A stretch of DNA of 61,290 nucleotides, from positions 1-61,290 of the IMG/VR virus record IMGVR_UViG_3300017788_000026; one strand, given 5' to 3'. This DNA is from a virus. The stretch's first letter is position 1. The number at the start of each line of letters is the position of its first letter. The notes beneath the pieces were generated by a model. It saw nothing but the letters and a program-made list of their open reading frames with translations, made no database searches and was not told the origin of the DNA. The translations under genes were made by a program, and so were the position numbers. This document shows positions 1 to 61,290 of this stretch, one piece after another.

Positions 1-3000
1 ACAGCGTGGTCATGGACACCAATAGCGGCGCCTATTACGCTGTGGTGTACGCAGCAACAGCAACTAGCCTGCAGATACAGCCGGTAAGCGCACAAGGAAA
101 GGAGATGCTGCCTTTCTTACCTAATGGCGATGTGATTAGGCGTGTGCGCGTGTTCTCTACTACAGTAGCCCGCGTCTCTGTGGAGAAGCCGGTATTCAGA
201 TATGAATACACGTTAGCATACTCTAGAGATGCGGGTAGTACGTTTGTGGTGCCTAATCCCACCCTAAAATTTAAGCGCCTCACTTACGATTCTGTAAATG
301 ACGAGTATTCATTAACAGGAGTAGGGGACGATGGCCCGCAGATACCTAAGCTAGATCGTGATACGCAGGTAGTTAACAGAATAGATCAAGGTACGGATAG
401 TTGGGAAAGAGTCCTAGAGCATTTCTTCTTGGAAAGCCGAGAGCCTATTGATGGCCGGCTTTTGTTTACTATGGGAGCCCCCAATACTCTGTATACAGGG
501 GTACGGCAGCCTGTAACGTCCGTACGTTACCATATATCAGGTACGACCCCTGTGTTTGACATAACTGTAACTACCCCAGTTACTTACAGCTCTGGTGATA
601 GATTAGAGCTGATTGATTCTATAAACACGCTAGATCCTGATTTCTGGTATAATCAGGTGTTGAAAGGCAGAACGCTGTTTGTCATATCTGCTAGTGGGCA
701 GACCGTTACAGTAGCTAATCCTACGATTAAAACAGCTGCCGAGCTTACCACTCTCATAGGTGGCGTAAACGTGTTATACACGTTAGCTATAAACACGCAC
801 GCCTCGTCGGCTACTAGAATAGTCGACTCCGGCCTGTTTTTGGTATCTGATATTTTCTTGGCTAAAGAAGACTACAGCCAAGGATTGTTTAGATTCGACG
901 ATCCGCCGGATAGCATAGACCAGCGGCCTTTAGTAGATCCCTTGGTGGCTAATGCGGACCTATTAGATAACGCGCTGCCGTCGGGGGTGACTGTGCTATA
1001 TGCTGGTGGAGGCACATGTCCTCCTGGGTATAAGCGCTTGGATGGATTGAATAGCTCAGCTATCGCAGGTGTTCCTGGTTATCACATACTACCAGATCCT
1101 GATTCTAGGGATTACGACACAACTACAAACCGAACAACGCTAACATGGAATAGCGCCTCTTTTGCGGCGCCTGTCTCATCAGAGAACACTACGCTAACTA
1201 CGCTCTCTGTGACAAGAGACGTGCCTTTGGCTATTCCAGATAATCCCGTAGAAAAAGTAACGGTGTTCCCCGCTATACCCGCAATACAGCCAGGTATGTT
1301 CTTAGGCACTCGACCGATAGACGCAGTAGCGGACCTTAAGGTGCTTGATGAATCTAATCCTGTGTTGGGTTTAGGGGATACGCCTCGTGCGATACGCTTG
1401 GAACCAACAGGAGCTGTAGCCACACATCCTTACGTAGAGCTCGACTCTGTAGGTAATGCCTATGAGATGTGGTTCAAACTAGACGCGCTTGGCAGCAGCA
1501 CACCGGAGCGGCAAGTATTGTTGCAACGCATGTCATTCCCGACAGGGTTTCCTCTCCCTGGTGGGCCGCCATTAGGACAGATTACTGGATGGGAAGTTTA
1601 TCTACATAATGATCTAGGCACCCCAGCTGGAACAGAAGCCCAGCTTGTGCTGAATATATTCACCGGGTCCACCAGAGCACAAGGCCCGGCGCATACATGG
1701 AACAGTGCTAGTGGATCACTTCCTCAGATAATATCTTATACCAGTATTGGGAAGTGGTTATTTTTGTATATTGAGTTCACGCAGGTGTTAAACAGTACTC
1801 AAGTGAGATTAGCTCTGTATGAAGCTAACAGCACTAACCCGATTGTCAACACGACGCAGACGTTTACAAGCCTCCTTCCTTCTGACTTCTCTAGCTTTAC
1901 TACTCCTAGTAGCGTTATTACCGCTGGTCGTGGTAATCGTGGCACTGCAGCTGTGCCTACTGCTAATACTTTGGATAGGGGAGCTTCTATTACTCTCGAT
2001 CTCCTGCGTGTATACGACGCGCCGTTAGCGGGTACAGAGACGCATCTGTTCAATAACGGCAAGGGCAGGCCTCTCGTAGACGAGAACATCACGAGCAATA
2101 CAAATGCTGTACTGTATATGAATGAGGGACAAGGCGTTTTGCTGCAGAACACAGCGGCGACGGCGCCTAGTGGGTTTACTGGCGATGGCGTACTGATAGC
2201 TCCTGCTCAGACTCGTTGGGTTGTTGGATATCTGCGCTCTACAACATCTACAGACGCATACACAGGCGCTGATTACGCCGCTCCTTATGAAGATCGCATC
2301 TCTCAATACCTTATATCTGATCTAACTATTGATATAGGTAATCAGTTATCTACGAAGTTAGTTCCTTCGGCTACTGTGGCTAATCCTGGTCCTAGAGGAC
2401 AGTTCGGAGATGGCGCCGGTAACATCTCATATCCGTACGTAGTTTTTGAAGATGATTATGTAAACGCAGGCAACACCAGTGACCGAGACTTCAAATATGC
2501 CTTCCCTGAGCAGCCTATCGGTCCTATAGGCTTTGGTGTTGTGGGTAAACAGGATAACGTATTCAGATACGCAGGAACACCTGCTGGAAGACTGGAGATA
2601 CGCTTAGTAAAGAGATTGAGCAGCACACGTGTTAGCATAGATGTTGGAGAAGTAATACGTAAAACTGACTTCTTCAACAGTACTCTAGTACAATCAACAC
2701 AGTACATAGACTCGGTCACCCCGGCGATAGGCAAAGCCTTTGTACAAGATGCTAAGGTAGGCGATGTTTATTATTTGAACTGGCGTCACTCCGATGGTGA
2801 CAGATATGGGGAGTTTTTCGCTGAGATAGAGTCCATAACGCCAAAGACTGTATCAGGTAAACTGACGGCTGAAGTAGTTCTACGTCGTTATGATAGGCGT
2901 CCTATAATCTTCAACTGCGATGTGAACACATTCTTATCCAGAACCTCCAGCAATCTACGTCCAGCGAAGCTGTTCGGTATAGGCAAACAAACAAGACCTA

Positions 3001-3416
3001 ATCAGACAACTATAGGAACACCCGGCGTCACTATGCAGCAGCTGACTGTTCAGACAGGCGGTAGTACTAAAAAGATATGGTCAGTGAGAGCTATCGATTA
3101 TTCAGTGGCCGCTACTGTGTATGGTGACGCCTCTGATCCGGCTAGAAGATTGTTTGTTGAACCTTCTGGGTATCTACGTTTTGGCGACTCTGAGCAGCTC
3201 ATAGATTACGGCACATCAGGTCATTCGCACATTGTAGATAAGAAAGACACCGCAATCACAGTAGATAACCTAGTGCCGGTCTTGAAGTTCGGTAGTACGC
3301 AGTTTACCGACACGCCGTTTACAGATGTAGCCTCTGAGCACGATCATGGGTATCTAGAGAAACACAGATGGCCGTTGCCGCCATTTAAACTGTTCACTGT
3401 GTGTACAAAGCTATGA
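1..3416 (+). CDS. Large tail-fibre/collar-type protein, 5' end outside window
   Basis: The frame is open from the left edge, so the N-terminus is missing; at least 1136 residues are visible. Around residues 322-350 there is a collar-like element (PSGVTVLYAGGGTCPPGY), and a similar one occurs in the next gene. Residues about 480-690 alternate short beta-type segments and Trp/Tyr (YEMWFKLDAL, WEVYLHNDLG, KWLFLYIEF), which suggests a concanavalin/laminin-G-like carbohydrate-binding fold. The C-terminus is His-rich (GHSHIV, EHDHGY) and ends PPFKLFTVCTKL, like the end of tail-collar fibres. The stop overlaps the next start as ATGA. The role in adsorption is inferred from fold and context. Confidence 0.75.
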   Translation, partial: SVVMDTNSGAYYAVVYAATATSLQIQPVSAQGKEMLPFLPNGDVIRRVRVFSTTVARVSVEKPVFRYEYTLAYSRDAGSTFVVPNPTLKFKRLTYDSVNDEYSLTGVGDDGPQIPKLDRDTQVVNRIDQGTDSWERVLEHFFLESREPIDGRLLFTMGAPNTLYTGVRQPVTSVRYHISGTTPVFDITVTTPVTYSSGDRLELIDSINTLDPDFWYNQVLKGRTLFVISASGQTVTVANPTIKTAAELTTLIGGVNVLYTLAINTHASSATRIVDSGLFLVSDIFLAKEDYSQGLFRFDDPPDSIDQRPLVDPLVANADLLDNALPSGVTVLYAGGGTCPPGYKRLDGLNSSAIAGVPGYHILPDPDSRDYDTTTNRTTLTWNSASFAAPVSSENTTLTTLSVTRDVPLAIPDNPVEKVTVFPAIPAIQPGMFLGTRPIDAVADLKVLDESNPVLGLGDTPRAIRLEPTGAVATHPYVELDSVGNAYEMWFKLDALGSSTPERQVLLQRMSFPTGFPLPGGPPLGQITGWEVYLHNDLGTPAGTEAQLVLNIFTGSTRAQGPAHTWNSASGSLPQIISYTSIGKWLFLYIEFTQVLNSTQVRLALYEANSTNPIVNTTQTFTSLLPSDFSSFTTPSSVITAGRGNRGTAAVPTANTLDRGASITLDLLRVYDAPLAGTETHLFNNGKGRPLVDENITSNTNAVLYMNEGQGVLLQNTAATAPSGFTGDGVLIAPAQTRWVVGYLRSTTSTDAYTGADYAAPYEDRISQYLISDLTIDIGNQLSTKLVPSATVANPGPRGQFGDGAGNISYPYVVFEDDYVNAGNTSDRDFKYAFPEQPIGPIGFGVVGKQDNVFRYAGTPAGRLEIRLVKRLSSTRVSIDVGEVIRKTDFFNSTLVQSTQYIDSVTPAIGKAFVQDAKVGDVYYLNWRHSDGDRYGEFFAEIESITPKTVSGKLTAEVVLRRYDRRPIIFNCDVNTFLSRTSSNLRPAKLFGIGKQTRPNQTTIGTPGVTMQQLTVQTGGSTKKIWSVRAIDYSVAATVYGDASDPARRLFVEPSGYLRFGDSEQLIDYGTSGHSHIVDKKDTAITVDNLVPVLKFGSTQFTDTPFTDVASEHDHGYLEKHRWPLPPFKLFTVCTKL

Positions 3417-4537
3417 GAATATATGATCTGTTCTTAGCCACCGCGGACGCCTCGGCTGTTGTTAACTGGGTTAATAACGGAGGATTCACGGCATTTGATC
3501 ACGCCCTCACCCGGGTCAAGAATAACAGCTTAGCCAGACGCGGCTTTGATACAAATAACCTACCAGACCAGTCCGTGATCGACGGCTCCGTTGCTTACGA
3601 TACCATAGACGCAGTTGATTACACAGCTATTACGTATTCTGGCGGCATAACTGACATCGCCTTGAAGAGTGTTGGTAGCTGGCACATATACGGAACTTCT
3701 GGTTCTGTTACCATATCACCTAAAATAGATGGTAAGGTCTTATATTCGTTTGATGGTGGTAACTTACTAGTGGTCTCCGCAGATCCTGGTACAGTAACAT
3801 TGGATCAACCTATAGATTACTTCTTACCTTTACTTGGCGAGGAAGTGACTGTGGCGTTTAGTGGGCGAAAGCTTAAATCCGCGGCTAAGGTAGAGGTCAT
3901 GCTGATGTTGGATGATGTTCCCGTGCTCAGCATGGTGACACAATCACAATTCTTTGGTGATTACAAGAGACAATCCAAATCCGCTATGATGCCTAAAGAA
4001 GGTAAAAAAATGGTTCTTAGAATAAAGCTGTCCAGCCTAGACAGCTTTAGCTTTGGACTATCAGGTATATCCATGGTTATGGGCAGCACACCGCTACCGC
4101 CGTTTACGCCCAGCTTGGCCGATACAACAATACCAAGCGGCACAGTCATTCTGTTTGAAGGCGCCGATTGCCCAACCGGCTACACATCTGTGGGTGATAA
4201 TAGATTAGCTTTGGTATCGGGTATGCCTGCTAGACTAAATGAGGTTAGCAGCATAACAGAGGCTGGCGCTAAGACACACGACCATGATCCGTCATTTGGT
4301 TCTATAGATGGCTTAGAAGAGGCCTCTACAGAAGAGCACGGTACAGGGCAAGTATCTGCTGGATCAATGATAAGCCTAAAAGGCGTACTCGAAGATGCTC
4401 TAGCTTTGGATGCTAACGGCTCGTATGCGCATTCTGTGCCTGTTGCAGCACTGATAAAGAGGCACACGCACTTTGTGACATCGGATATGCCCTCCATTCC
4501 GCCTTGTTTCCCTGTTCTGTTTTGTAAAAAAATATAG
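3413..4537 (+). CDS. Tail-collar-like fibre protein
   Basis: 374 residues. I chose the ATG at 3413 because it forms an ATGA overlap with the preceding stop. The C-terminal third contains IPSGTVILFEGADCPTGY, matching the element in the preceding protein. A His-rich stretch (KTHDHDPS) and the ending PPCFPVLFCKKI resemble tail-collar domains. The N-terminal 230 residues are beta-rich and unrecognised. It is last in the operon and is followed by a hairpin and converging genes. Probably a distal fibre or collar component; no enzymatic motif seen. Confidence 0.7.
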   Translation: MRIYDLFLATADASAVVNWVNNGGFTAFDHALTRVKNNSLARRGFDTNNLPDQSVIDGSVAYDTIDAVDYTAITYSGGITDIALKSVGSWHIYGTSGSVTISPKIDGKVLYSFDGGNLLVVSADPGTVTLDQPIDYFLPLLGEEVTVAFSGRKLKSAAKVEVMLMLDDVPVLSMVTQSQFFGDYKRQSKSAMMPKEGKKMVLRIKLSSLDSFSFGLSGISMVMGSTPLPPFTPSLADTTIPSGTVILFEGADCPTGYTSVGDNRLALVSGMPARLNEVSSITEAGAKTHDHDPSFGSIDGLEEASTEEHGTGQVSAGSMISLKGVLEDALALDANGSYAHSVPVAALIKRHTHFVTSDMPSIPPCFPVLFCKKI

Positions 4538-4553
4538 GGGCCCTAAGGCCCCT
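4536..4553 (-). terminator. Hairpin terminator of the first small-gene array
   Basis: AGGGGCC, loop CTAA, GGCCCCT: a perfect 7-bp GC-rich stem. On the minus strand it is followed by a run of T (plus-strand A run at about 4526-4532), so it should end the leftward transcript. There is no U-tract on the plus side. Confidence 0.75.
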
Positions 4554-4557
4554 ACAG

Positions 4558-4890
4558 TTAATCAACAAAAGTTAACCGGATGTTCTCTTCCTCGAACAGC
4601 TGAGTTAAGCGCCGCTCCCTGACGGGATCAGACAGCGCCGAGCTGTCGTTGAAGTGCATGCACTGCATAGCAAAACTGTTGTGCACGCCTTTGTTATCTG
4701 TGAACAGGGACGGGCCGTTGAATACAGCGTCCGGAAACAGCTCGCCACGTAACCTATCTTGTGTCACGTTATTAATGCGACGCATGCAGTGGCCTATGAT
4801 ATCCGAGCAGCCATTTTCGTCCAACAGCTCGGAGCTGTTGCCGTCTTGGCCGCGCAACCATTCGTGTCTTTTTACTGTTAGAGTCTTCAT
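4558..4890 (-). CDS. Conserved phage-type hypothetical protein (MKTLTVKRHEWLRG)
   Basis: 110 residues from the ATG at 4890, preferred over the one at 4911 because homologues as I remember them start M-K-x-L-x-V/I-x-R-x-x-W-L-R-G. The C-terminus (RERRLTQLFEEENIRLTFVD) also fits that family, in which a short T-x-L-F helix precedes a final strand. No catalytic residues are evident. It is the last gene of the leftward array and longer than the rest. Function unknown. Confidence 0.65.
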   Translation of the reverse strand: MKTLTVKRHEWLRGQDGNSSELLDENGCSDIIGHCMRRINNVTQDRLRGELFPDAVFNGPSLFTDNKGVHNSFAMQCMHFNDSSALSDPVRERRLTQLFEEENIRLTFVD

Positions 4891-4907
4891 TTTAGTCTTG
4901 AGAGAAA

Positions 4908-5087
4908 TCAATCAGCTTGTTTTTTGTCTAAATGCGCTAGCAGGTTATTTAGTGTTTTAGCCATGTTTTTGCTGGCTAAGTCCATATAGAAGGCCTCTTT
5001 AGTCCAAACAGCCTTATTTTTTGGGTCTATGGCGGCATACGCCTCTAATAGCTCCATTAGTAGTTTCTCTAAGGGATCGCTTCCCAT
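4908..5087 (-). CDS. Small helical protein (59 aa)
   Basis: An open frame from ATG 5087 to TGA 4908 between two array genes, overlapping the upstream gene by 19 nt. It looks largely alpha-helical (DPLEKLLMELLEAYAAID; SKNMAKTLNNLLAHLDKK), with no Cys and no membrane segment. It fits the tight packing of the array, which is the main support. Function unknown. Confidence 0.6.
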   Translation of the reverse strand: MGSDPLEKLLMELLEAYAAIDPKNKAVWTKEAFYMDLASKNMAKTLNNLLAHLDKKQAD

Positions 5088-5311
5088 AGCTCTATCTCCA
5101 GTGTGCGGTAAGACCGCAGAAAAGGGTGTGACAAAAAATGTTCTCTTAGCTCGTCCGCGGCATTGTTACCAACTAGCTTAGCTATTAACGGGGTTTCTAT
5201 CACATGACCAGGCGGTCCAGATATGATAAAGTAGGTATCCCCCAGCGCCACCAAGAGAGTGTATAGCGCCTCAGACGCCGGCGCGGCGAACGGCTTAGAG
5301 CGGAAGTTCAT
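5069..5311 (-). CDS. Array small protein (80 aa)
   Basis: Starts ATG 5311, 17 nt inside the upstream gene. The N-terminus MNFRSKPFAAPA has an aromatic followed by a small segment like other array members. A central hydrophobic stretch (ALYTLLVALGDTYFIIS) precedes a helical tail. Probably a member of the tandem mini-gene family. Function unknown. Confidence 0.55.
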   Translation of the reverse strand: MNFRSKPFAAPASEALYTLLVALGDTYFIISGPPGHVIETPLIAKLVGNNAADELREHFLSHPFLRSYRTLEIELWEAIP

Positions 5312-5501
5312 GTGCGCTGGGAGTTAGTGTATCTGACCAGTCGAGTGGCAGTGTCATCGGAGCTTCATCGGCCAGCACTCTACACGCAGCGGGCGAATAT
5401 AAAGCAATAGATGCTGTAGACAGGATGAATGAATACGTGGTCGCGATTTCAAATCCTAAGTACGGTACGTCATCTAGTATGGCGGCGGCAGTTCGGTTCA
5501 T
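5295..5501 (-). CDS. Array small protein (68 aa)
   Basis: Starts ATG 5501 with a 4-nt overlap to the upstream gene. It contains ATTYSFILSTAS near residues 21-32, matching the array-wide pattern of a helix followed by F-[IVLYF]. Its end overlaps the next gene by 17 nt. Function unknown. Confidence 0.55.
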   Translation of the reverse strand: MNRTAAAILDDVPYLGFEIATTYSFILSTASIALYSPAACRVLADEAPMTLPLDWSDTLTPSAHELPL

Positions 5502-5722
5502 TCGAAGGCGCTGTGTTCTTCTGCGTCAAGGCTACAATTAGCGAAACTGATTGTATCAACATCGACGCTGAGGAGGTGTGCGAGCTGCTCATCGGGCGCC
5601 CGCACGAGTGCTCGCGGCCCGGGTATAAAGGGGTCACATAGAATCAACGATGTAGTAGGCCACCAGGACGCGGCTCCAATCTCGTTAAATAGCTGTGCTA
5701 TTCTATCGGATACTCTATACAT
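5498..5722 (-). CDS. Array small protein (74 aa)
   Basis: MYRVSDRIAQLFNEIGAAS is an amphipathic N-terminal helix, followed by SWWPTTSLILCDP. The C-terminus is acidic (SVDVDTISF, LDAEEHSAFE). It overlaps both neighbours (25 and 4 nt), as is usual in this array. Function unknown. Confidence 0.55.
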   Translation of the reverse strand: MYRVSDRIAQLFNEIGAASWWPTTSLILCDPFIPGPRALVRAPDEQLAHLLSVDVDTISFANCSLDAEEHSAFE

Positions 5723-5937
5723 TCGGCATCTTCCAGTACTCTACTGGAAAAGAAGGCTGGTCGCATCGTTCTCATAAACGCCATGTACTCTTTAGAGCCT
5801 CGTGAGCATACCTTATATACAAGCACATCGCTGTCGCGTAGCTTACCAGAAGGTTTTATAGCGCTGTTGCTGTTCCAAACAGCAGAAAATAGCTGTTTGA
5901 ACTCTTTCTTATCTAAATCAATCGGCAGCGATTGCAT
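5698..5937 (-). CDS. Array small protein (79 aa)
   Basis: N-terminus with DLDKKEFKQLFSAVWNS, then a basic central segment (KPSGKLRDSDVLVYKVCSR) and an acidic end (DAECIEYPIE). It overlaps the genes on both sides by about 20 nt. Not recognised. Size and layout match the array family. Confidence 0.55.
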   Translation of the reverse strand: MQSLPIDLDKKEFKQLFSAVWNSNSAIKPSGKLRDSDVLVYKVCSRGSKEYMAFMRTMRPAFFSSRVLEDAECIEYPIE

Positions 5938-6130
5938 AGAACAGGCCTACACCAGGCGTTCGTAACTGAGTATTGTTCATTAAAGGGCCTAAACGGAACT
6001 CATAAAACAAATGAGAGATCTGCCCGCCGCTAGCTGTCGCGTACCCGTAGGGAGAGAAAGAAGCGGGCCAGTATTTGCTCGTGCATATAGCATAGACTGC
6101 TTCGTGTATTTTTGGGCCGTCTTTGTTCAT
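5918..6130 (-). CDS. Array small protein (70 aa)
   Basis: Contains IHEAVYAICTSKYWPASF near the N-terminus, the helix-then-aromatic pattern of the array, followed by a Gly/Ser segment (SPYGYATASGGQ). One nt separates it from the upstream stop. Function unknown. Confidence 0.55.
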   Translation of the reverse strand: MNKDGPKIHEAVYAICTSKYWPASFSPYGYATASGGQISHLFYEFRLGPLMNNTQLRTPGVGLFYAIAAD

Positions 6131-6131
6131 T

Positions 6132-6392
6132 TTAATCTATTACCGCAGATATTTTTATTGCATCCACTATTTCGTGATCTACCTGTACTATATACGCAAC
6201 TGAGAATGTGTTCATTAAATCAAGCGCAGCATCGTTGCGGTGGGCGGCTGTCGTTAGGATTTCTATAGCGTCTCGTGTGAGGCTTATGTACGACAAGGCT
6301 CCACTCAAGGCTCCACTCTCAAATACAAAATAAGCAACATCTCCGAAAAAGACGCTGCGTATCATTTTTTCTGCTAGTGTGGGTTCTGTCAT
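6132..6392 (-). CDS. Array small protein (86 aa)
   Basis: Residues 7-20 read AEKMIRSVFFGDVA, a clear example of the array signature (helix, then F-[FIVL]). A second helix is Ala/Leu rich. It is separated from the next upstream gene by 10 nt. Function unknown. Confidence 0.6.
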   Translation of the reverse strand: MTEPTLAEKMIRSVFFGDVAYFVFESGALSGALSYISLTRDAIEILTTAAHRNDAALDLMNTFSVAYIVQVDHEIVDAIKISAVID

Positions 6393-6402
6393 TACCGCGT
6401 AT

Positions 6403-6639
6403 TTAGAGCGGATGGAGCTCGCTATAACATATGGTAGATACTATATCGACAGCTCTAGCTTGCAGGTATCCTGTTCTGATACTCCTTAGCTCGCGCTCGT
6501 GTTTGTATCGGCTTATGTCATATACATAGCGTTGGGTTTCTGCATACACGTCAGAATGATCGGCCATCCCGTGCCTGAAAACAAATCCCAGCTCACTGGA
6601 GCATATTATGGGTGCAGCTAATTTACGAAGTCGGCTCAT
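6403..6639 (-). CDS. Array small protein (78 aa)
   Basis: Contains SSELGFVFRHG near residues 14-24, close to RSDLGFISAW in the gene at 23641-23841 of the second array; this links the two arrays. The rest is basic and Tyr-rich (ETQRYVYDISRYKHER). Function unknown. Confidence 0.6.
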   Translation of the reverse strand: MSRLRKLAAPIICSSELGFVFRHGMADHSDVYAETQRYVYDISRYKHERELRSIRTGYLQARAVDIVSTICYSELHPL

Positions 6640-6722
6640 AATTCAAGATCGTAGGGTGGATCATGGCTCAATAAATAAGCGTACTTCTTGCTATTAGACA
6701 CATTTTATTGGTATTTGATGAG

Positions 6723-6956
6723 TTAGACATCTACTTGAACAGCCGCGCTTCGTAAATCAACCCCAGTGAAAATTTGGAGCGGCGTTCCGGCGCTGGGTGG
6801 GCCGTTGTATACACTAAGTACCATGCCACTGATCACGTGGCTTGGTGGGTACCCGTAAAGTCCGCCGCCCAGGCAAAAGTCAAGTACCACTGTTTCAGCA
6901 ACAATACGCCTTAACCCGGCGCTAGTAATATATTGTTCGAGTAGTTCCTCTATCAC
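6723..6956 (-). CDS. Array small protein, first gene of leftward array (77 aa)
   Basis: Promoter-proximal gene of the first array, starting 37 nt downstream of the leftward half of the divergent promoter. N-terminus MIEELLEQYITSAGLRR is an amphipathic helix; the remainder is Gly/Pro-rich with beta character (GGGLYGYPPSHVISGMV). The 83 nt between this gene and 6639 hold no convincing reading frame. Confidence 0.6.
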   Translation of the reverse strand: MIEELLEQYITSAGLRRIVAETVVLDFCLGGGLYGYPPSHVISGMVLSVYNGPPSAGTPLQIFTGVDLRSAAVQVDV

Positions 6957-6992
6957 AAAGCACCTGTTGTAAAAAAGAAGATCAGCACCATA

Positions 6993-7032
6993 CTTCTTAT
7001 GACAACTTACAGCCCTTTTTTGTCATAAGAAG
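6993..7032. promoter_or_regulatory. Divergent promoter pair in a perfect inverted repeat
   Basis: CTTCTTATGACAA (6993-7005) and TTGTCATAAGAAG (7020-7032) are perfect 13-nt inverted arms around a 14-nt spacer. Each arm contains the CATAAGA element seen before other units here. On the minus strand CAAAA (7018-7022) lies 16 nt upstream of CATAAGAA. On the plus strand CAACT occupies the equivalent place. It would serve the leftward array and the rightward operon starting at 7036. A shared operator is also possible. Confidence 0.65.
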
Positions 7033-7035
7033 CGT

Positions 7036-7134
7036 ATGAATAGAGTTATTCGGTATTGCTACACGTGTAGTGAGCACATTGATCCTAGAGATCCAGCGAG
7101 CCACAAATGCCTTCTGGTAATCGTGCACAAGTAA
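7036..7134 (+). CDS. Tiny Cys/His protein, putative zinc-binding (32 aa)
   Basis: ATG 7036 lies 4 nt after the CATAAGAAG arm, so the mRNA leader would be very short or absent. The protein has C-Y-T-C-S-E-H and later S-H-K-C, giving C-x2-C plus H-x-C, enough ligands for one zinc site. Its last 28 nt overlap the next gene. Coding status rests on the Cys/His pattern and position. Confidence 0.5.
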   Translation: MNRVIRYCYTCSEHIDPRDPASHKCLLVIVHK

Positions 7135-7352
7135 CCCTTTATTTAAACGTCGATGGTGACGATATAACAGTATCTAAGGTTCTTGATCACGTAGAATCAA
7201 AAGCCGTAGCTATTGCAGAGATGACAAGGATGACCCTTAAAATGTTCAAGGGTTGTGTAGTCATAGTAGACGTGGAGGCCGCCCTGTGGTGCCACGACTG
7301 TGACTACGACGAAAAAGACAAACCTAAACCGAAAGTGTGTAACTGTGTTTAA
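7107..7352 (+). CDS. Small protein with C-terminal Cys/His cluster (81 aa)
   Basis: N-terminal half is alternating beta (AQVTLYLNVDGDDITVSKVL), then a helix, then a C-terminal metal-site-like segment WCHDCDYDEKDKP...VCNCV with four Cys and a His. Overlaps the preceding and following genes. Second gene of the rightward operon. No family recognised. Confidence 0.55.
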   Translation: MPSGNRAQVTLYLNVDGDDITVSKVLDHVESKAVAIAEMTRMTLKMFKGCVVIVDVEAALWCHDCDYDEKDKPKPKVCNCV

Positions 7353-7692
7353 TGTTTTTGATGGAAGTTGGGTCAACAAGGGCTGGCAATGCCCCGTTTG
7401 TGGCGCTGTGTTCGCGCCCCACGCTTATCAGTGTTCGAACTGCGTCCCGTATAAGTCTGTTACAACAGATAAGATAGTGCCTTTACAGCCTGTCCCCGAG
7501 AAACCTGTGCCTGGTACTACAGCACCTATTTACTATCATAGAGCGTGTACCAAGTGCGGTCATTTGAGACCACCTGATCAGCTCGATGTAAACGGTGCGT
7601 GCGCTGGGTCGTGTAGCCTGCCATATATCCCAGGAACTCCAGGGCCGACCGTGATGTGGCGCACGCCCTCTAGTACCGCCAGGTCTCTTTGA
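7345..7692 (+). CDS. Double zinc-ribbon protein
   Basis: Two zinc-ribbon-like modules: WQCPVCGAVF...YQCSNC near residues 14-34 and ACTKCGHLRPP...ACAGSC further on. I chose the GTG at 7345 (115 aa), which overlaps the previous stop by 8 nt; an ATG at 7300 would add 15 residues but overlap by 53 nt. Pro-rich linkers surround the ribbons. Possibly a nucleic-acid or protein adaptor; no enzyme motif. Confidence 0.6.
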   Translation: MFNVFDGSWVNKGWQCPVCGAVFAPHAYQCSNCVPYKSVTTDKIVPLQPVPEKPVPGTTAPIYYHRACTKCGHLRPPDQLDVNGACAGSCSLPYIPGTPGPTVMWRTPSSTARSL

Positions 7693-7946
7693 TCCCCATA
7701 CTATTTTACTCGCCGTATTGCAACATCTGCCCTGGAGTCATAACCAGGGCAGTTGAATACTTTAATCAAAAAGGTATAACCTTGATGATAAGAATGCCGA
7801 CAGCTAAGGACAAAACCTATGTAAAGGGAGTACCGGCCCTATTCGTTCCAAAAGAACTAGGTGCTTTTGATGCTTCCTATCTGCTTATCGGCGAACAGAT
7901 ACCGGACTGGCTCCACAACATGACTGATAAAATCAAATGTCGATAA
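7689..7946 (+). CDS. Glutaredoxin/thioredoxin-like protein
   Basis: 85 residues from a TTG start that overlaps the previous TGA. The N-terminus ILFYSPYCNICPGV is a beta strand followed by a C-x2-C redox motif. VKGVPALFVPKE supplies the cis-proline strand expected in the thioredoxin fold. Likely a dithiol oxidoreductase, for instance an electron donor to ribonucleotide reductase or an agent of host redox change; the partner is not in the window. Its end overlaps the first fibre gene by 10 nt. Confidence 0.6.
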   Translation: MIPILFYSPYCNICPGVITRAVEYFNQKGITLMIRMPTAKDKTYVKGVPALFVPKELGAFDASYLLIGEQIPDWLHNMTDKIKCR

Positions 7947-9403
7947 AGATCATAACAGCCGCTCTGCCAGTCGCTTTTGTTGGAACCGCGTATTCTGTTA
8001 GGGCACAAACCCGAGGAGCAGAAACAGGAAATCTGACTTGGGGAGCCGTGGGATTACCCACCGGCTTTTCTTTTAGTTCAGCGGGTGTTTTATCGGCTTT
8101 ATCAGGAGCTCTAACCGGAACCTCAGTGGGGATTTACCCCATCACCATCTCCGTAAATGACACGGTTACAACGGATCAAGTATCTTTTGATTTAACAGTG
8201 CGTCCCGCGGAATACCTCCGCGCCCGCCCGCTTGTCTTAGACCCCAGACTAGAGAGCCTTCTAAACCTATACGAAATAGGCGGCCTCACAAGAGAAGAAG
8301 TAACTGCTCACTTTCGCGGCCGCGCCCATCCATCAATACTTCTAGAATCCCCACACAGTTACGCAGCAGATAAACTAGTCCACTCAGCATCTGATATATC
8401 TTTTGAGGACATATCCGCGTCACCCGTCGGCTCACCTGATACACGTTCAGTAAAAGATGTAATAATTGATCTCATAAACAATACCTCAGTAATAACCGTA
8501 GATTCACTATCTGATAGCTTAGATATCTATACAGGCTTAGTGTCCAACGCCCACCAATTCCGCGGCCTCCGCCAAGGCGCCAATGTTAACATAGAGGCAA
8601 CCCAAAACGATCTAAGAGTATCCTATCTAGCCTCATCAGTTCCCGCCGCCCACACCGCTGGTATTAGTAACTCACTATCATCAGATATACTACCAACACT
8701 ATCTTTACCAGGCGATTGGCGCGCAGGAAATCAAGACGCGAGCCCTGATACTCCAAGCATATCTCCTATAGCAATAAATCATAACGGCGCTCACCTATAT
8801 CCATGCGGTACATTCAGCGCCTACGATCTAAAGAGATATCCCCACAACGGACATAGAAGAATAGCTGGCGAATCCATAGCCTCACATAGTGGATTCTATG
8901 GATACGCTGATGGCTATCATATCGCCCCTGAAGCAATAGCTGGTAAGACGCTTCAATTCGTAGCTAGAGGCAGAGTCAAAATAGTACGTCCTGATACGTT
9001 CATTGAGTTCGTATTCGAGCCCGATGTACGCCTCTCGCCGCCCGTACACTCACCTTCGCCCTCAGTTGATCAAAGAATGGTCTTCTTTAGTGATGAGGTG
9101 GGTGTATCTTGGAGCGATGATACATACAGACCATGCGAGTTCTCAGGCACCGTCACATTCAGTAATTACAACTCATGGCAATGGTCAGGTTTGTTCACAA
9201 TAACCGGTCTGTCTGGCCAAGTAATCATGAGCCGCCTAGTTAGTGGCTCAAAAACTGATTCGAACTTCAGCTATCTAGACGGCGCCTTACTAGGTATCCG
9301 CTATAGAATTGATTGCATAGCTAATAAGCACATCTGGAATAACACGTTCCAAGGAATAGGTAACGAGCTCCGCTGGAATCACTTCATGATAGGGCCTCAA
9401 TGA
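7937..9403 (+). CDS. Tail-fibre protein with N-terminal Ig-like domain
   Basis: 488 residues. Residues about 5-90 (LPVAFVGTAYSVRAQ, LPTGFSFSSAGVLSALSG, GIYPITISVNDTV) match the putative-Ig (He_PIG-type) pattern common in surface and fibre proteins. The middle has a helical region (SVKDVIIDLINNTSVITVDS) and the C-terminal half is beta-rich and unrecognised. It is the first of five fibre genes joined by 4-nt overlaps, so translation is probably coupled. Confidence 0.65.
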   Translation: MSIKIITAALPVAFVGTAYSVRAQTRGAETGNLTWGAVGLPTGFSFSSAGVLSALSGALTGTSVGIYPITISVNDTVTTDQVSFDLTVRPAEYLRARPLVLDPRLESLLNLYEIGGLTREEVTAHFRGRAHPSILLESPHSYAADKLVHSASDISFEDISASPVGSPDTRSVKDVIIDLINNTSVITVDSLSDSLDIYTGLVSNAHQFRGLRQGANVNIEATQNDLRVSYLASSVPAAHTAGISNSLSSDILPTLSLPGDWRAGNQDASPDTPSISPIAINHNGAHLYPCGTFSAYDLKRYPHNGHRRIAGESIASHSGFYGYADGYHIAPEAIAGKTLQFVARGRVKIVRPDTFIEFVFEPDVRLSPPVHSPSPSVDQRMVFFSDEVGVSWSDDTYRPCEFSGTVTFSNYNSWQWSGLFTITGLSGQVIMSRLVSGSKTDSNFSYLDGALLGIRYRIDCIANKHIWNNTFQGIGNELRWNHFMIGPQ

Positions 9404-10623
9404 TCACACCTCCCGGATTGGTTCGTTATATGCCTAATAGCCAGTACACGCTGGCTAAAGTCACATTCCCTTCGCCTAGTGTTATGGCAGCTATTGAAGC
9501 TAGCGCGGATAAAGTAGTAAGAATGTGGTGGCATGAGCACGGCGGCGCGATGTATAACCCTAACCTAAACTCATTAGGCAACTGGGCCGAGGGTACTATA
9601 GGAGTAGAGCTGCGCCGGCGTGGAGCCGTAATTATTGATTACGAGTATCCGCCGTCAGGTAAGTACCAGCTTTATGAGGGTAGTTTTAGTTGGGAATCGC
9701 CCCAAAGTAAGCTAATGCCTCGTAACAATGAATACGAGATGATGGAGCGCGCCTACTTTCCTGATTCGTTACAGTATGCGGCGCGAGTTGTTCAGTACTT
9801 CAAAACACGGGCGGATGATTATGATTTCATTGACGCACTCTATTTTGCACAAACTGGGCAGCACTGGCCGTCGCCTGGAACAGGCGTGTATATCTCTACC
9901 GATCCAAACGACTGCGGTCGCAGCGGCGTATCTTCAGGAGTATGGCGCTCTGGTTATGTTAACTTCATGCGCGATGGGGATTTCGGATATAGTGGCGGCC
10001 CAGTAACGAATCAACTAGATCTATACTATACCCATAATCATTTGTGCAACATCTTCTTAGATCTAGAAGGTGGGCAGACGATTCTATCGTCGTTCTCAAC
10101 AACCGGCCCCGCTGGCTGGGATACCAAATACGGTGATTATGGCTGGTGTGGTGGTTATCTATTACCTGGACGAGGTATGTATACCATCCCGCCCGTATCT
10201 TGGGTAACCACACAACAGCGGGTGAAGCAGCGGATGGATTTTAATTTCTTATTGAAGGCCTCGAACCCGCGCGCTACTGAGGTGCGTTATATCTGCAACA
10301 ACGACACTGATCTAGATGCCCGCTCCCCTACCGCACCTTATTATGGTACTGGATATGGTTGGCCTAGTGCTGCGTATAACTATGGCAGCACCCTTAGAAT
10401 AGGGGTTGTGACCACGAAGTATGATGACCTGCATCATCCGATTAACCAGTTCTGGTTAGCTGATAGGCTAATCGCCTTAGGTAATCAAAATGTGTCGCTG
10501 AACGCAGGTAGGTCGATGATTAACAACGATGCGACTACGCGCGGTTATGTTAGCGTGACTAACTTCGTGACCAATAGATTGAACGGGTTCTTAACATCGG
10601 CTGGATGGACTAGATACATATGA
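9400..10623 (+). CDS. Tail-associated protein, unrecognised (407 aa)
   Basis: Rich in Trp and Tyr with many Gly/Asn turns (WWHEHGGAMYNPNLNS, GYGWPSAAYNYGSTL), as expected of a carbohydrate-binding or glycan-degrading structural protein. I do not recognise a family. It overlaps both neighbours by 4 nt and sits among fibre genes. An enzymatic role on host surface glycans is possible but no catalytic motif could be assigned. Confidence 0.6.
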   Translation: MITPPGLVRYMPNSQYTLAKVTFPSPSVMAAIEASADKVVRMWWHEHGGAMYNPNLNSLGNWAEGTIGVELRRRGAVIIDYEYPPSGKYQLYEGSFSWESPQSKLMPRNNEYEMMERAYFPDSLQYAARVVQYFKTRADDYDFIDALYFAQTGQHWPSPGTGVYISTDPNDCGRSGVSSGVWRSGYVNFMRDGDFGYSGGPVTNQLDLYYTHNHLCNIFLDLEGGQTILSSFSTTGPAGWDTKYGDYGWCGGYLLPGRGMYTIPPVSWVTTQQRVKQRMDFNFLLKASNPRATEVRYICNNDTDLDARSPTAPYYGTGYGWPSAAYNYGSTLRIGVVTTKYDDLHHPINQFWLADRLIALGNQNVSLNAGRSMINNDATTRGYVSVTNFVTNRLNGFLTSAGWTRYI

Positions 10624-12185
10624 GCCACTTGGTTATCTTGACCGGCGGGTTTGTTCGTAAGAACCCTAATTCCCCGGCCTCTCCCACAGAAGTATTAGGT
10701 GGTCACCATATTCTAGACATATCGTCTGGTGGAACAGGCGCTGCTAACAACACGGCGGCGCTTAATCGCCTATTTGGTGCGGTAACAAAGGGCCAGTTTG
10801 CTGTATTTGATGGTACTAATGTAGGCCTGTTCTCTCCAGGTCCTAATGGTAGGTACCTACAATCAAACAGTGCGGCCCCATTTGGTCTTAGCTGGAATAG
10901 CCCTGCTGGCGGTGGCGGTGGCGCACCTGCTGCACACGCGTCTACACACCAACACGGTGGTTCAGATCAAATCGCTACAGCAACTGCTGCAGCTAATGCG
11001 ATACCTAAAGCTAGTTCAGGTGGTCTATTAGATCTAGGTTGGTTGCCCAGCATGCGTTTAGCTAGCCCCCTTGGTGGTGGCTTGCGAGGCCTAATGAGCT
11101 CACCTGCGCTATCTGATAGATTAAAGGTGTTTAGAGGCGGAGGCTATGAATCACCTAGCCACGCCTGGTTGCTAAATGGTGGCACAAATACCCACGCACA
11201 GATAGATAGCCACATAGCTGCTACAACGGACATACACGGCGCTGTTGGCGGTCTTGTTGACTTGTCCAGCATCCAGGACTTGAGAAATAAGCGTCTTATA
11301 GGCAAGTTGTATGTTTCTGGATCACCAGTAGGAGGCTCAGTCAGCTTCATTATCGCAGTCAGCCCTAACACTACGCAACAGTATGTACGCTTTACTACCA
11401 CTGGGGGCACCACCTCACCATTCTACGGCTTAGCCATTAACGCAGCCGCAGGCACTGGTACAGGGTTCAGTAACTACCTGCGCCTATCAGCAACAACAAC
11501 CGGTGACTCTACAGTGTCTCCGCGAGACTTCTTACTGCAGCCCGCTGGTGAAGGCTATGTTCGTATAGCCCAAGGCTCTGATAACGCTGCTGGTACTAAT
11601 AGATACAGACGAGCTGTTGTTGCTAATGATTTCTTCTTTAGAACTGTTGAATTGTGCTCACCTGCGTTCAACTTGGCTGGTACGGGCACAGTAACTCCCA
11701 CAGGCCAGACAAACTGGAACGGTAGTATAGCAACGCAGGATGGGGCCTTACGCTACAGCCAGCGTGACAAGGTCACGTATATGTACCACCACAACAGTGG
11801 TACGCCCCGTATTCTCAGCACTGACTCTTGGTTAATGCACGCATGGTCCGAATCAAAGAGCCCGGATAAATACTTCGCGTTCGGGCAGTATGACGGAACC
11901 CCGGACTTCTTCACCGATGTTTACGGATTCGTGTTCCCTTATCCCACTACAGTAACAGAAATGACCGCGTGGCGCAGAAGCCCACTAGAATCGCCGTTAT
12001 TACAGCTGCGTAGAGGTGGGGCGCCTGTTACTAGCATCCAATTCCTTCCTGGACAGGGTGTGCGCACCACTGGGGACATCTACCAGAACTTCGGCCCTAA
12101 CGAGCCTATACAGATTTATGTGGCGAATAGATCTTTTGGTGCTGGTCACGCCACCATAACTGTAAAAAGACGCTACTCACCGTGA
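10620..12185 (+). CDS. Tail-fibre protein (521 aa)
   Basis: Opens with SSGGTGAANNTAALNRLFG, the repeat-like element found in many fibre N-termini, then a poly-Gly hinge and a His-rich segment (HASTHQHGGSDQI). NGGTNTHAQIDSHIAATTD (about residues 186-204) closely matches VGTNTHAQIDSHIADS in the 1858-aa protein downstream, suggesting a shared attachment or trimerisation segment. C-terminal part is beta-rich. Confidence 0.7.
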   Translation: MSHLVILTGGFVRKNPNSPASPTEVLGGHHILDISSGGTGAANNTAALNRLFGAVTKGQFAVFDGTNVGLFSPGPNGRYLQSNSAAPFGLSWNSPAGGGGGAPAAHASTHQHGGSDQIATATAAANAIPKASSGGLLDLGWLPSMRLASPLGGGLRGLMSSPALSDRLKVFRGGGYESPSHAWLLNGGTNTHAQIDSHIAATTDIHGAVGGLVDLSSIQDLRNKRLIGKLYVSGSPVGGSVSFIIAVSPNTTQQYVRFTTTGGTTSPFYGLAINAAAGTGTGFSNYLRLSATTTGDSTVSPRDFLLQPAGEGYVRIAQGSDNAAGTNRYRRAVVANDFFFRTVELCSPAFNLAGTGTVTPTGQTNWNGSIATQDGALRYSQRDKVTYMYHHNSGTPRILSTDSWLMHAWSESKSPDKYFAFGQYDGTPDFFTDVYGFVFPYPTTVTEMTAWRRSPLESPLLQLRRGGAPVTSIQFLPGQGVRTTGDIYQNFGPNEPIQIYVANRSFGAGHATITVKRRYSP

Positions 12186-13003
12186 TAACACCTAATCGCG
12201 TAACGGTTTTCTTCACATATGAGTCACCAGCTGGGGCGCCTGTCACCGTAAGCCCTGTATCCGTCCGTGTTTATGGACAATCCGGCGCCTCTCAGTACTT
12301 CTCACCAGCTAACCCTGCTATAGTAGAGGCTGGTGGTACATACACTGTATCAGATATTGATGTTTCAGGGTATGGTGGTTACTATGTAGACACCTTGTGG
12401 CGCTTTAGAAAGCCCGGGCAGCTATCCCCATTAGTCGAGTTATGGACTAAACACTCTTTTTTACCTGGATCTATTGATTTTACGGTATCTAAGGTGCTCC
12501 AATGGTCCGCTAGTCCTGGTTTGTTCTATGTAGAGAAGCAATACCAGAGCGAGTCGCCTACTTTTGTGGGAATAACAGCGTATCAATTGTTCGCGGACAC
12601 AAACCTAACTAACCAAACGACCTATAATGTCTATCCATTAGTGGTTGGGCAGGCTGGGTCCCCTTCCTTAGGTAGCCCGCTGGTTACAACAACAACTGCA
12701 CATAGCAGACCGATGTGCGTAATAGGTGGAATGCTTTCATCAGCTGATGTATCGGCCCGCTTTATAGTCCATCACGCCGATACAATCAATAAAGTAGGTA
12801 GTATTGAGAACACGATGTGGCAGGAGATTAAAGCCCCTGTTAACGCTGATGGTTCTTACGCAATCGCGTTCGCTCAGGGTACAATTCTAATAGCGGAAAT
12901 ACCCGCAATCGGTCATGCCCGCCGGTTCATTGTGCCTAACACCTCTTTTGCGGATTTGGCCACAATCCCATACACATCCTTAGAGATATATAGAGCTCCT
13001 TAA
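12182..13003 (+). CDS. Tail-fibre accessory protein (273 aa)
   Basis: Beta-rich, with an N-terminal domain (VTVFFTYESPAGAPVTVSPV) resembling an Ig-like module and no recognisable catalytic residues. The 4-nt overlap upstream and 1-nt overlap downstream indicate translational coupling to the fibre genes. Possibly a chaperone, adaptor or minor fibre. Confidence 0.6.
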   Translation: MITPNRVTVFFTYESPAGAPVTVSPVSVRVYGQSGASQYFSPANPAIVEAGGTYTVSDIDVSGYGGYYVDTLWRFRKPGQLSPLVELWTKHSFLPGSIDFTVSKVLQWSASPGLFYVEKQYQSESPTFVGITAYQLFADTNLTNQTTYNVYPLVVGQAGSPSLGSPLVTTTTAHSRPMCVIGGMLSSADVSARFIVHHADTINKVGSIENTMWQEIKAPVNADGSYAIAFAQGTILIAEIPAIGHARRFIVPNTSFADLATIPYTSLEIYRAP

Positions 13004-16000
13004 TGGCTGATAACGAATCACTGAGTCAAAATCTTAACCTAAGAAAGCCCGATAGAGGGTCTTTCGAAGGCGTTTGGGATGTTCCGGCCAACGAGAACAT
13101 AGACAAGATTGATAATCTGTTCAGTGCGGACGCTGTTGCTGGCGGGCACGAGCATACGGGTCAACCTGGTCAAGGCCCTCAGCTTGCTCACGACAACTTA
13201 ACTGGCGTTGGGACCAATACCCACGCGCAGATCGACTCACATATTGCAGACTCAGCGCTGCATACTGATGTGGCTATAGGTACTGTTAGTGGTGAAGAGC
13301 TCAATAACAGCGCGGTTACTGTCACATCGACCGCTGTAACCACAATAAACTTTCAAAATGCTGCGCTGATTGAGACAGCACCTGGTGTTGTTACTGTAAT
13401 ACCTAGAGGCGTGTCGGGTACAACAGGCAGCTCAATGCTGTTTAGTAAACCTGAGAGCGCCGCGGTAGCTTATACTGACAACTTTAACTGGCCCACAGGT
13501 ACACAGCTGGTCCAACACAGCTGGGTTACGTGGCTCTCTGCGTTAAACGCGCATTCGGATTGGTTGATTGGCGGAACACAGAGCCCGTATACGTTCCTTC
13601 GTAATGACAACTCTGGCGGAAGCATCCTCCAACAAGGCTATTCAGTAGCTCATTGTCGCGGGCACATTCCTCATGGAACAGCCCAGCGCGTCACATTATA
13701 TGTAGAGCACTTCCGTCCTATAGAAGACAGCGGCGTTCCTGTATCTGGTGACGCCTCTCTAGCCGCTATTAAGCCTACCGATAGACTATGCCTATCACTA
13801 GATCTATTATCAGGTGTAGGTTCTGGCGGTGATTTGAACAGACCCACAGCGCAGGGTTTAAGCCTCTTACTGTATAACACAGGCGGTAACATATCCGCTG
13901 CTCTAAGCATAAAGGTTGCGCCTACAGCAAACGAGGTCATTTGGTCCGACTTCAGTGGATCAGACTTAGGCAATCCGCAGACCTCTGCATTTATGGAAGG
14001 CTGGCACGAGCTATCGCTACGTAGACATCCTACTATAGCAGAAGCGTTCTATATCCATTACTACAGAAATGAAGGCTTAGTTTGGACTAAGCTGTTCAAT
14101 CCCAATAGCACTGTGGTGACGGAGTCTGATTTTGCTAAGGCCATTATTGACCTAGTAAACAATCTAATAGCGAGCACACAGCCTTCATATGGCCGCATAG
14201 GCTTTGCTGTTTCATACAACCTATCTGATTCTCTGCGCCTATACGAGTTCAGAGTTAAGCACGTAGCTATCGGCAGCGCGGACGACGATTCGAATGTAGG
14301 TATTGTAACTATACCTACTCCAGATGTTGTACAGCCTCCCGAGCCGGCTTGTGTTGGTGGTGTATTCGGGCCGCCTACGCCTGGTTATCTACCCAACGAA
14401 ATATTCCCGTTCGATCCTGATAATCCTGGCACTGTGTGGACTATTAGCGGGGCGTTCGAAGCGCCGTTCGGTGGTCTACCTAATGGCGACGGCTTCATTG
14501 TAGGAGCCACATCGGGCGGCATCCCTACAACGTATAACGTGTTCTGCAGCCCGCCCCGGCCTGGTAGCCCGCTAGTTAACTACATAGTATACGAGAACCA
14601 AACAAACGCGTCACTAACACTATCTGATGCTGAAGGTGTTGATGTGGGTCTATATGGCTACAACCTACCTAGACACACTCCTGAGGCGCTGTTAGACAAC
14701 ACACTCATATACGCGCTGACCAGCATACCTGTGAATTACAACACCACGGGTACGATTACAAATACCTATTACAGCACCGCTGTACCGCTGCCTGCAAACG
14801 GGCCTATAACCCTAGTGGGTGTAACAGGCGAAGACGACGAGCTGACACAATCGGGTCTTACTGAGTACAACGTAAGATATAACACGAACTCCAGAATACC
14901 TTGGGGCGCTAAGTTCAGAATTGAGACCGTAGCCCCGTATGAGGATACGTTCGTTGCTAACTGGGTGAACATAGAAGTAGGTGTGCCGCAAGCACAGCTT
15001 GTGTCTATGTCGCTCCTCAAATTCCACTCAGTGCGTAATGTGTGGGAGACTGTTGAGCTCGGGCTGCCCTCGTACACTTCTGGATCTACCACAGATGGTG
15101 GTTTGATGCTCGAAGGTGAGAACATCGCTACCACCTTGGTCATCAATAACTTCCCGTACGGCACGCGCTTCTGGAATGATGACAACGGGTTCGTTAAATC
15201 CACTGGCGAGCAATGGTCGTCTCTGGACACCAGAGGAAACGACCTCGATTACGCTGTACCGCCTATATTGGATTTTGCTCCTAAGATGGGGCTTAATACC
15301 GACACGGCCGGCGCGGATCTTAACAATAACCCGCTTCTTGTGACTAGAGCCGACGTCATAGTACCAGGTACACTCGCTCAAGGAAGCGCGGTATTTGAAG
15401 ACACAACAACGGCGCCGCAGTCTTCGTACATAAAGACATTAGGTGGCCTACCGTATACGTTAATCAACGACGATATAGTACAGAATCAATATCCTGGTGC
15501 TAGCTCATGGTTTATGCACGGTAGACTGCGTTATGGTCTAGCGTCCACATCATTATCAGAAACAGCTGGTGTAGTAACGTCGCTGAGTGCGCCTATGATG
15601 CGTACTTATATACCTACGGCCACAGGCACACCAGTACAGAGCGTCATATTCCATGGGCAGGTAATACCTAACAACCCTGTAGTAGTCGCGTCGTCTATTA
15701 CCACGACTACAGCAGGCGCCTCCGCTACTATAGTGCTAGATGTGCGCGGGCATCACGATAGGTGTCTAAGCAAAGACGGCTCTTTTGATGATAATGATAT
15801 GCTCGTCACAATAGTGTCGGGTATAGCTACCATCGACTCTACAGTCAAGACATTTGTCATGCCTGACGGCTCCTTGAATGCAGCGCCCCCCACTGGAGCT
15901 AACGGGTTAGCTAAGATACGTGATTCGTTGCGCAGGTTTACATTAAATGTGACGCTTGCTGGTGCACCTGGGCCCATTGTTTTGCGGTTAAATAAGCAGG

Positions 16001-18579
16001 CCGCCTCTGCTTGGATAACCAGCCAAGGCGAGGCGCTTACTACGGCCTTAACAGATGCTGGCTATACGGGTATTACAGGCATTACTGATTACCAGGTAGG
16101 TACGGTAAGCGGCGTTGCGGCTATTATACAAGATGGTGTGGTTAAGCCAAGCGGCGCACCTAGTCCGGAGATACGGGAGCAGTTTGCTGCTGAGACGTTC
16201 CATATGTTTATTAGAGGCCATGTGTGGAACGGCGCACCTGACGGTACTACACTAACCCAAACAGCTACAACGATCATTAACGGCGCTGCTTACACCATTC
16301 TTGATGTGTTGAGCGAGAACGTTAACGGGGCGATCACTTTCCAGCAGATGGTAAAGATAGCCAGCGGTGTTGGCACTGGTGGTCTTTATGAACGATGGGC
16401 CGTGACAGTGGCCTGCCCTGACCCTAACGACGCTATACCCGGCACGTTTACTAGCGTGGTCATATCTGTTCGTAATCCTAATGGAACACCGACAGCGTTA
16501 CCGGCTATACCGCTAATAGAGCAGCCTACCCCAGTAATAACGGCCGCGGGCATATTGTCTGATGATGGGGTTAGCCTAGTAGGCACGTGGGATATAGCCG
16601 ACCCCGCTACTAAAACACTAATAGTGACCGCTACAGGCGTACGTAGTAACCTCACTACAGGCCTGGTCACCGATATCATCACTGTTGAATCAGATGGTGC
16701 ACAAGCCCCGCTAGTTCCTGTTGATGGTGAGCAATGGTATGTGTACCCCTCTATAGCAAACAGCTATTTCTGCGAATACCAACGCGGTGACGACCTATCT
16801 AATCCCAGCACTACATACGCTAGTGGGGATACTTTCTCCGTAACGGTCACCAAGCGCGTTATTGCAGGCACGGCTAATGAAGATACTGACGTAGGGTTTA
16901 TCCTTATGGAGGCGCTCCAAGTAGCCGGCCCGTCTTGGCAATACAACACACCAAACTTCTTATCTTCATACGCCCCTGAAACGCCCGCAGCAATGACAGC
17001 CGCGGCTAGTTCACAAACACGGCGTGTGCCTGCTGGCAGAGAGGTGTTCTTAACCGTCCCGCAGGTAGATGAGTACTTTGAGTTTGTATTACCGGGTCAA
17101 TTCCGCGTATCGCTTCCGGCCGCCCTGGACTTGAATTTCGAAGTGGATTTCTTGGACAGTGACGGCGTCTCCATTCTTAATCAAGACTTTAACAACGGTA
17201 AGGCCGTCATAACGGCTGCTAACAGAAACCAACTCGTTGGCTATGGTAGAGTTAACACAGAGACTGAAGGAAGCCTCATACGTATAAAGGTTACCAACCT
17301 AGTCACTTTAGAAGAATCGACCTATCGTACTGCTGTTAGTGTATTACCGGCTAGAGTACCCAGCGTTCGTTACGTGGTCGCTGACGTAGTCGAAGGTACT
17401 TCAAACAACATCATAAAGGTATACGGAAGTAACTTCTTGGCTAAGCCCGCTCCTGCTGGCGCCCCCTCTATATTCAGGGGCACTAGCATAGATAACGACC
17501 CCGCTGGCATCGTCACTAACATTATCGAGATATCCACAGCAGATGACCTGCTTATCTACTCTATTGATGTGGCCGCTGGAACAGCTGGCGGCACTATTGG
17601 CGTAGAAACACAATATGCAGCCGGCGAAAGAGCTATATTCCCAGGACTCATAATCGTTCAAGATGCTGTGGCCGCTACACCACAAGTAGATGAGTTACTG
17701 TTCTACGGCGCAGGTGATCAGAACATTGTGGATAGTGGCGGCACGCCTTCTATTCCTGCAGTAGGCCCTACGGCTACAGCTAGGCTGCGTATAACAGGCA
17801 CCGGCTTAAACAGCCGTTCTGTCAGCAATGCGTACCTAGTCATATGCGGTGAGGCTAATCTGGATAGCAATCCCAATAGACGGGAGAGCTTACCTGGCCA
17901 AGCACTACACCCGCTGTATAAATTAGGGCCCAATCACAAGATATACAGAACGTCTGTTGTTACACAGACTGAGACTGAGCTAACGGTTAACTTCCCTGCG
18001 CCCATTACGCTAGCTAACGCTAGATGCCGTCTATATTTAGAGAGACCGGCCTCACATCCGTCTGGTGCGGGCGTGTGGACGAGCGCTCAGATTGATGCTA
18101 CCGGCGTAACATCTGTGCAGGGCGGTTTAACTAACTATGGCGTAACTATACAGTACGGTGGTTATCCATATAACCCGTATCTAAATAGAGATACCGGCGT
18201 GAGTGCGACCACTGTGTTACCTGCCGCCCGTGCTGCTACAACAAACACTTTTGCTGGCGGCGGCGCTCCACTCGTGGTACGCTTCACTACAGCCTTCACA
18301 TCTGGACGCATTCCGCAGATACTGGCGGTGCCTGATCCTGATTATGGCTCTGCTTTCAGAATAGAGAGCGTAGTCCTACGTCCTAATAGACTAGAACTAG
18401 AGATAGTACTGTACCCGCCTGAGGCTGGTGTGACCGATACATATCCGCTGCCGGTGTATGATCAATCAATACACCCAGTAGCCTGTGGTCTTGCTTTAGC
18501 TAACGGTACGCCGATATTTTCTGTACTATTAGGCGAAGCTGACTGGGGCAACACGACTGACCAGATCTCGTTCAGCTAA
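13003..18579 (+). CDS. Giant tail-fibre protein (1858 aa)
   Basis: N-terminus SQNLNLRKPDRGSFEGVW followed by DVPANENIDKID is typical of phage fibre attachment regions. A His-rich segment (GGHEHTGQPG) and TNTHAQIDSHIADSALH follow. The long remainder is tandem beta domains; residues about 1455-1570 (VRYVVADVVEG, IIKVYGSNFLAKP) look like an IPT/TIG-type Ig fold. It is last in the operon and followed by a bidirectional hairpin. Probably the main long fibre; receptor unknown. Confidence 0.75.
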   Translation: MADNESLSQNLNLRKPDRGSFEGVWDVPANENIDKIDNLFSADAVAGGHEHTGQPGQGPQLAHDNLTGVGTNTHAQIDSHIADSALHTDVAIGTVSGEELNNSAVTVTSTAVTTINFQNAALIETAPGVVTVIPRGVSGTTGSSMLFSKPESAAVAYTDNFNWPTGTQLVQHSWVTWLSALNAHSDWLIGGTQSPYTFLRNDNSGGSILQQGYSVAHCRGHIPHGTAQRVTLYVEHFRPIEDSGVPVSGDASLAAIKPTDRLCLSLDLLSGVGSGGDLNRPTAQGLSLLLYNTGGNISAALSIKVAPTANEVIWSDFSGSDLGNPQTSAFMEGWHELSLRRHPTIAEAFYIHYYRNEGLVWTKLFNPNSTVVTESDFAKAIIDLVNNLIASTQPSYGRIGFAVSYNLSDSLRLYEFRVKHVAIGSADDDSNVGIVTIPTPDVVQPPEPACVGGVFGPPTPGYLPNEIFPFDPDNPGTVWTISGAFEAPFGGLPNGDGFIVGATSGGIPTTYNVFCSPPRPGSPLVNYIVYENQTNASLTLSDAEGVDVGLYGYNLPRHTPEALLDNTLIYALTSIPVNYNTTGTITNTYYSTAVPLPANGPITLVGVTGEDDELTQSGLTEYNVRYNTNSRIPWGAKFRIETVAPYEDTFVANWVNIEVGVPQAQLVSMSLLKFHSVRNVWETVELGLPSYTSGSTTDGGLMLEGENIATTLVINNFPYGTRFWNDDNGFVKSTGEQWSSLDTRGNDLDYAVPPILDFAPKMGLNTDTAGADLNNNPLLVTRADVIVPGTLAQGSAVFEDTTTAPQSSYIKTLGGLPYTLINDDIVQNQYPGASSWFMHGRLRYGLASTSLSETAGVVTSLSAPMMRTYIPTATGTPVQSVIFHGQVIPNNPVVVASSITTTTAGASATIVLDVRGHHDRCLSKDGSFDDNDMLVTIVSGIATIDSTVKTFVMPDGSLNAAPPTGANGLAKIRDSLRRFTLNVTLAGAPGPIVLRLNKQAASAWITSQGEALTTALTDAGYTGITGITDYQVGTVSGVAAIIQDGVVKPSGAPSPEIREQFAAETFHMFIRGHVWNGAPDGTTLTQTATTIINGAAYTILDVLSENVNGAITFQQMVKIASGVGTGGLYERWAVTVACPDPNDAIPGTFTSVVISVRNPNGTPTALPAIPLIEQPTPVITAAGILSDDGVSLVGTWDIADPATKTLIVTATGVRSNLTTGLVTDIITVESDGAQAPLVPVDGEQWYVYPSIANSYFCEYQRGDDLSNPSTTYASGDTFSVTVTKRVIAGTANEDTDVGFILMEALQVAGPSWQYNTPNFLSSYAPETPAAMTAAASSQTRRVPAGREVFLTVPQVDEYFEFVLPGQFRVSLPAALDLNFEVDFLDSDGVSILNQDFNNGKAVITAANRNQLVGYGRVNTETEGSLIRIKVTNLVTLEESTYRTAVSVLPARVPSVRYVVADVVEGTSNNIIKVYGSNFLAKPAPAGAPSIFRGTSIDNDPAGIVTNIIEISTADDLLIYSIDVAAGTAGGTIGVETQYAAGERAIFPGLIIVQDAVAATPQVDELLFYGAGDQNIVDSGGTPSIPAVGPTATARLRITGTGLNSRSVSNAYLVICGEANLDSNPNRRESLPGQALHPLYKLGPNHKIYRTSVVTQTETELTVNFPAPITLANARCRLYLERPASHPSGAGVWTSAQIDATGVTSVQGGLTNYGVTIQYGGYPYNPYLNRDTGVSATTVLPAARAATTNTFAGGGAPLVVRFTTAFTSGRIPQILAVPDPDYGSAFRIESVVLRPNRLELEIVLYPPEAGVTDTYPLPVYDQSIHPVACGLALANGTPIFSVLLGEADWGNTTDQISFS

Positions 18580-18605
18580 AATAAAGGCCGAAGCCTTTTA
18601 TTTTA
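18577..18605. terminator. Bidirectional terminator between converging operons
   Basis: TAAAATAAAGGC, loop CGAA, GCCTTTTATTTTA (one bulged T). A/T runs flank the GC core on both sides, so it can end the fibre transcript and the leftward membrane-gene transcript. Confidence 0.8.
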
Positions 18606-18620
18606 GGGCGGCCTTTTATT

Positions 18621-19019
18621 TTAGAGGGCCTTTACAGCCAATGTTAAGAAGCCTACGGTTATGGCGCCAAAAGCTAGGGTAGCTATGACGCCAAGCACCG
18701 CGTACGAGATGGCGGTCAATCGTTGCTTAGCCGTTGGACATGTTGCTGCGTACATACCTGATTGAGCAAAGCTTGCCGTTAACAGGGTCCATAAGAAGCC
18801 TGTGAGGCCCCGAACCCAGTTGTTCAGTTCTGGTACGCCAAAAGGCGCGTCGTTCATGGTTAGCACATACATCATTATGCAGCTTATAAGCACGGCGAAG
18901 GACCCTGGCGTCTCTGCTTTGTGTATAAGTGTGTCTTTTAGTTCGCGCACGTTCTTTATTGCGAAGTAGTAGGAGATGAGGAGTGCTATAACGACCGCTG
19001 AGGTTAGGAATGCGTTCAT
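18621..19019 (-). CDS. Four-helix membrane protein (132 aa)
   Basis: ATG 19019 is chosen because AGGATAAC lies just upstream; a longer frame would overlap the upstream gene. Hydrophobic segments at about residues 5-22, 48-66, 78-95 and 108-130 suggest four membrane helices. Last gene of a run of membrane proteins of similar size and architecture, so likely a diverged paralogue. Function unknown. Confidence 0.65.
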   Translation of the reverse strand: MNAFLTSAVVIALLISYYFAIKNVRELKDTLIHKAETPGSFAVLISCIMMYVLTMNDAPFGVPELNNWVRGLTGFLWTLLTASFAQSGMYAATCPTAKQRLTAISYAVLGVIATLAFGAITVGFLTLAVKAL

Positions 19020-19021
19020 TG

Positions 19022-19396
19022 TTATCCTGTCAACAGCTCCAAGCCGCATATACCGAAAGTTAAGGTTCCTACCACTCCTACAGACATGGTTACGTATGTA
19101 CCGAATGTTCTCTTCTTCTTAAAGAACGCGTATACGCCGCCTCTAAAGGTAGCAAGCGACAGGATGGCCCACAGCAGGCACGTCACCCCGCACAATACGT
19201 CATGGTAAGGGCTTGTTTCTGTAGAAACGATGATAAGCGAAGATATAATGGTAAACCCAAACAGATAAAGCGGCGGACCGCTCTCGTCTTTTATCGTATC
19301 TGGCCCAAGAGTTAGCGCTTCCTTTAATGTCTTATAGAACAGCACACTGGTGCCTAGTACGCACACTATAAGGGTAGTTGTTTCTACGTCGGTCAT
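19022..19396 (-). CDS. Four-helix membrane protein (124 aa)
   Basis: Hydrophobic segments TTTLIVCVLGTSVLF, LYLFGFTIISSLIIV, VLCGVTCLLWAILSLATF and YVTMSVGVVGTLTFGICG. The third helix W-A-I-L-S-L-A-T-F-R-G-G-V-Y-A corresponds to LWTLLTASFAQSGMYAA in the next protein, supporting common ancestry. 4-nt overlap with the upstream gene. Confidence 0.65.
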   Translation of the reverse strand: MTDVETTTLIVCVLGTSVLFYKTLKEALTLGPDTIKDESGPPLYLFGFTIISSLIIVSTETSPYHDVLCGVTCLLWAILSLATFRGGVYAFFKKKRTFGTYVTMSVGVVGTLTFGICGLELLTG

Positions 19397-19602
19397 TTGC
19401 GTACCGCCCCTACTGTGTCCGAGAATAGAGCTATTGCTGCGAATAGAGTAACTATGCTAAATATTGTCACAAGAGCGTCGCCCGCATTTTGGCTAGACTT
19501 GCTGCGTGCATCACCAGCGAGGTAGGCTCCCACGACTGTCATAACTATACTGAATATACACAGCGCGGATAAGACCACCTTTGTCTCGGCTACACTACTC
19601 AT
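19393..19602 (-). CDS. Two-helix membrane protein (69 aa)
   Basis: Two hydrophobic segments (VVLSALCIFSIVMTVVGAYLA; ALVTIFSIVTLFAAIALFS) joined by a polar linker (GDARSKSSQNAGD). Half the size of its neighbours. 4-nt overlaps on both sides put it firmly in the operon. Could be holin-like by topology, but nothing proves that. Confidence 0.6.
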   Translation of the reverse strand: MSSVAETKVVLSALCIFSIVMTVVGAYLAGDARSKSSQNAGDALVTIFSIVTLFAAIALFSDTVGAVRK

Positions 19603-19973
19603 TCTGGCGTTCCTGTAGCGACTACCCCGGCAAAACCAACAACGATCATACCTATTCCGTGTATTAGCAGTGTCTTTCTGTTCATGCCCTCAAGCTTTAG
19701 GGCCACAATAGCGCTGAATAACCCGACTAGTGAGCAGAAGAAGAAGCCTATGGCCAGCGAGCGTGCCTCTACAACTACGTCTATGGGAATTATTTGCACG
19801 TATATTAGGGGAACAGCATACAAGCCGCATCCTATTATCGCCTTGTTTACAAAAGGTCTCGCATCATCGTTCACTGCGCCTGCTGCTGAGGCGCTGATAA
19901 GGCTGGTTATTACGAAAACGGTCAGCGCTACAACCATCAGCGAAAATATACCGCCGAGTAGAAGGTCAATCAT
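19599..19973 (-). CDS. Four-helix membrane protein (124 aa)
   Basis: Hydrophobic helices at about residues 4-28, 46-62, 72-92 and 101-120; the second loop carries basic residues (KLEGMNRKTLL). 4-nt overlaps upstream and downstream. Same layout as the other members of this membrane block. Unknown function. Confidence 0.65.
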   Translation of the reverse strand: MIDLLLGGIFSLMVVALTVFVITSLISASAAGAVNDDARPFVNKAIIGCGLYAVPLIYVQIIPIDVVVEARSLAIGFFFCSLVGLFSAIVALKLEGMNRKTLLIHGIGMIVVGFAGVVATGTPE

Positions 19974-20377
19974 AGCGGCCCAGCCACCACTTCGTTGGGT
20001 AGTGCCGCTATGAAAGTGAACAGGCCGACAGTTATGTAGAATATTCCCATAAGAACGAGATGCAGGAAAAGAGCGTGCCTGGCCCCGCCGGCTACCACTA
20101 GTATTACGCCGCCCATCACGAGTATGTGGGTTGACCCTATTTGCATAAGGATGTACTTAAACTCATCACCAACCGGAAGCAGGTACGTTGCTACTCCCAT
20201 GGTTGCAAGGTAAATACAGCAGAAGATGTTGACGTCTCCGGAGCGTGGTAGGTTACCGTCTTTTTGGGCTTCCACGGTTGCGGTAACCAATGATTGAATC
20301 TTAAAAAGGCCTACTAGAAGGCTTATAACGTATACCAGTAGAATAACATCATTGTCTCTGATCAAAACGCCTGTCAA
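19970..20377 (-). CDS. Four-helix membrane protein (135 aa)
   Basis: I place the start at TTG 20377, which overlaps the stop of the small upstream gene and has GGAG just upstream; the longer in-frame ATG at 20455 would run antiparallel to nothing else but would overlap that gene fully. Hydrophobic helices include VILLVYVISLLVGLF, IFCCIYLATMGVATYLL, HILVMGGVILVVAG and LHLVLMGIFYITVGLFTFI. Confidence 0.6.
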   Translation of the reverse strand: MTGVLIRDNDVILLVYVISLLVGLFKIQSLVTATVEAQKDGNLPRSGDVNIFCCIYLATMGVATYLLPVGDEFKYILMQIGSTHILVMGGVILVVAGGARHALFLHLVLMGIFYITVGLFTFIAALPNEVVAGPL

Positions 20378-20487
20378 AAGGTTTCTCCGTTGAGGACTCT
20401 TATGAGGCACACAGTCCAGTAGAGGACACAGATGGCGGCGCTGAACACCGCCCACATCGGTAACTCGGGTTGTTTCTTGTTAGGCAC
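20374..20487 (-). CDS. Tiny single-pass membrane protein (37 aa)
   Basis: GTG 20487 lies inside the end of the upstream gene, and the TGA overlaps the TTG of the downstream gene. The peptide has a polar start (PNKKQPELP) and one membrane helix (MWAVFSAAICVLYWTVCLI). Position between two overlapping genes is the main support. Confidence 0.5.
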   Translation of the reverse strand: MPNKKQPELPMWAVFSAAICVLYWTVCLIRVLNGETF

Positions 20488-20704
20488 TAAATTGTATTTC
20501 GATCTGGCTAAAGGCGGCACGTTGCGCTGCTTCTTCAATCGTATTGGCTACAGGGAGTATATCAGCGTCATATAGCGGGTATGTTTCATTATTAAAGTAT
20601 TCCTCTAGGCGCTTCTCTAGGAATGTCTCTTTAGAAGGTGCGTAAAATGACTTGTCTATAAAACGCACCAGCTCTCGCCTAGCGTTCTGTTTGGGCGGCA
20701 ACAT
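20480..20704 (-). CDS. Mini-gene array protein (74 aa)
   Basis: Last soluble member of the long array. Residues 12-23 (LVRFIDKSFYAPS) show the array signature of a helix followed by F-[IVLYF]. The remainder is acidic and helical (FLEKRLEEYF, EEAAQRAAFSQIE). Overlaps the gene upstream by 26 nt. Confidence 0.6.
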   Translation of the reverse strand: MLPPKQNARRELVRFIDKSFYAPSKETFLEKRLEEYFNNETYPLYDADILPVANTIEEAAQRAAFSQIEIQFSA

Positions 20705-20930
20705 GTGGTTCCAACTCTACGATTATGTCCTTAATCAACCATACGTCCACTATATCAGATCGAGCTATTCTGGGCAGGCGGATCGGCGTTCCATAGGCGA
20801 TGTGTGTGTCATCTATGATGTAGAAGTCCTCAGGATAGTCGGGAACAAAACCCTCGTCGAAAAACAGGTCTATGATTTCATATATCTTATGACGCGTGTC
20901 TTCGCTTATTTTTCCCCCCAATCCAAGCAC
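20679..20930 (-). CDS. Mini-gene array protein (83 aa)
   Basis: Contains HKIYEIIDLFFDEGFVPDY, a clear array signature. I place the start at GTG 20930 (TTG 20921 is equally possible) so that it overlaps the upstream stop by about 25 nt as elsewhere in the array. A CATAAGATAT element lies inside this gene on the same strand. Confidence 0.55.
   Translation of the reverse strand: MLGLGGKISEDTRHKIYEIIDLFFDEGFVPDYPEDFYIIDDTHIAYGTPIRLPRIARSDIVDVWLIKDIIVELEPHVAAQTER
20882..20912 (-). promoter_or_regulatory. Possible internal promoter
   Basis: CATAAGATAT (plus-strand complement 20882-20891) within the coding region above. The upstream box is only A-rich (AAAAATAA), so the match to the bipartite consensus is partial. 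It would drive the last array genes and the membrane block. Confidence 0.35.
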
Positions 20931-21112
20931 TCTGTGTGTCCCGCCGATATTTCGACAATCTCCAGGGCCGCCGGCACCTCTACTACAAGAAAGCGCTCCA
21001 ATGCTGGATGAATGTGCATTTTCGATACAGCACATTCCGTTGGCGGTGTTTTTATAAATGCATTCATTATGTCTGTTACAATGTTCCCACGGCTCGCCAA
21101 CGTAAGCGGCAT
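20906..21112 (-). CDS. Mini-gene array protein (68 aa)
   Basis: Start ATG 21112 overlaps the upstream stop as TGATG. IVTDIMNAFIKTPP near residues 10-23 carries the array signature; the rest is mixed alpha/beta (LERFLVVEVPAALEIVEIS). Function unknown. Confidence 0.6.
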   Translation of the reverse strand: MPLTLASRGNIVTDIMNAFIKTPPTECAVSKMHIHPALERFLVVEVPAALEIVEISAGHTECLDWGEK

Positions 21113-21354
21113 CACTCGCTCTCGCGTACAGATACTGTGGTTATAATACAATCAAGGAAGATGGCGGAAGCCACTCCTTCGCGCACGAACCAAGCAATGT
21201 TCGCACTGTGTAGGCTCTCTAAAGAGCGCCCCCCTCTTTTCTTTTTCGGATTGTATCTACTTGTGGCGGCCTCTGATATTACAAAGTACTTGTATAGAGA
21301 ATTGATAACAATGTTCTCGTTAGCTATCAAAACCTCGCGTTGGGAGCTCATCAT
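21112..21354 (-). CDS. Mini-gene array protein (80 aa)
   Basis: IVINSLYKYFVISEAA is the array signature. A basic stretch follows (NPKKKRGGR), then a hydrophobic C-terminal part. 4-nt overlap upstream, 1-nt overlap downstream. Function unknown. Confidence 0.6.
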   Translation of the reverse strand: MMSSQREVLIANENIVINSLYKYFVISEAATSRYNPKKKRGGRSLESLHSANIAWFVREGVASAIFLDCIITTVSVRESE

Positions 21355-21557
21355 TCGCCATAGTTATCGTTGAAGCCTACTATATCGACCCACGTTGGGA
21401 TAGTCGCATCAAACATCCTAGGTGCGAGGTCCTGCGGTATTGTTTTCATAAGGCTGATGACATGCTCTACCCGTCTTAGCGGTTGGTATTTTATGAATTG
21501 ACGATCTATCACAAAGATCAATATCTTTTCGGCTGTTCGAGTAGGTCTAAACCGCAT
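21351..21557 (-). CDS. Mini-gene array protein (68 aa)
   Basis: Signature ILIFVIDRQFIKYQPLRRV at residues 12-30, then a helix and a C-terminal TWVDIVGFNDNYGE. Overlaps the upstream gene by 11 nt. Confidence 0.6.
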   Translation of the reverse strand: MRFRPTRTAEKILIFVIDRQFIKYQPLRRVEHVISLMKTIPQDLAPRMFDATIPTWVDIVGFNDNYGE

Positions 21558-21792
21558 AGATGCGCTGCTTGGTTGGGTCTAGGTGGTTTTCCGCTGATAC
21601 ATAGATGCTGTCCGCCTCTGCAGCTTTTACTACCATCGACAGCTCGGCTCTCATAAATTTAAGCTGCAACCACAGTTCCTCACCAATGTTTGGTAGAACC
21701 GGCGGTGTTATAAGAAAGCTAGTTCTGATAAAGTGTTTTACGCATATCTGTCCAATAATATCAAATTGAGAGTTGAAAGAGTTAGTAAGCAT
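21547..21792 (-). CDS. Mini-gene array protein (81 aa)
   Basis: Signature IIGQICVKHFIRTSFLI at residues 12-28, followed by a helical region (ELWLQLKFMRAELSMVV). Six nt separate it from the upstream stop. Function unknown. Confidence 0.6.
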   Translation of the reverse strand: MLTNSFNSQFDIIGQICVKHFIRTSFLITPPVLPNIGEELWLQLKFMRAELSMVVKAAEADSIYVSAENHLDPTKQRIYAV

Positions 21793-21798
21793 TGTCTT

Positions 21799-22005
21799 TT
21801 AGCATTCTAAATCCTCGTCAGCTATCCTCGTCTCCACTGAGACCAGTATGACGAATGCGTCGCGGTATCTATCCGGGGTTACCTTTTGGTACATATCATC
21901 TAAAACCTTATCGGATTCTATAAAAGCGTCGCCTATCTGGTCAATCAATGAGCGATGCCTGTCTAGTCTAGTTTCTTCAGCTGTCATTGTATCGGAACAT
22001 CCCAT
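21799..22005 (-). CDS. Mini-gene array protein (68 aa)
   Basis: Signature LIDQIGDAFIESDKVLDDM at residues 20-38; acidic overall, with a hydrophobic strand near the end (DAFVILVSVETRI). Overlaps the upstream gene by 22 nt. Confidence 0.6.
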   Translation of the reverse strand: MGCSDTMTAEETRLDRHRSLIDQIGDAFIESDKVLDDMYQKVTPDRYRDAFVILVSVETRIADEDLEC

Positions 22006-22175
22006 CTGTGGTGTCTGCCTATGTTTGCAAATATTTCCTGTCCCAGGAGGGCGCGAGCCCGCATCCGAATCTCTGGGACAGGCATATGTAGATCTGTGTA
22101 GTATATGAGGGTATCTGTAGTTAAAAACCCTTTTACCATATATATGGTCAAACTTACCTCAGCAGAGTAGCTCAT
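21984..22175 (-). CDS. Mini-gene array protein (63 aa)
   Basis: LTIYMVKGFLTTDTLIYY near the N-terminus fits the signature; the C-terminus is basic (MRARALL, GRHHRW). Overlaps upstream by 17 nt. Unknown function. Confidence 0.55.
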   Translation of the reverse strand: MSYSAEVSLTIYMVKGFLTTDTLIYYTDLHMPVPEIRMRARALLGQEIFANIGRHHRWDVPIQ

Positions 22176-22356
22176 GTTCTAGGAGGTTCAGGTCTGTGGT
22201 TATGCGTTCTACGGATAGCATAGCCCGGGATACAGCCACTACTGAAGCACCAGTGCTCTCCATTAGAGAATAGAGTTTGGATAGTATCAGCGCTAGCTCA
22301 ATACCGTCATCTAGGAAAGACTCGTCTATTGAGTCGTGAAGGGATGTGTATCTCAT
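22159..22356 (-). CDS. Mini-gene array protein (65 aa)
   Basis: Signature LHDSIDESFLDDGIELALI at residues 5-23, then two helices ending DLNLLEHELLC. 4-nt overlap with the upstream gene. Confidence 0.6.
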   Translation of the reverse strand: MRYTSLHDSIDESFLDDGIELALILSKLYSLMESTGASVVAVSRAMLSVERITTDLNLLEHELLC

Positions 22357-22568
22357 GGTGAGTCTGCTTGGTCTACTGCTCTATTGACATCACTGTGTAC
22401 ACCCAAATTACTGCCAATATCCATGAGGTTATGAAAAACGTTCGGGTACTTAATATAGAATAAGTACCTTTTTGTACTATCATGTACCATATCAGCTCCC
22501 GCCCACACATCCACAAAGTCGTGGTTGAGTACCTTCTCTAACGCTAACCTATCCACGGATATAATCAT
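22353..22568 (-). CDS. Mini-gene array protein (71 aa)
   Basis: Signature ALEKVLNHDFVDVWAGADM at residues 9-27, followed by an aromatic segment (KRYLFYIKYPNVFHNLM). 4-nt overlap with the upstream gene. Confidence 0.6.
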   Translation of the reverse strand: MIISVDRLALEKVLNHDFVDVWAGADMVHDSTKRYLFYIKYPNVFHNLMDIGSNLGVHSDVNRAVDQADSP

Positions 22569-22780
22569 GATACAACCGCGGTTCTTATGCCCATTATAGG
22601 TACGCGTCTAGTGTGCTCGCTGAGTATGGGGCCACAAACAGGACAATCGCTGTTTGCGAAGGACTTTGTTAGTATAATCTCGCGGGTTTGTTTGTCCCAC
22701 GTCACGTGAAAGAAATCACCCCTGTAGAATCTCTTTTCTACCACTTCGGTAATAATGTGATCAGAGAGATGGGTTGTCAT
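22565..22780 (-). CDS. Mini-gene array protein with CPVC motif (71 aa)
   Basis: Signature IITEVVEKRFYRGDFFHV at residues 9-26. Unusual for the array, it has a C-x2-C motif (NSDCPVCGPI) and a downstream His, so metal binding is possible. 22 nt separate it from the upstream gene. Confidence 0.6.
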   Translation of the reverse strand: MTTHLSDHIITEVVEKRFYRGDFFHVTWDKQTREIILTKSFANSDCPVCGPILSEHTRRVPIMGIRTAVVS

Positions 22781-22801
22781 CTGTAAGTGGGTTGGGGTAC
22801 T

Positions 22802-23068
22802 CTAAGAGACCGAATCTTCTACGTAAGAAGGCTGGTTAGCTCTGTGAGGCATACGTATCCCATCCGGCGAAATGTCGCTCCACGCCGCCGCCTGCGCTCC
22901 GGAGCTAAGCCGACCCATAATTTCGAACCAGGCTCTTCTTGGGTAGCCGTGATGGCTGAGCTGTTCTACAAAGATATCTTTATAGATGTCTTGATCTACG
23001 AAGGTTTTTGCAACGCTTATTAGGATGCCTTCTCGCATTACAGCCTCGCGGTCTTTAACCCACCCCAA
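22802..23068 (-). CDS. Mini-gene array protein (88 aa)
   Basis: Signature ILISVAKTFVDQDIYKDIF at residues 15-33. The C-terminal half is basic and polar (SSGAQAAAWSDISPDGIRM). Overlaps upstream by 14 nt. Confidence 0.6.
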   Translation of the reverse strand: MGWVKDREAVMREGILISVAKTFVDQDIYKDIFVEQLSHHGYPRRAWFEIMGRLSSGAQAAAWSDISPDGIRMPHRANQPSYVEDSVS

Positions 23069-23291
23069 AGAAGACCATCGCGGTTTCTGGGCCTTTCAGT
23101 GCACCCATAAGGCTGGTTAGCTCTGTGCGGCTTCTTATATTATCCAGCACCTCGTAGGAGACCCAGGTACCAAGGCGCTTCTCTAATAAAGACTGAACCT
23201 CATCTCGGATAGATCGGTGCTCTACTATGAAAAGCTCCTTTCTCATCACGTTATCTGATAGCCACGTCCCTATGTCAGTGACATGTCTCAT
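23055..23291 (-). CDS. Mini-gene array protein (78 aa)
   Basis: LSDNVMRKELFIVEHRSI at residues 11-28 carries the signature; next comes a helix (EVQSLLEKRLGTW). 17-nt overlap upstream. Function unknown. Confidence 0.6.
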   Translation of the reverse strand: MRHVTDIGTWLSDNVMRKELFIVEHRSIRDEVQSLLEKRLGTWVSYEVLDNIRSRTELTSLMGALKGPETAMVFFGVG

Positions 23292-23475
23292 TTAAGACCC
23301 TCTCCGTGACCCTGTCTAAGTTTATACCCTCGCGGTCAACAGACACGCCGAGCATATCCCAAATTTCGAGTATTCGTGCCGCGTATATTTGATTAACGGC
23401 TGTATCGAGCTCGGTGTACTGGCTTTTTATAAAACCCATATTTACTTTATGCGGGTAGGCTTTATCTAGGCCCAT
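23275..23475 (-). CDS. Mini-gene array protein (66 aa)
   Basis: KVNMGFIKSQYTELDTAV near residues 10-27: the [LM]-G-F-[ILV] version of the signature also seen at 23641 and 24556. Helical remainder. 10-nt overlap upstream. Confidence 0.6.
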   Translation of the reverse strand: MGLDKAYPHKVNMGFIKSQYTELDTAVNQIYAARILEIWDMLGVSVDREGINLDRVTERVLNETCH

Positions 23476-23672
23476 AGGATAACAAGTCTCGTCTCTAGGT
23501 CTCTCACTGATCTGCGCTCAACGACTGTTTTAATGCTGTCAACTATTCTTATATCGCTCTGTCTGAGGTCACCTGGCATGCTAAAGTAAAGCTCATTTTC
23601 CTCGTCATACGGGTCAATGAAATACGGGTCTATGATTAAATCAGCTAAGGTCTTGTATTGGGGGTACTGCAT
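23466..23672 (-). CDS. Mini-gene array protein (68 aa)
   Basis: LADLIIDPYFIDPYDEEN at residues 9-26 is the signature followed by D-P-Y, shared with the protein at 24556-24753. C-terminal helix basic/acidic (ERRSVRDLETRLVIL). 32-nt overlap upstream. Confidence 0.6.
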   Translation of the reverse strand: MQYPQYKTLADLIIDPYFIDPYDEENELYFSMPGDLRQSDIRIVDSIKTVVERRSVRDLETRLVILWA

Positions 23673-23841
23673 TACGGGCGGCTCGTTCTATTAATTGTAC
23701 ATTTAAAGGAGTAAGGTCTAGTAGGATGCTAAGTTGACGCAGCGAGGTCGTTTTACAAACCGCTGCTATGTCGCATACTAGGTCGGTTTGATAACGCCAG
23801 GCGCTTATAAATCCCAGGTCTGATCTATGTATAGGGTTCAT
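23641..23841 (-). CDS. Mini-gene array protein (66 aa)
   Basis: RSDLGFISAWRYQTDLV at residues 6-22 resembles SSELGFVFRHG in the first array. Two Leu-rich helices follow (LRQLSILLDLTPLNVQLI). 4-nt overlap upstream. Confidence 0.6.
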   Translation of the reverse strand: MNPIHRSDLGFISAWRYQTDLVCDIAAVCKTTSLRQLSILLDLTPLNVQLIERAARNAVPPIQDLS

Positions 23842-24065
23842 GTATTAAACACCTCCCTGCCTCTAAACTCCAAAATCTCAATAACTCGCCCAGAGGCGCT
23901 GTACATAGCCCACATGTCCATCACCTTACTTGGTCTACATATAGGCATATCGCCTATCGTTTCATCATGTAACTTCCATGGATGTATAAATTCTCTGCTA
24001 ATTGCTTCTTCTAGCCGGTTATAATCTGTGCGAGCCCCTCTAAAGGTCATCATGGATTCCTTCAA
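23838..24065 (-). CDS. Mini-gene array protein (75 aa)
   Basis: LEEAISREFIHPWKLHDE at residues 18-35 is the signature with a following P-W, as in the protein at 24227-24397. C-terminus basic (EFRGREVFNT). 26-nt overlap upstream. Confidence 0.6.
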   Translation of the reverse strand: MKESMMTFRGARTDYNRLEEAISREFIHPWKLHDETIGDMPICRPSKVMDMWAMYSASGRVIEILEFRGREVFNT

Positions 24066-24240
24066 CCTCTCTAACGCTCATAAACAAATCTATAGGATCG
24101 CAGGAATCTAGCATGTGATCCATTATCTCCGGGCGGGGGTGGGCTACACGCCAAATCGCGTAAGTGTGCTGAACGCGCCCGCTGTTAGTGTCGGTAAAAG
24201 ACCTTTGAATATAATCCAGCAGTTCCTTATTCGAGGACAT
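24040..24240 (-). CDS. Mini-gene array protein (66 aa)
   Basis: KELLDYIQRSFTDTNSG at residues 5-21 shows the helix-then-F element. The C-terminal half is acidic (DPIDLFMSVREVEGIHDDL). Overlaps the small gene upstream by 14 nt. Confidence 0.6.
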   Translation of the reverse strand: MSSNKELLDYIQRSFTDTNSGRVQHTYAIWRVAHPRPEIMDHMLDSCDPIDLFMSVREVEGIHDDL

Positions 24241-24397
24241 CTGCTATATGCAAGTGGCCCGCACGAACGAGCCGAATTCTTTTTACATCAGCTGCATCAT
24301 CGATCATTTGGTCTATTTGCAGCATATAAGCGGCATACATCGTCCACGGCTCTAGGAAGCGGCTTGCTACAATATCATCTAGCTGTTGAAGGGTCAT
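24227..24397 (-). CDS. Short mini-gene array protein (56 aa)
   Basis: ATG 24397 to TAA 24227; fills the only apparent hole in this part of the array and overlaps both neighbours (22 and 14 nt). LDDIVASRFLEPWTMYA at residues 6-22 aligns with NDIIKRDFVSPHLF of the next upstream gene, so the short frame is likely real and perhaps a truncated paralogue. Confidence 0.6.
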   Translation of the reverse strand: MTLQQLDDIVASRFLEPWTMYAAYMLQIDQMIDDAADVKRIRLVRAGHLHIADVLE

Positions 24398-24581
24398 CTA
24401 GTAGCTCTATTGACCACGTCCGTTCTGCTATAAAGAAAATGTGCTCAGATAGTGGCTGCATCAGGCCGTCTTTTCTGTATTTTACAAAATATGATTGGCC
24501 TTGGTTAGCCATATTTATGAATAGATGTGGGGACACGAAGTCCCTTTTTATGATGTCATTTATTTGTGTAAGGGGTATCAT
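24375..24581 (-). CDS. Mini-gene array protein, clear paralogue of its upstream neighbour
   Basis: 68 residues. From DFVSPHLF onward it aligns without gaps to the protein at 24556-24753: by eye 21 of 50 residues are identical, including EHIFFIAERTW against DHIFSMAHRVW and the final LLDDP. This is the best direct evidence of tandem duplication in the array. Confidence 0.7.
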   Translation of the reverse strand: MIPLTQINDIIKRDFVSPHLFINMANQGQSYFVKYRKDGLMQPLSEHIFFIAERTWSIELLDDPSTAR

Positions 24582-24753
24582 CTAACATCTCTGGTGCCCA
24601 TACACGGTGTGCCATAGAGAAAATGTGGTCAGCTAGATGATTTAGCAGTTCGTAGTTTATGCCTATTACAAACTCTTTTTGGTCTTGTCTAGTCATTCCT
24701 AGAAATAGATACGGGTCTAAAAACCCCAGGTTTTTTGCGTCAGGACAGTCCAA
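24556..24753 (-). CDS. Mini-gene array protein, clear paralogue of its downstream neighbour
   Basis: 65 residues. KNLGFLDPYLFLGMTRQDQ carries the signature and aligns with the gene at 24375-24581; both end in E-[LM]-L-D-D. 14-nt overlap upstream and 26-nt overlap downstream. Function unknown. Confidence 0.7.
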   Translation of the reverse strand: MDCPDAKNLGFLDPYLFLGMTRQDQKEFVIGINYELLNHLADHIFSMAHRVWAPEMLDDTPYTNK

Positions 24754-24982
24754 TATGCGCCTCTTCTGTATCTATTGACGACGTTGCCTCGGGGAGTAGG
24801 CTAATTAAAGTCATCATTATTTCCGTTGAGGGAAAAACACGGGAGCATAGGTTAGATATTTCTATATTCATTCTATGGACTGCATGCGCATGCACTATGT
24901 CCTTAGCACTTATTATTTTAGACTCCGGCTCAATAAAACTGATTTCGTACAGAATATTTCGCGTTCGGTTATTCACTGACAT
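24740..24982 (-). CDS. Mini-gene array protein (80 aa)
   Basis: NILYEISFIEPESKIISAK at residues 9-27 is the signature with a following P as in neighbours. The segment HAVHRMNIEISNL may correspond to EHIFFIAERTWSIEL of the paralogue pair. 10-nt overlap upstream. Confidence 0.6.
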   Translation of the reverse strand: MSVNNRTRNILYEISFIEPESKIISAKDIVHAHAVHRMNIEISNLCSRVFPSTEIMMTLISLLPEATSSIDTEEAHIGLS

Positions 24983-25176
24983 TGATCCAAAGCCTCTTCT
25001 ACAGCCTCTTCTAGACTATCTTCTAGATTATCGAGCACCTCAGCATAGCAGTCTGTAACGTATGCTGGCAGTATCTCTCCCTTTCCGAGAAAGCGGTACC
25101 ACTGCTCGGGTGGTATTTCTATACGTAGGAATCCTATAGTCAACTTAGTAAGATCAGTCTTCAGCTGGAGCCTCAA
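24973..25176 (-). CDS. Mini-gene array protein (67 aa)
   Basis: TTG 25176 is preferred because it overlaps the upstream gene by 23 nt, like its neighbours; ATG 25212 would overlap by 59 nt. Signature-like TKLTIGFLRIEIPP; the C-terminal 30 residues form an acidic helix (NLEDSLEEAVEEALDQ). Confidence 0.5.
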   Translation of the reverse strand: MRLQLKTDLTKLTIGFLRIEIPPEQWYRFLGKGEILPAYVTDCYAEVLDNLEDSLEEAVEEALDQCQ

Positions 25177-25381
25177 TTTCGGTGCTTGCAAACACAACCG
25201 CATCCATTGCATAGGACATTATTATGGCTGGTTGGGCAGGAAACATGTTCGCAGGGTAGCACCCGGTTTCGCATATAACCTCGTTTTTCATCCAGAAAGA
25301 ATGAGCCTTATCAAAACCAAAGACTTCAGAAAACTCGCAGAGTATAATGTCTTTTTTAAGTTTAGGTATTAACGGCTTCAT
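25154..25381 (-). CDS. Mini-gene array protein (75 aa)
   Basis: Start ATG 25381 (MKPLIPKLKKD) gives a 20-nt overlap with the upstream gene. IILCEFSEVFGFDKAHS is the aromatic core; the central part is hydrophobic (FPAQPAIIMSYAMDAVVFA). Unknown function. Confidence 0.6.
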   Translation of the reverse strand: MKPLIPKLKKDIILCEFSEVFGFDKAHSFWMKNEVICETGCYPANMFPAQPAIIMSYAMDAVVFASTEIEAPAED

Positions 25382-25589
25382 ACCATGCGTCCACAAAAAG
25401 GTGAGAGAGGTCTCTTTCGCGTGTCGATTGTGTTAAATCATAATCACTGCCCTTATACAGCGCGGCTAATTCTGATAGTTCTTTCACATAAACCCCCCGA
25501 AAAAACCCCGCGGTCGCTCGGTTTAGTAGCGCGCCGTGTTCGTTCTCGATTCGATAGTCAACTGTTATGTCGGTTTGCATATTGAGCAT
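25362..25589 (-). CDS. Mini-gene array protein (75 aa)
   Basis: LLNRATAGFFRGVYVKEL at residues 21-38 fits the signature; the C-terminus has HLFVDAWYEAVNT. 32-nt overlap upstream. Function unknown. Confidence 0.6.
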   Translation of the reverse strand: MLNMQTDITVDYRIENEHGALLNRATAGFFRGVYVKELSELAALYKGSDYDLTQSTRERDLSHLFVDAWYEAVNT

Positions 25590-25788
25590 AGTAGATCGCT
25601 GAGAGTACCCCTATATCAAGATCGGCATCTAGAACGCGGAACGGAGGCCTCCTAAACAGCTCTTGCGCGTACAGGTCTGTTATTTTGACATGCTCATCTA
25701 TAAGGCGGCGGTATTCCTGTATAAGGAAATTCGCGCCTATATGATTCGCTACCGAGACTATAGCCGTTGCTAGCTCGTCTAAGTCCAC
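25558..25788 (-). CDS. Mini-gene array protein (76 aa)
   Basis: GTG 25788 (VDLDELATAIVSV) is preferred over ATG 25851, which would overlap the upstream gene by 73 nt; GAGGCCGA precedes the GTG. Helical, with HIGANFLIQEYRRLIDEH as the signature-like segment. Confidence 0.55.
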   Translation of the reverse strand: MDLDELATAIVSVANHIGANFLIQEYRRLIDEHVKITDLYAQELFRRPPFRVLDADLDIGVLSAIYYAQYANRHNS

Positions 25789-25994
25789 TCGGCCTCTTCG
25801 TCGAGTAGTCGATCGAATGATACTGCGTCGGTAGCTCTGGACATGTCCCATCTCATAATAGCGAGCGTGTACCTAGTTCCGTAGGACAGCCTACTTTCAT
25901 GTGCCTGCTGTCCTACGTCACAGAACCTCGTCGGATCCAAGGTGTGTTTTTTGAACATCGTGTCAATCATGCACGCATGAGCGTAGTCCATCAT
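25779..25994 (-). CDS. Mini-gene array protein (71 aa)
   Basis: ACMIDTMFKKHTLDPTRFC near residues 7-25; Arg-rich central part and acidic end (DRLLDEEAEWT). Six nt separate it from the larger gene upstream. Confidence 0.55.
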   Translation of the reverse strand: MMDYAHACMIDTMFKKHTLDPTRFCDVGQQAHESRLSYGTRYTLAIMRWDMSRATDAVSFDRLLDEEAEWT

Positions 25995-26000
25995 AACGCA

Positions 26001-26420
26001 CTAGTCTACCCGCATACTTGTGTACAGGTCTTCAACAACTTCGTGGTTAAACCACATACTCGCCTGTCTGCGGGCGCCTTTGAAAAAAGTGACCTCCCAG
26101 AGGAGATCGCCGCACGGTATAGCATCGTTGGGCCCTAGTTTGAACCCGTTTATAGTTACAGCCCGGGCCTCCAACAAGCGCCGTCTCTCAGACATGGAGG
26201 CGTTGGATTCTTGTTGTGTGCTGGGCACGTGAGTGAGCCCTCTTAGGAATGCTAAGGCCGAGCCTTCGGCGAATAGTGGCGCGGCTTCAACAGCCCGTGC
26301 GCTTGATTGTAGTCTATCTAGCGCCTCTTCTTTTGTTTTAGCGCCCTTGATTTTTTTGAAGGCGGCGCCTAGCGCCTCCCGGGTGAAACCCATAGACTGT
26401 AGTTCTTCTCGTGTAAGCAC
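26001..26420 (-). CDS. S4-like domain protein (139 aa)
   Basis: The N-terminal half is helical (REELQSMGFTREALGAAFKK). The C-terminal part SERRRLLEARAVTINGF, then KLGPNDAI and LWEVTFFKG, resembles the S4 RNA-binding fold at the end of tyrosyl-tRNA synthetases (helix R-R-L-x-x-x-A-V-x-[IV]-N-G). Hence possible RNA binding. Much larger than the surrounding array genes and four nt from the HD-domain gene. The assignment rests on a short motif. Confidence 0.5.
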   Translation of the reverse strand: MLTREELQSMGFTREALGAAFKKIKGAKTKEEALDRLQSSARAVEAAPLFAEGSALAFLRGLTHVPSTQQESNASMSERRRLLEARAVTINGFKLGPNDAIPCGDLLWEVTFFKGARRQASMWFNHEVVEDLYTSMRVD

Positions 26421-26424
26421 GCGG

Positions 26425-26949
26425 TCAACGCTTCTTTGGTAGGTAGTCCTGTTCTATAAGGCAGATAATATTGTTTACAGTAGTGTGTGTTTCTTTATTG
26501 AGCGCCAGCGCATCATCTAGTAGGCTGTGAACGATACGCCTGTGTTCGTGCATATCATTACCGTTAGGTAGATGCTTGAGCCTCCACATAAAAGCATCCA
26601 AGCGGTCGCACAGCTTCAAAACCCGCTTCTCTTCGTCGGTGAGTTTGTCTTCTATATAACCGAAGCCCAAAGAAGCGCGGCCATTTTTCTCTATACCATC
26701 CACCATATTTTTTAGCTCAGGATGAGTTAGTTTCGTGGGCGTGCTTATGTCGCCAGTGAACCACTCTCCTAAGTCGTGTGTCAGCGCAAACAACAGCGCT
26801 TCTTTCGATATAGTGGGCATCAGTTGGACAGCTAATAAAGCTACGCGACATTGATGCCCTGCTATCGAATCATTTGAGTCACTTAAATCCGGATCGGTGT
26901 GCCATCTTTTTACAAAAGTGGCCAACCAGGTTCTGTACATTTTTGTCAT
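26425..26949 (-). CDS. HD-domain 5'-deoxynucleotidase-like hydrolase (YfbR type)
   Basis: 174 residues. GHQCRVALLAVQL supplies the first metal His, ALLFALTHDLGEWFTGD the HD pair with the following Glu, and TGDISTPTK the T-G-D-x-x-T-P-x-K signature of the YfbR family, which removes phosphate from deoxynucleoside monophosphates. A later D (LCDRLDAF) is the fourth ligand. Likely a metal-dependent cytosolic enzyme in nucleotide-pool remodelling after infection. It interrupts the mini-gene array. The 93 nt upstream hold nothing recognisable. Confidence 0.75.
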   Translation of the reverse strand: MTKMYRTWLATFVKRWHTDPDLSDSNDSIAGHQCRVALLAVQLMPTISKEALLFALTHDLGEWFTGDISTPTKLTHPELKNMVDGIEKNGRASLGFGYIEDKLTDEEKRVLKLCDRLDAFMWRLKHLPNGNDMHEHRRIVHSLLDDALALNKETHTTVNNIICLIEQDYLPKKR

Positions 26950-27042
26950 TTTACCTTTTTATCTATACTTTCGTACGTTTGTCTGCCTGTCTATTATATG
27001 CTCTATAGCGATTTCCGCACCTTAGATACAACTGCTTTACTT

Positions 27043-27225
27043 TTAGCATTCCGCTTCAATGCTGAAATCTTCGAGGTCAGATAATACAGCAGCACCCTCT
27101 ATTAAGGTGCTTATTGATAAGAGCACGTCTAAGCCGACTAGTGTATATATCTTCGGTAGTCCATAATTCAGGTGGAGCATGTGTCTAGGACTACAAATAT
27201 AGCAGATCAGATCATTATTAGTCAT
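27043..27225 (-). CDS. Mini-gene array protein (60 aa)
   Basis: Start ATG 27225 (MTNNDLICYIC) gives an 8-nt overlap; ATG 27279 would overlap by 62 nt. Leu/Ile-rich helices (KIYTLVGLDVLLSISTLI), acidic end. Function unknown. Confidence 0.55.
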   Translation of the reverse strand: MTNNDLICYICSPRHMLHLNYGLPKIYTLVGLDVLLSISTLIEGAAVLSDLEDFSIEAEC

Positions 27226-27427
27226 CCCAGGCTCTTTCGCAATCAGCCACTCCAGGAATCCAGACAATATCAACAGCATTAACTATTTCGTCTTCTAGCT
27301 CAAAACATTCGGACAAACCGAATAAACGGGAAGAATCGCGGCCTAGGTCGGCAAACCATACAGGCACTCTGTAGGCTATAAACCAGGTATATAGCGGGAA
27401 TTTCTCTAAAGGGCTACTAGGCTTCAC
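27218..27427 (-). CDS. Mini-gene array protein (69 aa)
   Basis: EKFPLYTWFIAYRVPVWFAD near the N-terminus is aromatic and hydrophobic, with a W-F-I resembling the signature. Acidic second half (CFELEDEIVNAVD). 11-nt overlap upstream. Confidence 0.55.
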   Translation of the reverse strand: MKPSSPLEKFPLYTWFIAYRVPVWFADLGRDSSRLFGLSECFELEDEIVNAVDIVWIPGVADCERAWDD

Positions 27428-27602
27428 TGCTTATTTCCGTTAGCCACCTGAGTAGCTGAAGGGAGGTGAGGGTTTCACGTAGATCAGTAAATAACGGGTC
27501 GGCGTAGTACGTGTCTATTAGAGGGAGGCCCTCATCCGGTACAGCGCTTAGAACAAATTTGTGTGTTAGCTCAAGTACAAACTCTGGCTTCGTACCGTCC
27601 AT
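27417..27602 (-). CDS. Mini-gene array protein (61 aa)
   Basis: FVLELTHKFVLSAVPDEG is the signature segment; C-terminal helix LTSLQLLRWLTEIS. 37-nt overlap upstream. Function unknown. Confidence 0.55.
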   Translation of the reverse strand: MDGTKPEFVLELTHKFVLSAVPDEGLPLIDTYYADPLFTDLRETLTSLQLLRWLTEISSEA

Positions 27603-27778
27603 ATAACGCCCTCAAGATCCCTGTCTATTTGTTCGGCCACCGGCTGTGTAATGCTTATCATGTAGGTCAGCACTTCTGCCCGTTCAGGACGCGCGTCATG
27701 ATCTATCCAGGAGGATACCCCTAGGTTGAGCTTGCTCGTACTAATAAAGAATGAGCAGATATCTAATGACGAAACCAT
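27566..27778 (-). CDS. Mini-gene array protein (70 aa)
   Basis: SSLDICSFFISTSKLNLG at residues 3-20 carries the signature; then a helix (ERAEVLTYMISIT) and an acidic stretch. One nt from the upstream gene. Confidence 0.55.
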   Translation of the reverse strand: MVSSLDICSFFISTSKLNLGVSSWIDHDARPERAEVLTYMISITQPVAEQIDRDLEGVIWTVRSQSLYLS

Positions 27779-27779
27779 G

Positions 27780-28034
27780 TTATGGTCCTGTTGCTGCTAT
27801 GTAGTACGTGGTCCCTAGAATACGCGCTTCGTCTATTATACGGTATGTTTCGGTATCTATATCGCTTGAGAGCCCGGCCCACAGGTCGTCTACGGCTGCG
27901 GACGTGTCTGTGATGTTGGCTAACCAGTTAAAGCTCATGTCCACGAAGTGCCGCGGATATACACAGTATTCCACCCATTCTATTTTTTTATAAACCCTAG
28001 GATCATACATTTCTTGACTGGGTATAAACAACAC
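27780..28034 (-). CDS. Mini-gene array protein (84 aa)
   Basis: Rich in Tyr and Trp near the N-terminus (VYKKIEWVEYCVYPRHFVDM), then an acidic helical region. It follows the lysis-type cluster after a 65-nt gap (28035-28099) in which I see nothing. Confidence 0.55.
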   Translation of the reverse strand: MLFIPSQEMYDPRVYKKIEWVEYCVYPRHFVDMSFNWLANITDTSAAVDDLWAGLSSDIDTETYRIIDEARILGTTYYIAATGP

Positions 28035-28099
28035 CTTTTCCTCGCTTCAGTTGGTTCGCCTACTAGGAAAAAGAAGGAGCCGGCGCCCCTTCTGTGATC

Positions 28100-28378
28100 T
28101 CACCGATATCGGTGTCTTACCAACACCGGGTCGGCGGCTCGCTTCATCTCTTCGTAGTGTTTGTCACACAGCAGGATGCTCGGACTATGTTTTTTTCCCG
28201 TTGATGCGTAGAACGTCCAGCCAGAGCAACTTGAGGGCCCCTTAAACACGCATTGCTGTTGCCTGTACAGATACCAGGCCCAGATCAAGGTCACCTGGAT
28301 CAGAACACTTAGAGACAACCCAAAGATTGGGGCGCCCCATTTGGTGTGGCGAAAAGACACCTTAGCTTTGTTCTTCAT
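28100..28378 (-). CDS. Single-pass membrane protein with Cys/His tail (92 aa)
   Basis: One membrane helix (PIFGLSLSVLIQVTLIWAW), then a tail with C-S-G-W and ILLCDKHYEEMKRAA. The tail spacing C-x-x-W...L-C-x-x-H-x-x-E matches the end of the next protein upstream, so the two are probably paralogues. 4-nt overlap with it. Could be a lysis accessory protein; not proven. Confidence 0.6.
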   Translation of the reverse strand: MKNKAKVSFRHTKWGAPIFGLSLSVLIQVTLIWAWYLYRQQQCVFKGPSSCSGWTFYASTGKKHSPSILLCDKHYEEMKRAADPVLVRHRYR

Positions 28379-28716
28379 GTGTCTTTCCGACGATCTTTTT
28401 GCGCGGCTTTTTCTGCTTCATGGCGGTGTTCTGAGCACGCCAACATCGTGAAATGGACGGGGGCTACCCATCCCCTGCAGCCCTTGCCCCAGCCTATGCA
28501 GCATTTGCTGCACTGCATGATGTAGATGAAGCACGTTGCGCCGATTCCAAAGAATACGGACGCTAGCAGCACATTAGCCTTGGCGGCGAGTGCTGCTATG
28601 AGCAGTAAGCCGGCTATTACAGCCGTGCTTACTATGAAGACGAGCAGAGTGAAGAATGCCTCTCTCAGTGCGTCTTCACTGCGCTGCGTTGAACTCTTTG
28701 TAGAATGTGATGACAT
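28375..28716 (-). CDS. Two-helix membrane protein with Cys/His tail, possible holin
   Basis: 113 residues with two hydrophobic helices (FTLLVFIVSTAVIAGLLLIAA; VLLASVFFGIGATCFIYIM), then CSKCCIGWGKGC and MLACSEHRHEAEKAA. It directly follows a secreted lysozyme-like gene and overlaps it, a usual place for a holin, but a Cys-rich tail is not a holin hallmark. Confidence 0.5.
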   Translation of the reverse strand: MSSHSTKSSTQRSEDALREAFFTLLVFIVSTAVIAGLLLIAALAAKANVLLASVFFGIGATCFIYIMQCSKCCIGWGKGCRGWVAPVHFTMLACSEHRHEAEKAAQKDRRKDT

Positions 28717-29122
28717 TCTTGATCCAGTTCTTGTTGAGCCCGTGCGGATCGTTTTCTGCGCCTACGGGACAGTACTTGTTCCCAAGGAAGGTGATGAAGT
28801 CTTCCTTGCAACCGCTTGCCACCCAGCGGTCGTAGTTCTTTTGAACGGTGGCGGCGCACCAACCAGCTTGTTTCCGGTAGGTGTTGGCTTTTTTGTTAAG
28901 GATGCCAAACTCCTTACCCGCACCGCCGTTTTCGGCGTAGCGTATAGCGGCAACCACAGGCCGCAGCAGGTCGCGCAACTCAGGACGAATGTTCTCCTGA
29001 ATCGCCTCCTCGAAGGCGGCGGCGTTCGCCGCGCCGTCTTTCTTCTCTATTGGTGACTGCCCGAACGACAGCCCTACCAATGATACGACCGCCAACAAGA
29101 CGGCCCATAATCTAGTACGCAT
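28676..29122 (-). CDS. Secreted lysozyme/transglycosylase-like endolysin candidate
   Basis: 148 residues with a signal peptide (MRTRLWAVLLAVVSLVGLSFGQ). The mature part has AIRYAENGGAGKEFGIL, where the Glu of Y-A-E-N-G-G could be catalytic, then KYCPVGAENDPHGLNKNW. I recall this pattern from phage proteins described as lysozyme-like, but cannot verify it here. AAAAAGGAGTC precedes the ATG and a promoter element lies 30 nt upstream. Export by the host Sec pathway would make it a signal-dependent endolysin. Confidence 0.55.
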   Translation of the reverse strand: MRTRLWAVLLAVVSLVGLSFGQSPIEKKDGAANAAAFEEAIQENIRPELRDLLRPVVAAIRYAENGGAGKEFGILNKKANTYRKQAGWCAATVQKNYDRWVASGCKEDFITFLGNKYCPVGAENDPHGLNKNWIKNVITFYKEFNAAQ

Positions 29123-29289
29123 GTGTGACTCCTTTTTGATAGGGGGACTTGCATATATCTTATGCCATATTTGTTAACGTATTTGAGTATAAAGTCAGAG
29201 AACTCTGAAGGCAGGCCCGGCACTATGAAGAGAGACATGTTTTTTCTAATAAGATCAAGAATAATATTGTTTGCTGTTTGCGGGTTCAT
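29074..29289 (-). CDS. Mini-gene array protein (71 aa)
   Basis: IILDLIRKNMSLFIVPGL at residues 8-25 carries the array signature, which argues that it is coding although it contains the promoter above and overlaps the endolysin start by 49 nt. C-terminal part basic and aromatic. Confidence 0.5.
   Translation of the reverse strand: MNPQTANNIILDLIRKNMSLFIVPGLPSEFSDFILKYVNKYGIRYMQVPLSKRSHTCVLDYGPSCWRSYHW
29155..29185 (-). promoter_or_regulatory. Promoter element of the CATAAGATAT family
   Basis: CAAAT (29181-29185), 16-nt gap, CATAAGATAT (29164-29155), read on the minus strand. It lies 32 nt before the endolysin start with a good ribosome-binding site between, so the lysis genes can be transcribed separately from the upstream array. 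Confidence 0.65.
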
Positions 29290-29290
29290 T

Positions 29291-29518
29291 TTATGACAGC
29301 ATCTCGTCTGACGCCCGTCCGTAGAATGGTAGCACAGGGGGTAGTCGGGGGTTCATGAGTGTATTGACAGAATCACGGACGAAATCGTAGCTCTCGCGTG
29401 ATAAATATAGGTGCGCAGTATTCTTTATTATGTTAGTGAATAGTGTTGTATGAATTTTGTCTAGGCCAGAACATCTTTCCAATAATAAGACGAGCTCTTC
29501 AGTGTCACTCATAGTCAA
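29291..29518 (-). CDS. Mini-gene array protein (75 aa)
   Basis: Acidic start (SDTEELVLLLERCSGLDKI), then TLFTNIIKNTAHLYLSRES. 14-nt overlap upstream. Function unknown. Confidence 0.55.
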   Translation of the reverse strand: MTMSDTEELVLLLERCSGLDKIHTTLFTNIIKNTAHLYLSRESYDFVRDSVNTLMNPRLPPVLPFYGRASDEMLS

Positions 29519-29738
29519 AAAATCGGGGCAGATCTGGGTGTCGCGGCTCCACGACCGGCGCCCTCACTGCGACCTGTTCACACACAAGATCCTCAATAAT
29601 GAGGTGATTGTAGTATCCCATTACAATACGAGGCACCCCTAGGTCGCTCCGGACAAGGCTACGCAATCTACCGGGTATCAGGCTCATATTTAAGAGCGCC
29701 GCCTCTAAGATGTGTTCTTGCTCTATAGGATGTGTCAT
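29505..29738 (-). CDS. Mini-gene array protein (77 aa)
   Basis: EHILEAALLNMSLIPGRLRS near the N-terminus resembles RKNMSLFIVPG of the gene two places downstream. Hydrophobic middle (IVMGYYNHLIIEDLV), acidic end. Three nt from the upstream gene. Confidence 0.55.
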   Translation of the reverse strand: MTHPIEQEHILEAALLNMSLIPGRLRSLVRSDLGVPRIVMGYYNHLIIEDLVCEQVAVRAPVVEPRHPDLPRFFDYE

Positions 29739-29741
29739 TCT

Positions 29742-29960
29742 CTAAAGCTCGCTTCCGAAAGGATACACTGCTGCCGTAGCGACCGTGCGTCGATGAACAT
29801 TTGTTGCAATCTCATCCTCTATTCCGTCTTTTCTTGGATTTACATCATCTACTAAACGGGTTACTTTAACGTTAACAGCAAATATAGGGTAGCAGATCTG
29901 GTCTATAAGTAAGTCGTTGTCTATATGGTTCAGTGGTTTGTTGTGTGTTTCTACTGTCAC
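29742..29960 (-). CDS. Mini-gene array protein (72 aa)
   Basis: DLLIDQICYPIFAVNVKVTR at residues 17-36 fits the signature. 4-nt overlap with the first gene of the array. Function unknown. Confidence 0.55.
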   Translation of the reverse strand: MTVETHNKPLNHIDNDLLIDQICYPIFAVNVKVTRLVDDVNPRKDGIEDEIATNVHRRTVATAAVYPFGSEL

Positions 29961-30241
29961 AGAGGGAACAGCTCCTCTACTTCGCTGTCGTGTGGATTGA
30001 CAGGAAGGTCTAGTTCCATCTCAACCACTTCGTCTAGAATAAGGGTTCGGCACTCGACGATTTCTCGAAAAGAGCTTAAAAGTAGATTGTGCGGCGTGCC
30101 GTTTTGTGCGGCCGTACTGATTTGTCTATACGTGTCGCTAAGAGGGGCGCACGCCGCGGCCACGACGTTCTCTTTTTGCATCGCGCGGGCCAACATGATA
30201 TCGAAACTGTCCATGGTTTCCATCAATACCTTATGACGCAT
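29957..30241 (-). CDS. First gene of the long mini-gene array
   Basis: Up to 94 residues; helical (DIMLARAMQKENVVAAA; FREIVECRTLILDEVVEM) with an acidic end. The start is uncertain: ATG 30241 lies upstream of a CATAAGGTAT element, so if that is the promoter the real start is ATG 30223 or 30214. Confidence 0.5.
   Translation of the reverse strand: MRHKVLMETMDSFDIMLARAMQKENVVAAACAPLSDTYRQISTAAQNGTPHNLLLSSFREIVECRTLILDEVVEMELDLPVNPHDSEVEELFPL
30226..30235 (-). promoter_or_regulatory. Possible weak promoter element for the array
   Basis: CATAAGGTAT on the minus strand, one base from the consensus core, just after a terminator and at the head of the array. No CAAAA box at the expected distance, so lower confidence. 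Confidence 0.35.
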
Positions 30242-30258
30242 TCTACTTCCATATTAGT

Positions 30259-30303
30259 AAAAAAAGAAGCCGTGCTGATAGGGGTGATATCAACAACGGC
30301 TTC
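30259..30303 (-). terminator. Terminator hairpin upstream of the array
   Basis: Minus strand GAAGCCGT...ACGGCTTC: an 8-bp stem (arms 30266-30273 and 30296-30303) with an inner TGATA/TATCA pairing, followed by seven T. It would end the short transcript that carries the 46-codon gene. Confidence 0.65.
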
Positions 30304-30321
30304 CCCGGTAGGATGCATTAA

Positions 30322-30346
30322 GGCAACGGGCGCAAGTCCCGTTACC
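30322..30346. other. Second hairpin beside the terminator
   Basis: GGCAACGGG, 7-nt loop CGCAAGT, CCCGTTACC: nine pairs with one mismatch. It lies just after the stop of the small gene at 30356. With the terminator it makes about 90 nt of structured RNA on the minus strand. Confidence 0.4.
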
Positions 30347-30355
30347 AAAATGATG

Positions 30356-30496
30356 CTACTTTTGAGGTACCGGCGCGGCGGGCTCCGGTAACCTCGGCGC
30401 TTCGGCCTGTTTGTGCTGTTCTAGCAGCGTGTCATTCACGGCAGCCAGACCAGCCAACGTAGCTTTTATAGCGATCAACAGCTCTTTATCTGTCAT
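30356..30496 (-). CDS. Small protein (46 aa)
   Basis: ATG 30496 to TAG 30356. N-terminal helix (DKELLIAIKATLAGLAAVND) and Pro/Ala-rich tail (RLPEPAAPVPQK). It is the only gene between a consensus promoter at 30636-30666 and the terminator at 30259-30303, which supports it being expressed. No family recognised. No strong ribosome-binding site. Confidence 0.45.
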   Translation of the reverse strand: MTDKELLIAIKATLAGLAAVNDTLLEQHKQAEAPRLPEPAAPVPQK

Positions 30497-30635
30497 TTTT
30501 TCATGTAGCGCCCTACCTAAACACCCACCAGCGAGGTGCTGGTGGTTTTGTGGCTACCCCATAAACTTGCCTACGGTCACAAGGTCATTAAGCAAGCTTG
30601 CTCTTGATTGCCTAAAAGCTATCATTTCATATCGG

Positions 30636-30666
30636 GTATCTTATGACAATAGTTCCTAAAAATTTG
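30636..30666 (-). promoter_or_regulatory. Promoter element of the CATAAGATAT family
   Basis: CAAAT (30666-30662), 16-nt gap, CATAAGATAC (30645-30636) on the minus strand. It points at the 46-codon gene, about 140 nt downstream. That leader (30497-30635) contains no other gene I can see. Confidence 0.55.
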
Positions 30667-30685
30667 ACACAGCGGGTGCATAACC

Positions 30686-31717
30686 ATGTTTAAAGTAGCT
30701 GGTGCGATAATTGACTGCTACGACGATCCTAAGTTCATGGTGAACTTTGAGGCGCACAAGTATTTAGGAAAGGAATTGCTGCCACCGGAAGATCTCGATA
30801 AGTTAGCGGACAATCAGTTTGCGCTAAAAATAACGGGATCCGGTCCGACTGTCAGACGTTACCCGGTCTACAACCAATGGATAACTAAGGTGTCCTGCGC
30901 CTATTTTTTAGATAAGAAGGACGGACTACCTGCTGAAATGATCAAAGCGGCTAGCTACGGGTTGGTTAACGCGTGTAAGCGTTATCAGCTCGGTATCCCT
31001 ACCGGGCTAGAGGCCGAGAAAGTTGGTTCTATAACAACGAGCCTAAATAAGGTCGCTTCCTATCCTGCCATTAAGGCAGATGATGAGCTAGCTAAGGCCT
31101 TGGCTAAAAAAGCTGAGGCTGTGTTGTATAAGATGACCCCTGTTGACCGTGTTCTATTAGCCAATGAATTGCATAAAGTAGCGGCCACCCAGTACTCGGA
31201 AGCTCTTAGCGAATATGTGGTTGACGGCTATAACCCTAATCTGGCCAAAGAGATACAGTCGAGACTCATTCTGATTAAATCTGCTTCTGATCAGAATACG
31301 GCCTACCTGGCTTCTGCGGTAGAGCGTCTATTGGCTGATAAGGACACGATGCACCCCCTTGAGTTCGCTACAGCCTTAAGTGATATAGACAAACAGGCTG
31401 GGTTAAAGGATCGGTACAAGAAAGGCGCGGGCGGCGGTATAAAAGACGCCTTTAGTGCGACCCTGGGCGGAAAGGGCGCTAAGGATAAAGATGTTCCTAT
31501 GGAGCACGGCTCTCCAGTTAATGGCGCTCCTGCGGAGGCCGGCGAGCCGGTTACTAAAGAAGCCTCTGAAAAAATGACTGTACTTGAGCACCTGACTAGC
31601 CTATCAAAAACATACCCAAGAAATTCTGGGGAGTTTGTGAAGGCGGCTAGTTGGCCGGTACCGACTGAGTACGGTAAAACCTACACATCGGCATGGAAGG
31701 CTTATTTCAAATCATGA
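30686..31717 (+). CDS. Virion scaffold-like protein with repeated K-x-A sites (343 aa)
   Basis: First gene of the second virion operon. Mostly helical with a Gly/Lys-rich hinge (KKGAGGGIKDAF). It contains many short motifs of hydrophobic-x-K-x-A type: IKAAS, NKVAS, KKAEA, HKVAA, IKSAS, DKQAG, TKEAS, VKAAS. The same motif ends the tag of the small proteins downstream, so it may be a processing or recognition site. I do not recognise the family; an inner-virion or scaffold role is inferred from position. Confidence 0.5.
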   Translation: MFKVAGAIIDCYDDPKFMVNFEAHKYLGKELLPPEDLDKLADNQFALKITGSGPTVRRYPVYNQWITKVSCAYFLDKKDGLPAEMIKAASYGLVNACKRYQLGIPTGLEAEKVGSITTSLNKVASYPAIKADDELAKALAKKAEAVLYKMTPVDRVLLANELHKVAATQYSEALSEYVVDGYNPNLAKEIQSRLILIKSASDQNTAYLASAVERLLADKDTMHPLEFATALSDIDKQAGLKDRYKKGAGGGIKDAFSATLGGKGAKDKDVPMEHGSPVNGAPAEAGEPVTKEASEKMTVLEHLTSLSKTYPRNSGEFVKAASWPVPTEYGKTYTSAWKAYFKS

Positions 31718-31971
31718 ACTTCCAAGAAGCCTTTTTTGATGAGTTAGAGAAGATTGCTGCTAGCAGAAGCGATAACTGGGAAGCATTGAGAAATTCTTCA
31801 TTAAAGAACACTCATATGCTCAATAAGCCGACTACAGGGCGATCAAGTAGACTCTCAATAGAATCTGCGGCGCGGCGATCTATCGGACCCCGCCCTAATG
31901 TTCGCCAACCAGTTCGCCCCAGCTCTGTTATACGAAATGTCAGGATGATGCCTAAACAAGGAGTATCATGA
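31714..31971 (+). CDS. Tagged small virion-type protein, basic (85 aa)
   Basis: ATG 31714 overlaps the previous stop (ATGA). N-terminus MNFQEAFFDELEKIAAS is the common tag; the body is unrelated to the other tagged proteins, basic and Ser/Arg/Pro rich (RSSRLSIESAARR, RPNVRQPVRPSS). Probably binds nucleic acid or is disordered. Role in virion inferred. Confidence 0.6.
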   Translation: MNFQEAFFDELEKIAASRSDNWEALRNSSLKNTHMLNKPTTGRSSRLSIESAARRSIGPRPNVRQPVRPSSVIRNVRMMPKQGVS

Positions 31972-32228
31972 ATTTCCAAGAAGCTTTTTTTGATGAATTA
32001 GAGAAGATTGCTGTTGATCCTACTTTACTAGGTCTTACGGCCGGAGCGAGTCTTGCAATTGGTGGGGCACAGGTTGGTCACCAGTATCATAAGTACAGAA
32101 AAGCGCGTAAAGCGATACTTGAACAACACCCTCACATTGCTAAAAATCCGAAAAAGCTAAAAAAGCTAGAGACACGTTTAAGAAAGAGGATGATCCACGG
32201 ACCTAGTGCTTTTTTCCTTGCAGGGTAG
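31968..32228 (+). CDS. Tagged small protein with hydrophobic segment (86 aa)
   Basis: Tag MNFQEAFFDELEKIAVD, then TLLGLTAGASLAIGGAQVG, a Gly/Ala hydrophobic segment that could enter a membrane, then a strongly basic tail (KYRKARKAI, KKLKKLETRLRKRM). ATGA overlap upstream and AAGGAG before the start. Confidence 0.6.
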   Translation: MNFQEAFFDELEKIAVDPTLLGLTAGASLAIGGAQVGHQYHKYRKARKAILEQHPHIAKNPKKLKKLETRLRKRMIHGPSAFFLAG

Positions 32229-32240
32229 ACGGAGAATTAG

Positions 32241-32579
32241 ATGAATTTCGAACAAGCATTTTTTGATGAGTTGGAGAAGCTAGCCGGTGTTAAGCGATTA
32301 ACCAGAATAATGAACTCTGTGGCTAAGAGTACTGATCCGCTTTCTATGACCTCCGGACTAGCTGCAGCCCACGACGTAGCTAATAAAAAACTCATCCGCA
32401 GAGTAGAGCGCCTCCCAAACCGTAAGTTCTTTGCGACGATGGGCGCGTCCGACCGTGGGCATAATAGTAACCTAAGTACCCCAACTCCGGCAAATAAGGC
32501 GTTTAGAGAATACTATAACCACGGCAAGGCTTCTAGAATGCTTCAGAACCGGCAAACAGATTTTTTAAAAGGACAGTGA
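32241..32579 (+). CDS. Tagged small protein (112 aa)
   Basis: Tag MNFEQAFFDELEKLAGV; body helical and basic (KRLTRIMNSVAKSTDP, NKKLIRRVERLPNRK), no membrane segment, C-terminal basic tail. GGAGAAT precedes the ATG. Two nt separate the stop from the next gene. Unknown function. Confidence 0.6.
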   Translation: MNFEQAFFDELEKLAGVKRLTRIMNSVAKSTDPLSMTSGLAAAHDVANKKLIRRVERLPNRKFFATMGASDRGHNSNLSTPTPANKAFREYYNHGKASRMLQNRQTDFLKGQ

Positions 32580-32580
32580 T

Positions 32581-32766
32581 ATGAATTTCCAAAAAGGCTT
32601 TTTCGATGAGCTAGCAAAAGAGGCACAAGGCTATGCTCCTCCGGCTATGTACGGTGGGTTTAAGCCTGCCGGCATAGCATCAAAGTCTGGTCTACTGTCT
32701 AAGTTTAAGGCGGCGGTGAAACGTAAACTACCTAAGGCTATGAAAAAGCCTCTTCGCCTGAAGTAG
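32581..32766 (+). CDS. Tagged small protein (61 aa)
   Basis: Tag MNFQKGFFDELAKEAQG, then a short Gly/Pro segment and a very basic C-terminus (KFKAAVKRKLPKAMKKPL). Smallest of the tagged set: little more than the tag and a cationic tail. Confidence 0.6.
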   Translation: MNFQKGFFDELAKEAQGYAPPAMYGGFKPAGIASKSGLLSKFKAAVKRKLPKAMKKPLRLK

Positions 32767-32767
32767 T

Positions 32768-33062
32768 ATGGACTCGTTTGTTGCTGGATTCATGAGTAAG
32801 TTAGCGGTGGACAACGGGTCTTGGCGTGCGGCGGTACGCGCTGCTAAGGGCGGCGCCGACTCTTCTTACGTAGGAAGCAACACCGGCGGCTACATGCCCC
32901 CCGCAGTTGTTCAAAGCTTTTACAGGAACTCCAGGGGCCGCCAAAATTCGATCGCTTAGATTAGCCAAATGGCGTAAGCTGACCTACAAACATAACAGAC
33001 CGCCGTTAAGCTCTCGCATAGCGGACGGTGTCGGTAAGATGATCTCTCCTTCAGCATACTGA
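32768..33062 (+). CDS. Tag-related small protein, reading frame broken at a C6 run
   Basis: Starts MDSFVAGFMSKLAVD, a looser version of the tag. The frame stops at 32959 (63 aa). A shift of one base at CCCCCC (32897-32902) opens a second frame to TGA 33062 encoding PQLFKAFTGTPGAAKIR and SLRLAKWRKL, giving about 97 residues. This would also close a 112-nt hole in an otherwise tightly packed operon. Either a sequencing or assembly indel, a true mutation or programmed frameshifting. Confidence 0.45.
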
Positions 33063-33080
33063 TTGGGTTAGGTGTGTAAT

Positions 33081-33425
33081 ATGAACTTCCAACAAGCCTT
33101 TTTTGATGAGCTATCAAAGCTCGCCGCCATGCGCGACTACCCTGATCCCAAAGATGCTGCGGCAGATGAGCGGCATTGGAAAATGCGGCGTAATTGGTCC
33201 ACGGCGGCAGGCGCGCTTGGCGTACTACCAGCGACGCTCACTGCGCGTAAGGGAAGAAAGCTGCGCACGCTCGCGGGCGCTGCGATAGGAGCTTCTATAG
33301 GCGCAGCCGCCGGCGGACCAGGCGCGATGGCCGGGGGCGCCATAGGAGCGCGTCTAGCGCACGGCGCGTACGACAGGGACGCCAGTGCTCGTGTGATGCG
33401 CGAGCACCTCGCTAAGAAGAAGTAA
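33081..33425 (+). CDS. Tagged glycine-zipper protein (114 aa)
   Basis: Start ATG 33081 gives tag MNFQQAFFDELSKLAAM. After a polar linker comes TLAGAAIGASIGAAAG, continuing GGPGAMAGGAIGARLAHG: Gly every fourth residue over about 35 residues, typical of glycine-zipper membrane segments. Charged C-terminus. Could form or join a membrane pore during DNA entry; inferred. Confidence 0.65.
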   Translation: MNFQQAFFDELSKLAAMRDYPDPKDAAADERHWKMRRNWSTAAGALGVLPATLTARKGRKLRTLAGAAIGASIGAAAGGPGAMAGGAIGARLAHGAYDRDASARVMREHLAKKK

Positions 33426-33865
33426 TGCCTTTTAAATCAAAAGCACAGCAGCGTTTCATGTTTGCTGCAGAAGCTAAGGGCGAGCTAAAGCCAGGGACGG
33501 CTCGTAAGTGGGCGCACGAGACAAAAGACATAAAAGCTCTTCCGGATCATGTTAAGAGGGCTTTTATGATAGGTGTCGTTAATGAGCTGAATAAGCTGGC
33601 GACGTATAAATCACCTAAAGACGCCCCCGATTTCAAAACAATGAAGGCCAACAGAGTTAAGCTGACGCCAGAGGAGCGGGCGCTGGTCATGGAACGCAAG
33701 GCTGTCTGGCACTTTAACCACGCCGGCCCGTCTCCCGCTGTTTGGAAATCGGTCGTTAACGGTAAGGCCTGGTTTGTAACTAACACCCATCGCGCCTATA
33801 ATGTATGCCCAACAGTTAATGGGGCTATAGGCAGGTACCATGCCTTCATAAAGAGCACAGCATGA
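33425..33865 (+). CDS. KSKAQQ-domain protein with internal tag (146 aa)
   Basis: N-terminus MPFKSKAQQRFMFAAEAKG, with TARKWAHETKDIKALPDHVK, is a short domain common in phage small proteins encoded near structural genes. It is followed by RAFMIGVVNELNKLATYK, an internal sequence matching the tag of the neighbours, then a C-terminal domain (RALVMERKAVWHFNHAGP). Overlaps the previous stop by 1 nt and the next gene by 4 nt. Confidence 0.6.
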   Translation: MPFKSKAQQRFMFAAEAKGELKPGTARKWAHETKDIKALPDHVKRAFMIGVVNELNKLATYKSPKDAPDFKTMKANRVKLTPEERALVMERKAVWHFNHAGPSPAVWKSVVNGKAWFVTNTHRAYNVCPTVNGAIGRYHAFIKSTA

Positions 33866-34443
33866 ACTTCCAACAAGCATTTTTTGATGAATTAGAGAAG
33901 GTCGCAGTAAAAGCCGGTGGTGTAAGTTTTCGTCCATTCAATACCGATAAGCCTAGGATATTTCGTCAACTACGGCCAACACTTACAGAGGCGGTACAAA
34001 GAACACCGGTAGTTCGGGCGGCAAGACAACTTACCAAAGTGTTTAATCATACAAAAAATCGGGCCGAGGCTCAAAAAGATATAAATACGGCAGTAACCCA
34101 CGCTGGTCGTAAGCTAACCGACGCGGCGGGTAAAAGCATCAAAAGTAGGCCCGATGTATTTATAGGAGGTCTTGCTATACCAGGGAGACGTGTAGCAGCC
34201 ATAAATATGGCTAACAGGCACGGTGTTGTATCAGACGAATCTGTAAAGAGACGAGCAACCATAGCTCACGAAGCTTTTCACGCTAGAAATCCTATATTAG
34301 GAAGAAGTGAAACTTTAGCACATGCTTATGGTGGATGGCGTAAAACTAAAGGGGCATCTTTAGGGACGAAGGTTAAAGACGCTGTCTCAGGTATACGCAA
34401 ATATAGAAGCTTAAAAAACGAAGGGACATACCCGGAATCATAG
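33862..34443 (+). CDS. Tagged putative zinc metallopeptidase (193 aa)
   Basis: Tag MNFQQAFFDELEKVAVK, then a basic helical region. RRATIAHEAFHARNP near residues 130-144 contains HEAFH, an H-E-x-x-H zinc site, and SETLAHAYGG about 10 residues later supplies a Glu suitable as third ligand (gluzincin-like). It could be a maturation protease, an ejected effector or a cell-wall peptidase. AT-richer than its neighbours. ATGA overlap upstream. Confidence 0.55.
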   Translation: MNFQQAFFDELEKVAVKAGGVSFRPFNTDKPRIFRQLRPTLTEAVQRTPVVRAARQLTKVFNHTKNRAEAQKDINTAVTHAGRKLTDAAGKSIKSRPDVFIGGLAIPGRRVAAINMANRHGVVSDESVKRRATIAHEAFHARNPILGRSETLAHAYGGWRKTKGASLGTKVKDAVSGIRKYRSLKNEGTYPES

Positions 34444-34475
34444 GTTCCTGGGTAAAATAGTAGTATACTTAGGAT

Positions 34476-35093
34476 ATGAAGGAATTGTTCCGATCAAAGC
34501 ATATCCGCCCGGAAGCCTATAAGATCCTCCTAGATAAGGAGTTTGGCGCTGAGTGGGTATCGTGGGAGCCCGAGACACTCAGAAGTGAGATATCTCGGGT
34601 ATTTGGCGTTAATGTCACGGAAGAGGTAGATAACAAGATAAGCGCGTTGCGCGTTCTTTTGACTACCCCGCATTTTTACGTCGACGCGTCCGCTTTTGAG
34701 AACATCGTGCTGGCTATGAACGATCTCTTTGTAGATCCAAATATCCTTCAAATAGCCAGCCCGGAAGAGATCGTATACGCCCTAAAGATTATAGACCCGG
34801 TATCGCCGCATAAGCAGTCCTTTGGAAAAGAGATCGTGGCTTATGTCAATGTTGCTTGTAAGCAGGTGGGGTTACTTAAATACCCAGCGGAGCTAGCCTT
34901 CGCTCAGCCCGCGTACACCGGCGACCTTGCTGCCTTAATAGGTAAAATAGAACCAAAACAGGCCGATCCGGGCAGAATAGATCAAACAGATGCGGTGCAG
35001 GTACAGTCGTTTAAACTGTATCAGATACAGGAATATGTTGCCGCAAAAATGAGCATGATGAATCCGGCTAGTTTTGAGGCCTCCTCCCGCTAA
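34476..35093 (+). CDS. Conserved virion-operon protein (205 aa)
   Basis: Helical, mixed charge, starts MKELFRSKHIRPEAYKILL. No tag, membrane segment or catalytic motif. Position between the tagged genes and the fibre/portal genes suggests a head or neck role, such as a connector protein; not recognised. Confidence 0.5.
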   Translation: MKELFRSKHIRPEAYKILLDKEFGAEWVSWEPETLRSEISRVFGVNVTEEVDNKISALRVLLTTPHFYVDASAFENIVLAMNDLFVDPNILQIASPEEIVYALKIIDPVSPHKQSFGKEIVAYVNVACKQVGLLKYPAELAFAQPAYTGDLAALIGKIEPKQADPGRIDQTDAVQVQSFKLYQIQEYVAAKMSMMNPASFEASSR

Positions 35094-35110
35094 TTCAGAA
35101 AGGTTCGCAA

Positions 35111-37321
35111 ATGGCTGTACAAACGGTTATCTTACTATCTACTAACACGATCAGCAATCCCAAGATAGTGTCTGTTGGGGTTATAACGACCCCGCCGTTC
35201 GCTGTTATTGCGAAAAACAAAAGCACGGACAGATCGATGTGGTATGTTGTGCACAATACCACAACTAACACGCTGTCCAACGCAATCGCCATCGCTCCTT
35301 CAGGTACAGCATATATACGAACCGAGAACTACGGGTCTCCTAATGACGCGCTGTCTCTTAGAATGTACCACTCGGGGGCCGGTCGTATAACGGTTACGCT
35401 ACGCCAGTACTTTGCCCCTGCGCAGGGACAGGGCGGGGGCGGTGGTGGCGGCACGGTCATCCCTCCGTCTAACATAGCGACCACGGGGCTATCGTCCGCG
35501 TTCGGTCCTGAGTGGGGCGGGGAGGTTCTGACTATAACAGGCACTGGCTTTTTAGCCAACCCCATACAATCTGTACGCTTTGGCAATACAGCTGCTACGT
35601 TCACGACGGTCAATGACAGTACACTACGTGTTACTACGCCAGCTGGAACACAGAACTCTGTTGTGAATGTGGAGGTGATTCCTTCTGCAGGACCTACGGG
35701 CGTACTGTCTGCCGCATACACATACTCGGGATGGACCAATCTTGTACCGAAGGCGACAAGCCGGTTAATCTATGTTAGCTCTTCAACAGGTAACAACGCC
35801 AACTCAGGCTTTAGCCCGAACGCCGCCAAACAAACAATCAGAGGCGCGACAGGTGCTTTTGCTCTTCTAAGAGCGAATCAACCCGACTGGTTAATGCTTA
35901 GGGCCGGCGACGTGTTCCGATCACCTATAGGTGGATTTGAGAACATATATGGGGGAGCAAGCCCGAACGCCCCGATGGTGATAACAAGCTACGGCGTCGG
36001 CGCCCGTCCAATCATGCGCCCGTCGCCTGATAGTACGGGCATATTCCTACACAATTTCAATCAGCAAATCACCCGCAACATAGCTGTTGTTGGGCTTAAT
36101 TTTGATTGGACGAATACAGCAAGAACGCCGGGTAATGCTATACAAACCAGCACCCCGTTCTCTAATATCCTGATCGAAGATTGCCGCATAAGTAACTTCG
36201 CTACAGGTATTAGCATATCGTGCCCGCCTGGATCGTCCTCAGGACTGAAGATTCGCCGCAACGTTATCACTGAGTGCTGCGGTCAGCCGGGCGTTGATGG
36301 TCACGGTATCTATCTACGAGCCACGTTCGACAACGCTATAGTAGAAGAGAACGTACTGGACCACAATGGTTGGTCAACTATATTCCCGAATTCCGGTTAC
36401 GGGCAGAGTAACCGTAAGCACAACACGTACTTCCAGATAACCCAGCGCGTCATAGCTCGCGGTAACATCATTTCCCGCGCTTCTAATACGGGCTTAGGCC
36501 TGAGAAGCGGCGGTATTGCTGCGGATAACTTCTGCATGCAGAACTCGACAAGCATCTTGTTCGGCGCTAGTGATGGTACGAACTACACGTCTGGCGGCGT
36601 CACTGGTAGCGTATACCGCAACGTTGTGTTTGACGGAAAGAACATCACCAATGTCGTGTCCGGTCAGGTAGGTAATGACCAGGGCTGGGGTATCGTAGCC
36701 CAGAACGTACTGTCCGGAGTAATCCGCGACAATATGCTGGTGCACAACAAGACCGGCCTATTCCCGATAGGTATGGTTTTTAGCTCTAAGATAGACGGGG
36801 CTAGCATACCTTCTGTTGGCCTAGTTTCTTTGACTGTAAACAACAATCTCATACACCAATGGGGTCAGGACGTTGATATCGAGGGGCCGGGCGGAAGCAG
36901 AGCGGACATAACGTTCCGGGATAATCTAATAAATGAGCCGGTGGCGGGTCCTGGCGGTTCGACACGCTTTGTGATAGACATAGATAACGCCGGCATCTTT
37001 AACCCCACAGATTTCAAGTCCTCCAATAACCTATACCGCAGAGGATACGGCAACTCGTCTTGGTTCATTAACGGCGCTACACAATACACGTTGGCGCAAT
37101 GGTCAAGCTTGCTGGGGGATACAACCTCTTACACGGCGGTTCCGACCTTTACATCACCTACGGTGTCTCCGGTGGCTTACTTGATAACCGTGGGTGTATC
37201 GACGCCTTCGCCGGTGGAGTTCTTGAACCTAGCTAAGCAGAATAGCAAGGCTTCGTGGAATCAAAACTACACCGCCTGGGCTATAAACAAATTCATGAGA
37301 GTAGGATTTAACAGAGTCTAA
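35111..37321 (+). CDS. Beta-helix tail spike/fibre with IPT/TIG domain (736 aa)
   Basis: N-terminal beta domain (1-115), a Gly-rich hinge (QGGGGGGGTVIPP), then an IPT/TIG-like Ig domain (about residues 124-205: GGEVLTITGTGFLANPIQ). From about 225 a right-handed parallel beta-helix is suggested by repeated short strands with N-V-I/I-x-x-N (ILIEDCRISNF, LKIRRNVITECC, AIVEENVLDHNGW), as in phage depolymerases and pectate-lyase-like proteins. Possibly degrades a host polysaccharide; catalytic residues not assignable. Overlaps the portal gene by 1 nt. Confidence 0.65.
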   Translation: MAVQTVILLSTNTISNPKIVSVGVITTPPFAVIAKNKSTDRSMWYVVHNTTTNTLSNAIAIAPSGTAYIRTENYGSPNDALSLRMYHSGAGRITVTLRQYFAPAQGQGGGGGGGTVIPPSNIATTGLSSAFGPEWGGEVLTITGTGFLANPIQSVRFGNTAATFTTVNDSTLRVTTPAGTQNSVVNVEVIPSAGPTGVLSAAYTYSGWTNLVPKATSRLIYVSSSTGNNANSGFSPNAAKQTIRGATGAFALLRANQPDWLMLRAGDVFRSPIGGFENIYGGASPNAPMVITSYGVGARPIMRPSPDSTGIFLHNFNQQITRNIAVVGLNFDWTNTARTPGNAIQTSTPFSNILIEDCRISNFATGISISCPPGSSSGLKIRRNVITECCGQPGVDGHGIYLRATFDNAIVEENVLDHNGWSTIFPNSGYGQSNRKHNTYFQITQRVIARGNIISRASNTGLGLRSGGIAADNFCMQNSTSILFGASDGTNYTSGGVTGSVYRNVVFDGKNITNVVSGQVGNDQGWGIVAQNVLSGVIRDNMLVHNKTGLFPIGMVFSSKIDGASIPSVGLVSLTVNNNLIHQWGQDVDIEGPGGSRADITFRDNLINEPVAGPGGSTRFVIDIDNAGIFNPTDFKSSNNLYRRGYGNSSWFINGATQYTLAQWSSLLGDTTSYTAVPTFTSPTVSPVAYLITVGVSTPSPVEFLNLAKQNSKASWNQNYTAWAINKFMRVGFNRV

Positions 37322-39270
37322 TGTCTTTAGCATCTGAAACTTCTAGGCGATCAGCGGGTACGCTGAAAAGCCTTAACACCTATCCGAGCCAGTTCTTTGA
37401 TCTGAGTTCACAGTATGTGCCACCGAGCATCAAAGAGATGTTTCGGTGGTGCCTCTATCTATACGTAACGCACTCTGAGATAGCGCCTGTTATCAATAAG
37501 AAGTGCGCCTATGTTATCACAGACCTCCTATATGAATCGACTAAGGATGGTGGCGCCCCGGCAGGTAAAGTAGTCGATACCTGGAAAGAGCTACTTGAGC
37601 GCACCATCAATATAAAAAAGGAGGAGTTCAAGCTTCTCGTGGATCTAGAGGTCTACGGCAACGCTTTCTGTTCCTTGTTCTTCCCCTTTGAGCGCTTCTT
37701 AGCCTGCCCAGGCTGTAAGCTTGAGAAAGCAGCTAGAGACATTAAGTGGAAGTACGAGAACCACACTTTTAAGGCTGTGTGTGAGGCCTGCAACAAAACA
37801 GGGGCTTTCATCGCTCGCGACAAGAGCGTTAAGAACCGACGCAGGATTAAGATCATTCGATGGTTTCCCCAGTACATAGATATACACTACAATCCTTTTA
37901 CAGGACGGTCGGCGTACATCTATAGAATACCCACCTGGCTAAAAAAGCGCCTATCGGATCACACACAGAATAAAGATCTGGTAGAGGACACGCCGCTGGC
38001 TTTCTTGCAGGCTATCAAGGACAAAAAGAACATCAAGTTCGACCCTGATAACTTCTACCACTTTAAGAACCCTGGGGTATCCACGGAAGACGAGGCATTT
38101 GGCTTACCCCCGATGCTTCCTATATTCAAAGATGCGTGGCTATTCCAAACATATAGACGCGCACAAGAGGCTATAGCGGTAGACCATATTCTACCTATGA
38201 CCCTGCTTATACCGCAACCGCCTGCTGGCGGCGCCTCTCCGCACATGAGCGTCAATCTTAATGATTGGTCGTCACGTATGCAGTCCATGATCGCCAAGTG
38301 GCGCAGAGACCCTAATGGTATCTTTACAGCGCCGTTCCCTGCCCAAGTAGAGCAGATTCGCGGTGACGCTAAGGCACTAAACGTGCATCAAGAAATGGAA
38401 CAGATTCGCCAGATGATTACTGGTGGATTAGACGTGCCCCAAGAGTTTATCTATGGCGGTCTTAACTGGACCGGATCCAGCATCTCACTCAGAGTACTAG
38501 AGAACCTGTTCTTGGCTAGAATAAGCCAGCTGGACACCTTCTTAAGAGACTTCGTTGTACCTAACTTACAGCGCTTCTGTGGGTTACCGCAGATCGTAGT
38601 ACGGCACAGCGACTTCAAGATGGCCGATGACGTGCAGCAGAAGCAGTTGGCAATGAACCTGCGCCAGACAAGCACCATATCGGACAGAACCACGATTGAG
38701 GAGCTGGGATTCGACGTGGAGCAAGAGAATCGTCGTAAGTCTGAGGAAGAAGAGGAGCGCGTAGCTTCTATGACTCGTCAGATGGTCGCCCAGGCGCACG
38801 CGCAAGGTCAGGCCATGGTTATACAGGCCGAGTACCAAGCACGGGCTCAGATCGCTGCGCAGGTTGCTGCTCAGCAGGCCAGTTTGACAGCCGCTAACAA
38901 CAACCCGATGTCGCCTGCTATGACAGGCATGGCGATGCCCGGAGAGGCTCAACCCATGCCGGCTGAGGGCGGTGCAAAGGGTGGTGCTAAAGGTGGTGCT
39001 AAAGGTGGCGCCAAGGGCGGGAAAGGCGAGCAACAGATGCAGCCCGAAATATCTCCCGGTATGTTGGACTCTGTTGTTAACAACTTCCTGAAAGCGATCC
39101 CAGATGATATGAAGGAACAGGAGCTGGCGCGTATTAGACAGACCAATCCTGAGCTGGGGCTGCAGATACAGAAACGTATGAAGATGATACAGCAGCAAGG
39201 TAAGAGTATTAAACCTTTACCTGAGCAGAAGCCGCCTACTAGTGCGCGGACAAGCTCTTCGTCAGTGTAA
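37321..39270 (+). CDS. Portal protein with inserted zinc finger (649 aa)
   Basis: Forms the dodecameric DNA channel at one head vertex. Evidence: N-terminal EMFRWCLYLYVTHSEIAP helices, central KWRRDPNGIFTAPFPAQ, and GGLDVPQEFIYGGLNWTGSS, a portal-type loop, followed by a long helix (RVLENLFLARISQLDTFLR). Residues about 129-160 contain CPGC and CEAC, a four-Cys zinc site not usual in portals. The tail has four GGAK repeats. Last gene of the operon, before a strong terminator. Confidence 0.8.
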   Translation: MSLASETSRRSAGTLKSLNTYPSQFFDLSSQYVPPSIKEMFRWCLYLYVTHSEIAPVINKKCAYVITDLLYESTKDGGAPAGKVVDTWKELLERTINIKKEEFKLLVDLEVYGNAFCSLFFPFERFLACPGCKLEKAARDIKWKYENHTFKAVCEACNKTGAFIARDKSVKNRRRIKIIRWFPQYIDIHYNPFTGRSAYIYRIPTWLKKRLSDHTQNKDLVEDTPLAFLQAIKDKKNIKFDPDNFYHFKNPGVSTEDEAFGLPPMLPIFKDAWLFQTYRRAQEAIAVDHILPMTLLIPQPPAGGASPHMSVNLNDWSSRMQSMIAKWRRDPNGIFTAPFPAQVEQIRGDAKALNVHQEMEQIRQMITGGLDVPQEFIYGGLNWTGSSISLRVLENLFLARISQLDTFLRDFVVPNLQRFCGLPQIVVRHSDFKMADDVQQKQLAMNLRQTSTISDRTTIEELGFDVEQENRRKSEEEEERVASMTRQMVAQAHAQGQAMVIQAEYQARAQIAAQVAAQQASLTAANNNPMSPAMTGMAMPGEAQPMPAEGGAKGGAKGGAKGGAKGGKGEQQMQPEISPGMLDSVVNNFLKAIPDDMKEQELARIRQTNPELGLQIQKRMKMIQQQGKSIKPLPEQKPPTSARTSSSSV

Positions 39271-39275
39271 AAAAG

Positions 39276-39297
39276 TAAGGGGGCGCAGGCCCCCTTA
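39276..39297. terminator. Bidirectional terminator after the portal gene
   Basis: TAAGGGGGC, loop GCAG, GCCCCCTTA: perfect 9-bp stem, A run before and T-rich run after, so effective on both strands for the converging portal and small-gene operons. Confidence 0.85.
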
Positions 39298-39320
39298 TTT
39301 GTTTTTACAGGTATTTGGAT

Positions 39321-39443
39321 CTAATCCTTGTTTCTTGTCTTCCATTTCAGAAAGTTATTAAACAAGGTGGGGATGCTGGATAGCAGCGCGAATATTCCCC
39401 CTATAAGCACTAGTGCCATCAAAAAAGCTACAAAGCCTGCCAC
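39321..39443 (-). CDS. Small single-pass membrane protein (40 aa)
   Basis: GTG 39443 to TAG 39321. One hydrophobic helix (VAFLMALVLIGGIFALLSS) and a basic tail (LKWKTRNKD). Last gene of the leftward operon, 10 nt after the next. Below usual size cut-offs but consistent with two similar peptides upstream. Confidence 0.5.
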   Translation of the reverse strand: MAGFVAFLMALVLIGGIFALLSSIPTLFNNFLKWKTRNKD

Positions 39444-39453
39444 CGCGTCAACC

Positions 39454-39564
39454 CTATCTAGTTCCTTTCCACATTCTTACACATAGATAGATAACGTATA
39501 CTCCTGCGATAGCGTACAAGATACCACCAACCACCACCTCAAACGTTGTTGTGTGTGTTTCCAT
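39454..39564 (-). CDS. Small single-pass membrane protein (36 aa)
   Basis: ATG 39564, preceded only by a weak GAAAG ribosome-binding site. Membrane helix VVVGGILYAIAGVYVIYLC, short basic end (RMWKGTR). 3 nt after the next gene upstream. Confidence 0.5.
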   Translation of the reverse strand: METHTTTFEVVVGGILYAIAGVYVIYLCVRMWKGTR

Positions 39565-39567
39565 GGG

Positions 39568-39660
39568 TTACTTTCGTTTGTACCGCTCTATTATCTCATC
39601 AAAGATGATCGCCACAAGACACCCCACTAAAAGACCGCAGACTAGCCACATGTACCACAT
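39568..39660 (-). CDS. Small single-pass membrane protein (30 aa)
   Basis: ATG 39660. Helix WLVCGLLVGCLVAIIF, then a charged end (DEIIERYKRK). 3 nt after the zinc-ribbon gene; position and topology are the support. Confidence 0.5.
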   Translation of the reverse strand: MWYMWLVCGLLVGCLVAIIFDEIIERYKRK

Positions 39661-39663
39661 GGC

Positions 39664-39864
39664 TTAGTCGTTCAGCTCTTTTCTTATGCGGACTATCTCG
39701 GCTGCTATTTCTTTTTGAAGCTTGATGAGTGCGGCGCGGCCCTCTGTCGATAAATGCAATACCTCACCGCACTCTTCGCACTCCCAATATTCTATAACCT
39801 GGTGCTGTTCGTCAGTACCGGTGATTCTGTTAAGAGTATCATGTGGGCAAGGTTTTTGATTCAT
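39664..39864 (-). CDS. Zinc-ribbon small protein (66 aa)
   Basis: C-P-H near the N-terminus and WECEECGEVLHL form a likely C-x2-H/C-x2-C zinc ribbon; a long charged helix follows (ALIKLQKEIAAEIVRIRKEL). Possibly a nucleic-acid or protein-binding regulator. 33 nt from the upstream gene. Confidence 0.6.
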   Translation of the reverse strand: MNQKPCPHDTLNRITGTDEQHQVIEYWECEECGEVLHLSTEGRAALIKLQKEIAAEIVRIRKELND

Positions 39865-39897
39865 CTATAAAGCTCCATAAAAGGTTCCCCTGTATAA

Positions 39898-40491
39898 TTA
39901 TACCTTGCGCGATAATTCCCGCTCGCCGTACAGCGCGGCCCCTATAGCGACCCTCTCCGTGAATGGGATATATGCGCAGGCGTAGTTGGCCTCCCCTAGG
40001 AGGCGCAGCATCTCCATCGCTCGCGGTCTGTTTAGTGAATGAACAATAACCTTCATATAGACCGCCTTGTCCTTGGCGCCTGCCAGATACTTAGCCACAG
40101 TCATGCCGCTATTAGGCGGTGAACCCGCCTGCCCCTCAGAATCAGGGTCTAGGTCGTGGTCTAGGAACACTAGTGTGTGTCTATCATTCTCTAGCGCCCG
40201 GATAGCGTCCGCTGCTGTAGTCACATAAGTACAAGACAGGCTAGGGTCTATTTGTGACCTAAAGATACGCGCCCGGGAAGGGTTGTCATCTAAGAACAGT
40301 ACTTTTCGGCTACGCGGCGGGGAAGTAGATAGATGGCTGATGGGTGCGCGTACCTGCGCGTTAGTCGGCTTATTCCGCCAGGCGTCTATTTCTCGCCTCA
40401 GATAGTCCACCTCGGCTTTTAGCGAGGCTATTACCGCGTCTTTATCTTCCGGAGTAAGCGCGTCCCCGTTCAACTGATTTTGGTTAGTCAA
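39898..40491 (-). CDS. Receiver-fold protein, cyclic-phosphate-processing (cREC) type
   Basis: 197 residues. After a helical N-terminus (LKAEVDYLRREIDAW) and a Ser/Pro linker, residues about 62-175 form a receiver-like fold: KVLFLDDNPSRARIF with the Asp pair, TLVFLDHDLDPDSEG, then MKVIVHSLNRPRAMEM. The LDHDL and V-H-S-x-N signatures are those I associate with the cREC family rather than classical response regulators. Role could be handling of a cyclic-phosphate ligand; inferred. 4-nt overlap upstream. Confidence 0.6.
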   Translation of the reverse strand: MTNQNQLNGDALTPEDKDAVIASLKAEVDYLRREIDAWRNKPTNAQVRAPISHLSTSPPRSRKVLFLDDNPSRARIFRSQIDPSLSCTYVTTAADAIRALENDRHTLVFLDHDLDPDSEGQAGSPPNSGMTVAKYLAGAKDKAVYMKVIVHSLNRPRAMEMLRLLGEANYACAYIPFTERVAIGAALYGERELSRKV

Positions 40492-41006
40492 GGAAGCGGC
40501 GCAGTTTCCGCGGCCTGTATTTTTTCCACATTGTTCAGGTAATAGACAGTAGCGTGCACTTCCTCGGGTGTGAGGCTTCTCGTCCTAGCATCATTGATAA
40601 ATGATACAGCAAAGATGATGCTACCGTGTCGAGGACAGGTGCCGTAAGGGTGGTCACTGCGCTGGCCGTGCCACCTGTCATAGGACTTGGTTCCAAAGTA
40701 TCCGTGTTGCAGCGCCTTCCCACCGGTCAGTATGTCGTTAATAGCGTCACGTATGACGCTGGCTTTATCGTCCCCGCCACGAGCATATACGCCCACACGC
40801 ATAACAGATTTTGATAGGTTCACTAGCCCTACATCATACCCAGCGTTTCCGACGCTGATTTTGAGCTGGGCTTCGCTGAGAGCCTTATTCAATGTATGCA
40901 TGATCTCATCATGACGCTTTTTCTCCGCGTCTATAGCTTTTATCGCAGCCGCGCGATCTAGGTTTGCTTGCACGTACGGCGTACAGAAAGTTGTTTGCTC
41001 ACTCAT
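40488..41006 (-). CDS. Conserved phage-type hypothetical protein (172 aa)
   Basis: Contains GYFGTKSYDRWHGQRSDHP and YGTCPRHGSIIFAV, a very conserved-looking core I associate with a widespread phage hypothetical family, then LTPEEVHATVYYLNNVEKIQ. No catalytic assignment. 8-nt overlap with the upstream gene. Confidence 0.6.
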   Translation of the reverse strand: MSEQTTFCTPYVQANLDRAAAIKAIDAEKKRHDEIMHTLNKALSEAQLKISVGNAGYDVGLVNLSKSVMRVGVYARGGDDKASVIRDAINDILTGGKALQHGYFGTKSYDRWHGQRSDHPYGTCPRHGSIIFAVSFINDARTRSLTPEEVHATVYYLNNVEKIQAAETAPLP

Positions 41007-41238
41007 CTGCTGGAACCACCCTGATGGTTTTTGTGTCGGTATTGATCTCTACAGTAATAGACTCACCATACTGGAACCAAATGTTGCATATAGCATAGAT
41101 CTCAGTGTCGCGTCGGTCAGTATACTCACGTATCTCCATAGGAGAGACAAGCTTCTTTTCCTTTATCTCGGCGCGGGTTTGCTCGCGAACAGCTTCGTAA
41201 ACCCCATCAGGATCCTTTAGTGTTATTCTTAATATCAT
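40999..41238 (-). CDS. Small hypothetical protein (79 aa)
   Basis: Begins MILRITLKDPDGVYEAV with a helical, charged middle (RAEIKEKKL, REYTDRRDTEI) and a beta-type end (ITVEINTDTKTIRVV). Overlaps both neighbours. Resembles small phage proteins of unknown role. Confidence 0.6.
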   Translation of the reverse strand: MILRITLKDPDGVYEAVREQTRAEIKEKKLVSPMEIREYTDRRDTEIYAICNIWFQYGESITVEINTDTKTIRVVPADE

Positions 41239-41617
41239 TTTTTAGTTGATCCAGTGTTATGAACTTACCCTTAACAATCTCTTCTCGCCCCTTAGCTACA
41301 CGCTCCGGATCGAATCCTAGAGCCCTTAGTGTGCGGTCTGGGCCTAACTCTTTTTGCAGAGCGCCGCAAATAAGATCTCTGCTTGTATTCATCATATTCT
41401 GTACACGTAGTTTAGCTTCCAAAGCCTGTATATGGGTCCTTAGCGCTACTGTTTCTTCAGTAAGCACGCGGGTAGCGCAAGACACTTCCCTAGTTACAAG
41501 GGCTAGTATAGGCGCTAAGCACGCAGGGTGTCCCACACCCTTGGCTACTAAATCCTGGGCATCAACGAACGCTTCGCTAGCATCCCCGATAAGCCTCTCG
41601 TTCTGCTCCATCACCAT
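41207..41617 (-). CDS. Helical/coiled-coil protein (136 aa)
   Basis: Long helices with heptad-like spacing (EETVALRTHIQALEAKLRV). C-terminal GALQKELGPDRTLRALGF. No motif of known function. 32-nt overlap downstream and 7-nt overlap upstream. Confidence 0.55.
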   Translation of the reverse strand: MVMEQNERLIGDASEAFVDAQDLVAKGVGHPACLAPILALVTREVSCATRVLTEETVALRTHIQALEAKLRVQNMMNTSRDLICGALQKELGPDRTLRALGFDPERVAKGREEIVKGKFITLDQLKNDIKNNTKGS

Positions 41618-41970
41618 TCCTGCTTTCTTATGGCGGCGTCTACTTTGTCGAATATGGTTTTAGCGTGCTCTTTGTCGTCGGTGGCTTCACCGCCCCTCCA
41701 GTGAGCATCTGCGTCCTCTTTATCTAGTAGATTGCGTAAATATTGAGCTTGCTCATTTGTGTTTGCTGGACCGCCGTGCTCGTAGCACGCAAGCCACGGT
41801 ACCCTAGCCGGCCGCCAGCGTAACTTAACGCACTCCACAAAACGGCGTTGTTTAGGCTCCTGTAAGCCGTATGCTGGTTTATTACAGAACTCTCTATTAG
41901 GCAGTACCCTAGAGCAGCACCCTACCCCACCAGTCAGTTCTTTATGCTTTTTTTCCAGATATGTTGCCAT
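41611..41970 (-). CDS. Cys-rich small protein, possibly zinc-binding (119 aa)
   Basis: Cys and His spread through the first half: GCCSRVLPNREFCNKPAYG, then FVECVKLRW, then WLACYEHGG. Charged C-terminal helix (HAKTIFDKVDAAIRKQEW). 29-nt overlap with the upstream gene. Confidence 0.55.
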   Translation of the reverse strand: MATYLEKKHKELTGGVGCCSRVLPNREFCNKPAYGLQEPKQRRFVECVKLRWRPARVPWLACYEHGGPANTNEQAQYLRNLLDKEDADAHWRGGEATDDKEHAKTIFDKVDAAIRKQEW

Positions 41971-42208
41971 GGTGTAGGCTCGGCGGGCTGTCTGTGTGGT
42001 AATCGCCAGGGAACAATGTGGGAGCTGAGCGGCGCGGACGCTCTAGTTCGTCTATGAGCTTTCCTATTTCCGATAACAGAGCCTCCCCTAGGCTTTCTTG
42101 CATGGATTTGTTAACTACCGCATCGCGCGCATTATGGGCGGTTGCTTTAGAATAGTACTTATAATCACCCAATAGTTGTTTAATCTTGGACAAGTTACTC
42201 GGTATCAT
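41942..42208 (-). CDS. First gene of leftward operon, helical protein (88 aa)
   Basis: ATG 42208 (MIPSNLSKIKQLLGDYKYY) is chosen because it lies 34 nt after the promoter element; the longer frame runs through it. Helical first 60 residues (LGEALLSEIGKLIDELERP), polar end. Unknown function. Confidence 0.6.
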   Translation of the reverse strand: MIPSNLSKIKQLLGDYKYYSKATAHNARDAVVNKSMQESLGEALLSEIGKLIDELERPRRSAPTLFPGDYHTDSPPSLHHGNISGKKA

Positions 42209-42241
42209 GGTTCTTTCGTCAAAAAAAGAAGCCGTTCTCAA

Positions 42242-42272
42242 TTGTCTTATGACACAAGAAAGGCCATAATTT
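42242..42272 (-). promoter_or_regulatory. Promoter element of the CATAAGATAT family
   Basis: AAATT, 16-nt gap, CATAAGACAA on the minus strand, in the gap between divergent operons. It would drive the ten-gene leftward operon ending at the terminator 39276-39297. Confidence 0.6.
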
Positions 42273-42275
42273 AGT

Positions 42276-42593
42276 ATGTCTAAACAACAAGAGCTGACCC
42301 AGAGGATAAAAGCTGGCCTAGCCGCCCGCCTGTCTGAGAAACTAGCTGTTGCGCGCCATATCCCCAGAGATACCTTGGTGGCTAGCGGATCAAAAATGCG
42401 CATAGAGTTGCTTAACCTAAACCGACCAGACGACCTGGCCCGATGGCAGACGCTGCATAACGATGTTGATAGATATCGAATCATAAATGAGAAAGAATCT
42501 CATCAAAAAGGCGAGTACTTTGTTCGTATAATATACAATGAGCTAGGTGACGATCTACCTACGGTCAAGACACAGGAACAGCTAAGAGAGTAA
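42276..42593 (+). CDS. Small protein preceding the RNA polymerase gene (105 aa)
   Basis: MSKQQELTQRIKAGLAARLSE is a helix, and the C-terminal half has HQKGEYFVRIIYNELGDDLP. It overlaps the polymerase start by 1 nt, so the two are co-translated. No sigma-like or omega-like motif recognised; a polymerase accessory subunit is conceivable from position only. Confidence 0.55.
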   Translation: MSKQQELTQRIKAGLAARLSEKLAVARHIPRDTLVASGSKMRIELLNLNRPDDLARWQTLHNDVDRYRIINEKESHQKGEYFVRIIYNELGDDLPTVKTQEQLRE

Positions 42594-45500
42594 TGGGACA
42601 ATACGAATCATTCATCGCGGCCACTCGGCTAACGGAAAAAATTCTAAAAGAGGCCTTTCCGATAAAAGGTAAGCTGCACACAGTAGAGGCTACTAACCTG
42701 GCTTGGAGCGGCATAGGGAGAGATATAGCTCGTGACCTTAAGACTCAAAAGAAGTACAAGCTAGAGGACCGTTCATTAGTTGCCAATTTGACAGGTGATG
42801 TGCGTATTATAGACAACAAGACAAGCAAGGTGCTTGATTCTAGAAGTAAGCATGTCTTGCTGCAACTACCTCATATAACAGAACGCGGATCCTATATCCT
42901 ACAAGGTACCGAGCGGCAGGTTATCAACCAGCTACGCTGGCGCCCAGGCATATACGCCAGCTTCACGCCGGATAACAACGTGAAGGTTGTGCTTAACACC
43001 TCGGCCGCCGGTACTTACCAAGTGATGCTAGATAGAGAATCACTGGTGACCACCTTCCGTGTAGGAACCACCACTAACTTTCCTATATATTCGGTACTCG
43101 TCGCAGTAGGCCTAAATGACGTTGAGATAAAGACGCTCCTAGGACAGAAGATGTACGATGTCAACAGGGCTAAAGCTAAGCCGGATATAGACATCGGTAA
43201 ACTACTCAAGAAGCTCCGTCCTTACGCCACCGCCGGTTCTGTAGAAGAGAGAACTAAGCTAGTCAAGGAGTTCTTGGAATCAAAGCCACTGGACCCCGAA
43301 GTCAATAAGGTTACCATAGGCGAGGCCGTTTCTTTTATCGGAAGAGATGCTCTCATAGCTGCTGTTAAGAAAGCCATCGATCTAGGTAACGGCCGTGTAG
43401 AAGAAGACGACGTAGAGTCTCTTGCCTTCAAGGCGTTGTTATCTTTTGAAGACTTCATCGCCGAGCGGCTAATCATTGCCGTACCGAACATTAAGAAGCA
43501 GGTGGCTAATTTAGCGGACAGAAAGCCCCAGATACTTTTCGCGCTGCCGCCCTCGACGTTCACTAACGTCATAGAGAACTTCTTCACTAAATCAGAGTTC
43601 ACGCGTCACGCGGACCAGAACAATCCTATAGACATAGCTGCGGTTAACTCGCTAGTCACCACTATGGGTGAAGGCGGTATCCAGAGCTCTCATGCCGTTA
43701 CCGACGAACTCCGTACTATTCACCCGTCGCACTTAGGTCTTCTTGACCTAATGCATACGCCGGAAGGTCAGAAGATCGGTGTTACCAACCACCTATCCTT
43801 AGGAGCGAAGCGTATAGGCACCTCTTTGGCCCTAACGGTCTACGAGGCAAAGACAGGTAAAAAGGTAGAAAAGACTATCCAGGAGATAGTGAACAAGGTA
43901 ATCGCGTTCCCTGATCAGTACGACAAGTTGGGTTCTGGGGTGCCTGTTCCCCGCTCGTCCGAAGTAAAGGTTCGTGTAGGTAACGCGTACAAGACGGTCA
44001 AAGCTTCTCAAGTAGAGTACATCTTCAGCAGCCCAGACGCCTTCTTCTCTACTACCACAACAGCGATCCCGTTCTTACCTAATAACCACGCTAACCGCGT
44101 GTTGATGGGTGATAAACATATTGAGCAATCAGTGCCTTTGGCAGACCCAGACAAACCGCTGGTTATGCACAGAATAACCTCCTCTGATGCTTCAGGTCGT
44201 CGGGTAGGTGGATACGAGGAATTATTCGGACACGCCTTCGTGGTGAAGGCTCCTGTAAGCGGTAAGGTCACTAAGGTGACTAATGAGGCCATATTCATTA
44301 AGCCCGCAAAAGGCCGCGCTGTTGAGGTGGCTATACACCACCACTACCCGCTAAACTCTGGAGCGTTCCTGCATGATACACCCAAGGTTAAGGCAGGTGA
44401 TTCAGTAAAAGAGAATCAGGTTCTGGTGGAGAACAACTTTACTAAGGACACTACTCTGGCTATGGGCAAGAACCTGTTAGCCGGTTATGTCGCTTACAAG
44501 GGGTACAACTTCGAGGACGGCATCGTTATATCGGAGACCGCGGCGAAGAAACTGACCTCTATTCACAAAAACGAGTCGCGCGTAGATATTGATAAGAACA
44601 CCAAGGTCGGCGCGGACTTCTATTTCGCCGCCTTCCCTCAAGAGCTTAAATACATCAGAGAGCGCAAGGCTCGTTATGACGAGGCTGGTATCATAAAGAA
44701 GGGCGCGACTGTTGAGCCCGGAGACATATTGATTCCTGCGTTCCAGCAAGTGCCGCTACACGCAGAGTTCGACTTTAAGCGCCTTGGTAAGCGTCTTGGG
44801 GACCGTGCTGTCGACATCTCCGCTAGGTGGGATAGTCTGGTTCCTGGAGAAGTGGTGGATGTTGTAAAGACCGGCTCTTTTGTGAAGGTGTATGTGAAGT
44901 CTGTGGAGCCTATGAAAATAGGCGACAAGCTTTGTTTTACACCAGACCACGACGTGCTCACTGTCGATGGCTGGAAACCTGTAGGAGACATTGTTATGAC
45001 CGACGTCATAGCAACCCTACGAGAAGGCCTGGGTGTCTTAGAGTACCACACCCCCACAGAGATATTCTCGTATGACTGTGTCGAAGAGCCCATGTACCAT
45101 CTTGAGACGCAACAATTGTCTATGATGGTCACTATGGACCATCGTCTGTACGTTAATCGTAGAGACCGCCTAACCTACGAACTTTTACCGGCTAGAGACG
45201 TGATGGGCAAACGAGCCCGGTTTAAGAAAGACGCGGTCTGGTTAGCAGAGCCGCCTGAAACGCTGCTTGGATTCGAGCCTACCGATTTTTGTCGTCTAAT
45301 AGGCTTTTTTGCTGCAGAAGGTAGCCTGACCAAAACGGACTATCGGGTCACACTGCATCAAATTAAGGAAGAGGGGCGTCAATGGGTACAGGCACTTCTC
45401 AAGCGGCTAGGTATTAAATACAGTGTTTTGAAAGACAGATTCAATATATATAGTAAGAAACTGTACGAGTTTTTCTCTTTATTTGGTAGATATGCCTGGC

Positions 45501-48500
45501 TAAAAAAACTACCGACACAGCTACTGCTTCTTGACAAAGAGCGTCTGCAGGCCATTTATGAGGGTTTCCTAATCGGTGATGGTACGGTAAACAACAGCGG
45601 CTCAGAAATACTCATAACAACCAGCCCTGTACTAGCGGATCAATTTCAGGAGATCGCGCTTAAGTGCGGCTGGTCGGCTAATATTAAGAAACTCCCTATA
45701 GACCCTAACCCGAAGTATATTGGAAGCCAGGTTCTTTATCAGCGGCACGAGACCTATCACGTTCGGATTGTGAAAGGCAAGTGCCGTCCTCAGATAAATC
45801 ACGGGCATGTAAAGAAACAGCACGCCCAGACTGAGGAGACGGTGCCGTACACAGGTAAAGTACATTGTATAAATGTACAGAATCATATCATCTATGTTCG
45901 GAGAAACGGCAAGCCGCATTGGAGCGGTAATTCTATGCGGGCAGGAGCCAAGGGCATTGTCACGCACATTCTTCCTGATGAGGAGATGTACAAGACAAAA
46001 GAAGGCAAGGTCTTGGATATTCTGCTGAACCCGGCTGGTATACCTAGCCGCGTCAACACAGGGCAGATGTACGAGGCTGCTACAGGCAAGATTGCCCTTA
46101 AAACCGGCAAGCCGTACTACACGGATAATTTCAACTCGCGCGCCCCGTCCATGCTTACTAAGGTAAGGCAGGACATGGCGGCAGCCGGCGTGGTGGACGA
46201 AGAGGAGATTGTCGATCCTAAAACAGGGTCGGTTATTTCCAGCACACTAGTTGGTCCGATACATTTTTACAAGCTAAAGCACCAAGTAGATACTAAGTTT
46301 AAAGCACGCTCTACTGTGGATGAAAGCTACTCATTAGACCAGGCCCCGGCTAAGACAGATGAGAGCTCTGCTCAGCGAATAGGTATGTTGGATACCTTCT
46401 CGTTGTTATCAGGTAACGCCACTTCGTTCCTTAATGATAGCTTCGGGCTAAAATCACAGAAGAACGACGAGTACTGGATCGCTCTGCAAAAGGGACAAAT
46501 ACCGCCGCCGCCTAAGGTGCCGTTCATCACAGAGAAGTTTGTAACAATGCTTCTTGGTGCGGGAATCAACTTGCGTCAGTCAGGAACCAAGTTCGTGGCC
46601 GCGCCGCTTACTGACAAAGAGATCCTCGCCATGTCTCATGGTGAGATAGAGAAGCCGTTGGCTCTGAAGTCCAACAACCTAATGCCGGAGAAGGGCGGAT
46701 TGTTCGATCCTGTAAAGACAGGCGGCATAGACGGCAATCGGTTTAATCACATATCATTGGCTACGCCGATACCTAATCCATTGATGCTTAAGGCCATCGT
46801 TTCAGTGGCTAGACTACCTAAGGCGGAAAGCCTTACTGCCATTCTAGATGGTTCGCTAGCAGTAACCCCCGATGGTAAAATAACTAAAGAGCTCGATACC
46901 GGAGCCGCTGGCGGAGCCGGTGTTGTAAATCTGTTAAAGAACATAAATGTTAAAAAAGAGCTTACACGAACACTGGCTGAAACAAAGACAGCTAAGAAGG
47001 ATCAGCTAGATAAGGCGTATAAGCGCTTGAAGTATTTACGCGCACTGGATCAACTCAAGCTGACTCCAGAAGAAGCGTATACTAACAATTACGTGCCTAT
47101 CATACCTACGAAGTTCCGGCACATTCAGCCTAGAATGGACGGCTCGCTGAACGTATCGGCACCTAACTTCGGGTATAGAGAAATTATTCTGATCAACAAC
47201 CAGCTCAAGAAGCTGCAAAAAGCCGGCATAGATCAGACGAATCTCAAAAAGCTAAACAGTGATTTGTTCAAAGCTGTTAGCGGTTTAACCGGCGCAACCG
47301 CTCCGCTAACCAGAGCTGGAGAGGTGTCTGGTTTCATAGAGAAGATCAAAGGCACTTCTCCTAAGATGGGTCTCTTCCAGTCTAAGGTGCTTACCAGAGC
47401 GCAAGACCTGTCCGCTAGATCTACTGTAATACCTAACCCTAAATTTGGGTTGGACGAGATTGGTTTGCCGACAGATATGGCGCTCACCATCTACAAGCCT
47501 TTCGTAGTGCGGCGCCTAGTTAATATGGGATATGATCCATTAACAGCGCGTCGTTTAGTGGAGACTAAGGACGAGTTGGCGTTACGCGTTCTTGAGCTAG
47601 AGTCCAGAGATCGCCCGGCTATTATGAACAGAGCGCCATCACTCCATAAGTTCAACCTACAGGCGTTCCGCCCTCGATTGACGGACGGGCGCGCGGTAGA
47701 GGTAAACCCGCTGATTGTCGCAGGATTCAACATGGACTTCGACGGTGACACCGCGGGTATCCACGTTCCTGTGTCTGAAGAAGCGCGCAAAGAATCTCTA
47801 GAAAAGCTGCTGCCTAGTAAAAACCTGTTGTCGGTTCGCGATGGTTCCGCTATGCACGCCCCTACTAAGGAAACGGCGTACGGTGTGTATCTAATGTCTG
47901 CGCCTAAGGGAACACCTGTGCGGTTCAAGTCAAAAGAAGACGTGCTACAGGCGCATCTGCAGAACAAGATAAAGGTCAACACCGCCGTCACTGTAGGGGG
48001 CGTAACCACCTGCGCCGGTCAATATCTCATAGACTCTTTATTCCCGAAAGAGCTGAAGCCCGGCTTACAGCCTATGACGGCCGGTCGCATGAATGATGCG
48101 ATCACCGCCGCAGCTCGCGGGCTCAAGTCAGAAGAAGCAGCCAGCATCATAACTAAACTGAAGGACCTGGGTAACCACTACGTTACCGAGATCGGCTTTA
48201 CCGTGTCTCTCAAAGACCTTGAGGTGGATTCTTCAAAGAGAAACGCCATCCTAGACAAGGCTAAGAAAGCCGTGTCGTCTATAGGATTTAGCGCCGCGGC
48301 AGGTAACGCCGCAAAAGAGATTGGCGCTCTAGTAAAATCAACAACAGAGAACCGATTTGTCGATGCTGCTATAACATCAGGCGCGTTGGGTAAGGGTGGT
48401 ACGCTGGCTCAAATGATCGCTACTCCGGTGGCGGTTGAGGATCACAGAGGCAACCCAGTGCCTATGTTTATTGAGAACTCCTATGCCGAGGGGCATGACC

Positions 48501-49669
48501 TAGGCTCGTACATAGCCACCACGCCGGGCGCTAGAAAGGGTCTAATCGACAAAGGCCTGTCTGTAGGTGAGACCGGCTACTTCAATAAGCAGGTAGTGAA
48601 TTCAGCTATTGAGTACACCATTAAGGAAGCTGACTGTAAATCCGGCGTTGGTAACACAATGCCGTTAACATCTCCTGAGATATACGACCGCTTCATCGCT
48701 TCAGGTCCGTACAGAAACAAGCTGGTTACTCCAGAGTTCGCGCGGCAGCTGATAGCAAAGGGTAAGAAAAACGTTATTGTACGCTCACCCATAACATGTC
48801 AGACAATCGGCGGCGTGTGCCAGAAGTGCTTTGGTTTAGATGAGACAGGCAAGCTACCGCCTATAGGCCTCCATATTGGAGCACTGGCGGGACAGACGCT
48901 AGGCGAGCGCGCGACCCAGATTACGCTAAAAGCCTTCCACAGCGGTGGTAGCGTTGGCGGTCCCAAGCTAGGCTTCGAGCGTATCCAGGAGCTAGTTAAC
49001 TTGCCCCAGAACGTAAAGAACAAAGCCACGCTGGCTTCTGTATCCGGTGCCGTCTCCAAGATAGAAGAATCCCCGGCCGGTGGTTGGTTCGTGTATGTGA
49101 AGACAACTAAGCACTATATACCTAAAGAACTAGGCCTGGGCGTAAAGATGCGCCAGGTAGTCAAAGCCGGCGATAAGCTTTCAAGTACCGGGTCAGTTAA
49201 GCCTCAAGAGCTACTAGAGTATACGGGGAGCCTGAACACTGTCCGTAACTTCCTAGTTGACGAGCTGGCTAGAAACTACAGCCGCGAGCAGGGCGCGTAC
49301 GTTAATCGCAAGATTGTGGAAACAGTTGTTCGCCCGTTGACTGATAAAGCAAAGGTGACCGACGCTGGTGGCGCCTTAGAGAGCTTCGGGGTTGTTCCTG
49401 GAGATATCTTATCGGTCAACTCGGTTAAGAATTACAACAGACGGCTTCGTTCAGCTAAAAAGAATGAGATCAAGTTTGAGCCTACATTAGTAGGTATCAA
49501 GACAGCGCCGCTGCTCGGACAAGATTTCGTAGGTGCGCTAGCTCACGAGCGGTTAAAAGAGACGCTAATGAAGGCGCCTGCCTTGGCTCTGTCTACGGAC
49601 ACTGAGAAAGGCCACCCGGTAGCCACTCTTGCACTAAAGAACCTGAGACAGGTGTCCACTGGTAAATGA
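42593..49669 (+). CDS. Fused beta-beta' RNA polymerase with intein (2358 aa)
   Basis: Single-chain multisubunit-type RNA polymerase for phage transcription. The beta half has ERGSYILQGTERQVINQL (about residues 97-114), YNFEDGIVISE (about 636-646) and GDKL-SMRAGAKG, followed by LLNPAGIPSRVNTGQ. The beta' half has RFNHISLATPIPNPL, the catalytic NMDFDGD with Mg-binding D1715, D1717 and D1719, a Cys cluster CQTIGGVCQKC and the bridge-helix/trigger-loop region GALAGQTLGERATQIT followed by LKAFHSGG. An intein occupies residues 781-1113. The usual N-terminal beta' zinc ribbon is not seen. No alpha, omega or sigma gene is in the window. Confidence 0.92.
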   Translation: MGQYESFIAATRLTEKILKEAFPIKGKLHTVEATNLAWSGIGRDIARDLKTQKKYKLEDRSLVANLTGDVRIIDNKTSKVLDSRSKHVLLQLPHITERGSYILQGTERQVINQLRWRPGIYASFTPDNNVKVVLNTSAAGTYQVMLDRESLVTTFRVGTTTNFPIYSVLVAVGLNDVEIKTLLGQKMYDVNRAKAKPDIDIGKLLKKLRPYATAGSVEERTKLVKEFLESKPLDPEVNKVTIGEAVSFIGRDALIAAVKKAIDLGNGRVEEDDVESLAFKALLSFEDFIAERLIIAVPNIKKQVANLADRKPQILFALPPSTFTNVIENFFTKSEFTRHADQNNPIDIAAVNSLVTTMGEGGIQSSHAVTDELRTIHPSHLGLLDLMHTPEGQKIGVTNHLSLGAKRIGTSLALTVYEAKTGKKVEKTIQEIVNKVIAFPDQYDKLGSGVPVPRSSEVKVRVGNAYKTVKASQVEYIFSSPDAFFSTTTTAIPFLPNNHANRVLMGDKHIEQSVPLADPDKPLVMHRITSSDASGRRVGGYEELFGHAFVVKAPVSGKVTKVTNEAIFIKPAKGRAVEVAIHHHYPLNSGAFLHDTPKVKAGDSVKENQVLVENNFTKDTTLAMGKNLLAGYVAYKGYNFEDGIVISETAAKKLTSIHKNESRVDIDKNTKVGADFYFAAFPQELKYIRERKARYDEAGIIKKGATVEPGDILIPAFQQVPLHAEFDFKRLGKRLGDRAVDISARWDSLVPGEVVDVVKTGSFVKVYVKSVEPMKIGDKLCFTPDHDVLTVDGWKPVGDIVMTDVIATLREGLGVLEYHTPTEIFSYDCVEEPMYHLETQQLSMMVTMDHRLYVNRRDRLTYELLPARDVMGKRARFKKDAVWLAEPPETLLGFEPTDFCRLIGFFAAEGSLTKTDYRVTLHQIKEEGRQWVQALLKRLGIKYSVLKDRFNIYSKKLYEFFSLFGRYAWLKKLPTQLLLLDKERLQAIYEGFLIGDGTVNNSGSEILITTSPVLADQFQEIALKCGWSANIKKLPIDPNPKYIGSQVLYQRHETYHVRIVKGKCRPQINHGHVKKQHAQTEETVPYTGKVHCINVQNHIIYVRRNGKPHWSGNSMRAGAKGIVTHILPDEEMYKTKEGKVLDILLNPAGIPSRVNTGQMYEAATGKIALKTGKPYYTDNFNSRAPSMLTKVRQDMAAAGVVDEEEIVDPKTGSVISSTLVGPIHFYKLKHQVDTKFKARSTVDESYSLDQAPAKTDESSAQRIGMLDTFSLLSGNATSFLNDSFGLKSQKNDEYWIALQKGQIPPPPKVPFITEKFVTMLLGAGINLRQSGTKFVAAPLTDKEILAMSHGEIEKPLALKSNNLMPEKGGLFDPVKTGGIDGNRFNHISLATPIPNPLMLKAIVSVARLPKAESLTAILDGSLAVTPDGKITKELDTGAAGGAGVVNLLKNINVKKELTRTLAETKTAKKDQLDKAYKRLKYLRALDQLKLTPEEAYTNNYVPIIPTKFRHIQPRMDGSLNVSAPNFGYREIILINNQLKKLQKAGIDQTNLKKLNSDLFKAVSGLTGATAPLTRAGEVSGFIEKIKGTSPKMGLFQSKVLTRAQDLSARSTVIPNPKFGLDEIGLPTDMALTIYKPFVVRRLVNMGYDPLTARRLVETKDELALRVLELESRDRPAIMNRAPSLHKFNLQAFRPRLTDGRAVEVNPLIVAGFNMDFDGDTAGIHVPVSEEARKESLEKLLPSKNLLSVRDGSAMHAPTKETAYGVYLMSAPKGTPVRFKSKEDVLQAHLQNKIKVNTAVTVGGVTTCAGQYLIDSLFPKELKPGLQPMTAGRMNDAITAAARGLKSEEAASIITKLKDLGNHYVTEIGFTVSLKDLEVDSSKRNAILDKAKKAVSSIGFSAAAGNAAKEIGALVKSTTENRFVDAAITSGALGKGGTLAQMIATPVAVEDHRGNPVPMFIENSYAEGHDLGSYIATTPGARKGLIDKGLSVGETGYFNKQVVNSAIEYTIKEADCKSGVGNTMPLTSPEIYDRFIASGPYRNKLVTPEFARQLIAKGKKNVIVRSPITCQTIGGVCQKCFGLDETGKLPPIGLHIGALAGQTLGERATQITLKAFHSGGSVGGPKLGFERIQELVNLPQNVKNKATLASVSGAVSKIEESPAGGWFVYVKTTKHYIPKELGLGVKMRQVVKAGDKLSSTGSVKPQELLEYTGSLNTVRNFLVDELARNYSREQGAYVNRKIVETVVRPLTDKAKVTDAGGALESFGVVPGDILSVNSVKNYNRRLRSAKKNEIKFEPTLVGIKTAPLLGQDFVGALAHERLKETLMKAPALALSTDTEKGHPVATLALKNLRQVSTGK
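44933..45931 (+). other. Intein with LAGLIDADG homing endonuclease in the polymerase
   Basis: 333 residues (781-1113). Starts with Cys (CFTPDHDVLTVDGW, splicing block A). VTMDHRLYV is block B. LIGFFAAEGS (902-911) and YEGFLIGDG (989-997) are the two dodecapeptide motifs of a LAGLIDADG endonuclease. CINVQNHIIYV is block F. It ends WSGN followed by Ser1114, the first extein residue. The penultimate residue is Gly rather than His. Insertion is in the conserved beta motif GDKL/S-x-R-x-G-x-K-G. Confidence 0.9.
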
Positions 49670-50778
49670 TTAAGACCTACAGATCATTTGATAACCCTGA
49701 CATAAAGCAGGAATTCGGAACGGGCACCGTTCTTCTATATGACTCCGCTAGGAAGATCTATTCGGTGGCGGTAGACGGAAAGAGTGTCTACCAGTGCCGC
49801 GCTATACATTCCGGCACCACACGCATCTTCAAAAAGGATGATCGTGTAGTGGTGCTGCGCTGCGGCACTTCTACCTGGTTAATTCTAGGCAGCTACGACA
49901 CAGCTCCTATGGAAGAGACCAACGAGAGCTATTTGCAAGTAGACGCCATAGGTGAAAAAGAGCCTCAGGCGTTTCCCGGTGACGTGGAGCTGCATAACAA
50001 TAAAAAGCCGTTTAGGTTGCGTTCTTTAATCAGTATCTTCTCTTTCGGGGATATATTGATACGTTCCACGCACGCTTGCTACATGTACCTCAATAAGAAA
50101 ACTAACGCCATTAAGATACAGGCCACTAACCTGTTACTAAGCTGCCGAGGTTTTAAGCTACAGTCAAGGGTTAAGGAGTACGCCGTCAGAACAGAGTTCG
50201 TATCGTTTGCTGATACACGTAAGCTATCAGACGAAGAGAAAGAACGACAGACTGTTCTGGGTGATCTTACTGAGCAGATCGATACCGGTGACAAGTTTAC
50301 CTCGCCCACAGCTACGGCGGGAGAGCGGACCAAGTACCGCCGGCACGTGGTGTATGAAATAGATAACGCCACAGATACAGTCAGATTCTTTCAAAAAATA
50401 GGACTGACTGCCTTGATAGGGAAGTTCACTAAAGAGAATGCGGGAACGAGTCACTTCTCTGAAAAAGTAGAGCAAGAGGGCAAACCGGTCGAATCTGGTG
50501 TATGCCTAAAGCTTGGCTCAGCCTACACTATTGTTTTTAACGCAGGAACTAACGCGCTTAGTATAGCGTCTGCTGATAAATCAATAGTGATGGATAACGC
50601 TAAAATGGAGTTTAAAGTAGGTCAGCAGGTTATGACCTTAGACGCGTCCGGTCTGACAACCACCGTTACAAATCACAAGATGACAGTATCCGGCACCAGC
50701 GAAGAAAGCGTTGGATCGAAGACTATACAGAGCGCCAGCGACGTCAGTCTGCGCGGCGCCCAGATAAGGCTCAACTAA
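49666..50778 (+). CDS. Baseplate spike protein with OB-fold (370 aa)
   Basis: Residues about 14-75 (FGTGTVLLYDSARKIYSVAV, DDRVVVLRCGTSTWLILGSY) fit an OB-fold like the N-terminus of contractile-tail spikes. A charged middle follows, and the last 100 residues have short beta repeats (NALSIASADKSIVMDNAKME, GLTTTVTNHKMTVSG) of a triple beta-helix. The next gene encodes a PAAR tip, the usual partner. Pierces the outer membrane during contraction by analogy. 4-nt overlap with the polymerase gene. Confidence 0.75.
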   Translation: MIKTYRSFDNPDIKQEFGTGTVLLYDSARKIYSVAVDGKSVYQCRAIHSGTTRIFKKDDRVVVLRCGTSTWLILGSYDTAPMEETNESYLQVDAIGEKEPQAFPGDVELHNNKKPFRLRSLISIFSFGDILIRSTHACYMYLNKKTNAIKIQATNLLLSCRGFKLQSRVKEYAVRTEFVSFADTRKLSDEEKERQTVLGDLTEQIDTGDKFTSPTATAGERTKYRRHVVYEIDNATDTVRFFQKIGLTALIGKFTKENAGTSHFSEKVEQEGKPVESGVCLKLGSAYTIVFNAGTNALSIASADKSIVMDNAKMEFKVGQQVMTLDASGLTTTVTNHKMTVSGTSEESVGSKTIQSASDVSLRGAQIRLN

Positions 50779-51071
50779 TGCAAGGCGCTTCCGTAGGGGA
50801 TATAGGGACGGGCGTGTGCCCGAATCACGACGCCCCCCAATCGTATGTGACCACGTTTATAACAGGCGCGTCCAGTGTTTTGATCAATGGGCGGCCAGCT
50901 GCTATAGTAGGTACGTTGGGAGCAGCTACTTGCTCACATCAGACAACGGCGTTGGTAGGTAGCGCCACCGTCTTTTTTGAAGGTAGAGGCGCGCACCGCT
51001 TAGGAGACACTGGAGTCAACTTCGGCCCCTACTCCGTAGCTTCCGCCTCTTCTAATGTTATAATTGGATGA
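50778..51071 (+). CDS. PAAR spike-tip protein (97 aa)
   Basis: Repeated hairpins ASSVLINGRPAAIVGT and SATVFFEGRGAHRLGDTG match the PAAR fold, in which a small cone caps the tail spike. Potential metal ligands are C and H in VCPNHDAP and TCSHQT, with H in GAHRLGD. It immediately follows the spike gene. This strongly implies a contractile tail. Confidence 0.85.
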   Translation: MQGASVGDIGTGVCPNHDAPQSYVTTFITGASSVLINGRPAAIVGTLGAATCSHQTTALVGSATVFFEGRGAHRLGDTGVNFGPYSVASASSNVIIG

Positions 51072-51096
51072 ATCAACAGGTTTCTAGGATAAAATC

Positions 51097-51447
51097 ATGC
51101 CTCAAAGTAATATAGGTAGAGTAGTCTTTACGAACGAGTTCTCGCCGGCCGCGCCGCTGGTCGTCGAACTAGGTAACCTTTCTTCCAGCGCCGTTAAAGA
51201 CATCACTGTACTGAATACAGGTTCCGTGCCCTTTTATTGCTTTGGCACGGTGGTGTCCACGAATACCTCTCCAGTTATGGCTTTGTTCCCCGGGCAGAGA
51301 GGTACTATCGTCCTCAACGGCTCTGCTGGGAACCTGATATCTTTCAAGGCGTACAAATTTTTGGACCCTAGATACATTTCTTTGAACAGTACTGCCCCTG
51401 TAGAAGACACGCCGGCCTCATTCGAGCTAGAGGACTTGGGATCATGA
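51097..51447 (+). CDS. Small baseplate-region protein (116 aa)
   Basis: Beta-rich (LVVELGNLSSSAVKDITVLN, RGTIVLNGSAGNLISFKAY) with an acidic C-terminus. It sits between the PAAR tip and a large virion protein, and the stop overlaps the next start by 4 nt. Unrecognised; minor tail or baseplate component by context. Confidence 0.5.
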   Translation: MPQSNIGRVVFTNEFSPAAPLVVELGNLSSSAVKDITVLNTGSVPFYCFGTVVSTNTSPVMALFPGQRGTIVLNGSAGNLISFKAYKFLDPRYISLNSTAPVEDTPASFELEDLGS

Positions 51448-53081
51448 GTAACGATCTTTTTCTGACAAGAGAGCGCTGGCTGGAGAAGCTAGCCGGCCCC
51501 AAACTGAGACAGAACGTCAAGGAGTGGGAGTCCGAGATACTGGAGAGATTGCACCAGGAGCATCCGTATCTGGTGGACTCCAATATCAGCATTAAGATGA
51601 AGAAAGTTGATCCAGAAACTGGGTCAGGTATAGGCGCTATTACCTTAGATGAGCGGCTCACGATACCTATCGTTGTCAAGAACTTCCGACTAGAGCCGCT
51701 GGATACGCTCATAAACGGCCCGGATATGCTTCCGCTTACACGAGCACGTATTGAGATGGCGCTCAAGCCACTAGCTATCGGCACCCCGGTAGCGCCTGGT
51801 AAGGGCGAGGTTACTGACGCCTCGCTGACACATATGACGACGCCGCCCTATGATGGCAAGTACACGTTCGCCTCGTCGCTCAAATACACTAAGGACGATT
51901 TCTCTGGGGCCATAAGTCGCGCCTTCTCAGAAAACGGCCTGACCTTTGAACTACACACAAACGGTATGTTGAAAGAGGCCCTACTGGCGTTTAATAACAA
52001 CGCTAAGGAAGAGACTCCTGAAGAAGCAGCTCCTGTGTACAAGCTGGAGGAAACGGCTGTCGTCCAACAGAGCACATCCACTCCGGGCATACATTCGGTA
52101 CTAACAGGAGCCGGCCCGGTTACTGGTGTTCTAGCGAAGACCGCCTCCGGTAAATGGCTGTTCGCTGGGTTTAATGGACAGTATGCCTCTTTCGATAAAC
52201 AACCGGACCTCCCTCTTTCGGAAGCGCCTCTTAAGAAGATGGCTGAGGCGCCGGTACGTGGAGAGGGCGTATTTGTTTACAAAACAGCCGCCGGTGTGGA
52301 AGCTAGCGGACCGATTAAGGTACTGAGTGTTGTCGCAGATGATCCGATAATACGTGATCAGTCTGGTAATAAGTACACGCTGTACTTTTCAAAAGAAGCT
52401 AGCGGCCTACAGCTTGGAGACGGCATCGCCGTTGTTGGTGAGGACAGCGCCTTCGTGCCGCTTACACACAAAATCACCATCCCTATGGTAAAGACTGCCG
52501 AGGCTATCAAGCGGGGGGTTTATCTTAAGATAGAGAAGCGTGCCGGCCGGGTGCATCTATCAAGCAACCGTGACTGGGAATTCAGTGAGGCCCTCCTAAA
52601 AGAGGGCGAGTACATGGAGGATCTGCGCGAGAAGCTATCTCCGTACTTCGACGACATCTCGCTGAATAAAGTAGCCGCCGTTCAAGGCTCTCAGTACTTT
52701 GCCGTAGAGAAAAACGAGAAGCTGCTAAAGCAGCCGCTTCCTGAAATACATCTAAGTAAAGAATCTATGCGGGCTATCACAAAGACAGCCTCGTTATTTG
52801 ATTCCTCAGCCGCCTCTTTCATAAAGCTATCAGAGGAGATGAGCAAGAAGACTATCGACACTCTACTCGGTCTAAACTTCTTGACCAAACAAAATGTGTC
52901 GAAGTTCATTGATAATATGGATAAGATAGCTGAAGCGCGGCAGGCGGTCGGTCAGCTACTTATGGCCTCTAGACTGGGGCTAGATGTCGATCAAGGTCCT
53001 GTAAAAGCAGCTTTTTATGCGCTAGACGAAGTTGAGCAGGATCTGCAACAGCTGTATAATGTCACTACAACAAGGAACTAA
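51444..53081 (+). CDS. Baseplate-region virion protein with repeated K-x-A sites (545 aa)
   Basis: Starts MSNDLFLTRERWLEKLAG, which ends like the common tag (L-x-K-L-A). Nine K-x-A sites recur along the chain: EKLAG, KKMAE, YKTAA, SKEAS, VKTAE, EKRAG, NKVAA, TKTAS, DKIAE. Mixed alpha/beta, no enzymatic motif. As in the protein at 30686-31717 these could be processing or binding sites. Followed by two tagged proteins. Confidence 0.5.
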   Translation: MSNDLFLTRERWLEKLAGPKLRQNVKEWESEILERLHQEHPYLVDSNISIKMKKVDPETGSGIGAITLDERLTIPIVVKNFRLEPLDTLINGPDMLPLTRARIEMALKPLAIGTPVAPGKGEVTDASLTHMTTPPYDGKYTFASSLKYTKDDFSGAISRAFSENGLTFELHTNGMLKEALLAFNNNAKEETPEEAAPVYKLEETAVVQQSTSTPGIHSVLTGAGPVTGVLAKTASGKWLFAGFNGQYASFDKQPDLPLSEAPLKKMAEAPVRGEGVFVYKTAAGVEASGPIKVLSVVADDPIIRDQSGNKYTLYFSKEASGLQLGDGIAVVGEDSAFVPLTHKITIPMVKTAEAIKRGVYLKIEKRAGRVHLSSNRDWEFSEALLKEGEYMEDLREKLSPYFDDISLNKVAAVQGSQYFAVEKNEKLLKQPLPEIHLSKESMRAITKTASLFDSSAASFIKLSEEMSKKTIDTLLGLNFLTKQNVSKFIDNMDKIAEARQAVGQLLMASRLGLDVDQGPVKAAFYALDEVEQDLQQLYNVTTTRN

Positions 53082-53082
53082 C

Positions 53083-53340
53083 ATGAATTTTCACGAAGCG
53101 TTTTTTGATGAGTTGAGTAAACGCGCGGCTAGAGAGCCGATGAGCGACGAGGATGCGAAACGCGGTTCCATCCGTGGATTGCATCTAATTGGTGGAGGCC
53201 TTTTAGGTGCGGGAACGGGATACGGAATAGCTAGGGCACTAAAAGGTAATAAAGATAGGGCATTACGTGCCGGTGCCATGCTCGGTACCTTAGCTGGTTT
53301 CCATAGCGGTAGATATCATGCTGCTTCTCGTAAAAAATAA
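53083..53340 (+). CDS. Tagged glycine-zipper protein (85 aa)
   Basis: ATG 53083 with AAGGAACTAAC upstream. Tag MNFHEAFFDELSKRAAR, then GLHLIGGGLLGAGTGYGIA and LRAGAMLGTLAGFHSGR, two Gly-rich hydrophobic stretches of glycine-zipper type. Located 12 kb from the main tagged cluster. Confidence 0.65.
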   Translation: MNFHEAFFDELSKRAAREPMSDEDAKRGSIRGLHLIGGGLLGAGTGYGIARALKGNKDRALRAGAMLGTLAGFHSGRYHAASRKK

Positions 53341-53362
53341 GGAACTAAAATAAGGAACTAAC

Positions 53363-53770
53363 ATGAACTTTCATCAGGCGTTTTTTGATGAACTAACCAA
53401 AGCCGCGTTCGCTTTAGGTGAGAAAGAGCGAAAAGCGCGGGATGAGGTGAATGAGGCATATAGGAAAGCCTACTCTGATGAGGGTGACAAAACCCTCAAT
53501 GAGAAAAGAAAGGGCCATCGTAACGTGACGCTTAAACGCAGCTTAGGCGGTATGGCGGGAGGAGCGCTTGGTGGGGCAGCTATAGGCGCTCTGTTAAGCC
53601 AGAGAAATCGCATCGCGGGCGCGGGGATCGGTGCCTCCATAGGGGCGTTCCCAGGGTTGTTGGGGGGAACGCTTTCGTCGAGGCACTCCTTCCAGGCCTC
53701 CAATATGCGCGATAAAGAATGGCGCCGCCGCAAGAAAGAAATGGGCGAGGACGCGTTCGACCAAGGGTGA
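53363..53770 (+). CDS. Tagged glycine-zipper protein (135 aa)
   Basis: Tag MNFHQAFFDELTKAAFA. A charged helix follows, then GGMAGGALGGAAIGALL and IAGAGIGASIGAFPGLLGG, classic glycine-zipper periodicity. Charged C-terminus. The leader AAGGAACTAAC is identical to that of the preceding tagged gene, suggesting duplication. Confidence 0.65.
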   Translation: MNFHQAFFDELTKAAFALGEKERKARDEVNEAYRKAYSDEGDKTLNEKRKGHRNVTLKRSLGGMAGGALGGAAIGALLSQRNRIAGAGIGASIGAFPGLLGGTLSSRHSFQASNMRDKEWRRRKKEMGEDAFDQG

Positions 53771-53774
53771 TTAT

Positions 53775-54815
53775 ATGGCGGCATACTCTAGGCCGCGGAT
53801 AGCAAAAGAATTCAAGATCAACGACAAGACGCTCTCCTGGTTGGAGAGCTCTGGTCGTTTGGTCATTGATTGGCAGCCTAAGAACGGGCTGCTTACGTGT
53901 GAGCTAACAGCCGAGCAAAAACGTCTGCTGTCCTTCGCGCGCATAAGTTTATTTGCCTTTAACGACGATTCAGGTAGATGGAACTGGCCGTTCCAGCGAT
54001 TTCTTGTTCTTCGGTTCTTGCAGATGGACACCGATACGCAATATCAAGAACTGCTCGATCGCGGTATAGTAGCAAAGCCGGGCTTTTCAAAAGAAGAGCT
54101 AGATATAATCAAGATGCAGTTTGTGGCAAGGCTGCCTGAGGAAAGCCGGGTTCTAGTAGAGAAGCCTGGGGAAGGTAAAAAAGAAGACCTGGATACTGTC
54201 CTGGATTTACTAGATCTGTCATTGGCCTACGAGCATCCAGAACTAGAGCAGTCTTTTTACTTCATGCTCGACAAAGATATAAAAGACGCCGTGGACTGCG
54301 CAGTCAGCACCCACTCTAGTTTTGTTGAGATACAGACCTTCCTGCGCACCTGCCTGGGAATGCAGATTTCTATAGAAGGACTAGCGTTCTACCAACAGTT
54401 GTTCTTTGATGTACAGTTAGTTCCTAACGAGCATTTTAAGAACTATCTGCGCACCCTTCGTCCTAGTATGCGTGATAAGCTACGCACAGCAGTTAATGCT
54501 ACAGTAGAGCTGTTCCGCTTTAAGGCGGGCTACGACGACAAGGTAGAGGTAGACAAGGTGTTGACCGTAGTTCGAGACGATCTGCTACAAGATCTGCTGG
54601 GCCTATTATCTACAAAAGGACCTGATTCAGAGAAAGTGTTTAACACTACATTGAAGAGCCTAACGGCTGTTCTTGAGCGCTTAGATAGGCTTGGAGTAAA
54701 AACAAAGACCAGCGCTGTACGGGCCGGCCCGATCATAAACGTGGCGCCTAAGAACATGGCTGATTTAGCTATCTTTAAGCTACCGCAGGCAGAAGAAAAG
54801 ACAGCTAGTGGCTAA
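53775..54815 (+). CDS. Helical protein with N-terminal helix-turn-helix-like segment (346 aa)
   Basis: IAKEFKINDKTLSWLESSGR (about residues 9-28) resembles a helix-turn-helix; the rest is helical (LDLLDLSLAYEHPELEQSF, LRTAVNATVELFRFKAGY). A virion structural or terminase small-subunit role is conceivable, but terL is 3 kb away, so this is left open. Its end overlaps the next GTG start. Confidence 0.45.
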   Translation: MAAYSRPRIAKEFKINDKTLSWLESSGRLVIDWQPKNGLLTCELTAEQKRLLSFARISLFAFNDDSGRWNWPFQRFLVLRFLQMDTDTQYQELLDRGIVAKPGFSKEELDIIKMQFVARLPEESRVLVEKPGEGKKEDLDTVLDLLDLSLAYEHPELEQSFYFMLDKDIKDAVDCAVSTHSSFVEIQTFLRTCLGMQISIEGLAFYQQLFFDVQLVPNEHFKNYLRTLRPSMRDKLRTAVNATVELFRFKAGYDDKVEVDKVLTVVRDDLLQDLLGLLSTKGPDSEKVFNTTLKSLTAVLERLDRLGVKTKTSAVRAGPIINVAPKNMADLAIFKLPQAEEKTASG

Positions 54816-55740
54816 GTCTGCCGGTAATTTCTGTAAAGGGTTCTTTTCAGAACTAGAAAAGGCAGCTGTTTTTGAAACAGCTGCTTTGGGAGCTGGGGCG
54901 CATGTTCTTACAAACGCTGCCGTGAAGCATTTGCATCATGATAGAACAGGCGTGGCCGGAAAGATATTTAATCCCGTGTCGCGCGCGTTACGTGGTGCTA
55001 GGCGAGATACGTTTGCGCAAGGCATTACCCGCGGCATACAGGGACAACCGCCGTTATCTACAAAAGGTCAATTTACTAGGGCGTGGCTTTTACCAGAGGT
55101 TACTAGCGCCGCTGAACTAGGGCACAGGGCCGGTGAGCGTATGGCGGGACTAAAGCCTGGGGCGCGGTATAAGGCATTAAAAAAACTTCGCTCTTCTGTC
55201 GCTAGATCTACTCATATCAAGAACGCTCCTATAGGCGAAGATATAGTAGGGGCGGTAAACAGAACACTAGCTGACACCACAGCGATGCGCTTCCCCAGAA
55301 GGGCGGTGCCTTCGACACATGATAAATCTCTTTTGGCAAAAACGGAGCTAAAACAACGCCTGATGAGTACTGCGGCGGGCTTGCCGTTAGTCGCCTTAAC
55401 AGGAGGCAAGGCTGCTATACACGGAGCAATAAACCAGGCGCGCGTAGCGGCCGCCCGCTCTGATTATGGTAAGAAGTTTACTAAAGATGGTTTTATTAAA
55501 GGGTTTAAAGACGGGATATTCCGCACCAATACGTTATCCAAAACAAAAGAGCGCTTAATTGATTACGGACTATCCCCGGCCGCCTTAGATTCGCGACGAT
55601 TAGGTAAGGCTATGGGAATGGAGGTTAGGGATAACCCACACTCCGCCGCGCGGGTGGCTCACGCCATCGGGCGAGTATCTCCAGCCAACTCTGGGTCGTT
55701 AGCCAGCACAGCACATAAGTTAACTGAACTGTTTGAGTAA
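54808..55740 (+). CDS. Tag-bearing basic protein (310 aa)
   Basis: GTG 54808 overlaps the previous stop. AGNFCKGFFSELEKAAVF (residues 5-22) is a variant of the tag, offset by four residues. The body is basic and helical (KALKKLRSSVARSTHIK, GRRLGK-type segments) with no recognised motif. Largest of the tagged proteins apart from the two K-x-A-rich ones; last gene of the rightward operon. Confidence 0.55.
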   Translation: MAKSAGNFCKGFFSELEKAAVFETAALGAGAHVLTNAAVKHLHHDRTGVAGKIFNPVSRALRGARRDTFAQGITRGIQGQPPLSTKGQFTRAWLLPEVTSAAELGHRAGERMAGLKPGARYKALKKLRSSVARSTHIKNAPIGEDIVGAVNRTLADTTAMRFPRRAVPSTHDKSLLAKTELKQRLMSTAAGLPLVALTGGKAAIHGAINQARVAAARSDYGKKFTKDGFIKGFKDGIFRTNTLSKTKERLIDYGLSPAALDSRRLGKAMGMEVRDNPHSAARVAHAIGRVSPANSGSLASTAHKLTELFE

Positions 55741-55742
55741 AA

Positions 55743-55763
55743 ACACAGGGGGCTACCCTGTGT
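55743..55763 (-). terminator. Hairpin terminator
   Basis: ACACAGGG, loop GGCTA, CCCTGTGT: perfect 8-bp stem. The minus strand continues TTTTT, so it ends the short leftward transcript of the two membrane peptides. Confidence 0.7.
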
Positions 55764-55775
55764 CATTGAGCGGGG

Positions 55776-55871
55776 TTAGACGAGACTCCACAACCACTCC
55801 AGTATCCACCAGACTGCTGTTAGGAAGAGCATAACCCCGGCGGTTAGGAGCAGGACTTTATACGGCCTCAT
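55776..55871 (-). CDS. Tiny membrane peptide (31 aa)
   Basis: ATG 55871 with GGAGAA seven nt upstream. One hydrophobic helix rich in Trp (VLLLTAGVMLFLTAVWWILE). Co-transcribed with the next gene and closed by the hairpin above. Role unknown. Confidence 0.55.
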   Translation of the reverse strand: MRPYKVLLLTAGVMLFLTAVWWILEWLWSLV

Positions 55872-55897
55872 AATTATTCTCCGTTTGATTGCCTGAG

Positions 55898-56050
55898 CTA
55901 CAGATACCGCTCGATAGCCCACACAGCGGCTACGCCGATACCGAAGACAATGGCCGCGCGCAGAACCTGGTTCACCAAGTTCTTGAACGCCCGCTTCATG
56001 TCTTCTTGCGCTTGACGCAAGGCTGCTTTTGACTGGTCACGAGATTTCAT
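55898..56050 (-). CDS. Small single-pass membrane protein (50 aa)
   Basis: ATG 56050 with a strong AAGGAGG. Charged amphipathic N-terminal helix (KAALRQAQEDMKRAFKNLV) followed by a membrane helix (AAIVFGIGVAAVWAIERYL). First gene after a consensus promoter element 16 nt upstream. Confidence 0.6.
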   Translation of the reverse strand: MKSRDQSKAALRQAQEDMKRAFKNLVNQVLRAAIVFGIGVAAVWAIERYL

Positions 56051-56065
56051 TGAGATCCTCCTTCA

Positions 56066-56097
56066 ATATCTTATGACGTATTTAGGGAGTGGTTTTG
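56066..56097 (-). promoter_or_regulatory. Promoter element of the CATAAGATAT family
   Basis: CAAAA (56097-56093), 17-nt gap, CATAAGATAT (56075-56066) on the minus strand, immediately before the AAGGAGG of the small membrane-protein gene. Confidence 0.7.
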
Positions 56098-56145
56098 AGG
56101 TAAAAAGAAACCCCCGGCATAGGAGGTTTCTCTTGTACTTACTAC

Positions 56146-56643
56146 TTACGCAGGCTCGATCTTGCGATGCGCGGCGCACCATGTCTGGATGAGATCACGA
56201 AAGCCTGTCACCTCATCAGGGTACTCACGTTGACCATCACAGAATCCGCTGATGCTAGCTTCCATGAAGCCGTCGTCTCTGACGCCCTCCATCAGGGCCG
56301 AAGGGGAGAGACCCTCCAACAGCTGCACGACCGCGCGGGCCGTGTCGAACTGCTCCTTCTCGATCGCCTCCGCGATGACCCTGACAAGCGTCTCCCGGAT
56401 GGAGCGCAAAGAAACGGACTCATCGAAATAGGTGGCGGCGTTGCTCAGTCCCATGTCGGCCATCATAGACCCGAGATGTTGCCTTGCTTGGACGTGTTGT
56501 ACGTCTTCCATCCAAGCAATACGTTGCTCCTCCTTCCATGTTTGCCAGGATGCGCGCAGCGGCTCCAACTGCGCACGAATCTCGGCTTCTGTGAGGGGCG
56601 GGTCTTGCGGGTCTTCTTGTGTGACTAGGGTTAGTGTTCCCAT
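56146..56643 (-). CDS. Helical hypothetical protein (165 aa)
   Basis: ATG 56643 (MGTLTLVTQED) is chosen because AAGGAA lies 9 nt upstream; the longer frame from 56691 begins inside the promoter region. Helical throughout (ASWQTWKEEQRIAWMEDVQ, LVRVIAEAIEKEQFDTARA). GC-richer than the central part of the window, like its Ala-rich neighbours. Function unknown. Confidence 0.6.
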   Translation of the reverse strand: MGTLTLVTQEDPQDPPLTEAEIRAQLEPLRASWQTWKEEQRIAWMEDVQHVQARQHLGSMMADMGLSNAATYFDESVSLRSIRETLVRVIAEAIEKEQFDTARAVVQLLEGLSPSALMEGVRDDGFMEASISGFCDGQREYPDEVTGFRDLIQTWCAAHRKIEPA

Positions 56644-56691
56644 GTGTTTTTTTTCCTTGGTTCGTAGGCCCACACCATGTGGTTCCTTCAT

Positions 56692-56722
56692 ATATCTTAT
56701 GCCTTATTTAGGGAGTATTTTG
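56692..56722 (-). promoter_or_regulatory. Promoter element of the CATAAGATAT family
   Basis: CAAAA (56722-56718), 16-nt gap, CATAAGATAT (56701-56692) on the minus strand, 48 nt before the start at 56643. TAAATAAGG precedes the core, shared with several other copies. Confidence 0.75.
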
Positions 56723-56730
56723 GGTAAAAA

Positions 56731-56750
56731 GAAAGGCCTTTTGGCCCTTC
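56731..56750 (-). terminator. Hairpin terminator
   Basis: GAAAGGCC, loop TTTT, GGCCCTTC with one A-C mismatch; minus-strand T run at 56730-56726. It ends the Ala-rich gene upstream and lies directly before the next promoter. Confidence 0.7.
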
Positions 56751-56767
56751 TTCTTTATCAGCCGCTC

Positions 56768-57367
56768 TTAGGCGGCCTTCTCCGCCTCCTCGGCCCAGAT
56801 TGTGACGGCTAGGGCGAGTACGGCGTAACTCGCGACGCTACTCTCGGCGTACTTCGCGAAATTCGCGGCGCTCGCGGCATCACTCGCGTACCTCGCAGCG
56901 TTCGCGGCGTACCTCGCGGCGTACCTCGTGTAACTCGCGGCTCTAGAGGCGTCACTAGCGTAACTCGCGGCGACAAGGTCCTTCGCTTGCTCGCACGCGA
57001 ACACCAGCGCCTCGTCGATCTTCGCCGCGCGTAGCGCAATCGGTAAAATCTCCCGCGCTGTGCGCAACGCGACACCCCGAACCCACACGACGCGCTTCTC
57101 GTCTCCCCACCCCGGCCACGCCTCAAGCAGCGGCGCAAGCCGCAGCATCTGCTCGGTGCGCACGACGTCATCAGGCCACAGGGCGTCGTTCAAGAGCCTT
57201 ACGTCCGGCCGGTCAAGAATCAACGGGTCGCTCGTCCACTCGCGCCCTTCGCACACAGACACCGCTTCCAGGATGCAGAACTTGCCTGATCTGGCGTGGT
57301 GTGAGCCTGCGCTGAGCCCGCCAGAGCGGGCAACAACCTGTACCAAACTTTCTTTTGTACAAGACAC
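56768..57367 (-). CDS. Ala-rich repeat protein, copy 1 (199 aa)
   Basis: GTG 57367 (VSCTKESL) chosen by comparison with copy 2, whose equivalent GTG has a strong ribosome-binding site. N-terminal region has SGGLSAGSHHARSGKFCILE and CEGREWTSDPLIL; a middle helix EILPIALRAAKIDEALVFAC; then about 65 residues of A-x-x-A-type repeats (AARYAANAARYASDAA); it ends TIWAEEAEKAA. Resembles a widespread family of Ala-rich hypothetical proteins with the order E-x-W-[ST]-D...repeat. Function unknown. Confidence 0.6.
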   Translation of the reverse strand: MSCTKESLVQVVARSGGLSAGSHHARSGKFCILEAVSVCEGREWTSDPLILDRPDVRLLNDALWPDDVVRTEQMLRLAPLLEAWPGWGDEKRVVWVRGVALRTAREILPIALRAAKIDEALVFACEQAKDLVAASYASDASRAASYTRYAARYAANAARYASDAASAANFAKYAESSVASYAVLALAVTIWAEEAEKAA

Positions 57368-57429
57368 TGTGTTTTTCTCTAGATTAGGGGTTTTGGGAAA
57401 AGAAAGGCCGGGCGGCCTCTCTTTTTTAG

Positions 57430-57807
57430 TCACACACCGCGCCGGATTTTTGGGTCGTAGAGACCCACCATCCCGCGCTCAACCAGCGCTCTCGCAGAGA
57501 ACTGCGCGCAGGCTTTCGGTGGGCCTACCACCTTACCGACGAGTGACGTCGCGAGTGCTGCGGCTTGTTCGGCGCTCAGCCACTCCATCACGAGGCTTGG
57601 AGCGAGCACGTTGGCGAGGAACTTTCCTCGTTTGCGCTTCTCTTCCAAGCACCGCAGATTCCATCCGAGATAGTCGAAGCGCTCGTGATTTGAGCACCCG
57701 ACACAATCGCAATGTGCAGACCTGGTGAGCCGTGTTCGCGCCGCCCTGCCGCCGCATACCCAGCACGGATATAGCGCGAGGGCTTCGTCTGCGTTCATAA
57801 CTCTCAT
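57430..57807 (-). CDS. Small zinc-finger protein (125 aa)
   Basis: CWVCGGRAARTR...CDCVGCSNHERFDYLGW near the N-terminus: C-x2-C-G-G plus C-x2-C, like small phage zinc-ribbon proteins such as the Lar type. Then a charged segment (CLEEKRKRGKFLANVLAP) and helices. ATG 57807 or the internal ATG 57798 may be the start. Two promoter-like elements lie upstream. Confidence 0.55.
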   Translation of the reverse strand: MRVMNADEALALYPCWVCGGRAARTRLTRSAHCDCVGCSNHERFDYLGWNLRCLEEKRKRGKFLANVLAPSLVMEWLSAEQAAALATSLVGKVVGPPKACAQFSARALVERGMVGLYDPKIRRGV

Positions 57808-57861
57808 GAGGTATTTTCCATTAAGGTGTTTTGAGCAAAGACGACGTGCCTCCGCTTCAGT

Positions 57862-57892
57862 TATCTTATGCCATGTTTGGGTGCTGTTTTAG
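57862..57892 (-). promoter_or_regulatory. Promoter element of the CATAAGATAT family
   Basis: TAAAA (57892-57888), 16-nt gap, CATAAGATAA (57871-57862) on the minus strand, 55 nt before the zinc-finger gene. Confidence 0.65.
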
Positions 57893-57920
57893 CGACTAAA
57901 CAAAGTTATCCTTGCCTCAG

Positions 57921-57930
57921 ATACCTTATG
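57921..57930 (-). promoter_or_regulatory. Possible second promoter core
   Basis: CATAAGGTAT on the minus strand between terL and the promoter above; no CAAAA box at the proper distance. Could instead be a regulatory site for terL. Confidence 0.3.
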
Positions 57931-57950
57931 CTATTTTCTCTAGTCATTCT

Positions 57951-59738
57951 ATGTCAAAAAACACGTTCGATATAAGGCTCGACTCTCCCACAGTAGCTTT
58001 GCTTGAGGAGCTGGCCTCGCAAGAAAAGATTGATTGGGGCGCCTACAATAAGGTCGCAGAAGAGGTAGCTAACGATGCGCCCGAGGTTACAGAAGGGTTA
58101 CCTGACGCGGCGGTACTTCGTACATTAAGTGACATAGTCGCTAACTATCTAACTGTGGACCAGCAGCCGTTCTCTTTTGAGGGCCGCGAATATATGAAGG
58201 GGCTGTATGACTATGTCGTAGAGTATCCCACCGGGTGCAGGAATCAAATATGGCATACCGGAAGACAGGTCGAGAAAAGCACGTCACAGTCCGCTAAATC
58301 AATTGCTCTAGGAATAGCGAATCCAGCGTACAAGACATTATACATCGCCCCTAGATTTGACCAGGTAACCGTTTTCTCACAACAGCGCTTTAAGCCAATG
58401 TGTGAAGACTCCTATAAGCTATGGGATACGATCATTAACCCACACCGCACCTTGTGGCAGGTAGGCGCGAAACAGTTCCTAAACGGCGCGTTCTTTAATT
58501 TTAGATCGTGCTATCTAAGCGCGGATAATGCGCGTGGTATCTCCGCCCACCACCTTATGATCGACGAGATACAGGACATTGTATCAGATGCCGTGCCTAT
58601 TTTGGAGCAGTGCCAATCCCACGCTCTCAAAGAGCTAAAGTTCAATTCATACGCCGGAACCCCTAAGACAAACAGTAACGTAATCACTAGGCGTTATAAG
58701 AATAGCTGTCAATTTGAGTGGCTAGTCCCTTGTGGGTGCGGGCACTGGAACCTTCTAGACGATTCGGTAATAGGCCCCACGTTTTTCCAATGCATCAAAT
58801 GTTCACGGCCTATTAACGTTCGTGAAGGGCAGTGGGTGCCTGCCCGTCCTGAACTATTGAACAAATGCTGGGGTTTCCGCATACCCCAGATCATGGTGCC
58901 GTTTAAAGAGCACGCGGATATATTGGCGCTAAAGAACGACCCACAAGTAAGCCGCAGACAATTCTTTAACGAGTGTCTTGGTTTACCTTATGACGAAGGT
59001 GAGCTTGTTCTAACAGAAAAAGACCTTATAGAGGCCGCGGCTGCAGGAGATGGTAGCGGTATGTGGACACCGCACCAAGGAAGAATGGCCGCCCGCAACG
59101 GGCTACGCCTTTTCATGGGTGTGGACTACGGAACTGCTGAAGGAGAGAAGCCGTCATTTACCGTAGTGACTGTAGGCTTCTTCACTCCATTAGGCAAATT
59201 TAGTGTTGTCTATATGGAGAAGTTTGTAGGCGAGAAAGCTAACCTGGCCGCGCAGCCTGCTTATATTGATCAATTAGCCAGCGCATTTGGTGTAACCTGG
59301 ATGGGCTGTGACTGGGGATTCGGGGCGCCGCTTAATCAAAGACTGGTTGACGAATACGGCTGGCCTCGATACGATGCTTCGCGTCTTTTACTAGAATACC
59401 AGTACGTAAAGCAGGGATTACTAGCTAAGTGGAATCCCCAAGCGCAGCGGTACATGATTGATAGAAACCAATCTATGACCAATCTGATCGATGATATACG
59501 AAATAAGAAGGTCACCTTTTTCAAGTACGAGCAGCTACGCCCGTTCGTTCTTGACTTTACGTCGATCTTTATCGAGTTTGATGATAATCGTGGTTCTATG
59601 AAATACGACCATGAGCTGCCTGATGATGCGTTCCATTCTTTGAACTACGCCTATATGGCGGGGCTACAGTACCACGGTAAGCTGGTGTTGACAGGGCTTC
59701 CCGACGCCGGTAATGATGATATGCCTTATATAGAGTAA
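57951..59738 (+). CDS. terL: Terminase large subunit (DNA-packaging ATPase-nuclease)
   Basis: 595 residues from ATG 57951 (TTG 57912 would add 13). Motor half: Walker A-type HTGRQVEKSTSQ (about 102-113), Walker B HLMIDEIQD and a motif III candidate FNSYAGTPKT. Zinc-ribbon-like CGCGHW...CIKCSRP in the middle. Nuclease half: FMGVDYGTAEGE, WMGCDWGFGAP and DDAFHSLNYAYMAG provide the RNase H-type acidic residues. Translocates DNA through the portal and cuts concatemers. It stands alone on the plus strand between minus-strand cassettes. Confidence 0.88.
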   Translation: MSKNTFDIRLDSPTVALLEELASQEKIDWGAYNKVAEEVANDAPEVTEGLPDAAVLRTLSDIVANYLTVDQQPFSFEGREYMKGLYDYVVEYPTGCRNQIWHTGRQVEKSTSQSAKSIALGIANPAYKTLYIAPRFDQVTVFSQQRFKPMCEDSYKLWDTIINPHRTLWQVGAKQFLNGAFFNFRSCYLSADNARGISAHHLMIDEIQDIVSDAVPILEQCQSHALKELKFNSYAGTPKTNSNVITRRYKNSCQFEWLVPCGCGHWNLLDDSVIGPTFFQCIKCSRPINVREGQWVPARPELLNKCWGFRIPQIMVPFKEHADILALKNDPQVSRRQFFNECLGLPYDEGELVLTEKDLIEAAAAGDGSGMWTPHQGRMAARNGLRLFMGVDYGTAEGEKPSFTVVTVGFFTPLGKFSVVYMEKFVGEKANLAAQPAYIDQLASAFGVTWMGCDWGFGAPLNQRLVDEYGWPRYDASRLLLEYQYVKQGLLAKWNPQAQRYMIDRNQSMTNLIDDIRNKKVTFFKYEQLRPFVLDFTSIFIEFDDNRGSMKYDHELPDDAFHSLNYAYMAGLQYHGKLVLTGLPDAGNDDMPYIE

Positions 59739-59741
59739 AAA

Positions 59742-59761
59742 GAAAGGCCTTTTGGCCCTTC
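59742..59761. terminator. Bidirectional hairpin terminator after terL
   Basis: GAAAGGCC, loop TTTT, GGCCCTTC, flanked by A run (59736-59741) and T run (59762-59768). Almost identical to the terminator at 56731, showing that cassette borders are duplicated. Confidence 0.75.
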
Positions 59762-59780
59762 TTTTTTTCATCAGCCGCTC

Positions 59781-60434
59781 TTACGCGACCTTCTCCGCCT
59801 CTTCCGCCCAGATTGTGATGGCTAGGGTGAGTACGGTGACGCCCGCGGCGGCCCTCGCGGCGTTCGCGTAATTCGCAGCGTCACTCACGTACAGCGCGGC
59901 GTTACTCACGTACAGCGCGGCGCGACTCGCGGCGTGACTCGCGTTCTTCGCGGCCTTCGCGGCGTTACTCACGTACAGCGCGGCGCCCCTCGCGTACAGC
60001 GCGGCGTTACTCGCGGCGTTACTCGCGACCCTCGCGGCGTCAAGATCCTTCGCTTGCTCGCACGCGAGCACCAGCGCTTCGTCGAGCTTCGCCGCTCGCA
60101 GCGCGATGGGCAGAATCTCCCGCACGGTACGCAGCGCCACTCCCTGCGCCCACGCCGCTCGCTTCGACGCGCTCCACGCTGGCCAGGCCTCAAGCAGCGG
60201 CGCAAGCCGCAGCATCTGCTCGGTGCGTGTCGCGTCGTCAGACCACGCCGCGTCGTTTAGCGACCGCACGTCCGGCCGGTCAAGCACAAGCGGGCTGTCC
60301 GTCCACTCGCGCCCCTCGCACACCGATACCGCTTCCAGGAGGCAGCATTTGCCTGATTTGGCGTCGTGTGAGCCTGCGCTAAGCCCTCCGTAGCGGTTGA
60401 TGACTGCTGTCAGGGATTCTTTTGTACAAGACAC
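59781..60434 (-). CDS. Ala-rich repeat protein, copy 2 (217 aa)
   Basis: GTG 60434 has AAGGAGG eight nt upstream and starts SCTKESLTAVINRYGGLSAG. Same architecture as copy 1: GSHDAKSGKCCLLE, CEGREWTDSPLVLDRP, EILPIALRAAKLDEALVLAC, then about 75 residues of Ala repeats (SNAALYARGAALYVSNAA) and TIWAEEAEKVA. Repeat units differ in number from copy 1, suggesting slippage or recombination in the GC-rich repeats. Confidence 0.65.
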   Translation of the reverse strand: MSCTKESLTAVINRYGGLSAGSHDAKSGKCCLLEAVSVCEGREWTDSPLVLDRPDVRSLNDAAWSDDATRTEQMLRLAPLLEAWPAWSASKRAAWAQGVALRTVREILPIALRAAKLDEALVLACEQAKDLDAARVASNAASNAALYARGAALYVSNAAKAAKNASHAASRAALYVSNAALYVSDAANYANAARAAAGVTVLTLAITIWAEEAEKVA

Positions 60435-60482
60435 GTGTTTTTTCCTCCTTCGTTGTTTTGGTAAGATACTATTTCGCCTCAA

Positions 60483-60514
60483 ATATCTTATGCCTTATTT
60501 AGGGGGTCAATTTG
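60483..60514 (-). promoter_or_regulatory. Promoter element of the CATAAGATAT family
   Basis: CAAAT (60514-60510), 17-nt gap, CATAAGATAT (60492-60483) on the minus strand, 49 nt before copy 2 of the Ala-rich gene; CCCCCTAAATAAGG leads into the core as in other copies. Confidence 0.75.
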
Positions 60515-60522
60515 AGGTAAAA

Positions 60523-60550
60523 AGAAAGGCCTGTGGTGCAGGCTTTTCTT
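60523..60550. terminator. Hairpin terminator
   Basis: AGAAAGGCCTG...CAGGCTTTTCTT with T run after and A run before; ends copy 3 of the Ala-rich gene on the minus strand. Confidence 0.7.
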
Positions 60551-60568
60551 TTTTTAATCAGGCCGCTC

Positions 60569-61093
60569 TTATGCGACCTTTTCCGTCTCCTCGGCCCAGA
60601 TTGTGACGGCTAGGGCGAGTACGGCGTAACTCGCGGCGGCATCCGCAGCATCACTCGCGTACCTCGCGGCGTTCGCAGCGGCCCTCGCGGCGTTCGCAGC
60701 GTCCCTCTCGACGTTCGCGCGCCCCGCGGCGGCACCCGCAGCATCACTCGCGTACCTCGCGGCCCTCGCAGCGTCCCTCTCGACGTTCGCGTGCCCCGCG
60801 GCGGCACCCGCGGCAGCACCCGCGGCGTCAAGATCCTGCGCCTGCTCGCACGCGAGCACCAGCGCCTCGTCGATCTTCGCCGCGCGCAGCGCGATCGGTA
60901 GAATCTCGCGCACGGTGCGCAGCGCGACAGCTTGAGCCCAATCGGCCCGCTGCCCATCGGTCCAGCCCAGCCACGCTTCGAAGAGCGGTACTAGCCGCCT
61001 CATTTGCTCCGTGCGCACGGAGTCGTCCGGCCACAGGGCGTCGCTTAGCGGGCGCATGTCGGGGCAATCGAAAGCACTTGTTGTCCAGGACAT
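60569..61093 (-). CDS. Ala-rich repeat protein, copy 3, N-terminally shortened (174 aa)
   Basis: ATG 61093 with CTGGAG upstream. Starts MSWTTSAFDCPDMRPL, which aligns with REWTDSPLVLDRPDVRSL of copy 2, so about 35 N-terminal residues including the GGLSAGSH segment are missing. The middle (EILPIALRAAKIDEALVLAC), Ala repeats (ARYASDAAGAAAGRANVERD) and TIWAEETEKVA end are kept. Confidence 0.65.
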   Translation of the reverse strand: MSWTTSAFDCPDMRPLSDALWPDDSVRTEQMRRLVPLFEAWLGWTDGQRADWAQAVALRTVREILPIALRAAKIDEALVLACEQAQDLDAAGAAAGAAAGHANVERDAARAARYASDAAGAAAGRANVERDAANAARAAANAARYASDAADAAASYAVLALAVTIWAEETEKVA

Positions 61094-61144
61094 GTGGTTT
61101 TCTCCAGATAGGGGTTTTGGTAGGATACCTTATCCTTGCCTCAT

Positions 61145-61175
61145 ATATCTTATGCCATATTTAGACCCCGTTTTG
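61145..61175 (-). promoter_or_regulatory. Promoter element of the CATAAGATAT family
   Basis: CAAAA (61175-61171), 16-nt gap, CATAAGATAT (61154-61145) on the minus strand, 52 nt before copy 3 of the Ala-rich gene. Confidence 0.75.
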
Positions 61176-61178
61176 GCC

Positions 61179-61250
61179 TGTTTTTGGGGGTGTTTGGGGG
61201 TGTTTGGGGGGGGGGGGGGGAAAAAAAAAAAACAGGGCGGGGGGCCTGTT
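61179..61250. repeat. Low-complexity G/A tract and hairpin
   Basis: Two exact TGTTTGGGGG units (61191-61210) run into 15 G and then 12 A, followed by AACAGG...CCTGTT arms (61231-61236, 61245-61250). On the minus strand the hairpin plus T12 would be a terminator for a gene beyond the window, in keeping with the cassette pattern. The pure G run may be inexact in length. Confidence 0.5.
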
Positions 61251-61290
61251 GTGAAAACGGCACACAAACAACACTGACAAGAAAAAAAAG

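Follow-up and report, generated by a model that had tools for sequence, protein, structure and literature searches.

A minus-strand array of small phage genes with a common N-terminal motif

Within the 61,290-nucleotide stretch of viral DNA analyzed here (IMG/VR record IMGVR_UViG_3300017788_000026, referred to below as the window), positions 20480–30241 of the minus strand hold 37 small ORFs (56–97 codons, mean 73 aa), most of them overlapping tail-to-head (Table 1). In the core run (a16–a37, 20480–24982), 18 of the 22 genes have a common motif close to the N terminus of the product, where 3.0 would be expected. We lean toward reading the array as one small phage gene family that expanded within this lineage by tandem duplication, with very fast divergence of the copies.

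Layout and coding content

The array is located in a minus-strand accessory island flanked by conserved plus-strand gene clusters. The original prediction described about 35 miniature overlapping genes, which agrees with the count and with the overlaps, but not with the continuity: the small ORFs fall into three runs, split by five larger genes that are apparently unrelated to them. One of these, the 148-aa gene, has a 79% identical copy in record G007; its lysin-like label found no support in profile or solved-structure sequence searches. A lysin-like gene at this place would suit late as well as early expression. Sigma-70-type promoters occur at chance level (17 vs. 19.5 expected), and because the virus encodes its own RNA polymerase, this consensus may not apply.

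It is very improbable that the ORFs are not genuine genes, or that they are an artifact of a noncoding repeat. Such a reading would draw on the per-ORF codon-usage scores, which are modest across the array, and on the presence of an SD-like site at just 10 of the 37 starts. However, minus-strand ORFs of at least 55 aa cover 99% of 20480–25000 and 98% of 20480–30241, compared with 28% and 32%, respectively, in dinucleotide shuffles (48% at most). In addition, 32 of the 37 ORFs start with ATG, the SD-like sites exceed the random level (12%), and the motif is found without underlying repeated DNA. Contig L064 (another IMG/VR record) also matches window positions 28175–46030 at 99.96% with zero substitutions, the array part of this match being a01–a05 only. 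The products are uniform in size (73 ± 8 aa) and usually acidic (32/37; median pI 5.1).

Table 1. Small ORFs of the array and the larger genes that interrupt it, in order of decreasing window position. F with a number gives the residue of the motif Phe.
Gene	Coordinates	Strand	Length (aa)	Remarks
a01	29957..30241	-	94	without clear motif
a02	29742..29960	-	72	
a03	29505..29738	-	77	N-terminal IL[ED]..NMSL..PG, a05-like by eye
a04	29291..29512	-	73	
a05	29074..29289	-	71	
Larger gene	28676..29122	-	148	apparently non-member; signal-peptide-like N terminus; lysin-like by eye only
Larger gene	28375..28716	-	113	apparently non-member; membrane protein by eye
Larger gene	28100..28378	-	92	apparently non-member; one membrane segment by eye
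a06	27780..28034	-	84	
a07	27566..27778	-	70	
a08	27417..27602	-	61	motif LELTHKFVLS
a09	27218..27427	-	69	
a10	27043..27279	-	78	
YfbR-like 5'-deoxynucleotidase (HD domain)	26425..26949	-		apparently non-member; Pfam PF12917, E=5.6e-13
Larger gene	26001..26420	-	139	apparently non-member; no assigned function
a11	25779..25994	-	71	motif absent
a12	25558..25851	-	<=97	start uncertain; motif absent
a13	25362..25589	-	75	motif-like LSHLFVDAW near C terminus
a14	25154..25381	-	75	motif absent
a15	24973..25212	-	<=79	start uncertain
a16	24740..24982	-	80	ILYEISFIEPE (F16)
a17	24556..24753	-	65	NLGFLDPY (F11); adjacent paralog of a18
a18	24375..24581	-	68	INDIIKRDFVSPH (F15); paralog of a17; structure modeled
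a19	24227..24397	-	56	LDDIVASRFLEPW (F14)
a20	24040..24240	-	66	LLDYIQRSFTDT (F15)
a21	23838..24050	-	70	LEEAISREFIHPW (F21)
a22	23641..23841	-	66	SDLGFISAW (F11)
a23	23466..23672	-	68	ADLIIDPYFIDPY (F18)
a24	23275..23475	-	66	HKVNMGFIKS (F15)
a25	23055..23291	-	78	NVMRKELFIVEH (F21); 41-bp DNA repeat in common with a26
a26	22802..23038	-	78	LISVAKTFVDQD (F13); 41-bp DNA repeat in common with a25
a27	22565..22780	-	71	ITEVVEKRFYRG (F18)
a28	22353..22568	-	71	LEKVLNHDFVDVW (F18)
a29	22159..22356	-	65	LHDSIDESFLDDG (F14)
a30	21984..22175	-	63	LTIYMVKGFLTT (F17)
a31	21799..22005	-	68 (or 62)	LIDQIGDAFIES (F28)
a32	21547..21792	-	81	GQICVKHFIRTS (F21)
a33	21351..21557	-	68	LIFVIDRQFIKY (F21)
a34	21112..21354	-	80	VINSLYKYFVIS (F24)
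a35	20906..21112	-	68	IVTDIMNAFIKTP (F19)
a36	20679..20930	-	83	IYEIIDLFFDEG (F23); structure modeled (poor)
a37	20480..20704	-	74	LVRFIDKSFYAP (F20)

The N-terminal motif

The motif spans ~12 residues with the consensus [LIV]-x3-[IVL]-x3-F-[ILVFY]-x-[P/S/T], that is, a helix with I, L, or V at −8 and −4, followed by F-[ILV]. Counted as h...F[ILVMFY] within residues 5–34, it is present in 24 of the 37 array ORFs, compared with 5.2 ± 2.1 of 37 in 2000 shuffles (maximum 13), three in the reversed array proteins, and 9/51 in other proteins of the window. Upstream of the core run, it occurs in six of the 15 genes a01–a15 (2.2 expected, P=0.012). A common core motif had been claimed for nearly all products; the motif is real, but “nearly all” was too strong. 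In the core run, columns −8, −4, and +1 around the anchor F are 77%, 86%, and 95% hydrophobic (z 4.1, 4.7, and 5.6), positions +2 and +3 are polar (with P, S, or T common at +3), and the Phe itself lies anywhere from residue 11 to residue 28. Conservation is mainly at codon positions 1 and 2, so the motif is a protein-level feature. For this reason, and because there is no repeated DNA beneath it, a repeated DNA element was rejected.

A leave-one-out motif profile recognized the core group (p=8.5e-9 vs. shuffles); the core profile did not recognize a01–a15 (p=0.2), and 723 small proteins of relatives scored below shuffles with it. Membership of a01–a15 in the family is weakly supported. Leave-one-out tests of the core N-terminal parts gave Fisher values of 4e-13 with HMMs and 7e-18 with a gapless motif (cropping at the chosen F made the latter somewhat favorable), and the anchor F of every training sequence was picked by hand. 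Held-out members of a16–a37 thus recognize one another, through the N-terminal module only. Run over all 37 whole proteins, an unrestricted one-occurrence-per-sequence motif search gave a weak result (Fisher 0.001 at width 12 and 0.12 at width 20), and the signal was clear only once the search covered just the N-terminal region of the core genes. Another minus-strand run of small ORFs (4558–6956) was tested as a possible branch, and there the motif was not beyond chance. Several otherwise different plus-strand proteins of the same virus have another N-terminal peptide, FFDELEKLA. Identity of the array motif with this tag was rejected when the patterns were compared by eye.

As had been predicted, no described family accounts for these proteins: searches of Pfam, PHROG, and PADLOC with the 37 members gave nothing significant (best E 0.008, and never the same family for two members), and the best E for array members against PDB sequences was 0.76. 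The nearest relatives have 69% RNA polymerase identity. The syntenic site of G003 lacks the array, and scans of other related loci showed none. Megablast of the array against phage records returned no match, and scanning viral contigs with peptide patterns of a18, a36, and the YfbR-like gene turned up no relative either. Twenty related virus records gave no hit to profile A4, a negative that is weak where distant members are concerned, since in the window the profile recovered only its own 14 rows.

Origin of the array

The clearest traces of duplication are two adjacent pairs. The a17 and a18 products are related along most of their length (43% protein identity; 66% DNA identity over 179 bp, E=4e-17), and a25 and a26 have 41 bp in common that run in frame until a 1-nt indel and out of frame beyond it. 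Many other DNA matches between neighbors were literal ORF overlaps and were discarded. Alignments of a19 with a21 and of a21 with a28 are above shuffles (z 9.5 and 8.2), but in the motif, adjacent genes resemble each other no more than genes far apart do, to any significant degree (p=0.19 at distance 1; p=0.006 at distance 2). Overall, 35 of the 37 members are without a strong pairwise match. In held-out tests, the C-terminal parts gave p=0.02–0.4, near the shuffled control (0.085), with no similarity beyond the young pairs. Whole-length similarity of the kind expected among paralogs was approached only by a17/a18 at the protein level and, in part, by a25/a26 at the DNA level. Tandem duplication with fast divergence, as first proposed, is supported by the two pairs and the motif, but full-length homology of all members is not. 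Low-quality AF2 models (pLDDT 67 for a18 and 40 for a36) both begin with a helix and allow no further comparison; a Foldseek search of viral structures with the low-confidence a18 model found nothing (best E 3.7).

On the reading we favor, a single ancestral gene of ~70 codons would have been duplicated head-to-tail many times, and the copies would have diverged very fast, partly via frameshifts that rewrote the C-terminal parts. What stayed constant would be a short N-terminal amphipathic helix, hydrophobic at every fourth position and ending in F-[ILV]-x-[P/S/T], which may serve as a common docking or core element. The variable remainder could direct each of these small, mostly acidic proteins to a different target. 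Because most starts fall within the preceding gene, we infer a polycistronic transcript with translational coupling. The array may then be a changeable panel of host-takeover or counter-defense proteins, a function that we infer.

Alternatively, the motif could be a docking or sorting signal (the helix plus F[ILV]x[P/S/T]) placed on C-terminal parts of different origin, so that the genes are related via the tag only, in a logic similar to that of the capsid targeting sequence (CTS) on T4 internal proteins. We consider this possible but rather doubtful. It would explain why all detectable conservation is within ~17 residues, with none in the C-terminal parts, and the FFDELEKLA peptide is already an example of an N-terminal peptide on several otherwise different proteins. 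However, a17 and a18 are related well beyond such a tag, the a25/a26 frameshift provides a duplication-based cause of lost C-terminal similarity, the motif Phe is at no fixed distance from the N terminus, and the sizes are uniform.

Phage accessory islands commonly fill with ORFans, and the scarcity of strong pairwise matches would also be expected if unrelated small ORFans had gathered here, the motif being a generic amphipathic helix that arose by chance or convergence. That reading is already disfavored, and we judge it improbable: given the composition, chance is excluded by how often the motif occurs and by the leave-one-out tests, small proteins of relatives and other window proteins do not show the motif, and a conserved Phe with an aliphatic residue directly after it is a narrower feature than amphipathicity. 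Less probable again is that the array encodes internal virion proteins that are packaged and then injected, the motif directing them to the capsid, even though the T4 internal proteins (IPs) do have divergent bodies behind a short common N-terminal CTS, and at least one of them, IPI, acts against host restriction (PMC9026906). A different and more CTS-like peptide is already present on plus-strand proteins, the array is on the opposite strand, its products are mostly acidic rather than basic like the T4 IPs, and the motif is not followed by any constant cleavage-like site.

Phage small-gene islands are a known kind of locus; what is unusual is the scale and the sharing of one motif. Should the array be one family, a phage can turn a single gene into dozens of apparent ORFans in one island, frameshifting included, and a short signature can reveal such families where homology search yields only orphans. 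If the motif serves for docking, the common partner of ~20 uncharacterized proteins would offer a way to learn what phage dark matter does. A more speculative version, which we put forward tentatively, is an effector array in which a constant docking helix (L...I...F[IV].P) brings 20 to 37 tiny proteins to one partner, their C-terminal parts being rewritten continually by tandem duplication and frameshift. If true, this would set the array apart from described phage gene islands, as a diversity-generating repertoire that combines a fixed adaptor with a hypervariable business end.

Comparison with known phage systems

The host takeover module of SPO1 comprises 26 mostly small genes compactly clustered in a 12.4-kb region, and several of its products attenuate the host on expression (PMC6873191). 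The array resembles it as a cluster of small phage genes, but ~20 array genes share one motif. We know of no single family or motif common to the SPO1 module genes.

Phages are reported to amplify counter-defense genes under host pressure, with SegB-driven amplification of an anti-defense locus in T6 (PMC13096335) and amplification in T4 against toxIN (PMC9391042). By analogy, amplification of counter-defense genes is a plausible origin of the tandem array. The T6 and T4 amplifications, as described there, are recent, whereas the array copies, two pairs excepted, have diverged past pairwise DNA recognition.

In layout, the array is also like the T4 internal proteins, with a short common N-terminal segment followed by divergent bodies. 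The CTS of IPI, IPII, and IPIII is a propeptide of 10–19 residues at the N terminus, which is removed by cleavage; IPI is an inhibitor of a Type IV restriction enzyme, and the IPs are basic (PMC9026906). Unlike this cleavable segment at the extreme N terminus, the array motif has its Phe well inside the protein and no common cleavage-like site, and the array products, unlike the IPs, are acidic.

The source phage and the layout of the array

Taken from an IMG/VR record, the window is a 61-kb piece of the genome of an uncultured tailed phage and has a terminase gene (Pfam GpA_ATPase match). No annotated phage is close to it at the DNA level; the closest records, IMG/VR contigs, reach 65–69% (G007, G003) and 43–49% (G005, G002, G006) identity in the best polymerase segment. 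Several phage RNA polymerase families match one long single-frame protein, internal stretches of which match families named thymidylate synthase and PhoH-like; the sequence suggests an insert, possibly an intein in a single-chain polymerase. The plus strand carries the conserved genes, between which lie minus-strand islands of small genes.

Features of the window and of locus L044 of the related virus record G003
Location	Strand	Feature
4558-6956	−	Second run, about nine small ORFs, mostly overlapping or abutting
18621-30496	−	Island holding the array
18621-20455	−	Five genes for small membrane-type proteins, immediately following the array; those at 18621 and 19022 are divergent paralogs (E=4e-6)
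30241 to 20480	−	Array, 37 ORFs (a01-a37) of 56–97 aa, mean 73
20480-24982	−	Core run, a16-a37
31714-34443, 53363-55740	+	At least eight otherwise different proteins opening with a near-identical peptide, M-N-F-x-x-A-F-F-D-E-L-x-K-x-A
37321-39270		Portal protein, by judgement; kept in most related loci
42593-49669		Open frame of 2358 aa that matches beta-type families of phage RNA polymerase
56768-57433, 59781-60434, 60569-61093	−	Three paralogs, 56–63% identical, scattered around the terminase
L044 5389-14308		Twelve proteins with a peptide of MFTESFFDELEKIA type, in one 19-kb locus
L044 8086-9837	−	Three consecutive genes that by eye resemble tandem paralogs, with W-H-[FL]-I close to the N-terminus

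The original prediction of about 35 miniature overlapping genes holds for their number, but the array is not continuous. Five other genes interrupt it: a YfbR-like nucleotidase (Pfam E=5.6e-13), a 139-aa protein of no assigned function, and three others resembling a lysis cluster, an assignment made only by inspection. On the minus strand, ORFs of 55 aa or longer take up 99% of 20480-25000, versus 28 ± 9% in dinucleotide shuffles. Most array ORFs start within the gene before (the start positions of a12, a15, and a31 are uncertain), and 32 of the 37 use ATG. An SD-like site precedes 10/37, compared with 12% of random positions and 39% of plus-strand genes. Coupled translation of many of these ORFs is plausible.

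The N-terminal motif and probable tandem duplication

The 22 core genes were aligned on an anchor Phe picked by hand in each; held-out sequences were scored freely. Relative to this Phe, residues are hydrophobic at −8 (77%), −4 (86%), and +1 (95%), polar at −3 to −1 and +2, and weak helix formers (P, S, T, and others) at +3, with no in-register conservation past +4. A motif in nearly all products, as had been proposed, describes the core (18/22 genes; 3.0 expected) but not the upstream genes a01-a15 (6/15; 2.2 expected), and in the second minus-strand run it does not exceed chance. Low-confidence structure models place a helix at residues 4–14 of a18, ahead of the Phe (pLDDT 83 in the first ten-residue block), and at 10–25 of a36, which also begins with one (poor confidence). 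Because conservation sits mostly at codon positions 1 and 2, the motif is selected as protein.

Profile tests gave a split outcome: in leave-one-out runs, N-terminal parts kept out of training were recognized (Fisher 4e-13; p=8.5e-9 for the motif profile, on which 723 small proteins from relatives fell below even the shuffles), but C-terminal parts failed the same kind of test (p=0.05) and a second one (p=0.38 and 0.02; shuffled control 0.085). Similarity at the DNA level is recognizable in two adjacent pairs. a17 and a18 match at 66% over 179 bp (proteins 43% identical), and a25 and a26 have in common a 41-bp stretch (80% identity) with a single 1-nt gap, before which the frame is the same (xDxIR in both) and after which the frames differ. 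This last pair shows directly that the C-terminal protein similarity of a duplicate can vanish in one step, and offers a simple reason why the family shows only through its N-terminal module; extrapolating from this one case, other C-terminal parts may have been lost likewise.

At the array site, which the same conserved genes flank in the relatives, G003 carries about eight different minus-strand genes and G002 has almost no space; no comparable array was found in the related loci scanned, which are part of each genome. Profile A4 recovers only its own rows; for the relatives' genomes as wholes, the main grounds for absence are synteny and the lack of runs of small genes like this one. The trio in G003 suggests that this virus group habitually duplicates genes in tandem within its minus-strand islands.

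One family or a tag, and possible roles

The adjacent pairs and the N-terminal module lead us to lean toward the single, fast-diverging tandem family originally proposed, against which stands the failure of C-terminal parts to be recognized. The main rival is that the motif is a modular tag on otherwise unrelated bodies, a live idea because plus-strand proteins of both this virus and G003 have another peptide at the N-terminus (MNFQQAFFDELEKLA type here). That peptide resembles a tag for capsid targeting or a propeptide, much like the T4 CTS (PMC9026906). The array motif itself was not classed with either, because its position differs and it lacks a cleavage-like site.

The array products are small, mostly acidic (pI <7 in 32/37), lineage-specific, and fast-changing, and, as expected from the original prediction, without family matches in Pfam, PHROG, or PADLOC. 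This profile favors, as the foremost candidate among roles, a changeable set of small proteins directed at host or defense and built on a shared N-terminal helix, a tentative reading that we hold with clearly less confidence than family and tandem duplication. It fits host-takeover proteins such as those of the SPO1 module (PMC6873191) and counter-defense proteins such as those of amplified anti-defense loci (PMC13096335, PMC9391042).
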